IMG/VR virus record: IMGVR_UViG_3300043446_004769
Coordinates: 1-21,899 of that record
Strand: one strand, 5' to 3'
Length of the DNA stretch: 21,899 bases
Source of the DNA: a virus
Position 1 is the first letter of the stretch. The number at the start of each line of letters is the position of its first letter. Below the pieces are notes generated by a model. That model ran no database searches, was not told the origin of the DNA, and worked only from the letters and a program-made list of their open reading frames with translations. This document shows, piece by piece, positions 1-21,899 of the stretch. The position numbers were made by a program, and so were the translations under genes.

Positions 1-21
1 TATCGCAACCCGCCGCGTGGC

Positions 22-96
22 GAGCCCCGTCATGTTGCGCCAAGTGTCGGGGCTCCGGAAGGGGACTACCCACCCCGTAGGGTGGGACTCCCTTCC
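22..96. terminator. Tandem hairpins downstream of gene 99-323
   Basis: First hairpin: GAGCCCCG (22-29) pairs with CGGGGCTC (48-55), the arm family that recurs at most cassette boundaries in this window. Second hairpin: GGAAGGG (57-63) pairs with CCCTTCC (90-96), and inside it CCCACCC (69-75) pairs with GGGTGGG (80-86). Both lie just past the stop of the minus-strand gene at 99. There is no clear U tract, so termination is inferred from position and stem strength. Confidence 0.55.
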
Positions 97-98
97 CG

Positions 99-323
99 TT
101 AGCAATAGCAACGCTCAATGGCCGCCGTGACTTCCCACTCGGTCGGGTCAAAAAGAACCGCGCCGATATCGTAGGGACCGTCTTCGCGCGCGAGTACGGC
201 CGACACCGCGCTACGGCGAATCTCGCGCTCGGTGCGCACTTTGCGCCCGTCTACGCGATACTTCAGCGCCACGGCCTCAAGGGTCGTGAGACGCGCACAA
301 ACAACAACAACAAAAGTGGCCAT
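99..323 (-). CDS. Hypothetical small protein, 74 aa
   Basis: I do not recognise this protein. It opens with a short hydrophobic run (ATFVVVVCA, residues 2-10), too short for a confident membrane anchor, followed by a basic Arg-rich middle (RKVRTEREIRR). The rest is mixed alpha/beta-looking sequence ending in CYC. The start is supported by GAAAGGGG a few bases upstream on the minus strand and by a motif-A promoter (-35 at 377-382, -10 TATCAT at 354-359), which predicts a leader of about 24 bases. It is a single-gene cassette bounded downstream by two hairpins. Function unknown. Confidence 0.7.
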   Translation of the reverse strand: MATFVVVVCARLTTLEAVALKYRVDGRKVRTEREIRRSAVSAVLAREDGPYDIGAVLFDPTEWEVTAAIERCYC

Positions 324-353
324 TTGCCACCCCTTTCTCTCGGTTGTATAGAC

Positions 354-384
354 ATGATATCATGCAGTGCAACCTATCTCAAAA
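354..384 (-). promoter_or_regulatory. Motif-A promoter for gene 99-323
   Basis: On the minus strand the conserved core occupies 367-384, with TTGAGA at 377-382, a 17-base spacer, and -10 TATCAT at 354-359 (5 of 6 to TATAAT). Predicted transcription start is near 347. Confidence 0.85.
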
Positions 385-396
385 TTGGGTCGCGCG

Positions 397-509
397 CGGG
401 GCTCTCGGCGCAGGTCGTCTTGGCGAGGCGGAGCCCCGGCTTTCCCGTGGGGCGGTCGGGTCGGGGACTCACGCCTTCCCCTGCCCGTGGGGGTGGGGGC
501 GGGCAGGGG
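397..509. terminator. Two hairpins in spacer 385-540
   Basis: CGGGGCTC (397-404) pairs with GAGCCCCG (431-438); the arms are in reverse order compared with most other boundaries. CCCCTGCCC (478-486) pairs with GGGCAGGGG (501-509). The spacer lies between the minus-strand gene ending at 544 and the promoter at 354-384, so these probably end the transcript of gene 544-714. Confidence 0.5.
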
Positions 510-520
510 TGGCGGAGAAC

Positions 521-537
521 TTGACGGTGGCGGAAGA
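521..537 (+). repeat. Motif-B copy 1 (TTGACGGTGGCGGAAGA)
   Basis: One of nine copies of TTGACGGTGGTGGAAGA-like sequence, all on the plus strand. This one sits 6 bases past the stop of the minus-strand gene 544-714, oriented toward it. At 17-base spacing there is no good -10, so a promoter role is unlikely here. Confidence 0.75.
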
Positions 538-543
538 GACTGC

Positions 544-714
544 CTACGCCTCGCAATCGTGACCGTAGGCGACCTCTTCGGGGTCGGTGAATGTTTGTTC
601 ACACTCAGGGCAGGTGTACGACCATGACTTTCGGGCAGGCTTGGCGAGAATGTCGTCAATCAGTCCCATGACTGTCTTGGTGTAGTTGAGGTAGGTCATT
701 TCGGTGTTTGTCAT
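544..714 (-). CDS. Small putative zinc-binding protein, 56 aa
   Basis: A 56-residue protein whose C-terminal half carries CPEC (residues 35-38) and HDC (52-54), a C-x2-C...H-x-C arrangement suited to one zinc ion. I read it as a small zinc-finger-like protein of unknown role. A longer reading frame runs upstream to 861, but its extra residues translate the promoter itself (-10 TATGAT at 721-726) and part of the next gene. The start chosen, at 714, lies 6 bases after the -10, where transcription should begin, so this mRNA appears leaderless. No SD is visible. Confidence 0.7.
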   Translation of the reverse strand: MTNTEMTYLNYTKTVMGLIDDILAKPARKSWSYTCPECEQTFTDPEEVAYGHDCEA

Positions 715-720
715 GGGATA

Positions 721-751
721 ATCATACCAACACGTGCAACCTATCTCAAAA
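721..751 (-). promoter_or_regulatory. Motif-A promoter for gene 544-714
   Basis: Core at 734-751; TTGAGA at 744-749, 17-base spacer, -10 TATGAT at 721-726. The ATG at 714 starts 6 bases past the -10, predicting a leaderless mRNA. The promoter abuts the stop codon of gene 752-1168, and no boundary hairpin is present. Confidence 0.85.
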
Positions 752-1168
752 CTAGAAGAGTCCCCAATCTTGTCGGTTGTCTTCCGATACTGGCCACAAG
801 ACGGTGGCACTACCCGTAGGTGCGTCGTGGTGGGCGAGGGAGTATTCGATGCGGTCGGCAAAGACTCGGTAGTTCATCGTCCATTCGCCACGGACTGTCA
901 TGCCCCCCAACAAGTCTTGTACCTTGTCAGCGTGGAAGAGTCCACCAACCTCGCCATTCCATAGGCGCAAGTTTTCGACTCGCCACCAACCCGTTTCATT
1001 CGACTCACGAAACTCTTTCGTGACTTCCGCAAAGAACCCAACGGAATCTTCCCAACAATCGCCGTAGCAATAATCGGTGGGGAAAAATTCGTCGGTCTCT
1101 TCGTTGTAGAACGTGCAGGTGCAGGAATTAGTAATTTCGCTAGTTGCAATAGGTGCTTCCGTTTTCAT
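752..1168 (-). CDS. Hypothetical protein, 138 aa, Cys-containing N-terminus
   Basis: I do not recognise this protein. It is acidic and aromatic-rich, with a Cys cluster near the N-terminus (CTC at residues 16-18, CYGDC at 34-38) that could bind metal or form disulfides. No membrane segment or signal peptide is evident. The ATG at 1168 follows the -10 (TACAAT, 1176-1181) by 7 bases, so the transcript is predicted to be leaderless, and no SD is present. Its stop at 752 touches the promoter of the next minus-strand gene, so termination between them is uncertain. Confidence 0.75.
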   Translation of the reverse strand: MKTEAPIATSEITNSCTCTFYNEETDEFFPTDYCYGDCWEDSVGFFAEVTKEFRESNETGWWRVENLRLWNGEVGGLFHADKVQDLLGGMTVRGEWTMNYRVFADRIEYSLAHHDAPTGSATVLWPVSEDNRQDWGLF

Positions 1169-1175
1169 GTCTCTT

Positions 1176-1206
1176 ATTGTATCGCCCCATGCAACCTATC
1201 TCAAAA
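1176..1206 (-). promoter_or_regulatory. Motif-A promoter for gene 752-1168
   Basis: Core at 1190-1206 (ATGCAACC rather than GTGCAACC on the plus strand). TTGAGA at 1199-1204, 17-base spacer, -10 TACAAT at 1176-1181. Predicted start at about 1169, against the ATG at 1168. Confidence 0.85.
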
Positions 1207-1226
1207 GCCGGCTCAGGCCGCCTCGC

Positions 1227-1260
1227 GAGCCCCGCTTCGCTTGTGGGCATGTCGGGGCTC
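1227..1260. terminator. GAGCCCCG hairpin between genes 752-1168 and 1303-1713
   Basis: GAGCCCCG (1227-1234) pairs with CGGGGCTC (1253-1260) around an 18-base loop. It lies downstream of the minus-strand gene ending at 1303 and about 20 bases upstream of the next minus-strand promoter. Confidence 0.5.
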
Positions 1261-1302
1261 CGGGCCGATTGGTTGCCCACCTTTCGGCAGGCAACCTTTC
1301 GG

Positions 1303-1713
1303 TCATTCGGTGGGGAGTGGAAGGTCGAACCCCATTTGCAGGCGCATCATGTCTAGCGTCGCTTGGAGTTCTTCGTTTGCTGTCAGTTCCCTGACCCGTG
1401 TCTGAAAGTTCCCCGTGAGAAACATGGCTGGCACGTCGTGGTTCTCCCCGTCGTAGTTGCCTTGCTTGTCACGGTTCCCGACGATGAGAACATCGCCCAC
1501 AATGAGGCGATTAGTCAGGACTGACGCTATTGCGTTTGCCTTGAGTCCGATGAGTAGTCCCTCGTCGTGAACGTAAACGGTGAAGTCCTCACCATTCACC
1601 GCGTCGATGAGTCCACCGACCGTTTCACGAATGGTCTCGTAGCCCGACCGCTCGTTGGAAAGGTCGATTACCTCAACCTCACCGCTAGTAGTTACTTTGA
1701 CTGCCTTTGGCAT
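1303..1713 (-). CDS. DUF3846-domain protein, 136 aa
   Basis: The central part (about residues 25-80) reads as the DUF3846 pattern: an ETVGGLIDAV segment, a VYVHDEGLLIGLKAN segment, then a GDVLIVGNRD strand. This small alpha/beta domain is widespread in phages and plasmids of Gram-positive bacteria; its biochemical function is unknown. The longer frame to 1761 is rejected because its first 16 residues cover the promoter. The ATG at 1713 has GAAAGGGGCAGAG directly upstream and a predicted leader of about 23 bases. The C-terminal third is mostly helical and belongs to no family I know. Confidence 0.8.
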   Translation of the reverse strand: MPKAVKVTTSGEVEVIDLSNERSGYETIRETVGGLIDAVNGEDFTVYVHDEGLLIGLKANAIASVLTNRLIVGDVLIVGNRDKQGNYDGENHDVPAMFLTGNFQTRVRELTANEELQATLDMMRLQMGFDLPLPTE

Positions 1714-1742
1714 CTCTGCCCCTTTCTGTCTTGGCACTAGGT

Positions 1743-1773
1743 ACTTTATCAGTTCGTGCAACCTATCTCAAAA
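1743..1773 (-). promoter_or_regulatory. Motif-A promoter for gene 1303-1713
   Basis: Core at 1756-1773; TTGAGA at 1766-1771, 17-base spacer, -10 TAAAGT at 1743-1748; predicted start near 1736. Confidence 0.85.
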
Positions 1774-1788
1774 TCGACCCCCGATGCC

Positions 1789-1885
1789 CGGGGCTACGGA
1801 AGATTGCCCCGCAGCTCAAGAGCCCCGCGTCACGCTGAAGTCGGGAAACACCAAACCCCCACCCCGAAAGGGGGGAGGGTGGGGG
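1789..1885. terminator. Two hairpins downstream of gene 1926-2429
   Basis: CGGGGCT (1789-1795) pairs with AGCCCCG (1821-1827), again in reversed arm order. CCCCCACCC (1856-1864) pairs with GGGTGGGGG (1877-1885) around a 12-base loop. Together they separate the minus-strand unit ending at 1926 from the promoter at 1743-1773. Confidence 0.5.
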
Positions 1886-1904
1886 TGGTGGGGGTGCTAG
1901 AACT

Positions 1905-1921
1905 TTGACGGTGGTGGAAGA
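1905..1921 (+). repeat. Motif-B copy 2 (TTGACGGTGGTGGAAGA)
   Basis: Exact consensus copy. It lies 4 bases beyond the stop of minus-strand gene 1926-2429 and points toward that gene, mirroring the placement of copy 1 relative to gene 544-714. Confidence 0.8.
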
Positions 1922-1925
1922 GGAC

Positions 1926-2429
1926 TTAGTACCAGCAGTCCAGACCCTCCGTGTTCAGGGCTGACCAGCGGAGATACCAAATGGCGTAGGCGTACTCCTT
2001 TGTCAGGGAGTTTCCATCTTCGTCTAGGTCGTCTCCGCTGTCATTCAGGGCATCTTCTATTGCGTCGGCTAGAAGGTTGCACTCATGCGGTGACTTGTGA
2101 CTGTTGTCGCCCAATGCGCCATAAAACGAGAGTCCTTCGGTCTCGTCGTAGATACCCAACCGCTCAACGAGGTAGTTGCCGTACTTTCCCCGATACCAGC
2201 AGTCAGTTCCCAACATTCCGTAGACCGCTCCACCAGAAAGACCAGACTTGTCAAAGTCGTTGCGGTAGGGACAGCCTCCAGCGTTGTAGGTCGCCTCGCA
2301 GTCAATGGAAAACATGGGGGAGCCGTCATCGTTTGTCAGTTGGTTGCCGTCTTTGCCCATGCGTGGCGTCATCACGGCAGTTCCCTGCTTCTTGCAAGGG
2401 TAGGCGTGTGGAATGTTGTCAAGACCCAT
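1926..2429 (-). CDS. Conserved-looking hypothetical protein, 167 aa
   Basis: Begins MGLDNIPHAYPC and contains several Cys residues spaced through the first half (YPCKK, DCEATYNAGGCPY) plus a tyrosine- and glycine-rich middle. The C-terminal third is acidic and ends DCWY. I cannot assign a function; the Cys pattern could support metal binding. Its ATG overlaps the stop of the upstream gene (TAATG at 2429), so it should be translationally coupled to gene 2429-2734 and share its promoter. It is the last gene of that two-gene unit and is followed by two hairpins. Confidence 0.75.
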   Translation of the reverse strand: MGLDNIPHAYPCKKQGTAVMTPRMGKDGNQLTNDDGSPMFSIDCEATYNAGGCPYRNDFDKSGLSGGAVYGMLGTDCWYRGKYGNYLVERLGIYDETEGLSFYGALGDNSHKSPHECNLLADAIEDALNDSGDDLDEDGNSLTKEYAYAIWYLRWSALNTEGLDCWY

Positions 2430-2734
2430 TAGAGGTACTCCCCACTCTTGGTCAAGGCTTCTAAAGCCTCTTCGTATGTGCTGAACTCCCCGAACTCGCT
2501 AGCGGTGCAAATGTCCTTAGGGGACTCGGCGTGACGAATGGTGAAACGACGTTCTCCACCCCAAACGCTGTTGTTCTGCTCTGAAGTGATGAAAAACCCT
2601 TCGTGCAGGTCTCCGTGAACAATGCTGTCAAAAAATGACATCGTGGCAGGTGTAAAGAACTTGTAGCCAGCGTCAATGCTCTCGCTCATCAACTGGGCAA
2701 GTTCGTCGGATATTTCTTGTGTTCCTTTTCTCAT
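2429..2734 (-). CDS. Hypothetical protein, 101 aa
   Basis: No family recognised. The N-terminal 20 residues look helical (EISDELAQLMSESI); the rest is mixed and aromatic-rich, ending with a helical FSTYEEALEALTKSGEYL tail. The ATG at 2734 is 7 bases past the -10 hexamer (TAGAGT, 2742-2747), so this is the third predicted leaderless mRNA in the array. It is the first gene of a two-gene unit, with its stop overlapping the start of gene 1926-2429 as TAATG. Confidence 0.75.
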   Translation of the reverse strand: MRKGTQEISDELAQLMSESIDAGYKFFTPATMSFFDSIVHGDLHEGFFITSEQNNSVWGGERRFTIRHAESPKDICTASEFGEFSTYEEALEALTKSGEYL

Positions 2735-2741
2735 GGCAGTA

Positions 2742-2772
2742 ACTCTATCGGTTCGTGCAACCTATCTCAAAA
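2742..2772 (-). promoter_or_regulatory. Motif-A promoter for the 2734-1926 unit
   Basis: Core at 2755-2772; TTGAGA at 2765-2770, 17-base spacer, -10 TAGAGT at 2742-2747. Predicted start at about 2735, immediately before the ATG at 2734. Confidence 0.85.
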
Positions 2773-2794
2773 ATGAGAATGATGGAGCTGACCG

Positions 2795-2828
2795 GAGCCC
2801 CGTCTTGCTCCCTACGGTGCCGGGGCTC
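2795..2828. terminator. GAGCCCCG hairpin downstream of gene 2971-3378
   Basis: GAGCCCCG (2795-2802) pairs with CGGGGCTC (2821-2828). The spacer 2773-2970 also repeats GCGACTTGCTCAGGTCGT-like sequence twice (2850-2868 and 2949-2967), a local direct repeat of unknown meaning. Confidence 0.5.
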
Positions 2829-2970
2829 TGGGAGTGGGGTGAGCCTTTTTGCGACTTGCTCAGGTCGTGGGTATGGGGTCGGTTGGGTCGCCTCTCCCCA
2901 CAAGAGGACAGAATAACCCCGCCAACCGCACGGGGGTGAGCAGTTTAGCGACTTGCTCAGGTCGTAGTCC

Positions 2971-3378
2971 CTAGAGGTACTGAGCGACACCCTTGTAGGT
3001 GTTCGTGCTAACTACTTCGTCTTCGGTCATCTTGAGAATGGCGATGGCGTTGCGGATTTCGTCGCACTCGTTGCGAACGTGATAGGACACGGCTTCGGGT
3101 GCTGTCGGAATCTTGACTGACGGACTCAAGGTGAAAATGAAACTGATTTCGGGAAGTTCCGACCTCCAGCCTCGTTCGTTAAAGTTTGTGTCCTTGAGCG
3201 TCAGGCTCTTTGTTCCGATGAGCGACGGCAAGTTCTTGATGAACTCCTTGCGTTCCTTCTCGTACTTGTCGTGCGCCTTCTCGTAGTCGGAGAGTTCCTT
3301 CTCTCGTTTGGCGAGAGAGGCTTCCAATGCCTTGATGAGTTTGGCGGTACTCACCTTTACCGATAGTGACTTGCTCAT
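2971..3378 (-). CDS. Hypothetical coiled-coil protein, 135 aa
   Basis: Residues about 10-50 form a strongly charged heptad-like helix (LIKALEASLAKREKELSDYEKAHDKYEKERKEF), predicted coiled coil. The rest is a mixed domain with a second helical stretch near the C-terminus (ECDEIRNAIAILKM). No family is recognised; a structural or partner-binding role is plausible but unproven. The ATG at 3378 has GAAAGGGAAAAGG upstream, within a leader carrying the shared CTACTACGAAAGG element, and is driven by the promoter at 3418-3448. Confidence 0.8.
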   Translation of the reverse strand: MSKSLSVKVSTAKLIKALEASLAKREKELSDYEKAHDKYEKERKEFIKNLPSLIGTKSLTLKDTNFNERGWRSELPEISFIFTLSPSVKIPTAPEAVSYHVRNECDEIRNAIAILKMTEDEVVSTNTYKGVAQYL

Positions 3379-3417
3379 GTCCTTTTCCCTTTCGTAGTAG
3401 TTGATTAGGACACTTAG

Positions 3418-3448
3418 ATAGTACCAAGTCGTGCAACCTATCTCAAAA
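3418..3448 (-). promoter_or_regulatory. Motif-A promoter for gene 2971-3378
   Basis: Core at 3431-3448; TTGAGA at 3441-3446, 17-base spacer, -10 TACTAT at 3418-3423. The leader of about 33 bases contains CTACTACGAAAGGG. Confidence 0.85.
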
Positions 3449-3469
3449 GTTCTAAATCACCGCCCGCGC

Positions 3470-3531
3470 GAGCCCCGCTTGGTAATCTCGGTCTATGACC
3501 GATGAACTCTCCGAACGAAGGCAACGGGGCT
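3470..3531. terminator. Long-looped GAGCCCCG hairpin
   Basis: AGCCCCG (3471-3477) can pair with CGGGGCT (3525-3531), but the loop is about 47 bases and encloses the start of a plus-strand ORF at 3495. This suggests the usual boundary hairpin has been opened or re-used. Confidence 0.35.
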
Positions 3532-3677
3532 TCGCAGTCCGGCAAGAGAAACTGGCGGTCATGCTGTCGGAAGTATGGCGAAAGATAGACGACGTGAACG
3601 CCAGCCTGCGACGCTCTCGCCTGCGGTTGGTGGGGCAGGACTCGCCTACCCCACCGTCACCGTCAGACTGCGACTGA
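3495..3677 (+). CDS. Possible small plus-strand gene, 60 aa
   Basis: A basic, helical 60-residue ORF (MTDELSERRQRGFAVRQEKL...) in the spacer between two minus-strand genes, and the only plausible plus-strand gene left of the putative origin. Its amino-acid pattern looks more protein-like than the antisense shadows. A TAATCT hexamer at 3483-3488 lies 6 bases before the ATG, compatible with a leaderless transcript, but there is no recognisable -35 or SD. Its 3' end overlaps the tail of gene 3663-4049 by 15 bases. The opposing frame is also open, so it may be chance. Confidence 0.35.
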   Translation: MTDELSERRQRGFAVRQEKLAVMLSEVWRKIDDVNASLRRSRLRLVGQDSPTPPSPSDCD

Positions 3678-4049
3678 GGCTTCCTCTGCAACGTCGGTGA
3701 CGACGATGCGAGTGTACGGAGTCGGATTGACTACCGCTTCCTCAATGTCGGCAGAAATGTCGCCTGCCTTCAGGGCTTTGTCAAACGCCTTCGGCTCTAC
3801 GGCAGTCTTGGTGACTGCCTCAAACGTGGTAGCGGTGACGAGTCCCTTCAGTTTCTCCACGAGGAAGTTGCGACGGACTGCCGTAATCAGGGCGACTTTC
3901 TTTCCGTCCACGGTCACTTCGTTCACCCCTGCTTCTGCGACGGCTTCCGTCAGGAGTTCCTTAGCGACTGCAACGGCTTTCTCGGCAGACGCCAACGCCT
4001 CAAGAGCGGCAACGTACTGCTTTCCAGCGGTGGAAAGTGCTTTGGTCAT
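3663..4049 (-). CDS. Hypothetical Ala/Val-rich protein, 128 aa
   Basis: An alanine-rich helix (about residues 8-40: GKQYVAALEALASAEKAVA...) is followed by a compact domain with VTVDGKKVALITAVRRNF and TPYTRIVVTDV strands. Similar small proteins occur in actinobacteriophages as far as I recall, but I know no function. The longer frame to 4112 is rejected because it translates the promoter region. The ATG at 4049 has GAAGGGGGTGAAACAC upstream. It is a single-gene cassette under the promoter at 4094-4124. Confidence 0.8.
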   Translation of the reverse strand: MTKALSTAGKQYVAALEALASAEKAVAVAKELLTEAVAEAGVNEVTVDGKKVALITAVRRNFLVEKLKGLVTATTFEAVTKTAVEPKAFDKALKAGDISADIEEAVVNPTPYTRIVVTDVAEEASVAV

Positions 4050-4093
4050 GTGTTTCACCCCCTTCGGTGACTTAGTAGTAGTAGGACGGTTAC

Positions 4094-4124
4094 ATAGTAT
4101 CAAGTCGTGCAACCTGTCTCAAAA
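4094..4124 (-). promoter_or_regulatory. Motif-A promoter (variant) for gene 3663-4049
   Basis: Core at 4107-4124 with one change (GACAGG in place of GATAGG). TTGAGA at 4117-4122, 17-base spacer, -10 TACTAT at 4094-4099. Confidence 0.85.
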
Positions 4125-4146
4125 TCAGAAACACGCCCCCTGCCAT

Positions 4147-4230
4147 GAGCCCCGTTGGGCTTTCCCCGCTCGCGGGGCTCAGCTGGAGATTGGGGGACCG
4201 GAGCCAATTGCGGATATTGGCTCCGGTCCC
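4147..4230. terminator. Two strong hairpins downstream of gene 4310-4576
   Basis: GAGCCCCG (4147-4154) pairs with CGGGGCTC (4173-4180). A perfect 15-bp inverted repeat, GGGACCGGAGCCAAT (4194-4208) with ATTGGCTCCGGTCCC (4216-4230), follows with a 7-base loop. The second is the strongest stem of the left arm and should stop transcription leaving gene 4310-4576. The remainder of the spacer to 4309 shows nothing further. Confidence 0.6.
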
Positions 4231-4309
4231 TTCCAAGTCGCTCGATGGTCAGGGAGAAAGGAAAAAGTACCTGACCGCCTGCGCCTCGGTCTAGAGGGGA
4301 AGACAGGAC

Positions 4310-4576
4310 TCACGCCCTGTCTCTGAACCCCTTCCAAGCCTCGTCTTCGGTCTTGTAGTAGTCACCCTGTTCGGTGTACCAGCCGTCGGGAAGAGCGCAG
4401 ACACGCCACACCACGTAAGGGTGGTAGTTGCCTTCCCAGTGGCAGAGAGCAGTCCAAGAAGCGTATTGCTCCCCGATAATCCGCTCTCCTTCCTTGTTGC
4501 ACCAGATGACCGTTGCCCCATTGGGGAGTTTGGTCCCCAGTGCAAGCACGTCAAATTCGTGGGATGTGATGGACAT
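4310..4576 (-). CDS. Hypothetical protein, 88 aa
   Basis: A small aromatic-rich protein, apparently mostly beta (GTKLPNGATVIWCNKEG, then HPYVVWRVCALPDGWYTEQGDYY), with a short C-terminal helix (TEDEAWKGFRDRA). No family recognised. The ATG at 4576 has GAAAGGAAG upstream in a leader resembling the other cassettes (CTACTACTGAAAGG-like). This is the minus-strand gene nearest the putative origin, and its promoter diverges from that of the ParA-like gene. Confidence 0.75.
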   Translation of the reverse strand: MSITSHEFDVLALGTKLPNGATVIWCNKEGERIIGEQYASWTALCHWEGNYHPYVVWRVCALPDGWYTEQGDYYKTEDEAWKGFRDRA

Positions 4577-4616
4577 CTCTATCTTCCTTTCAGTAGTAGA
4601 CAGTAGAGACGTTTAC

Positions 4617-4647
4617 ATAGTAGCGAGTCGTGCAACCTATCTCAAAA
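4617..4647 (-). promoter_or_regulatory. Motif-A promoter for gene 4310-4576
   Basis: Core at 4630-4647; TTGAGA at 4640-4645, 17-base spacer, -10 TACTAT at 4617-4622. It is the innermost leftward promoter, about 75 bases from the first DnaA box. Confidence 0.85.
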
Positions 4648-4680
4648 CCATGGTTGCTGGATTCTCTGATTTCTGCACGC

Positions 4681-4713
4681 GAGCCCCGGTGGGTCCAGGA
4701 TGACGCGGGGCTC
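4681..4713. terminator. GAGCCCCG hairpin beside the DnaA-box cluster
   Basis: GAGCCCCG (4681-4688) pairs with CGGGGCTC (4706-4713). Here it lies between two divergent promoters, where no transcript should need terminating, which argues for an additional or different role for this hairpin family. Confidence 0.5.
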
Positions 4714-4720
4714 CCGGGAG

Positions 4721-4792
4721 TTATCCACAGGGCTTCATTTTCTCCACAAAGTTATCCACAGGCTGTGGAAAAGTGCGAGGGGTTGTGGATAA
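4721..4792. other. Candidate replication origin: DnaA-box cluster
   Basis: Exact TTATCCACA boxes are at 4721-4729 and 4752-4760 on plus and at 4784-4792 on minus (TGTGGATAA). One-mismatch boxes are at 4740-4748 (TTCTCCACA) and on minus at 4764-4772 (TTTTCCACA). The exact boxes are spaced 31 and 32 bases, close to three helical turns. The cluster sits where gene orientation flips and just before a ParA-like gene. DnaA recognition of TTATCCACA is established; origin function here is inferred. No obvious AT-rich unwinding element adjoins it, and binding by a phage protein of similar specificity is an alternative. Confidence 0.6.
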
Positions 4793-4798
4793 CTTTCT

Positions 4799-4815
4799 TT
4801 GACGGTGGTGGAAGA
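4799..4815 (+). repeat. Motif-B copy 3 (TTGACGGTGGTGGAAGA)
   Basis: Exact consensus copy ending 3 bases before the TTTGAGA of the promoter that drives the ParA-like gene, and 6 bases after the last DnaA box. Confidence 0.8.
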
Positions 4816-4818
4816 CAG

Positions 4819-4848
4819 TTTGAGATAGGTTGCACGGGGGGATATGAT
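4819..4848 (+). promoter_or_regulatory. Motif-A promoter for the ParA-like gene
   Basis: TTTGAGATAGGTTGCACG at 4819-4836; TTGAGA at 4820-4825, 17-base spacer, -10 TATGAT at 4843-4848; predicted start near 4855. First rightward promoter after the DnaA boxes. Confidence 0.85.
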
Positions 4849-4887
4849 GTTCTCGTTCAAAACTACTAACACCTGAAAGGGGTGCGG

Positions 4888-5445
4888 ATGAACAGAGTCC
4901 ATGTTTTCCAGTCAGTAAAGGGCGGGGTGGGTTGTACCACTTCTGCAGTGGGCTTTGCCTGCTGGCTCGCCAACGAGAAGCGTGAGACAGTCACTCTCAT
5001 TGCTCTGAACGACGACGCTATGTCGGTCCTGACAGATAGGAGCCACGTGCGAATCATCGTCGCAGAAGGCTCACAAAAGACCAACTACCGCATTGCGGAA
5101 ATGGCTAATGAGACCCACGGCTACGTCGTCGTGGACGCAGGGACAACCCTTGACCCATTCAACGATGACAACGAGGACTGGGTGCGCCACTTGGTGACGC
5201 AGAACCACTACCTCGCTCTTCGTCGCTCCACGCTCCACAATGACTATGAGAACTACGACGATTTCGTGGCAGTCATGGACAAGGAAGGCTCGCTCTCGGT
5301 CGGGGACTGCAAGATGGTCTTGAGACTTCCGATGTTCTTCTCGGTGCAACGAGACCCAGCCCTCGCTCGCTCCATTGACGCAGGGCTCTTCCCCCGAGAC
5401 TTGGGGCAAGTGAGCCTTTTCCAGCCCGAACAGGTCTCAGCCTGA
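4888..5445 (+). CDS. ParA/MinD-like P-loop protein with altered P-loop, 185 aa
   Basis: The N-terminus has the deviant Walker A pattern of ParA/MinD ATPases, KGGVGCTT at residues 11-18. The signature first Lys (K11) is kept, but the second, phosphate-binding Lys is Cys16. A hydrophobic strand ending in Asp (YVVVDAGTT, D83) matches the Walker A'/switch position. ParA-family proteins bind ATP, dimerise and move plasmid or prophage DNA with a ParB partner. This one is short (the family is usually 200-300 aa) and no ParB is seen, so it may be a degenerate or repurposed member. ATG 4888 is preferred to GTG 4882 because GAAAGGGG (4875-4882) then has correct spacing. It lies next to the DnaA boxes. 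Confidence 0.75.
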   Translation: MNRVHVFQSVKGGVGCTTSAVGFACWLANEKRETVTLIALNDDAMSVLTDRSHVRIIVAEGSQKTNYRIAEMANETHGYVVVDAGTTLDPFNDDNEDWVRHLVTQNHYLALRRSTLHNDYENYDDFVAVMDKEGSLSVGDCKMVLRLPMFFSVQRDPALARSIDAGLFPRDLGQVSLFQPEQVSA

Positions 5446-5451
5446 CAGAAC

Positions 5452-5530
5452 GGGTGGGGGAGTGTGACCCCCACCCTTTCTGCTTTCCAGCAGCTAGAGC
5501 CCCGCGCCGCACCACAGGGGAACGGGGCTC
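5452..5530 (+). terminator. Intrinsic terminator plus GAGCCCCG hairpin
   Basis: GGGTGGGGG (5452-5460), loop of 7, CCCCCACCC (5468-5476), then TTTCT: a good rho-independent terminator just after the ParA-like gene. It is followed by GAGCCCCG (5497-5504) pairing with CGGGGCTC (5523-5530). Confidence 0.7.
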
Positions 5531-5551
5531 TACCGGCACCTTCGGGGCGAA

Positions 5552-5589
5552 GTTTGAGATTTGAGATAGGTTGCACGGGTTGGTAATAT
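5552..5589 (+). promoter_or_regulatory. Motif-A promoter for gene 5627-6097, with partial duplication
   Basis: TTGAGA at 5561-5566, 17-base spacer, -10 TAATAT at 5584-5589. A partial second copy of the motif start (TTTGAGAT at 5553-5560) lies directly upstream, possibly replication slippage or a half operator. Confidence 0.85.
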
Positions 5590-5626
5590 GTATCTCGTTC
5601 CAAACACCTACTACGAAAGGGAACAA

Positions 5627-6097
5627 ATGACCACATTGGAGATAGCCGAGAAGGTTGAGAACGTGATTCACCTTGCGTTCTCAATGAAGGGCGAGGCAGA
5701 AGGTTTTAACCTTGACCGAGCCATGCTCGTCGGTGTTAAGACTGACGGTGACAAGGTTGTAGATATCAACCCTGAAATCGCTAGCCACGGAGACGTTTAT
5801 CAGCTTCTTGACGACGAGGACAACTTTGCAAAGGTTGCGTCGTACAACGTCGTTGGACTCGTCACCTGCGGTTGGGCAGCACCCCTGAATAGCGACGGGG
5901 AACTTGACGGTCCTACGCCTGCGAGTCACCCACAACGTCGTCGTGTCCGTCTCATGGTTTGCGCCAGTCTTGACGGAATGGCAAGCGTTCTCCGCTTCCA
6001 AGACGAGTCGGACAACCCGATTAGCGACGGGGGACAGGCGACAGGACCGCTTGCGGAAGCCTTGCAGGACTTCCTGATTCGGTCGAAGAACCTCTGA
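5627..6097 (+). CDS. Hypothetical protein, 156 aa
   Basis: A mixed alpha/beta protein with hydrophobic strands YNVVGLVTCGWAAPL and RRVRLMVCASLDGMASVLRF and a helical C-terminus. It resembles conserved ORFans seen in actinobacteriophages, as I recall, but no function is known. The in-frame ATG at 5588 lies inside the promoter and is rejected. ATG 5627 follows the standard cassette leader CTACTACGAAAGGGAACAA, which provides the SD. It is a single-gene cassette ended by two hairpins. Confidence 0.8.
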   Translation: MTTLEIAEKVENVIHLAFSMKGEAEGFNLDRAMLVGVKTDGDKVVDINPEIASHGDVYQLLDDEDNFAKVASYNVVGLVTCGWAAPLNSDGELDGPTPASHPQRRRVRLMVCASLDGMASVLRFQDESDNPISDGGQATGPLAEALQDFLIRSKNL

Positions 6098-6106
6098 CGA
6101 GTCGGG

Positions 6107-6187
6107 GTGGGGTAGTTCCCGAAAGGGAACGCCTCACCCCACTTCTTCCGGTAGCCCCGTCAGGGCTTCCCGCACAGCGGGGCTTAC
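6107..6187 (+). terminator. Two hairpins after gene 5627-6097
   Basis: The outer stem GTGGGG (6107-6112) pairs with CCCCAC (6137-6142). The inner stem GTTCCC (6115-6120) pairs with GGGAAC (6125-6130) around a GAAA tetraloop. The GAGCCCC-type hairpin follows: TAGCCCCG (6152-6159) pairs with CGGGGCTTA (6178-6186, one bulge). Confidence 0.6.
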
Positions 6188-6206
6188 CTGGTCCGAAAAT
6201 TCGATT

Positions 6207-6236
6207 TTTGAGATAGGTTGCACGGACCTGTAAAGT
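6207..6236 (+). promoter_or_regulatory. Motif-A promoter for the 6269-7167 unit
   Basis: TTTGAGATAGGTTGCACG at 6207-6224; TTGAGA at 6208-6213, 17-base spacer, -10 TAAAGT at 6231-6236. The leader carries CTACTACGAAATGAAAGG. Confidence 0.85.
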
Positions 6237-6268
6237 GTTATGCAACTACTACGAAATGAAAGGTTGAC

Positions 6269-6730
6269 ATGTCCACACGAAGCATCATCGCCAAAGCCCA
6301 AGGCGACTCATGGGCAGGGCGTTACGCCCATTGGGATGGTTACCCATCTCATCAAGGCGCATCGATTTGGGAAATCGTTCAGCGAGACGGTTGGGAGCAA
6401 GCCTCTAAAACGTTCGTGGATGACCATTTCTACTGGTCAGTCGTGCGCCCGTTGCAGGCAAATGAAGCCCCCGAAGAGAGTCGATGGGAAGTCGTCGCAG
6501 GCTACGGAATTGCAGGAAACACGGAGCAAGCCGACCCCAGCGAGTGGTACACCCCCGAAAACTACAAGGATTCGTGGTGCGAGTTCATCTACGTAATCGC
6601 CAAGGCAGGCCTCATGGTCATTCGAATCTACGACGACAAGATTCTTGGATTCTTCCGCTGGGAAGACCCCGAACCGAATTGGGTGCAGGTCCAAAACACC
6701 CCCGTAGATGAAGAAATGGAAGTGGCGTGA
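6269..6730 (+). CDS. Hypothetical phage-type protein, 153 aa
   Basis: Begins MSTRSIIAKAQGDSWAGRYA, then HWDGYPSHQG. This opening is familiar to me from ORFans of phages of actinobacteria and other hosts, whose function is unknown. The protein is rich in Trp, Tyr and acidic residues, with no membrane segment. The ATG at 6269 follows GAAAGGTTGAC. It is the first of three genes in a unit: its stop overlaps the next start (TGATG at 6728-6732), so coupled translation is expected. Confidence 0.8.
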   Translation: MSTRSIIAKAQGDSWAGRYAHWDGYPSHQGASIWEIVQRDGWEQASKTFVDDHFYWSVVRPLQANEAPEESRWEVVAGYGIAGNTEQADPSEWYTPENYKDSWCEFIYVIAKAGLMVIRIYDDKILGFFRWEDPEPNWVQVQNTPVDEEMEVA

Positions 6731-6948
6731 TGAGAACGATGTCCCCCGAACGGGTCAAGGCAATGAGGGAGAACTTTGTCGGCAAGCGGATTCGACTTGT
6801 CTACACGTCAGACCCCTACACCGACCTAAAGTCAGGCGACGAGGGTGTCATCGACTTCATAGACGATACTGGCACGGTGTTTGCCAATTGGGACAAGGGT
6901 TCGGGTCTCGGCCTTGTCCATGGCGAAGACTCTTGGGAACTTGTGTGA
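6730..6948 (+). CDS. DUF4314-like protein, 72 aa
   Basis: Matches the pattern of DUF4314 as I know it: GKRIRLVYTSDPYTDLKSGDEGVIDFIDDTGTVFANWDKG, then LGLVHGEDSW. In this small beta-rich fold a DP-turn precedes a G-D-x-G-V strand and a W-D-x-G strand. The family is common in phages and mobile elements of Gram-positive bacteria; its function is not established. ATG 6730 overlaps the upstream stop and has GGAAG nearby; a GTG one codon earlier (6727) is a less likely start. Middle gene of a three-gene unit. Confidence 0.8.
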   Translation: MRTMSPERVKAMRENFVGKRIRLVYTSDPYTDLKSGDEGVIDFIDDTGTVFANWDKGSGLGLVHGEDSWELV

Positions 6949-6960
6949 GGGGGTGAAGAA

Positions 6961-7167
6961 ATGGAACAGATTGAACAAGTGGTAATTCCTCTAGACCAAG
7001 CACTAGTTGCAAAGGATTTGGTAGCAGAAATCCTCGAACAAATCGATGAGGTTGAGGAGCTTACGCACTCCCTCCTCCTTGATGTGATGGGCGTGTTGGG
7101 AGTGTCCTTCTACGCAGGTGAAGCAGCCTCTCTGGCGTTCATCGAAGATTTGACCCCTGCTAAGTAG
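6961..7167 (+). CDS. Hypothetical helical protein, 68 aa
   Basis: An acidic, almost entirely helical protein (EQVVIPLDQALVAKDLVAEILEQIDEVEELTHSLL...) with a hydrophobic C-terminal half. It is too polar overall for a clear membrane helix. No family recognised; a dimerising or partner-binding role is possible. The start is supported by GAGGGGGTGAAGAA directly upstream. Last gene of the three-gene unit, followed by two hairpins. Confidence 0.75.
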   Translation: MEQIEQVVIPLDQALVAKDLVAEILEQIDEVEELTHSLLLDVMGVLGVSFYAGEAASLAFIEDLTPAK

Positions 7168-7173
7168 TAGTAG

Positions 7174-7248
7174 CCGGTGAAGTTGGCCGATTTTTCGGCC
7201 TTCTTCATCCGGAAGAGCCCCGTTCGGGGCAGTGACACTGCGGGGCTC
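7174..7248 (+). terminator. Two hairpins after gene 6961-7167
   Basis: GGCCGA (7185-7190) pairs with CGGCC (7196-7200) across a T5 loop, extended by GAAG/CTTC and CCGG/CCGG to span 7174-7212. It is followed immediately by GAGCCCCG (7215-7222) pairing with CGGGGCTC (7241-7248). Confidence 0.6.
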
Positions 7249-7338
7249 CCCTGGCGGGTTCTTTGGGTTTCTCAGAAAATCGATTTTTCTGATGGCACAT
7301 TACGTTTTCGTGTCACACCCCCTTATCACCATGTCAAG

Positions 7339-7355
7339 GTGACGGTGGCGGAAGA
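7339..7355 (+). repeat. Motif-B copy 4 (GTGACGGTGGCGGAAGA)
   Basis: Copy with T-to-G at the first position and GGCGG in place of GGTGG. It ends 5 bases before the TTTGAGA of the next promoter, the same arrangement as copies 3 and 5. Confidence 0.75.
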
Positions 7356-7360
7356 ACGAC

Positions 7361-7390
7361 TTTGAGATAGGTTGCACGCCCCAGTATGCT
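7361..7390 (+). promoter_or_regulatory. Motif-A promoter for the 7418-8573 unit
   Basis: TTTGAGATAGGTTGCACG at 7361-7378; TTGAGA at 7362-7367, 17-base spacer, -10 TATGCT at 7385-7390. The leader carries CTACTACGAAAGGG. Confidence 0.85.
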
Positions 7391-7417
7391 GTCTACAACT
7401 ACTACGAAAGGGTTGTA

Positions 7418-8074
7418 ATGCCGAACTGGACGAATACACGGATGGCTGTTTCTGGAACCGAAGAAGATGTAAAGGACTTCATCTCCAAGATTCTGGTAGA
7501 GGAGAAAGAGGAACTCGTCGGAGCATTTCCGATGATGTCAAAGACGGAAATCAAGATTTTCGAGTCTTTCATTCCATGCCCGAAAGAACTCTTTGAGGTG
7601 ACCTCACCAGTCCGTGAGGAGCAGGCTGACCTCGCTAAGGACATGATGGACAAGTACGGAGCCACCGACTGGTATGCGTGGCAGTACGACAACTGGGGCG
7701 TCAAGTGGGGCGATTGCCACACGTTCGTTGATTCCGAACTGGAACAACTTGGCAACGGTCGTTGGGAGACTGTCTACGTCTACGACTTGCCGTGGGGAAG
7801 TGGTGAAGAGGCTCACCAGAAAATCTCTGCCATGTTCCCGAATCTGCGCTTTGGTTTTGACTACGACGAAGAGGCTGGGTTCTTTGCTGGCTGTCAGGTC
7901 ATGAAGGCTGGAGAGATTCTCTTCTCCGAATTCTTTGAGCCTTGCAACTACGACGTAGAGATGCCAGATGACGCAACGGAAGAGCAGATGAACGCATACT
8001 GGGAAACCCAGTCAGAATGGCGCAACAACAAGATGAGCAACATTGCCGAAGAATCTGACAAGGTGGGGTGGTGA
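7418..8074 (+). CDS. Api92/YubB-like (DUF1281-type) protein, 218 aa
   Basis: The N-terminus MPNWTNTRMAVSG and the internal signature YGATDWYAWQYDNWGVKWG (about residues 80-98) match the Api92/YubB ferredoxin-like family as I recall it. Such proteins are widespread on phages and conjugative plasmids; their molecular role is unknown. The C-terminal part is an acidic alpha/beta region ending in a charged helix. The ATG follows CTACTACGAAAGGGTTGTA. First gene of a three-gene unit whose members overlap by GTGA junctions. Confidence 0.8.
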   Translation: MPNWTNTRMAVSGTEEDVKDFISKILVEEKEELVGAFPMMSKTEIKIFESFIPCPKELFEVTSPVREEQADLAKDMMDKYGATDWYAWQYDNWGVKWGDCHTFVDSELEQLGNGRWETVYVYDLPWGSGEEAHQKISAMFPNLRFGFDYDEEAGFFAGCQVMKAGEILFSEFFEPCNYDVEMPDDATEEQMNAYWETQSEWRNNKMSNIAEESDKVGW

Positions 8075-8331
8075 TAGAGATGCCTCTGAACTTGAGAGAG
8101 ACGACTGCAGACTGGCTTGTCTGCCAGTGCGGAAACGAACCACACAAAGATGGCTTCTACGCTTGCATGAAAGATGGCACTCCAGTGGAACCAGTGTTGG
8201 ATGGACTCTGGGAAGGTAGCCTCTATGTCTGCGCTCAGTGTTATTCCATCTACGACGTAGACACATTCGAAGATACCGGTAAGGCAGTAGAAAGAGCTGT
8301 AAAAATGCTGAATGAAGGAGTTTCGTTGTGA
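8071..8331 (+). CDS. Small putative zinc-ribbon protein, 86 aa
   Basis: CQC (about residues 16-18) and CAQC (about 53-56) could form a four-Cys zinc ribbon; a lone Cys lies between them at YACMKD. No specific family recognised. The GTG at 8071 overlaps the previous stop (GTGA), with AAGG seven bases upstream. An in-frame ATG at 8080 is an alternative start. Middle gene of the 7418-8573 unit, so probably co-expressed with the Api92-like protein. Confidence 0.7.
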   Translation: MIEMPLNLRETTADWLVCQCGNEPHKDGFYACMKDGTPVEPVLDGLWEGSLYVCAQCYSIYDVDTFEDTGKAVERAVKMLNEGVSL

Positions 8332-8573
8332 AGGTCAAGACAGTGATTGAGATGCTCCAGAAACTCAACCCAGACGAAGAAATCATCGTTGATTGGTGGG
8401 AGCGTTCCATGTTCAGTCGTGTATGGGACGAGGACTCCTCTGACTTGCCAAACGAATCTAAGTGGGCAGAGGTCGTCAAAGAGTGGGACGAGTATGAAGA
8501 GAACCACATGACTGAAGAAATCTGGGATTGGGTCCATGATGGTCTTCTCGAAAAGGGCGCATATAACGACTGA
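8328..8573 (+). CDS. Hypothetical acidic protein, 81 aa
   Basis: The opening KVKTVIEMLQKLNPDEEIIVDWW resembles a common small phage/plasmid ORF with a helix followed by a 'D-x-E-I-x-V' strand; no function is known for it. The rest is strongly acidic and Trp-rich. GTG at 8328 overlaps the previous stop (GTGA), with GAAGGAG about 8-14 bases upstream. Its stop abuts the next motif-A promoter, leaving no room for a boundary hairpin. Confidence 0.75.
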   Translation: MKVKTVIEMLQKLNPDEEIIVDWWERSMFSRVWDEDSSDLPNESKWAEVVKEWDEYEENHMTEEIWDWVHDGLLEKGAYND

Positions 8574-8576
8574 CTT

Positions 8577-8606
8577 TTTGAGATAGGTTGCACGACTCTG
8601 TACACT
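8577..8606 (+). promoter_or_regulatory. Motif-A promoter for the 8636-9367 unit
   Basis: TTTGAGATAGGTTGCACG at 8577-8594; TTGAGA at 8578-8583, 17-base spacer, -10 TACACT at 8601-8606. It starts 4 bases past the stop of gene 8328-8573. Confidence 0.85.
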
Positions 8607-8635
8607 GAATTACATCTACTAGGAAAGGGAATCCC

Positions 8636-8800
8636 GTGAAAGAAATCATTGTCAAACTGTCAGTTCCAGACGAACTGGACCCCTACGACGTTCTCAACAA
8701 CATGATTGACGACTTCTACTACAGCAACAAGTCGACAGAGGACTACGGTCCCCATCTCGAAAACATCTTCATTCAGGTTCAGGAGGAAGCGAATGGCTGA
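8636..8800 (+). CDS. Hypothetical small protein, 54 aa
   Basis: A GTG-started acidic protein (VKEIIVKLSVPDELDPYDVLNN...). A short N-terminal strand is followed by a helix and a second strand (NIFIQVQEE). No family recognised. The start follows the cassette leader CTACTAGGAAAGGGAATCCC, which supplies the SD. First gene of a three-gene unit; its 3' end overlaps the next gene by 8 bases and carries that gene's SD (AGGAGGAA). Confidence 0.7.
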   Translation: MKEIIVKLSVPDELDPYDVLNNMIDDFYYSNKSTEDYGPHLENIFIQVQEEANG

Positions 8801-9131
8801 GTCGATAGAAGAGAACATTCAGGAAGTTCTTGACGACCTATTCCATTGCCTCTCATCGGTAGTTCACTATGCAAAAGGCATGATGGATTCGATGCTTTCT
8901 CATTCATACAGTCTCGAGAACCTTGATGGCGACATAGATTTCTGGGAATCTACTGGAGACATTTTGTCGTGCCTTGAGGACTTGAGGGACATGCGACAGA
9001 AAGCACGTGCGGACGTGAGTGAACTTCCCACCACAGAAATGCCAATCATCAGTGGGACAACGTTCAGTCATGACGACGTAGACGTTTGGTCTCACTACTC
9101 AACTGTGAAAATTCGAAGGAGCGACAAGTGA
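8793..9131 (+). CDS. Hypothetical helical protein, 112 aa
   Basis: Mostly helical and acidic (ESIEENIQEVLDDLFHCLSSVVHYAKGMMD..., later CLEDLRDMRQKARADVSEL), with a short mixed C-terminus. No family recognised. ATG 8793 has AGGAGGAAGCGA immediately upstream, the best SD of this unit; the longer open frame from 8706 overlaps gene 8636-8800 and is rejected. Middle gene of the unit. Confidence 0.75.
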   Translation: MAESIEENIQEVLDDLFHCLSSVVHYAKGMMDSMLSHSYSLENLDGDIDFWESTGDILSCLEDLRDMRQKARADVSELPTTEMPIISGTTFSHDDVDVWSHYSTVKIRRSDK

Positions 9132-9367
9132 CGACAAAAATGAGTTTGCAGGAAATTGCCAACATTCTGGAGGAGAACTATTTCGTTCTGGGCGTCACAG
9201 GCTCCGATGCAATTGTCAACATCTACGACGAGATGGATGCTGGGTATTTCGACAACCAGATTGTGGAGTGGGGCATCACAATGTCTGACCTATTCAGGGC
9301 AGTCGCCATCATGCGTCAGTCCTTGACGCGGCGCGGTCTTCTCAGAATGACAAACATTCTTCCCTAG
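9128..9367 (+). CDS. Hypothetical protein, 79 aa
   Basis: Starts by GTGA overlap with the previous stop, with AAGGAG six bases upstream; ATG 9140 is an alternative start. It reads as an alpha/beta protein (MSLQEIANILEENYFVLGVTGSDAIVNIYDEMD...) with a helical end. No family recognised. Last gene of the unit. Read-through of its TAG would continue into a short hydrophobic segment (codons 9434-9484), probably fortuitous. Confidence 0.7.
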   Translation: MTTKMSLQEIANILEENYFVLGVTGSDAIVNIYDEMDAGYFDNQIVEWGITMSDLFRAVAIMRQSLTRRGLLRMTNILP

Positions 9368-9376
9368 TCAGCTCCG

Positions 9377-9409
9377 GAGCCCCGCTGCGCGGGGAGGCCG
9401 GCGGGGCTC
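9377..9409 (+). terminator. GAGCCCCG hairpin after gene 9128-9367
   Basis: GAGCCCCG (9377-9384) pairs with CGGGGCTC (9402-9409); an internal CGCTGCGCGGGG tract may form alternative pairings. Confidence 0.5.
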
Positions 9410-9498
9410 GCCGCCAGAACTGTTGCGTCCGCAATGATTGCGGCCTCAACAATTGCGCTCGCACTCATTGTGTGGCACAAGCGTTAGGCCGACCTAAC

Positions 9499-9515
9499 AT
9501 CACGGTGGTGGAAGA
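9499..9515 (+). repeat. Motif-B copy 5 (ATCACGGTGGTGGAAGA)
   Basis: Copy with a changed 5' end (ATCACGG). It ends 3 bases before the TTTGAGA of the promoter at 9519. Confidence 0.7.
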
Positions 9516-9518
9516 GAC

Positions 9519-9548
9519 TTTGAGATAGATTGCACGACCCGATAGAGT
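9519..9548 (+). promoter_or_regulatory. Motif-A promoter (variant) for gene 9580-10083
   Basis: TTTGAGATAGATTGCACG at 9519-9536 (one change in the spacer). TTGAGA at 9520-9525, 17-base spacer, -10 TAGAGT at 9543-9548, one of the weaker -10s. Confidence 0.8.
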
Positions 9549-9579
9549 GATACTGATACATAGCGAAAGGGGGCACTGA

Positions 9580-10083
9580 GTGCCTAGTACAACAATCACA
9601 ACAGACAGCATCAAGATTGAGATGCGAGATAGGTGGGGGCGAGCCTCTGCCACCCACGGAGACGTTTTCTCCGTTCCGAAGGAAGAGCGTTTTGCTCTGT
9701 CCGAGTACGAGCGAGCAATGCACGTCTTGCTCGTTTGGCATAACGAAGGTTCCAAGGGAAGCCCATTGCGCACTCTCCGTGCATACGGTGTCAATGAGGC
9801 CACGATTGTCGAAGTGGTCTCAGACTGGTGCGACATGAACATCACCGAGGAAGAAGTCGCTGAACTCAAGGCCGAGAAGCGAGCAGACAAGTACGACGCA
9901 TTCATCGACTGGACGAAGGACAAGCTTTTCGAGCAGTACACCACCGAAGCACTGGTCGAAGTGGCCGGATTCTCCTACCCCACCGTTCTCAAGTTTCTCC
10001 AAGACTCTCCGCACTTCCGTAAGGTCAAGAAGGGCATATGGGAAATCCGTGACCCGAAGGCCGACAGAGAGGCTGAGAAGTAG
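9580..10083 (+). CDS. Hypothetical protein with possible C-terminal HTH, 167 aa
   Basis: No family recognised for the whole protein. Residues about 120-150 (LFEQYTTEALVEVAGFSYPTVLKFLQDSPHFRKVKKGIWEI) look like a helix-turn-helix followed by a wing, suggesting DNA binding. The middle is helical and charged (EEEVAELKAEKRADKYDAFIDW). GTG 9580 follows GCGAAAGGGGGCACTGA. It is a single-gene cassette and the last DNA-binding candidate inside the motif-A array, so it is one candidate for the array's regulator, without direct evidence. Confidence 0.75.
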   Translation: MPSTTITTDSIKIEMRDRWGRASATHGDVFSVPKEERFALSEYERAMHVLLVWHNEGSKGSPLRTLRAYGVNEATIVEVVSDWCDMNITEEEVAELKAEKRADKYDAFIDWTKDKLFEQYTTEALVEVAGFSYPTVLKFLQDSPHFRKVKKGIWEIRDPKADREAEK

Positions 10084-10084
10084 T

Positions 10085-10114
10085 TTTGAGATAGGTTGCA
10101 CGTACCTGTATATT
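10085..10114 (+). promoter_or_regulatory. Motif-A promoter for the AAA+/VWA unit
   Basis: TTTGAGATAGGTTGCACG at 10085-10102; TTGAGA at 10086-10091, 17-base spacer, -10 TATATT at 10109-10114. It begins directly after the stop codon of gene 9580-10083 and is the last motif-A copy in the window. Confidence 0.85.
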
Positions 10115-10157
10115 GAATCTCGTATTAACCACCTAGCCCGTGAAAGGGGCAAATGAA

Positions 10158-10883
10158 ATGACCAACCAATCCACATCCACCCTTCCTGAGTGCTGGCAGG
10201 CACTTGAGGACTGTCTCAACAATGGCATCGACCGTGTCATCCTCTACGGTCCGTCAGGCATCGGTAAGACCTACGCTGGTCTCACCATGGGCAACGTTGA
10301 AGGCGGTGCTTACCGTCTCGTCTGCACCGAGGACATGACCAACTCCGAAGTAACTGGAGCATTCATGCCGAACGAGCGTGGCACGTTCACTTGGAACTAC
10401 GGCTCCGCTGTTAAAGCATGGGAAGGCAACGGTGTTGTCGGCGGTCGACTGATTGTCGATGAAGTCGACAAGGCTGGTGGCGACGTGTTCGCCACTCTGC
10501 TGGCAATGCTTGACTCTGCCGAATCGGCATCGTGGGAGAATCCTGAGAACGGACGCATCCACCGTCCCCGTCAGGGATTCTCTGCAATCATGACAACGAA
10601 CATTGAGAACATGGAAGAACTTCCCACCGCTCTCGCTGACCGTTTCCCGATTCGCATCCGCATCAACACTCCGCATCCGAACGCTCTGCTCCGCTTGTCT
10701 CCCGACTTGCGCAACTACGCAGTGCGCATGGCTGATGCAGGCGAGCGTCGCATCTCTCTGCGAGCATTCCTTGACTTTGACAAACTCCGCAAGGCACTTG
10801 GTGACAAGCGTTCCGCTGAACTCACGTTCGGCAAGCGAGCAGAGTCGATTCTTGACGCAATCGCAGTCGACAAGGTTTCGTGA
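10158..10883 (+). CDS. MoxR-type AAA+ ATPase, 241 aa
   Basis: Walker A GPSGIGKT (residues 31-38), Walker B LIVDE (98-102), a sensor-1-like MTTNIEN and an ALADRF arginine-finger segment mark a AAA+ ATPase of the MoxR type. MoxR ATPases remodel target proteins together with VWA-domain partners; the next gene encodes exactly such a partner and overlaps this one (TGATG). An in-frame GTG at 10140 is rejected because it contains the SD (GAAAGGGG, 10142-10149), whereas ATG 10158 has normal spacing. Expression is from the last motif-A promoter. Target unknown. Confidence 0.88.
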   Translation: MTNQSTSTLPECWQALEDCLNNGIDRVILYGPSGIGKTYAGLTMGNVEGGAYRLVCTEDMTNSEVTGAFMPNERGTFTWNYGSAVKAWEGNGVVGGRLIVDEVDKAGGDVFATLLAMLDSAESASWENPENGRIHRPRQGFSAIMTTNIENMEELPTALADRFPIRIRINTPHPNALLRLSPDLRNYAVRMADAGERRISLRAFLDFDKLRKALGDKRSAELTFGKRAESILDAIAVDKVS

Positions 10884-12373
10884 TGAACGGCATCATGGTC
10901 GAACCCGAAATGCTTGGTCGTAGCGACACGGAGCATGGTCGGTGGAACGTCGACACTTGCAACCCTCGTCGTGGCGAGCCTTACACCGACATTGTGGGCA
11001 GGGAAATGAAAGTACCTGCCCACGATACGGCTCTCGCTCGTTGCATTCGTGCGCATGAGATGATGCATGCCAAGGTCTCCCCTGCTGGAGACTGGAAGCA
11101 GTGGGTCGACCGCAAGTTTGCATCGAAGGAGTCGATGACTGTTGTCGAAGAACTGCGTGTCAACTTCCTGTGTCAGAAGGCTGGATTCGACGTGAAGGGC
11201 AACCTCATGGACGGTGGCGAGACCGCTGACGGAGAGCGTTGTGCTGGCACGAACGACTGGACGAGTGCAGTGCGCATGTCATTCGCAACCGCTGGCACTG
11301 CGTCGAACAAGGCCTTCCTCAATGGCGTTCGTCGTCACAATCGCAAGTGGGGAGAAATCCTTGCTGACATTTCCAAGCGAGCAGTGAAGGAAATGGAGAA
11401 GGCGTACAAGACTCGCACTCTCGCATCGACGGAAGTCGACAGGGGTAGTGGACTCTTCCCATTCGGTTTCTCTCACACCGAACGCATCGCAGAATGGGTC
11501 GACCGACTCTGCGCAACTCCACCGCAAGACGAAGAAGAAGAGTCGTCTGCAAGTGGCGAGGGCGAAGGAGAAGGCGAAGGTAATGGTGAGGGCGAGAAGA
11601 AGAGCAATGCAGAGCATGGTGGTAGGCACTCCAACAAGGGTGCGATGCCAAAGGTCGGCAGTGCTACTGGCAAGCCCTATCCGAAAATCACTCCGTCTGA
11701 AATGACTCTGCGCATTCCTGCATGGGGCAAACTCGTCGTTGAGAATTGTCCGATGCCGAAGCACACAAAGGGCAACATCGGAAAGAAGCGCATCGCATCG
11801 AACATGGGCAAGGCTCCACGTCGCATGCATCGACTTCTCACTGACCCTGAAAAGCGTGTGTTCGACAAGGTGACACGTGGAAACGGTGGCGTCGTAATCA
11901 TCGACGGTTCAGGTTCCATGTCATTCAACCACGACCAAATTCGTGCAATTGTTGAGAATGCACCAGGGGCAACGGTTGCTGTCTACACCGACAAAGACCA
12001 CTGCAAGGGCGCACCGAACATGTGGGTCGTCGCAGACAAGGGACGCATGGTTGCAGAACTTCCCGAATTCGGACACGGCAATGGTGTCGACTTCCCTGCA
12101 CTTGAGTGGGCAGTGGAGCATCGTCAACGTTCATCGTCTCCAATCATTTGGGTGACTGACGGGGGCGTGTGTCCACCAATGGGTGGTTACACCGATGCTC
12201 TCGCAATGCAGTGCATCATGTTCTGCAAGAAGAACAACATCATCGTTCTTCCGTATGTCGAAGAAGCAGTGCGTGAACTCAAGAAGATGAAGAGTGGCAA
12301 CAAGGGCAAGTCCCAGTGGCCCCATCAACTCAAGTGGGCGTACAAAGAAGCGACAGGACAGGAACTAGCATGA
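10883..12373 (+). CDS. VWA-domain protein with HEMMH zincin-like motif, 496 aa
   Basis: Residues 58-62 are HEMMH, an HExxH zinc motif, followed about 27 residues later by VVEELR, a plausible third-ligand region; this resembles the putative metallopeptidase part of CobT/DUF2201-type proteins. An acidic low-complexity Glu/Gly linker (about 216-245) separates it from a C-terminal VWA domain. That domain has the MIDAS sequence D341-x-S-x-S (IIDGSGSMS) and a later T425-D426 (WVTDGG). VWA proteins of this type work with MoxR ATPases, here encoded just upstream with overlapping stop and start. Function inferred: an ATP-driven chaperone or maturation/protease complex. Catalytic activity is not shown. 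Confidence 0.85.
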   Translation: MNGIMVEPEMLGRSDTEHGRWNVDTCNPRRGEPYTDIVGREMKVPAHDTALARCIRAHEMMHAKVSPAGDWKQWVDRKFASKESMTVVEELRVNFLCQKAGFDVKGNLMDGGETADGERCAGTNDWTSAVRMSFATAGTASNKAFLNGVRRHNRKWGEILADISKRAVKEMEKAYKTRTLASTEVDRGSGLFPFGFSHTERIAEWVDRLCATPPQDEEEESSASGEGEGEGEGNGEGEKKSNAEHGGRHSNKGAMPKVGSATGKPYPKITPSEMTLRIPAWGKLVVENCPMPKHTKGNIGKKRIASNMGKAPRRMHRLLTDPEKRVFDKVTRGNGGVVIIDGSGSMSFNHDQIRAIVENAPGATVAVYTDKDHCKGAPNMWVVADKGRMVAELPEFGHGNGVDFPALEWAVEHRQRSSSPIIWVTDGGVCPPMGGYTDALAMQCIMFCKKNNIIVLPYVEEAVRELKKMKSGNKGKSQWPHQLKWAYKEATGQELA

Positions 12374-12378
12374 CGTTC

Positions 12379-12542
12379 TGCTCCACCGTGAGTCCCTTTC
12401 CTCACGGTGGAGCACCACGTCAGACTCATCGGAGATTCCGGTGCTCTGACGTGACACCGCTGGGGTGACTATGGAGTTAGCACCTCAGCGGACTGTTCGT
12501 CATCGATGGTCATGCTTTGGTCATTTTGTGTGGCCATCGATG
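12379..12542 (+). other. Four consecutive stem-loops upstream of the K+ channel gene
   Basis: Stem 1: TGCTCCACCGTGAG (12379-12392) pairs perfectly with 12401-12414. Stem 2: CACGTCAGA (12416-12424) with TCTGACGTG (12445-12453), extended inside by CATCGGA/TCCGGTG. Stem 3: CCGCTGGGGTG (12457-12467) with CACCTCAGCGG (12481-12491, one G-U). Stem 4: CATCGATGG (12501-12509) with CCATCGATG (12534-12542). This fills most of the 205-base gap after the VWA gene. It may be tandem terminators, a processed leader or a structured RNA; no U tract or known riboswitch core is visible. Confidence 0.65.
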
Positions 12543-12578
12543 GCGGACTTCATCCAAAGCTTTTGAAGAACGGAGAAA

Positions 12579-12923
12579 ATGAAAAAACGAATCATCATCG
12601 CGGTCGCATTTCTAATGACAATGTATGTTGCGTGTGCTCTCGTCTACTCAGCAACTGAAGGCAACTCATTCGGAGATTCACTGTGGTGGGCGTTCATGAC
12701 GTTCACAACTGTTGGTTACGGAGACCAGTACCCTCACACGATTGTCGGTAGGATTGCAGGCATCTCTCTTGTGTTCACTGCGGTCTTCATAGTTGTTCCT
12801 TGCATTACTGCAACAATCGCATCAATGTTCATTGTCGACAACGACGCATTCACACACGAAGAACAAGAAGAAGTGAAATACCTACTAAGAGAAATCAACA
12901 AGAAACTGGAGGACATCAAGTGA
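12579..12923 (+). CDS. Two-helix K+ channel (KcsA-like), 114 aa
   Basis: The order is TM1 (about residues 4-24), pore helix (31-43), selectivity filter TVGYGD (44-49) and TM2 (about 55-86), then a charged C-terminal helix (FTHEEQEEVKYLLREINKKL) that could form a tetramer bundle. TVGYGD is the diagnostic K+ filter, and the size is near the minimum for a functional channel, comparable to viral Kcv and to the KcsA pore. It should form a tetramer in the inner membrane and pass K+. The SD is ACGGAG upstream of the ATG. Its stop overlaps the next gene (GTGA). No standard promoter is evident beyond the structured leader. Confidence 0.9.
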   Translation: MKKRIIIAVAFLMTMYVACALVYSATEGNSFGDSLWWAFMTFTTVGYGDQYPHTIVGRIAGISLVFTAVFIVVPCITATIASMFIVDNDAFTHEEQEEVKYLLREINKKLEDIK

Positions 12924-13126
12924 GCGAAAATCCAAAATTCAATCACGCACTAACAATTGCATTCGCAGTACCTGATTCGAATCATGAGGACTGGCACGAA
13001 TGCGTCAAGAACGAAAAAGAGAAAGTCATCAACGCACTCATGGAGCGCATCAACAACATCCTTGCTGATGAGCAGGAGTACATGGAGTGCTTTGACGGCT
13101 TTGATTCATTCGAGGAGGAAAAGTGA
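12920..13126 (+). CDS. Hypothetical protein, 68 aa
   Basis: A GTG-started acidic protein with a helical C-terminal half (NEKEKVINALMERINNILADEQEYMECFDGF), no family recognised. It overlaps the channel stop by GTGA, with GGAGG about 10 bases upstream inside the channel gene, and overlaps the next start in the same way. Tight coupling to the channel suggests co-regulation, but nothing shows a functional link. Confidence 0.75.
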   Translation: MSENPKFNHALTIAFAVPDSNHEDWHECVKNEKEKVINALMERINNILADEQEYMECFDGFDSFEEEK

Positions 13127-13287
13127 AAAAGTCGAAAAACTCACGCACTGTTCTGGTGCCGGCCGTCAACGAGATTCCAATCTGGAGCGATACACCGCTC
13201 TACGAAGATTGGCTGGCTGCCCTAGGCAGGCCAGACGACGACGAAGCTTGGGCTGCCTATCAGGAGATGGTGAACAATGCTGACTGA
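13123..13287 (+). CDS. Hypothetical protein, 54 aa
   Basis: A 54-residue protein with a basic start (VKKSKNSRTVLVPA) and a Trp-rich acidic end (WLAALGRPDDDEAWAAYQEMVNN). GTG 13123 overlaps the previous stop (GTGA) and is preceded by GAGGAGGAAAA, a good SD. Its tail overlaps the next gene by 11 bases. No family recognised. Confidence 0.7.
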   Translation: MKKSKNSRTVLVPAVNEIPIWSDTPLYEDWLAALGRPDDDEAWAAYQEMVNNAD

Positions 13288-13582
13288 CGGCTCACGTAGA
13301 CCACGGCTCAAGGCGCTGGCCCGGGCTGGGTGGATGATTGAGGACGTGATTGTCGACTTGTACTGGTCGAACAAGGACGGCTGGGTCGACAGGCCTTCGG
13401 CCGACGTGTTCTCCGATTCAGAGAAGGAGACCCTGAACCTCCCCTACGGGGGACGGTGGGTCTCCGTTCAAGAGGTGCACGAGCGTCGCATCGAATCGAT
13501 GAACAATCACCCATCCAGTGCTTGGCCGCCGAGGGGGGCGGGGCTCACCATTGTCGAAACTAGCGAAGAGCTTGACGATTGA
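13277..13582 (+). CDS. Hypothetical protein, 101 aa
   Basis: An alpha/beta protein (LKALARAGWMIEDVIVDLYWSNKDGWVDRPSADVFSDSEKE...) with a loose Pro/Gly-rich C-terminus. No family recognised. CAGGAG lies upstream of the ATG within the previous gene. Last of four overlapping plus-strand genes beginning with the K+ channel. Its 3' end runs tail-to-tail into minus-strand gene 13560-13901 with a 23-base overlap. Confidence 0.7.
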   Translation: MLTDGSRRPRLKALARAGWMIEDVIVDLYWSNKDGWVDRPSADVFSDSEKETLNLPYGGRWVSVQEVHERRIESMNNHPSSAWPPRGAGLTIVETSEELDD

Positions 13583-13901
13583 ACGCGCGCTCGATGAGCC
13601 AGGCAAGCCGCGCGAAAATCACAATTTTCAGGGCGGCCCAGAAGCTCAGCGAACCCGTCGTAATTCCACGGTGGTGGAAGACATCGATTATCAGCATTAG
13701 CAAGCCGGCGGAGGTTGCAGAAATTAAAAGAACCGATACAATGCCGGCCAGGAAGAGAGATACCTTTTCCACTTTTACTAACGTTTCATCACTGATTGGC
13801 TGCGGCTGCGAGCGGTACCTTCCCATCGGTGGTGGAAGAGGAGTCCCTCGATGACGATTTCTCGGAAATCCTTGATAACCATTATTGCTGCGGCGCGCCA
13901 T
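13560..13901 (-). CDS. Membrane protein, 113 aa
   Basis: The first 35 residues are basic and Pro/Arg-rich (MARRSNNGYQGFPRNRHRG...). They are followed by two hydrophobic segments, about 48-75 (VSLFLAGIVSVLLISATSAG...) and about 84-100 (LSFWAALKIVIFARLAWLI), consistent with a small two-helix membrane protein. No family recognised. Its start overlaps the end of gene 13882-14265 by 20 bases, so the two form a minus-strand pair. Two motif-B copies lie within this coding region on the opposite strand, where they cannot serve the usual promoter-proximal role. Confidence 0.7.
   Translation of the reverse strand: MARRSNNGYQGFPRNRHRGTPLPPPMGRYRSQPQPISDETLVKVEKVSLFLAGIVSVLLISATSAGLLMLIIDVFHHRGITTGSLSFWAALKIVIFARLAWLIERAFNRQALR
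13664..13681 (+). repeat. Motif-B copy 6 (TTCCACGGTGGTGGAAGA)
   Basis: Lies inside minus-strand gene 13560-13901, antisense to it. The changed 5' end makes TTCCAC-GGTG-GTGGAA a small palindrome. Confidence 0.7.
13823..13839 (+). repeat. Motif-B copy 7 (CCATCGGTGGTGGAAGA)
   Basis: Second copy inside minus-strand gene 13560-13901, 159 bases from copy 6; the conserved part is CGGTGGTGGAAGA. Confidence 0.65.
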
Positions 13902-14265
13902 CAGAATTCTTCACAATCTGGTGAATCCGCTGCCGACTCAATTCGAACTCGTCCGCGATTTGGCGGAGCGAAGCTCCTCGTGCACGCATGTTCAGAATAT
14001 TTCCATTTCTTTGGGTATCCGTCGCGGGCCCTGGCCGAAGCGGGCCCCACTGCCATCCCTGGATTTCCTGGAGCATCCGGACGCGGTCTTCGGAAAGTTG
14101 GTTTTTTCGATAGCGCTGCCGCACGTATCCAACCCAGGCGCCCAGAGCTACTTCGGAATTTTCAAAAATTTCGATGTGGATGGCCGGCACGCCACAATGC
14201 CCTTCCCGCTCCGTAAATTGTTTTAGCGAATTTAAGTACATCTTGAATCTAGAGCTGTTGTCCAT
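13882..14265 (-). CDS. Helicase-associated-domain + HTH protein, 127 aa
   Basis: Residues about 9-74 form a helicase-associated (HA) domain: LNSLKQFTEREGHCGVP, then LGAWVGYVRQRYRKNQLSED, then LQEIQGWQWGP. These small nucleic-acid-binding modules are abundant in actinobacteria. Residues about 92-118 (MRARGASLRQIADEFELSRQRIHQIV) are a sigma-region-4-like helix-turn-helix. It is probably a DNA-binding regulator. A TATTAT hexamer at 14273-14278 (minus) precedes the ATG by 7 bases, suggesting a leaderless transcript, but no -35 is recognised. It overlaps the downstream membrane-protein gene. Confidence 0.82.
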   Translation of the reverse strand: MDNSSRFKMYLNSLKQFTEREGHCGVPAIHIEIFENSEVALGAWVGYVRQRYRKNQLSEDRVRMLQEIQGWQWGPLRPGPATDTQRNGNILNMRARGASLRQIADEFELSRQRIHQIVKNSDGAPQQ

Positions 14266-14333
14266 AGTCGCGATAATAATTCACTTTTATAGCTTGACCG
14301 GCAACTACTCAAAAAATGAATTTAATGAAATGT

Positions 14334-14362
14334 TTGACATCACACCAGGCGGCCGGTAAGCT
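14334..14362 (+). promoter_or_regulatory. Candidate sigma70-like promoter for gene 14390-14812
   Basis: TTGACA (14334-14339), 17-base spacer, TAAGCT (14357-14362); predicted start near 14369, about 21 bases before the ATG. It is unrelated to motif A in its spacer. Confidence 0.55.
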
Positions 14363-14389
14363 GCCGCAGATACCAGAAAGTTGCAATAA

Positions 14390-14812
14390 ATGGTGAACTA
14401 CAACCCATCCGGTGATGGCCCTGAATTTTCCATCGACTTCGAACAGCTGGCCCGGAATCTCGAAGATTTCAACAACTTCGACCCAGAGCTGCGGGAAAAT
14501 TTCCTGGCGGAGCTGCGGGCGCTTCAGGAAAATCCAGAAAATGTGGTTTTGCTGGGTACCGACGGAGAGTTCGCAGTGACAATTGTGCACGTCGACGCGG
14601 CGGCCATCGGTGGGGCGGACGGTCCGGTCCTGTTCCCAACTGCTAGTAAAAAGACAATTTTTGCTGCAGTCTCTCGTGAGCTGCTGCAGAAAAAAGTTTT
14701 TCAGCTCGAAGAGCTGCCCGAAGAAGATGGCAATCAGCTTTGGGAGGAGTTCATGGAAGAGCTCGTCGCACAGGTGACATCGATGCACAAGAAGAATCCG
14801 AAAACGTTCTAG
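14390..14812 (+). CDS. Hypothetical acidic protein, 140 aa
   Basis: An acidic protein with helical N-terminal third (EQLARNLEDFNNFDPELRENFLAELRAL), a central strand-rich part (VVLLGTDGEFAVTIVHVDAAAIGG) and a helical C-terminus. No family recognised. The SD is weak (AGAAAG). Codon use with many AATTTT-like stretches differs from region 1, suggesting separate origin. It ends just before the strong SD GAGGAGGT of the next gene. Confidence 0.7.
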   Translation: MVNYNPSGDGPEFSIDFEQLARNLEDFNNFDPELRENFLAELRALQENPENVVLLGTDGEFAVTIVHVDAAAIGGADGPVLFPTASKKTIFAAVSRELLQKKVFQLEELPEEDGNQLWEEFMEELVAQVTSMHKKNPKTF

Positions 14813-14828
14813 AGGAGGTTACGTTTAC

Positions 14829-14845
14829 ATGACGGTGGTGGAAGA
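14829..14845 (+). repeat. Motif-B copy 8 (ATGACGGTGGTGGAAGA)
   Basis: This copy forms the first codons of gene 14829-15380 (Met-Thr-Val-Val-Glu-Asp), so the DNA motif is part of a translated N-terminus. Confidence 0.7.
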
Positions 14846-15380
14846 CAAGCTGTTTTGGCATGAGGGCCCTGAGCCAGAGTGTTGGGATGACGCGGCACGC
14901 AGATGCGTTTATGCGATTTATTCCCTGGACCTGTACTCCATGGATAAGCTCGAAGACATTCGAACGCAGCTCGATTATTTGATAAAAGTCGGATTGAGCG
15001 CGGCCGGCCAGGACATCCTAAGTTCTGAAGAATTCGCAGAACTCTGGCGCATCCTCGGAGCGGTAGCTCGCAACACCGCGCGAAATTCAAATATTTTGGA
15101 TTATTCACTCGTGCGGCCCGGCGCGGTGGTGGATGAGCTCACGAGTGTGCTGATAAAAAAGCAAAAAGATTACGGCCACGACAACATCAACCGGTTTGGC
15201 CGCCTGGGACTCTTAGTCCGAGTACACGATAAAGTCGCGAGAATTGAAAACTTGATGCGGCGCGGCACAAGTCCGGAGAATGAATCACTTCGCGATAATT
15301 ACATGGATGTAATTAACTACTGCGCGATTGGGATGATGGTTGAGATGGACTGGTTCCTTCTCGAGCTCGCTTCTCAATAA
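14829..15380 (+). CDS. DUF1599/MazG-like protein, 183 aa
   Basis: Residues about 105-165 carry the pattern KKQKDYGHDN, F123-G124, then R-x2-DK-x2-R (R131, D134, K135, R138) and LRDNYMDVINY. This is characteristic, as I recall it, of the DUF1599 family of phage proteins related to MazG-like nucleotide pyrophosphohydrolases. Such all-helical proteins may act on non-canonical or host nucleotides; activity here is inferred. The N-terminal 100 residues are helical and unassigned. The SD GAGGAGGT lies about 10 bases upstream of an ATG that is itself part of a motif-B copy. Confidence 0.78.
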   Translation: MTVVEDKLFWHEGPEPECWDDAARRCVYAIYSLDLYSMDKLEDIRTQLDYLIKVGLSAAGQDILSSEEFAELWRILGAVARNTARNSNILDYSLVRPGAVVDELTSVLIKKQKDYGHDNINRFGRLGLLVRVHDKVARIENLMRRGTSPENESLRDNYMDVINYCAIGMMVEMDWFLLELASQ

Positions 15381-15398
15381 TTCAGAAAAATGGAAATT

Positions 15399-15426
15399 TT
15401 GCGCCGGCGCGGCGGCCGGTTAAAAT
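15399..15426 (+). promoter_or_regulatory. Candidate promoter for gene 15444-15758
   Basis: TTGCGC (15399-15404), 16-base GC-rich spacer, TAAAAT (15421-15426); predicted start near 15433. The -10 is good, the -35 moderate. Confidence 0.4.
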
Positions 15427-15443
15427 CACAGAAAAGAGAAGAA

Positions 15444-15758
15444 ATGAAAAAGTACGTAATTTTGATTATCGCGATGATTGTCCAGGTATTCGCAATCGGA
15501 ACCATCATCTGGTGGGCCACTGACGTTTTTGCCCTTTATTCCACAAATCAGTTCACCGGACGGATGCGCTCATTTGATGTGGATTATTGGAATGCTGTCG
15601 GTGGGGCCGCCGTCGTAACATTTGGCATTGGTATTGCCAATTACGTCAACAAGCGATTCGTGCAAAAGGCGCTTGATTCATGGGAAGAGGAAATCGAAGA
15701 AAGAACAGGATTGACGGATGACGAGCTCGTCCGCCGCGTCTTCGAACAACTTAAGTAA
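15444..15758 (+). CDS. Small membrane protein, 104 aa
   Basis: Two hydrophobic segments, about residues 3-25 (YVILIIAMIVQVFAIGTIIWW) and 50-68 (AVGGAAVVTFGIGIANYV), are followed by a charged cytoplasmic-looking tail (ALDSWEEEIEERTGLTDDEL). It is a predicted inner-membrane protein with no family recognised. An open frame begins at 15390, but ATG 15444 has AGAAAAGAGAAG upstream and a start that makes sense as the first residue before TM1. Followed by a long hairpin. Confidence 0.72.
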   Translation: MKKYVILIIAMIVQVFAIGTIIWWATDVFALYSTNQFTGRMRSFDVDYWNAVGGAAVVTFGIGIANYVNKRFVQKALDSWEEEIEERTGLTDDELVRRVFEQLK

Positions 15759-15773
15759 TCCAGAAAATTAAAA

Positions 15774-15834
15774 GAGCCCCAGGGAGCTGCGGCCGCGCCA
15801 CCTACAAACGCGTTCGCTGCTCTACCTGGGGCTC
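15774..15834 (+). terminator. Long hairpin after gene 15444-15758
   Basis: GAGCCCCAGG (15774-15783) pairs perfectly with CCTGGGGCTC (15825-15834), with further imperfect GAGC/GCTC pairing inside. The arms resemble the GAGCCCC family but extend differently. Confidence 0.6.
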
Positions 15835-15896
15835 AACCATTGAAGGGAAAGGGGGACCTTCTTTGGTGCTATCAACATTAGCAGAGCCCCGCCGCG

Positions 15897-15920
15897 TGAG
15901 ATTGCAACTATGCAATCTCA
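15897..15920. repeat. Perfect 10-bp palindrome (TGAGATTGCA)
   Basis: TGAGATTGCA (15897-15906), loop ACTA, TGCAATCTCA (15911-15920). Each arm resembles motif A with four bases of its spacer removed (TGAGATAGGTTGCA). It may be an operator or a hairpin; the similarity could be chance. Confidence 0.5.
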
Positions 15921-16012
15921 GAAGCCCCGCCGCGAACGGCGGCCACACACGCCAGTTCAGATAAATCTATCCGGACAGCTTCAGGAAATCCGAAGATTTC
16001 CATCGAAGTTAC

Positions 16013-16041
16013 TTGACGGTGGTGGAAGACACTGCTATTCT
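16013..16041 (+). promoter_or_regulatory. Motif-B copy 9 with -10: candidate promoter
   Basis: TTGACGGTGGTGGAAGA at 16013-16029. Here TTGACG can serve as -35, and TATTCT (16036-16041) follows after a 17-base spacer, predicting a start near 16048. It is the last motif-B copy and the only one with a convincing -10 at that distance. Confidence 0.55.
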
Positions 16042-16254
16042 CAGCTCTTGTCATCTTCTGATGACATTCAAAACTAGTGGGCCCACACCAACTAGGACAC
16101 CTACGACCCGTAATCACGAGGTCTAGTTTGTGCTGCCCCATAAAATCTATCGCAAAAGGTTCCCCCCGAACCCCCCTCCAAAGGAGGGGGTACAACTCAC
16201 TCTATTCAGAGTCAGTCTGTTTGTTACGTGGTTTGACTAATCGGATTAGGTTCT

Positions 16255-16284
16255 TTGACAAGAGTCTTTCCAAGAGGTTAGTAT
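16255..16284 (+). promoter_or_regulatory. Candidate promoter for gene 16293-16637
   Basis: TTGACA (16255-16260), 18-base spacer, TAGTAT (16279-16284). Predicted start about 16291, two bases before the ATG, hence essentially leaderless. Confidence 0.6.
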
Positions 16285-16292
16285 CAGTAATC

Positions 16293-16637
16293 ATGGGAAG
16301 AGGACCGTCAAAAAATACGAAAGAAAAAATTGAGAATTCCAAAAATGTTCCTCGGGAACAAATCCTGGAAGTTTTCGATTTCTGGAAAACGACTTTAAAT
16401 AAACGAGTCGCCGCGTTGGACAACAAACGCAGTATCTGTATTGGCAATGCAATCAGCCTCTATGGGGTAGATGTTTGCAAAGATGCCATTAGGGGTTGCA
16501 CCTACAGCGAGTTCCATATGGGCCGCAACAAGAACAACACCAAGTACAACGACATTGAGCTCATCCTCAGGGATGCAGAGCACGTCGAACGCTTCTTGGG
16601 GTATCTCCCCTCAGAAGACGGTTCGGTGGATTGGTAG
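16293..16637 (+). CDS. Probable phage replication-associated protein, 114 aa
   Basis: A basic N-terminus (MGRGPSKNTKEKIENSKNV) precedes a compact domain with NKRSICIGNAISLYGVDVCKDAIRGC, EFHMGRNKNNTKYNDIELIL and RDAEHVERFLGYL. This 'AI-x-G...hMG-x-N...Y-x-D-I-x-L-I-L-R' pattern is one I associate with C-terminal parts of phage replisome proteins; here it stands almost alone. DNA binding is plausible; a precise role is unknown. The upstream open frame to 16077 is noncoding leader. The ATG follows a -10 by 8 bases and there is no SD. It is followed 6 bases later by the putative helicase loader. Confidence 0.65.
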   Translation: MGRGPSKNTKEKIENSKNVPREQILEVFDFWKTTLNKRVAALDNKRSICIGNAISLYGVDVCKDAIRGCTYSEFHMGRNKNNTKYNDIELILRDAEHVERFLGYLPSEDGSVDW

Positions 16638-16643
16638 GCGGCC

Positions 16644-17102
16644 ATGACCAAGGAAGAACTACAAGAGATAGTCGACCAGGCATACGCCGCGTATAACGAA
16701 GACCTCTTCGAGCAGGACAAGAAATCTGTATACCGCGCTTGGTTCTCTATCGTAGGAGACCTGCCGGCCGATGCCGTATGGAACGCATTCGTCAACCTGG
16801 CTGTGTACGCCAAGTTCATGCCACGCCCAGGCGATGTACGCCGTGCCACAATAGATGCCCAAACTGGAATGCCCCCACATTTAGATGGGTATTCTGCTTG
16901 GGGTATTTTTATGTCCATACAGAAGAGTGCACACTTTGGTACCCAAACAGAAATACCCAGACCAGAAGCACTAGTTAAAACTTTGGAGCGCCTCGGTGAT
17001 GCTGCCTATGACATGCACACCAATGGAGACCGCGAGGCCTTCGTGCGCGTTTACGACAAGGTTGTCGAAGAGCTCGAACGACACAAGTACAAAATTTCTT
17101 AA
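16644..17102 (+). CDS. Putative helicase-loader-like protein (G39P type), 152 aa
   Basis: The N-terminal 70 residues follow the pattern of the SPP1 G39P/DnaB-loader N-domain as I recall it: a helix ending in AYAAYNE, then VYRAWFSIVGDLPADAVWNAFVNLAVYAKFMPRPGDVRRATIDA. In this pattern W-x(n)-L is followed by 'y-x-k-F-m-P-x-P-g-d-v-R'. Such proteins bind replicative helicase and deliver it to the origin. The C-terminal half is helical and unassigned. AGGCGG precedes the ATG. Adjacency to gene 16293-16637 supports a replication role; the family call is from pattern only. Confidence 0.6.
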   Translation: MTKEELQEIVDQAYAAYNEDLFEQDKKSVYRAWFSIVGDLPADAVWNAFVNLAVYAKFMPRPGDVRRATIDAQTGMPPHLDGYSAWGIFMSIQKSAHFGTQTEIPRPEALVKTLERLGDAAYDMHTNGDREAFVRVYDKVVEELERHKYKIS

Positions 17103-17112
17103 AAAACCGGAC

Positions 17113-17137
17113 GGGCGCAAGCCTTCCAGCCCTTTTT
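17113..17137 (+). terminator. Candidate intrinsic terminator
   Basis: GGGC (17113-17116) and GCCC (17129-17132) followed by six T (17133-17138), just after the stop of gene 16644-17102. The stem is short, so efficiency may be partial. Confidence 0.4.
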
Positions 17138-17162
17138 TCGACCCCATTTGCGAGGAGCAACA

Positions 17163-17498
17163 ATGCCTACCGATTCAGAAAACGTATATCCGTCCCCTGA
17201 GAATTCCATTCCGTCCTCCAGTTCTACAATATCTGGCTCGTTTTCCATCTCCAGCCCTTCCGATTCCCTCATTCCGCTAGAGGACGAGACCTTTCTGGGC
17301 TGTGTTACCGAAATCGGCGCTTTTGATGACAACCTGTGTAAGTCCTGTCGCTACTGGCGTTCGCTTGACGAACTGTGGGGGTACTGCCATCGCTATGCTC
17401 CCAGACCGATAATCGGCATGCCCAGAGGGACTGCCCGTGATGTAGTCTGGGGCCAGACCAGAGATATCGACTTCTGTGGAGAATGGAGCCCCAAGTGA
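17163..17498 (+). CDS. Cys-rich putative zinc-binding protein, 111 aa
   Basis: The first 45 residues are Ser/Pro-rich and probably disordered. The rest contains CKSCRYWRSLDELWGYCHRY and DIDFCGEW, a four-Cys pattern (C-x2-C, C, C) with conserved aromatics typical of small metal-binding phage proteins. The function is unknown. ATG 17163 has GAGGAG six bases upstream; the frame is open to 17148 but that adds only GTG-started residues overlapping the SD. Its stop overlaps the following small gene (GTGA). Confidence 0.72.
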   Translation: MPTDSENVYPSPENSIPSSSSTISGSFSISSPSDSLIPLEDETFLGCVTEIGAFDDNLCKSCRYWRSLDELWGYCHRYAPRPIIGMPRGTARDVVWGQTRDIDFCGEWSPK

Positions 17499-17626
17499 GA
17501 GAAGTTCTAGCCGGAATGTGCATAGTGGCTGTATGGCCTGTTGCCTACCATCCCCGTCTCACCGGATTCGCTAGACTCACGCTGATAATTGCACTATCAT
17601 TCGTCGGGTACCAGCTAATCCACTAG
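17495..17626 (+). CDS. Small membrane protein, 43 aa
   Basis: A 43-residue peptide (VREVLAGMCIVAVWPVAYHP..., then LTLIIALSFVGYQLIH) with two short hydrophobic stretches, about 5-16 and 27-40. GTG 17495 overlaps the previous stop as GTGA and has GGAG seven bases upstream; ATG 17483 in the same frame is an alternative. No family recognised. It is followed after 9 bases by an RHH gene with its own SD. Confidence 0.55.
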   Translation: MREVLAGMCIVAVWPVAYHPRLTGFARLTLIIALSFVGYQLIH

Positions 17627-17635
17627 GGAGCAGTC

Positions 17636-17806
17636 ATGAAGCGCAATCCAGGCCGTCCGGTCACCCTGTCAGATAAGCCATTTTCGACCCTCACCCTTCG
17701 GGTGTCTCGGGAATTCAAGCAGAAGCTGATTTCTCAGGCTGAGGCTGTTGACCTGACGCTTACTGATTACCTCATTGCTCTTGTTGAGCGCGACACCCTC
17801 GTCTGA
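17636..17806 (+). CDS. Ribbon-helix-helix protein, 56 aa
   Basis: Residues about 15-55 fit the ribbon-helix-helix (MetJ/Arc) pattern: a beta strand FSTLTLRVS, helix REFKQKLISQAEAV, turn DLTL, helix TDYLIALVERD. Such dimers bind operator DNA through the strand pair. The N-terminus is basic (MKRNPGRPV). The SD GGGAG precedes the ATG. Size and fold suit a phage transcriptional regulator or antitoxin, but no toxin partner is visible nearby. Confidence 0.72.
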   Translation: MKRNPGRPVTLSDKPFSTLTLRVSREFKQKLISQAEAVDLTLTDYLIALVERDTLV

Positions 17807-17816
17807 GATGTGAGTA

Positions 17817-18161
17817 ATGGTTCGGAAGTACGAAAAGTCTCGTTTTCCGAACCGTTATTCCGAGCTACACCTCCGATTACTGGGTTCCCAGAAGAACGAG
17901 ATAATTGACTATGCCAAAGAGCAGGGGTTATCCGTTAATCAGTTGGTCCTATTTGCGGTCCTTGAGTTCGTCCGCAATCAGAAAGGCATACCGCCTGCAG
18001 GGTCGGCTCAGTTCTCTATCCCTACGATGGAAGAGACGCTAGCTGCCTACATGCGAGGTGAGGATATTCTTACCCCATGCGGTAAAAAGAGTTGCGACAT
18101 GCAGCTAGTAGATGTCGCCGGTCTGCAGTTCTGTAAGACCTGTAATATTCGGGTTGTCTAG
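17817..18161 (+). CDS. Possible RHH protein with C-terminal Cys knuckle, 114 aa
   Basis: Residues about 16-52 (LHLRLLGSQKNEIIDYAKEQGLSVNQLVLFAVLEFVRNQ) look like a strand-helix-helix module similar in layout to the preceding RHH protein. The C-terminus has CGKKSC and CKTC (residues about 88-109), a potential zinc knuckle. It is probably DNA binding. The SD is weak. It ends tail-to-tail with a minus-strand 23-aa peptide, overlapping by 4 bases. Confidence 0.68.
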   Translation: MVRKYEKSRFPNRYSELHLRLLGSQKNEIIDYAKEQGLSVNQLVLFAVLEFVRNQKGIPPAGSAQFSIPTMEETLAAYMRGEDILTPCGKKSCDMQLVDVAGLQFCKTCNIRVV

Positions 18162-18229
18162 TCGTTTAGCGTTTTGAGCGCGACGTAGATAACCACGAGG
18201 AATGCGACGATTGTTCCTGTTGCAATCAT
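18158..18229 (-). CDS. 23-aa membrane peptide coupled to WhiB
   Basis: The peptide MIATGTIVAFLVVIYVALKTLND is almost entirely one hydrophobic helix. Its ATG overlaps the WhiB stop as TAATG (18227-18231) and is preceded by GGGGGGAC within the WhiB gene, a strong purine-rich SD. The arrangement implies translational coupling. Its stop overlaps the tail of the opposing gene. Too short for most gene finders; its reality rests on the coupling and the clean transmembrane profile. Confidence 0.5.
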   Translation of the reverse strand: MIATGTIVAFLVVIYVALKTLND

Positions 18230-18561
18230 TAGTCCCCCCACATTTGTGCCAGTGTTGGTCGTATTGGTTTTATCTTACGTCTTCTCTGTTCTGCCGCCAA
18301 CTGCCTACTGGTTAATCCGGCCCATACTCCATGCATGTCAGCTGATGGAAACTCTAGTGCATACTCCAAGCACGGCTTCTTAACAGGGCAATCTGAACAT
18401 ATCCTTCTTGCTTCTGCGATGTAAGTAATATCCTTATGTTCTTTGGGGAACATAAGTTGGGTCATTCCCTTACAGGCTGCGTGTTCAAACCAGTCCTTAC
18501 TGCCAATATACAGTTCCTCTTCTGGTTTAGAACTATTATTTGGGTTTTTTGATTTACCCAT
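18229..18561 (-). CDS. WhiB-family iron-sulfur regulator, 110 aa
   Basis: Four Cys in WhiB spacing, C30, then C55-x2-C58-x5-C64 (CSDCPVKKPC), ligate a [4Fe-4S] cluster in this family. G78-V-W-A-G is the canonical turn, followed by a basic C-terminal tail (AAEQRRRKIKPIRP). WhiB proteins act with the primary sigma factor in actinobacteria, and phage copies can reprogram host transcription. This is the best single indicator of an actinobacterial host. The SD is AGGAAG. Candidate promoter on minus: TTGTGC...TACAAA about 35 bases upstream, weak. Confidence 0.92.
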   Translation of the reverse strand: MGKSKNPNNSSKPEEELYIGSKDWFEHAACKGMTQLMFPKEHKDITYIAEARRICSDCPVKKPCLEYALEFPSADMHGVWAGLTSRQLAAEQRRRKIKPIRPTLAQMWGD

Positions 18562-18807
18562 TATTGTGCCTACTTCCTACTTTTAAACTCTTTGTAGGTG
18601 GTCTTTATCTAAGCACAATAGATATTCCTATGGATGGATTAGTACTACCTCTATAGGGGGAATTCGAATACTGCCTTTGGAAACGTGGCGGCAAATTGAG
18701 GGGCGCTTTTTATACACGCATCTAGCCTTCGACCCTCTTGTTAGGTTCGCCTATCGGCTTCACTAATTCAGATAAATTTATTTAAAGGGTGGTCAAAAAG
18801 AAGAGAA
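18562..18807. other. 246-base intergenic region, no gene seen
   Basis: Holds the upstream region of WhiB and the downstream region of gene 18808-19449, both minus-strand. I see no convincing ORF, tRNA or strong terminator. A T-arm-like GGTTCG near 18747 is not part of a tRNA cloverleaf. Confidence 0.5.
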
Positions 18808-19449
18808 TTATTGCTTTTTGATGACGCGTGGAGCAGTCTTCTCAGTTTCCTGTATGAATGTCTGGAACGGAGACCCAGTGTAAGAATCGTATTTTGCAGC
18901 TATTCCGATAGCTTTCAGACAGGCTTTTTTCGCCTGTTGTGGCGTGAGCGTCTTCTTCCCACCAGTGATGGCTTGGAGGGCTCCCAGAGCATAAGCCGAA
19001 CCTGTGCCCGTTGCATAGAGACCAGAAGCCTCCGACATCCATGCGTAATCGTTTTCGATAATGTAAATAGTCGCATTAACTACCGCCACAATTGTTGAGC
19101 CTTGTTCGGCTTTATGTTCACTGGAGTCTCTCTCTGGGGGTGAGTACCCATTGCTATCAAAGCACTCTATGAGAGAAGGTATGAATTTCTGGGTAATGAA
19201 GGCATCTAGCTTCCGGCCCTTCAGGGAGGGGGTTGGGCTAGGCGGCTGGAAAATGTGGTGCAAAATGTTGATTGCCCGCATATCGCCGGCGGCTCCAATG
19301 AGGAATTTCCCGTTTTGTGCCACTTTTGTGCATCCGGGCCCCAGTACAGATACCTGATATGTACTACCGTGGTCATCAATAGATGATATGCGCGTATCAA
19401 CTGATATGACAGCGAAATCCTCTCCTTGATAACCGACGATAGTAGTCAT
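18808..19449 (-). CDS. Proteasome beta/HslV-like Ntn hydrolase, 213 aa
   Basis: Starts M-T2-T3-I-V, so removal of Met would expose a catalytic Thr as in HslV. D18 falls at mature position 17, matching the family Asp17. GCTKVAQNGKFLIGAAGD (39-56) matches the Lys33/GxAG region with a short insertion, and TGTGSAYALGAL (147-158) matches the conserved GSG-x-x-A-L-x-A segment. Proteasome-like proteins occur in some phages; substrates are unknown. No ATPase partner is adjacent. The ATG overlaps the stop of the phosphoesterase gene (TAATG), so it is the last gene of a three-gene minus operon. Confidence 0.85.
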   Translation of the reverse strand: MTTIVGYQGEDFAVISVDTRISSIDDHGSTYQVSVLGPGCTKVAQNGKFLIGAAGDMRAINILHHIFQPPSPTPSLKGRKLDAFITQKFIPSLIECFDSNGYSPPERDSSEHKAEQGSTIVAVVNATIYIIENDYAWMSEASGLYATGTGSAYALGALQAITGGKKTLTPQQAKKACLKAIGIAAKYDSYTGSPFQTFIQETEKTAPRVIKKQ

Positions 19450-20627
19450 TACTCAGCCTTGTACTCTTTGCCTCTAAACATGGTCCAACCGTTATAGATT
19501 GTTGCCACTTCATAGGAGAACTTATGGTCTCCTGAGTCCTCGTATGTGACTACACCGATACCCTGCTGCCAGTTTTCGTGGCGAGTTAACGGCCGCCCGT
19601 CTAGGTCGACTCCACCCTTGGTACTAGGTATAGCGCCATCAATACGAGCCAAGCACCCCGGGGACGCCGCCATAATGGTTCTGGGTCCATCGAAGTCCTC
19701 CCGCGTCTTGTATGCCGTTTCGATACGATGGATATGACCGTAAATAACGGAGGTTTTCTCGTTATTTAAGTATACGTGAGCGGTTGAGCCGGACGATTTA
19801 ACTCTGTCTCCGTGGATAATTCTCAGTTTCTTGTTAATCCAGAAGTCAGCTGCCGGATATCCGGGCTTGTATTCAACGCCGTATTCATCCATCCGACAGA
19901 GGTACGGAACTGACAGAACTGGCCAAGAATCGGGCGCATTTCCCTTTCTCAGACCATAAGCTGCAGTTGCGTTCTGGACGATGTACTTTGGCATGCGCTC
20001 TTCATGGTTTCCAGCTAACCAGACAATCTTTGCGGCTGGAGCAGCATTGCGCATTTGTGCGCAGAACATGGTTGCCCTGTCAATAGATGCCTGAGTTGTC
20101 AGCTGATATGCGGGGTAAGTGATGTACTTGCCCATCTCAGGCAGGTCAAGATTGTCTCCGACGCATACGATGAGGTCCGGTTTGACCGTTTTTATCATCG
20201 AAATGAGGATTGATATACATTTTTCGTCGTGCGTAGCCTCTAATGTGCCGTCAAAATTGCGGTAAAAGCCGAATTGTATATCAGGTACAACGATACAAGT
20301 TTTGTACCCAGAGGTGCTCTGAGGTTTTGTCGTTGTCTTTTGTAGTTGTATTTGTGGTCCCTGTTGGATTACTGGCCACTTTGGACCCTCGTCCCAAGAG
20401 GGGGCAAACTGAATGGCGGCTAGGTCGTGGACCACAGCCTCTCCATCATCCCCCTTTGTAAGAGACTGATAAATGGAAACTTTCTTAATATCCCCTATTT
20501 CAGAGATATCGATATTCTTTTTCTCCAGAAGTTCAGCAATCGAGCCGAGAAGCTTTTGGCGATTATCAGCTTTTGATTCCTCAGCCACAATATTTTTGAG
20601 ACTGTCTTTTAGCTTCGGCTTGGTCAC
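19449..20627 (-). CDS. Calcineurin-like metallophosphoesterase, 392 aa
   Basis: Metallophosphoesterase motifs appear in order: D116-x-Q118 (VVPDIQFG, Gln replacing the usual His), GDN (157-159), GNHE (206-209), H272 (RIIHGDR) and GHIH (297-300). These residues bind the two catalytic metals. The N-terminal 110 residues are an unassigned helical region and a linker. The family cleaves phosphomonoesters or diesters, including nucleic acids and nucleotides; the substrate is not deducible. Start and stop overlap both operon neighbours (ATGA with 20624-20893, TAATG with 18808-19449). Confidence 0.88.
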   Translation of the reverse strand: MTKPKLKDSLKNIVAEESKADNRQKLLGSIAELLEKKNIDISEIGDIKKVSIYQSLTKGDDGEAVVHDLAAIQFAPSWDEGPKWPVIQQGPQIQLQKTTTKPQSTSGYKTCIVVPDIQFGFYRNFDGTLEATHDEKCISILISMIKTVKPDLIVCVGDNLDLPEMGKYITYPAYQLTTQASIDRATMFCAQMRNAAPAAKIVWLAGNHEERMPKYIVQNATAAYGLRKGNAPDSWPVLSVPYLCRMDEYGVEYKPGYPAADFWINKKLRIIHGDRVKSSGSTAHVYLNNEKTSVIYGHIHRIETAYKTREDFDGPRTIMAASPGCLARIDGAIPSTKGGVDLDGRPLTRHENWQQGIGVVTYEDSGDHKFSYEVATIYNGWTMFRGKEYKAE

Positions 20628-20893
20628 TTTGAACCACCTTTGATATGTTGATGAATACAGCAGTTTTCATCTGCTGACTTGAAGCAGTCTCGCTTGCTGC
20701 CAAGATGCTCACGTCCAATTGGGTGTCCCTCATCCTTAAGGGCTCGGCAGATTGCCATTGTCGATGCCTCGCTTACCATTGCTGATGAAAGTGCTTCTTG
20801 TGTTTCTGCATCAAGGGACATATAAATCTCCCCAAATTTACAGAATTTATTTGAAACACCTTTTGCCATGTCTTGAAGAATATCTTTGAGCAT
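20624..20893 (-). CDS. Small HTH-type protein, 89 aa
   Basis: Residues about 28-68 (LDAETQEALSSAMVSEASTMAICRALKDEGHPIGREHLGSKRDCF) resemble a helix-turn-helix module frequent in actinobacteriophage proteins: helix, 'S-x-x-x-I-x-R-A-L-x-x-x-G-H', recognition helix, then a basic R-x-C. The C-terminus adds CC and His that could bind metal. It is the first gene of the operon with the phosphoesterase and Ntn hydrolase, divergent from the wHTH gene at 21000. The SD GAGGGA is unusually close to the ATG. Confidence 0.65.
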   Translation of the reverse strand: MLKDILQDMAKGVSNKFCKFGEIYMSLDAETQEALSSAMVSEASTMAICRALKDEGHPIGREHLGSKRDCFKSADENCCIHQHIKGGSK

Positions 20894-20958
20894 ATTCCCT
20901 CTTGTTTGCTGGTATGAAGATGCGAAGCGTCATGTGAAACCACAATTGCCCCGCGCCG

Positions 20959-20992
20959 ATACTACACCACAGGCGACATCGTTGTGTAGTAT
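20959..20992. promoter_or_regulatory. 9-bp inverted repeat in divergent intergenic region
   Basis: ATACTACAC (20959-20967) and GTGTAGTAT (20984-20992), centre-to-centre 25 bases. The right arm contains TAGTAT, a possible -10 placed 7 bases before the ATG at 21000; by symmetry the left arm contains TAGTAT reading left. It is probably an operator overlapping divergent promoters. No clear -35 is seen on either side. Confidence 0.6.
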
Positions 20993-20999
20993 TTCCAGC

Positions 21000-21476
21000 A
21001 TGAGAGGCGACAGTCGCACGGCAGAACTTAGGAAAGCTCTTGAGACTGCACTGTCCTCATCTCCAGCTGCAAACTCAGATGTTCTTGCAGAAAAAGTGCT
21101 TGAAACATTGGATAGACAGCGGGTATTTAGATACCACAATGATGGAGAGGTAAGCCTTCTATCCACAGCTGGCCGGGTTCTTATTGCATTAATGGAAGAC
21201 CCGACAATGACGCAGCGTGCAATCTCTGTTTATTTAGATTTGTCCGAGACAATGATTGATAAGACAATCAAAAGCCTTATTTCAAGGGGCTTAATTACAA
21301 AGACAAAATTGAATCGACAAAATATTTATCAGATAAATGTTGACGCAGTGAGGTACCATCCCGACGTGCAGCACTTCTCGGAATGTATATCACTTATGAT
21401 GAAACGCATAGATGAGAAGAGTGCAAAGGTCACAGAGAAAAATAATAGACAGGTTGTTGACGAATCGCCCTTCTAA
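21000..21476 (+). CDS. Winged-helix (MarR-like) DNA-binding protein, 158 aa
   Basis: Residues about 55-115 form a winged helix: LSTAGRVLIALMEDPTMTQR, AISVYLDLSETMIDKTIKSL (recognition helix) and ISRGLITKTKLNRQNIYQI (wing). This is the MarR/ArsR-type layout. A helical N-terminal region precedes it. The frame is open to 20886, but the upstream part would run through the palindrome, whereas ATG 21000 sits 7 bases after TAGTAT, suggesting leaderless expression under autoregulation. Divergent from the 20893-18808 operon. Confidence 0.75.
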   Translation: MRGDSRTAELRKALETALSSSPAANSDVLAEKVLETLDRQRVFRYHNDGEVSLLSTAGRVLIALMEDPTMTQRAISVYLDLSETMIDKTIKSLISRGLITKTKLNRQNIYQINVDAVRYHPDVQHFSECISLMMKRIDEKSAKVTEKNNRQVVDESPF

Positions 21477-21491
21477 TAACATGCGCCGCAC

Positions 21492-21815
21492 ATGTCAACC
21501 AAAAAAGAGCGGCCAAACGTCAAGTATGAAGGCCCAAAGATAACTTTCAAGCACTATGGAAGTACCTACGCCGTTCTGACATTCTTAAAGATGAAACGGT
21601 GTCCCGTATATACAAAGCAAATATCGGACTGTTTTATGGGGTACTTCCGTAGGCCAAGCGATGCCGAAAGAGCTTTAATTGTTCTTAGGGATAATGGCTG
21701 TGCGGTAAAAGATGAAGACAACAAATGGTCAATTACAAAGACCGGACTAGAAGTTGTTTTCCACGTAGGTAGATGCCGGCAGGAATCTTTGTTTATCCGT
21801 GGTTTTGGCTTATAA
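21492..21815 (+). CDS. Putative winged-helix protein, 107 aa
   Basis: Residues about 22-90 (YGSTYAVLTFLKMKRCPVYTKQISDCFMGYFRRPSDAERALIVLRDNGCAVKDEDNKWSITKTGLEVV) read as a winged-helix fold with a C-terminal wing, similar in layout to the preceding protein. The start is 15 bases past that gene's stop, with no good SD. DNA binding is inferred; function unknown. Confidence 0.68.
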   Translation: MSTKKERPNVKYEGPKITFKHYGSTYAVLTFLKMKRCPVYTKQISDCFMGYFRRPSDAERALIVLRDNGCAVKDEDNKWSITKTGLEVVFHVGRCRQESLFIRGFGL

Positions 21816-21899
21816 GCCAAGCCGAGAAAACATCATCCTTTAGGGGCATAAACCAGACTTGGGCCGCGTCGATGTTGCGTTTATCGCCAACTATCGTCC
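21793..21899 (-). CDS. C-terminal part of a minus-strand gene running off the window
   Basis: The minus frame is open from the window edge to a TAA at 21793-21795 and would encode a C-terminus TIVGDKRNIDAAQVWFMP, then LKDDVFSAWLISQNHG. The sequence looks protein-like, but only 34 codons are visible and it overlaps the tail of gene 21492-21815 by 23 bases. No family assigned. Confidence 0.4.
   Translation of the reverse strand, partial: TIVGDKRNIDAAQVWFMPLKDDVFSAWLISQNHG

Follow-up and report, generated by a model that had tools for sequence, protein, structure and literature searches.

The window, the whole stretch of viral DNA that was analysed (21,899 nt), is a genome fragment, and in relatives the array described here spans more sequence than the window displays. 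Its left half is organized as short gene units, each headed by the same promoter-like cassette (Table 1).

Table 1. Predicted features of the window, with positions on the 21,899-nt stretch
Feature	Position	Strand	Details
Promoter/operator 1	354..383	-	motif 366-383, -10 TATCAT; gene 99-323
Promoter/operator 2	721..750	-	leaderless gene 544-714
Promoter/operator 3	1176..1205	-	leaderless gene 752-1168
Promoter/operator 4	1743..1772	-	gene 1303-1713
Promoter/operator 5	2742..2771	-	leaderless gene 2429-2734 (DUF7447), then 1926-2429
Promoter/operator 6	3418..3447	-	gene 2971-3378
Promoter/operator 7	4094..4123	-	gene 3663-4049
Promoter/operator 8	4617..4646	-	gene 4310-4576
Promoter/operator 9	4819..4848	+	gene 4888-5445 (ParA-like P-loop, weak match)
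Promoter/operator 10	5560..5589	+	gene 5627-6097
Promoter/operator 11	6207..6236	+	genes 6269-6730, 6730-6948 (DUF4314), 6961-7167
Promoter/operator 12	7361..7390	+	genes 7418-8074, 8071-8331, 8328-8573
Promoter/operator 13	8577..8606	+	genes 8636-8800, 8793-9131, 9128-9367
Promoter/operator 14	9519..9548	+	gene 9580-10083
Promoter/operator 15	10085..10114	+	AAA ATPase 10158-10883 and downstream protein 10880-12373
Winged-helix protein, candidate regulator	9580..10083	+	helical N-terminal part, predicted C-terminal winged helix
HA-domain protein with sigma-70 region-4-like HTH, candidate co-factor	13882..14265	-	
Fast-evolving protein with the best agreement between its distances and those of the motif	14390..14812	+	partial r 0.51
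Inter-unit hairpin, example copy	1228..1259		AGCCCCG-N17/18-CGGGGCT

The promoter array

A scan of the window for TTTGAGATAGGTTGCACG, with up to three mismatches allowed, returned 15 matches, 11 of them exact and four with one mismatch (at 366, 1188, 4106 and 9519); shuffled sequence gives a chance expectation of 0.02. Eight copies lie on the minus strand (366-4646), seven on the plus strand (4819-10102), and a gene follows every one (15/15), as the first-pass annotation had described. It had also recorded a fixed spacing: at all 15 sites the 18-mer is followed by six variable nucleotides and then TANNNT, which places TTGAGA 17 bp from the hexamer. Mean pairwise identity among the copies is 97% in the 18-mer, 38% in the six variable positions and 64% in the -10 hexamer. 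Since the flanks show only the 27-29% identity expected by chance, the copies are not duplicated segments.

By our reading of the gene starts, about 23 genes belong to the promoter units as far as 12373, and more if the unit at 10085 continues; the previous estimate was about 22. The division into units of one to three genes stands, but not every unit has its own leader, as had been supposed. At sites 733, 1188 and 2754 the ATG lies 6-7 nt past the -10 hexamer, and these three units are evidently leaderless. Between units, the hairpin AGCCCCG-N17/18-CGGGGCT occurs in nine perfect copies, at 23, 1228, 2796, 4148, 4682, 5498, 6153, 7216 and 9378.

Relatives and their own motifs

The whole window had no nucleotide match among phage records, and the AAA protein has a single match in another phage record, at 31%. 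Relatives were collected through this protein (80 fetched); because some loci are fragments of the same contig or come from near-identical phages, there are fewer independent phages than loci. They are uncultured, WhiB-bearing phages of up to 170 kb. The family probably infects actinobacteria, and it is virulent-looking because neither a tyrosine nor a serine integrase was detected in 18 contigs of relatives, with positive controls. The units had been likened to stacked moron cassettes, a name that suits them only in part: they belong to a conserved block of virulent-looking phages and are not prophage morons. The ParA-like gene is shared by the window and two relatives only.

Where a relative offers enough sequence, it nearly always has a repeated motif of its own, 16-20 nt long and in most relatives upstream of TANNNT at the same promoter position as in the window. 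Well-covered contigs carry 27-48 copies, confined to one block: 32 copies fall within 78.9-107.2 kb of a 160 kb contig and 48 within 103-141 kb of a 148 kb contig, with almost no stray 11-mer copies outside the block. In most clades TTG lies 17/18 bp from the -10 hexamer or is replaced by TGn; one clade has no TTG -35, and promoters without this TTG often have an extended -10 (TGn). Gene order and orientation within the block vary between relatives. Many further motif codes exist in the family.

The window 18-mer itself is absent from the relatives, and its exact 16-mer, searched in IMG/VR, was found in 10 contigs as a single copy each, which is chance. The relative L021 has the first half: TTTGAGATAGGT is kept and TGCACG is replaced by CGGGG, giving TTTGAGATAGGTCGGGG, which indicates that the two halves can change separately. 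Could the regulon be peculiar to the window? The first-pass annotation had proposed beforehand that absence of the motif before the same genes in relatives would speak against it. Taken literally, the 18-mer is absent there; in its place stands a phage-specific equivalent. Where a window gene stands first after a motif, its orthologues are preceded by the motif of their own phage in 91 of 112 cases, as against 7 of 164 for other genes. On this comparison the predicted regulon is conserved and its putative operator rewired, which is much stronger evidence for a candidate dedicated regulator than conservation of the spacer alone.

The differences between close relatives are concerted. Across 21 orthologous promoters of G013 and G023, three motif columns differ in 100, 81 and 95% of pairs, while the other core columns are mostly 0-5% different and the flanks about 45%; the phage pair with this three-position switch has a median protein identity of 94%. 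The same three columns differ between G023 and L059 in 100/100/100% of 11 promoter pairs, and three other columns between L036 and L041 in 100/100/92% of 12. Among the roughly 20 promoters shared by sister phages, a few mixed copies remain.

Candidate regulators

Among the candidates compared across relatives, with the G023 contig covering only part of its genome, we found no protein in which the residues contacting DNA vary along with the motif. The winged-helix protein occurs in 25 of 25 relatives, and its recognition region and HTH are near-invariant; the HA and sigma4-like protein, found in all relatives compared, has an invariant recognition helix in a near-invariant HTH. Both were rejected as motif-tracking regulators, as was a MerR-like gene adjoining one block, whose HTH is identical in phages with different motifs. 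An HTH_3 protein, restricted to clades with TCTG-type motifs, does not vary in its recognition helix and shows just one segregating residue (K16D), and the WhiB and RHH proteins are conserved in their binding parts.

Distances of the protein at 14390-14812 correlate with motif distances at a partial r of 0.51, compared with at most 0.31 for other families, in Mantel-type statistics that rest on related genomes and serve for ranking only. In a separate distance analysis, one family that few phages possess scored higher. The 14390-14812 protein fails the closest-pair comparison and is not DNA-binder-like, and its low-confidence model had no match among solved structures. Splitting the motif into halves for the correlation gave no clearer answer. 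Most region-4-like HTHs belong to the HA-domain protein or to a protein resembling a terminase small subunit. The G023 contig being partial, the regulator may be encoded in the rest of that genome.

What reads the motif?

We propose that the cassettes are sigma-A-like promoters of the host type (-35 TTGAGA, 17 bp, -10 TANNNT) in which an asymmetric operator would occupy the -35 element and spacer, from about -36 to -19. One phage-encoded DNA-binding protein would read this operator at all copies and switch the whole block of one- to three-gene units together; protein and operators would have co-evolved in each related phage, giving each a private code. Concerted switching and the conserved regulon support a dedicated phage regulator acting over sigma-A-type promoters, and we consider such a phage-encoded DNA-binding protein, of either sign, the probable explanation. 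That it binds the motif, is encoded by the phage and controls timing is what we infer from these patterns. As to its sign, we lean slightly towards a repressor that shuts off early promoters, since promoters lacking TTG often have TGn, as if intrinsic sigma-A strength were kept. More tentatively, we picture a virulent actinophage family in which 15 to about 50 promoters form a regulon, its operator code repeatedly rewritten in concert, sometimes half-site by half-site, by a putative phage regulator. The two DNA-binding parts of this regulator would evolve separately, and every phage would own a private switch.

How can a regulator and the dozens of sites it reads be altered in step, with no non-functional stage in between? 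This is an open question in regulatory evolution, for which the differences between sister phages, together with the mixed copies, provide a natural before/after series of operator change, and the protein reading the code a target. If each phage has a code of its own, this could also be how relatives that co-infect a cell keep from regulating one another.

An activator reading the same operator, nested within this explanation but of the other sign, is a possibility we hold as somewhat doubtful. It would take the role of the -35 element, like T4 MotA with AsiA, or a WhiB or sigma-4 partner such as the HA and sigma4-like protein, and the block would be a middle regulon. MotA boxes cover the -35 and upstream spacer, as the motif does here, the WhiB and sigma4-like HTH proteins are conserved in the family, and one clade lacks the TTG. 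MotA boxes and P1 C1 operators are, like the motif, dispersed asymmetric sites that overlap or replace the -35 of host-type promoters; we know of no full-set rewiring of either among near-identical phages. The geometry here is compatible with a MotA-type system, yet TTG at 17/18 bp is retained in most clades and TGn is gained in several of the others, so that the promoters look self-sufficient, and the conserved proteins stay the same where the motif differs. That no phage protein was found to track the motif would suit a host transcription factor or host sigma, with phages differing as their hosts differ. This we regard as unlikely: between phages whose proteins are about 94% identical, the same three positions are changed in almost every copy, and the 18-mer with its -10 occurs in none of the 84,980 bacterial and archaeal species of the genome_contigs collection, a set that may not include the host.

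Recombination or gene conversion between cassettes, which the first-pass annotation had offered beside a dedicated regulator, would keep the motif alike as a shuffling site. Short identical repeats can recombine, and the block is indeed reordered between relatives, but the flanks are unrelated, the six nucleotides inside the promoter are free while the -10 beyond them is kept, the motif is fixed relative to the -10 in nearly all phages, and single-base switches strike the same columns in nearly all copies. Of the two options, the regulator is favoured by the different motifs that switch in concert at the same position before the same genes, and recombination is very improbable. Only slightly more remote is a phage sigma factor or single-subunit RNA polymerase reading the motif as its promoter. 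Repeated phage-specific promoters that diverge along with the polymerase reading them are a hallmark of T7-type systems and resemble the motif, whereas a TTG placed 17/18 bp from TANNNT is the geometry of sigma-A promoters. Sigma-70 region 2 was absent from 19 contigs with working controls; the polymerase search gave no match in the relatives, nor in the control genomes. An RNA-guided repressor of the nuclease-dead Cas12/TnpB type, with TTG as the adjacent motif, could account for the constant TTG followed by an asymmetric variable part of 12-16 nt in most clades, but it is largely refuted and the least probable of all, with no TnpB/Cas12f domain in 19 contigs (controls working) and no extra guide-like copy of the motif core.

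Among described repeat families, Cluster O phages (Corndog) have more than 30 copies per genome of a 17-bp repeat, likewise denser in the non-structural region; unlike the motifs here, the repeats are dyad-symmetric, identical in all members, about one-third inside genes and seldom near promoters (PMC4351075). Cluster EC Microbacterium phages (Quhwah), lytic actinobacteriophages, carry 12 copies of an asymmetric motif of about 18 bp and unknown function; the copies lie in short intergenic regions, ahead of start codons and pointing the same way as the gene (PMC7302621). In length, asymmetry and orientation the window motif is alike. Cluster EC phages are described with one shared consensus and a sigma factor (PMC7302621), whereas here each phage has its own sequence, no such factor was found, and up to 48 copies hold a fixed place before TANNNT in one block; the nucleotide search and the AAA protein comparison showed no relatedness of the window to cultured phages such as these. 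Cluster A stoperators are also many short, asymmetric sites with a phage-specific consensus, which there tracks the immunity repressor (PMC6550527, PMC9283540). They belong to temperate phages, which have an integrase or a partition system, and lie mostly outside promoters, aligned with transcription so that they halt elongation, in contrast to the promoter-embedded copies of the window (15/15) and the relatives in which no integrase was found, but a monomeric repressor with two DNA-binding domains, as in Cluster A, would suit two separately changing halves (PMC6550527, PMC9283540).

Repeat array and phage family

The first-pass annotation had claimed fifteen copies of an 18-mer at a fixed distance from a -10-like hexamer, each followed by a gene. 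A search of the entire record of 21,899 bases bears this out: TTTGAGATAGGTTGCACG has 15 copies, none with more than one mismatch (0.02 expected), and in an alignment that includes the flanks TTGAGA-17-TANNNT precedes a gene in 15 of 15 cases. Leftward and rightward copies diverge at ~4.65-4.82 kb, and six variable bases separate 18-mer from TANNNT in every copy. Compared pairwise, the copies average 97% identity over the 18-mer, 64% over the -10, 38% over the six variable bases and 27-29% over the flanks; because identity drops outside the 18-mer, the copies are not duplicated blocks. The genes behind these promoters are mostly small and of unknown function. Those at sites 733, 1188 and 2754 are leaderless, starting 6-7 nt past the -10 hexamer; the others have a leader, often containing CTACTACGAAAGGG. 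Hairpins in the window keep a near-constant loop length, with loop sequence varying from unit to unit.

Positions of features in the window
Feature	Position	Strand	Remarks
TTTGAGATAGGTTGCACG, leftward	366-4646		8 copies
TTTGAGATAGGTTGCACG, rightward	4819-10102		7 copies
Hairpins AGCCCCG-N17/18-CGGGGCT	23, 1228, 2796, 4148, 4682, 5498, 6153, 7216, 9378		nine
Repeat tgACGGTGG(T/C)GGAAgag	524, 1908, 4802, 7342, 9502, 13668, 14832, 16016	+	
Candidate DNA-binding protein	9580-10083		C-terminal winged helix (model pLDDT 88); only weak structural matches
AAA ATPase	10158-10883		last promoter unit, with 497-aa partner
Ion-channel protein	12579-12923		phage-borne
Candidate DNA-binding protein	13882-14265	-	helicase-associated (HA) domain and sigma-70 region-4-like HTH
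Fast-evolving protein	14390-14812		adjoins HA/HTH gene
WhiB-like protein	18229-18561		phage-borne
Proteasome/HslV-like protein	18808-19449		phage-borne
Candidate DNA-binding protein	20886-21476		winged-helix protein

To the right of the AAA operon (ATPase plus partner) lie the ion-channel, WhiB-like and proteasome/HslV-like proteins and a metallophosphoesterase. Among the phage records searched, the window has no nucleotide relatives and its AAA protein a single match, at 31% identity. IMG/VR holds 135 stretches encoding AAA-protein relatives, the best 80 of which were retrieved, on contigs as long as 170 kb. Around the AAA operon, relatives share gene content and order. Neither a tyrosine nor a serine integrase turned up in 18 contigs, so these phages are likely virulent. 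WhiB, a criterion also applied in PMC6802176, points to a likely actinobacterial host.

Conserved regulon, changed code

Is the motif shared by the relatives? The window 18-mer is absent from them, and nearly every relative with enough sequence has a repeat of its own. Aligned on the -10, these repeats cover -35 and spacer (related loci and contigs L021, TTTTGAGATAGGTCGGGG; L022, AGGTGTAGCATGnCCTAGGCG; G002, TTTGTCGGttagGGGTGGG; G004, ACTTGTtGGGTtgGGTAAG; L036, AACTTGTTAgtCGtcCGTAACG; G013, TTTTGGAAATTTGGTATC; G023, TTTGTAAATCTGATATCgg; L044, TTGGTATCTGTCCTGcG). In a genome-wide scan the copies are limited to one block per genome (G013, 160 kb: 32 copies at 78.9-107.2 kb; G002, 148 kb: 48 at 103-141 kb; G004, 50 kb: 38 within 36 kb of its start), and stray 11-mers are nearly absent outside. 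For window genes directly behind the motif, 91 of 112 orthologues in 13 relatives are preceded by the motif of the relative itself, as against 7 of 164 for the remaining genes; G001 scores low in these counts, probably from poor detection of its motif set. These comparisons indicate that the regulon is conserved but the motif code is not.

Between G013 and G023, at 21 orthologous promoter pairs (median protein identity 94%), three motif columns differ in 100, 81 and 95%, the remaining core columns in 0-5% and the flanks in ~45%. The identical three columns are switched between G023 and L059 (100%), and three different ones between L036 and L041 (100, 100 and 92%). L021 retains the first motif half of the window and replaces the second; G013 holds a few mixed copies, e.g. 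at 97092 and 100970. Such concerted switching is the trace expected from selection by a single co-evolving reader, probably a phage DNA-binding protein. Judged from sequence comparison, the window repeats are a genuine operator array, embedded in promoters and under selection, in a family of uncultured actinophages.

The nearest description is that of Cluster EC Microbacterium phages, with an asymmetric 18-bp motif in 12 copies per genome and of unclear role (PMC7302621). In Cluster A mycobacteriophages, repressor and repeated asymmetric sites diverge together (PMC6550527), and two domains of one monomer can read an asymmetric site (PMC9283540); Cluster A phages, though, are temperate, with sites mostly outside promoters. 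Cluster O repeats are dyad-symmetric (PMC4351075). The limited literature searched contained no description of near-identical phages rewiring a promoter array in concert.

Promoter type and the reader

Most clades have TTG 17 or 18 bp ahead of TANNNT. Of those that lack a regular TTG, several carry TG one base upstream of the -10 (63-90% of copies), the arrangement known from extended -10 promoters; G010 and G001 are exceptions. We infer host sigma-A-type promoters with the operator laid over -35 and spacer, a structure that slightly favours a repressor; an activator replacing the -35 is possible.

Which protein could be the reader? Sigma-70 region 2 was absent from 19 contigs, and no TnpB/Cas12 domain or guide-like motif copy was found; a single-subunit polymerase search gave no match, its controls being silent too. 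The family-wide DNA-binding candidates (the three in the table, WhiB and two RHH-like proteins) have recognition parts that hardly vary. The 14390-14812 protein, very fast-evolving, ranks first by distance correlation among the broadly present families tested, its divergence following that of the promoter motif most closely, but fails when candidates are compared between nearest phages. The reader may be encoded in a genome part outside G023-type contigs. The HA/HTH protein occurs in all relatives compared and has no match among phage records.

Other repeats

All relatives compared conserve the second repeat of the window, tgACGGTGG(T/C)GGAAgag, with 122 copies in 14 contigs. Spacing is mostly 1-3 kb within a limited region, and 120 of 122 copies lie on the AAA operon strand whatever the local gene direction; the repeat resembles a strand-specific site that acts at the DNA level, in replication, partition or packaging. 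Further phage-specific 12-14-mers, e.g. CTAATAGATAACT, ACTAGATAAGT and AGGTGTAGGTAAGT, occur in leaders and intergenic stretches, up to ~54 per 20 kb, with no fixed place before the -10 (L048-L049, L057-L062, L066-L068, L074-L082, L085-L091, L096-L098, G011). AACAGCGA or a similar sequence directly follows the start codon in many leaderless genes of G002 and G004 (L107-L114, L150-L152), as if it were a start-proximal translation signal.

Follow-up and report, generated by a model that had tools for sequence, protein, structure and literature searches.

K+ channel genes have been described in the phages Myrna, Phabba, ME3, ventosus and BillNye, in several vibriophages and in PLE, and any function of phage K+ channels was regarded as speculative in that description (Greiner et al. 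2018, PMC6163359). In the open-licence papers that we searched, we found no report of a phage K+ channel being tested for function. As collected in PHROG 14690, the phages that carry such channels include those of Mycobacterium (Myrna, with the protein gp260, and Phabba), Streptomyces (BillNye and Wakanda) and Acinetobacter (ME3), and further those of Pseudomonas (ventosus and phiK7A1) and Aeromonas (the LAh phages). The channel Kcv comes from membrane-containing eukaryotic viruses (chlorella viruses) and has no cytosolic domain.

The stretch of DNA analyzed here, hereafter the window, is an IMG/VR virus record of 21,899 bases, and it contains an open reading frame that is, as judged from its sequence, a K+ channel gene of an actinophage and one more of the phage kind already described. 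What is new here is the genetics of this gene, i.e. an all-viral clade, varied genomic slots among syntenic relatives and an exact empty site.

The channel gene and its phage context

The channel gene starts with ATG and comprises 114 codons, exactly as it had been placed before, and it lies within a block of genes whose main landmarks are the following.

12579..12923, + strand: two-TM K+ channel gene, 114 aa (open reading frame, Pfam, PHROG, AlphaFold2)
12572..12575, + strand: Shine-Dalgarno sequence GGAG of the channel, a few bases before the ATG (sequence)
12708..12725, + strand: selectivity filter T44-V-G-Y-G-D49 (sequence; G46, Y47, G48 and D49 invariant in 56 relatives)
10140..10883, + strand: MoxR-type AAA+ ATPase gene, a conserved marker of the block (Pfam)
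10880..12373, + strand: gene of a VWA-like protein with a MIDAS-like DGSGSMS read by eye, a conserved marker of the block
12920..13126, + strand: next gene, whose GTG start overlaps the channel stop (GTGA) and which directly follows the VWA gene in channel-less relatives

The Pfam profile Ion_trans_2 (PF07885) matched the channel with 53.2 bits (cut-off 22.5), and the PHROG 14690 profile matched residues 9-112, near full length, with 118 bits (E 4.6e-34), so that the predicted family membership is far beyond chance. A TxGYGD filter and a pore helix were found between two TM helices, as expected of PF07885. The original prediction that TVGYGD with two flanking helices in 114 aa makes a K+ pore is therefore borne out by Ion_trans_2, by PHROG 14690 and by the AlphaFold2 model presented below. 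The label of PHROG 14690, "cAMP-dependent Kef-type K+ transporter", is misleading, because no Pfam match to a Kef antiporter or cyclic-nucleotide-binding domain was obtained in the 114-aa channel, which consists of the pore and a helix only. PADLOC did not match the channel to any known defence system.

When the channel was used as a tblastn query (E below 0.01), 46 phage records were retrieved, all with less than 60% identity and 33 of them covering at least 80% of the query. A profile-guided scan yielded 222 viral contigs with a relative of the channel, and contigs of 400-500 kb were among the best 80 of the 222; the gene family thus extends to dozens of phages or more and also to contigs of huge phages. 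The search for homologues among actinophages that had been proposed earlier returned relatives in Mycobacterium (Myrna, Phabba) and Streptomyces (BillNye, Wakanda) phages. The phage channels of PHROG 14690 show 33-36% identity to that of the window over the whole alignment, and they share with it the filter, the proline of the inner helix M2, a T-x-x-E-Q capping box and a C-terminal helix. As a separate observation, the Vibrio phage KVP40 contains a K+ channel reading frame near rIIAB (4001-4261 of locus L022), where its record has no annotated gene.

The gene order of the window (MoxR ATPase, VWA-like protein, several small genes, WhiB, HslV-like peptidase and phosphoesterase) was also observed in the 50-kb contig G001 and in other viral contigs. 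Two larger records, G042 (140,645 bases) and G045 (145,204 bases), combine the syntenic block and the channel with an HK97-type major capsid protein (E 1e-47 and 3e-44, respectively), and G045 also encodes a terminase. In cultured phages, matches to the phosphoesterase were found almost only in actinophages, i.e. 81 of 136 records from Mycobacterium, 31 from Streptomyces and 13 from Microbacterium phages. Therefore, the window is part of the genome of a tailed phage, which would measure roughly 140 kb at the least and whose host most likely belongs to the Actinomycetota. The view that the channel belongs to a virus of prokaryotes is in agreement with the capsid genes of G042 and G045 and the terminase of G045, and the possibility that the contig is a bacterial chromosome, which would have undone that view, was checked against the same two syntenic, channel- and capsid-bearing records and did not hold. 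The MoxR-type ATPase and VWA-like pair (10140-12373) is kept throughout this group of uncultured phages, and so is a gene for an HslV/proteasome-like peptidase (18808-19449, - strand) that adjoins the phosphoesterase. The VWA-like protein gave no Pfam match and no tblastn match among 50,697 phage records.

Predicted fold and comparison with other channels

Two hydropathy peaks were observed in the channel, at residues about 4-25 and 55-85. A single-sequence AlphaFold2 model was poor (pLDDT 68) and was set aside for a model based on an alignment of 56 sequences, which reached a mean pLDDT of 94.8 and a pTM of 0.72 as a single chain, and in which helices were predicted at residues 2-27, 31-42, 55-84 and 93-113. 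The corresponding segments of the gene are as follows.

12582..12659, + strand: outer helix M1, residues 2-27 (AlphaFold2, hydropathy)
12669..12704, + strand: pore helix, residues 31-42 (AlphaFold2, alignment of 13 proteins)
12741..12830, + strand: inner helix M2, residues 55-84; its Pro74 does not vary within the family (AlphaFold2, alignment)
12852..12917, + strand: cytosolic C-terminal helix, with the capping box T92-x-x-E95-Q96 followed by heptad-spaced V99, L103, I106, L110 and I113 (AlphaFold2, alignment)

The best PDB matches of the model in Foldseek were KcsA, MthK and NaK2K (probability 1.00), with a K+ channel from Listeria ranking lower. The TM scores against KcsA (1k4c) were 0.67/0.73, and the modest E-values (best 1.5e-3) are due to the shortness of the protein. 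By sequence, the closest solved structure was Listeria Lmo2059 (4h33, E 5e-13). The two-helix pore fold and the filter are common to the window channel and the pores of KcsA, MthK, NaK2K and Lmo2059, but unlike these proteins the window channel has no RCK or voltage-sensor domain. W36-W37 correspond to W67-W68 of KcsA, and a hand alignment places Met40 at the position of KcsA Glu71 and the M2 proline near KcsA Gly104.

The conserved, charged cytosolic helix of 21 residues after M2 had not been part of the two-helix description given originally. In a set of 13 phage proteins, mostly gathered by tblastn, the invariant positions were W37, the GYGD filter, P52, G57, P74, T92, E95 and Q96. In the set of 56 relatives, G46-D49, P74 and E95 did not vary and T92 and Q96 hardly varied, although some of these relatives had been collected by a pattern search that included the C-terminal motif, which is present by construction in those members. 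T-x-x-E is a classic helix-capping box. Beyond it, the hydrophobic residues V99, L103, I106, L110 and I113 follow each other at a 4-3-4-3 spacing, and the first three to four of these positions are aliphatic in most relatives. From this spacing we infer a coiled coil that may assemble or gate a tetramer. In two syntenic records the channel frame extends about 50 residues past this segment (L002, 7992-8498, and L003, 7989-8483).

Like Kcv, the channel is viral, short and composed of little more than the K+ pore, but it differs in the helix at residues 93-113, and the syntenic records carry hallmarks of tailed phages rather than of a membrane-containing algal virus. The comparison with Kcv made previously thus holds as an analogy and fails as kinship, and phage K+ channels had already been described in their own right (PMC6163359).

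Mobility, selection and transcription signals

In a tree of 75 sequences and 125 columns, the window channel fell into a clade of eight members, all of them viral (support 100/99), which come from uncultured actinophages and stand apart from the described PHROG 14690 phage channels. The viral label requires at least six changes on starred branches of this tree, which implies several transfers of channels between cells and phages. Chromosomal channels of freshwater Actinomycetota (e.g. IMCC26077) and of Alphaproteobacteria are about 30-56% identical in their best segment and share the C-terminal motif, which was however the search pattern in their case. They are placed on branches separate from the window clade, and the IMCC26077 copy resides on a complete chromosome. 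Plasmid copies of the channel exist but are distant. A freshwater actinobacterial channel was also encountered nearly unchanged in L027, labeled Fonsibacter, and in L028, labeled Bifidobacterium breve, which are likely misbinned or misnamed MAGs.

Unlike the described phage channels, that of the window clade occupies different slots in syntenic relatives, at least five of which are clearly distinct; numbers below refer to window genes.

Window: after the VWA gene
L002 and L003: between homologues of 16284 and 16644
L057: between homologues of 13882 and 14829
L056: after the homologue of 14390
L060/L061: between the homologue of 17817 and WhiB
L059: beside the homologue of 752
L004: upstream of the homologue of 16284

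Four further relatives (L215-L218) show the empty site, in which the VWA gene and the hairpins described below are followed directly by the homologue of 12920. Compared with it, the window has the channel inserted between the hairpins and the 12920 gene, which it joins through the GTGA stop/start overlap. Of 86 loci retrieved with the phosphoesterase or the VWA gene as marker, a single one carried the channel (G001 again), and none of 38 marker-selected relative records searched over their whole length contained it; many of these records are fragments, so that the figure gives a trend rather than a count. Each of the seven records that had been retrieved with the channel as query contained it. 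These data are good evidence for a mobile accessory gene that has been gained or moved recurrently, and its sporadic presence indicates that most of these phages do not need it. The GC content of the channel (0.45) equals that of its downstream neighbor (0.45), the VWA gene being at 0.55, and composition therefore does not date the gain. Regarding a fixed partner, no gene recurs beside the channel across lineages, and the recurrent neighbors seen were accounted for by lineage synteny, antisense ORFs or neighbors on sphingomonad chromosomes.

Within the window clade, pairwise dN/dS was 0.13-0.19 for the pairs with unsaturated dS, which plainly points to purifying selection on the channel in its clade. 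All pairs that include the window were saturated in dS, with pN about 0.3 and pS above 0.75.

A promoter-like element, TTGAGA-N17-TANNNT, occurs in 15 copies on both strands at about 350-10,115, ahead of genes on both arms and pointing outward from about 4.7 kb. Its spacer includes a conserved stretch of 11 bases, TAGGTTGCACG, and the 15 copies can also be written TTTGAGATAGGTTGCACG-N6-TANNNT. They look like a phage promoter family, perhaps with a built-in operator. The features relevant to the channel are two.

10085..10114, + strand: last promoter-like copy upstream of the channel, ahead of the MoxR and VWA genes (TTGAGA-N17-TANNNT)
12374..12557, + strand: four tandem strong GC-rich hairpins in the interval between the VWA gene and the channel (z -11.4)

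Because the channel lacks a separate promoter-like site on its strand and the last copy lies ahead of MoxR, it is probably read with the MoxR-VWA unit or from an unrecognized promoter. The hairpins matched no Rfam family. A role of this hairpin leader as a channel-specific regulator was discarded, since L214 and L134, which lack the channel, possess similar hairpin arrays whose stems differ and whose CTATGGAGTTAG loop is conserved; by this comparison, the hairpins are assigned to the phage block and not to the channel. A second repeat, TGACGGTGGTGGAAGA, is present in about eight copies at 519-16030 of the window, of which those at 4800, 7340 and 9500 closely precede the promoter-like element.

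Possible roles in the infected cell

The explanation that we consider probable is that the window carries an accessory phage K+ channel of the KcsA/MthK type that controls the potential or the K+ of the host during infection. A single K+-selective pore, located in the inner membrane of the infected actinobacterial cell, would be assembled from four 114-aa subunits, and their C-terminal helices would make a four-stranded cytosolic coiled coil that would hold the tetramer and perhaps gate it. If made during infection, the channel would render the host membrane more conductive to K+, pull the potential toward E_K and let K+ move down its gradient, and the benefit to the phage would most likely be control of host membrane potential and K+ content, for example as a clamp that counters rival phages or depolarizing host defences.

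A K+-selective pore drives the membrane potential to E_K, which, according to the Nernst equation and with about 150-200 mM K+ inside, lies near -90 mV at 5 mM K+ outside and near -200 mV at 0.05 mM. At low external K+, E_K is thus more negative than the usual bacterial potential. The names of the actinobacterial channel relatives suggest that the host lives in fresh water and, if so, an open channel would hyperpolarize the cell and lose K+. Depolarization of the host, as first proposed for this channel, consequently does not follow. Tailed virions have no membrane, which makes a virion-borne channel assisting entry unlikely, and help in lysis is also unlikely, because no lysis gene is near and the relative G001 has a separate holin-like gene. 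Since entry and lysis fit poorly, an intracellular role remains, such as a potential clamp, the exclusion of rivals or counter-defence. The last two are finer versions of the preferred explanation that compete with each other.

One of them, which we regard as possible though rather unlikely, is superinfection exclusion, in which DNA delivery by a second phage would fail because an early channel had shifted the potential of the host. The accessory distribution and clean insertion of the channel fit a gene for competition, and there is a precedent in PMC6163359, which cites (its reference 16) the view that chlorella viruses exclude by depolarizing the host; however, the change in potential expected in low-K+ water is toward more negative values, and no immunity genes adjoin the channel. 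To the other version, counter-defence, we give the same tentative standing: the K+ conductance would clamp the membrane near E_K and guard it, so that depolarizing defences or premature holin triggering would fail. Phages are known to use the NAD+ salvage gene set against defences, and such genes (nadV, prs, NMN adenylyltransferase) lie near the channel in three other phage lineages, being found beside it in Myrna/Phabba and in two metagenomic records; moreover, rIIAB is located about 1.4 kb from the different K+ channel of KVP40. These neighbors are a weak hint, but no NAD-salvage gene was found in the records of the window clade and nadV is far from the channel in most other records, for which reason a link between channel and NAD+ salvage was rejected. 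A PF04095 gene was present somewhere in 20 of 35 channel-carrying records, as counted in channel carriers only. In L017, L018, L066 and L083, which belong to separate lineages, the channel lies a few kb from nadV with prs or an NMN adenylyltransferase-Nudix protein. The broader proposal that PHROG 14690 is a dedicated, recurrently captured counter-defence or exclusion tool, a potential-clamping and position-mobile single-gene cassette in actinophages, pseudomonad phages and huge phages, is unlikely to hold.

It is improbable that the phage protein, as a dominant-negative or modulatory subunit, co-assembles with a small K+ channel of the host and alters it without forming a pore of its own. Freshwater actinobacterial genomes do contain channels about 50% identical with the same C-terminal motif, and the coiled coil could allow mixing, but the phage protein retains a complete filter and pore, both under purifying selection, and the phage clade stands apart from the host-type clade. 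A lysis helper or holin-like pore is very improbable even for a small membrane protein with a pore, since holins form a large unselective pore and are encoded next to lysis genes, whereas this filter is of the K+-selective type, lysis neighbors are absent and G001 has its own holin-like gene. That the gene is a bacterial chromosomal one on a misassigned contig is scarcely credible, because although bacterial chromosomes do carry similar genes, the close relatives are all viral and the window is syntenic with capsid- and terminase-bearing records.

The window offers a natural experiment on the benefit of the gene, because closely similar gene blocks carry the channel at different slots or not at all. 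This benefit is testable by deletion in cultured relatives such as Myrna and BillNye, which would show whether phages steer the membrane potential of their hosts as chlorella viruses do.
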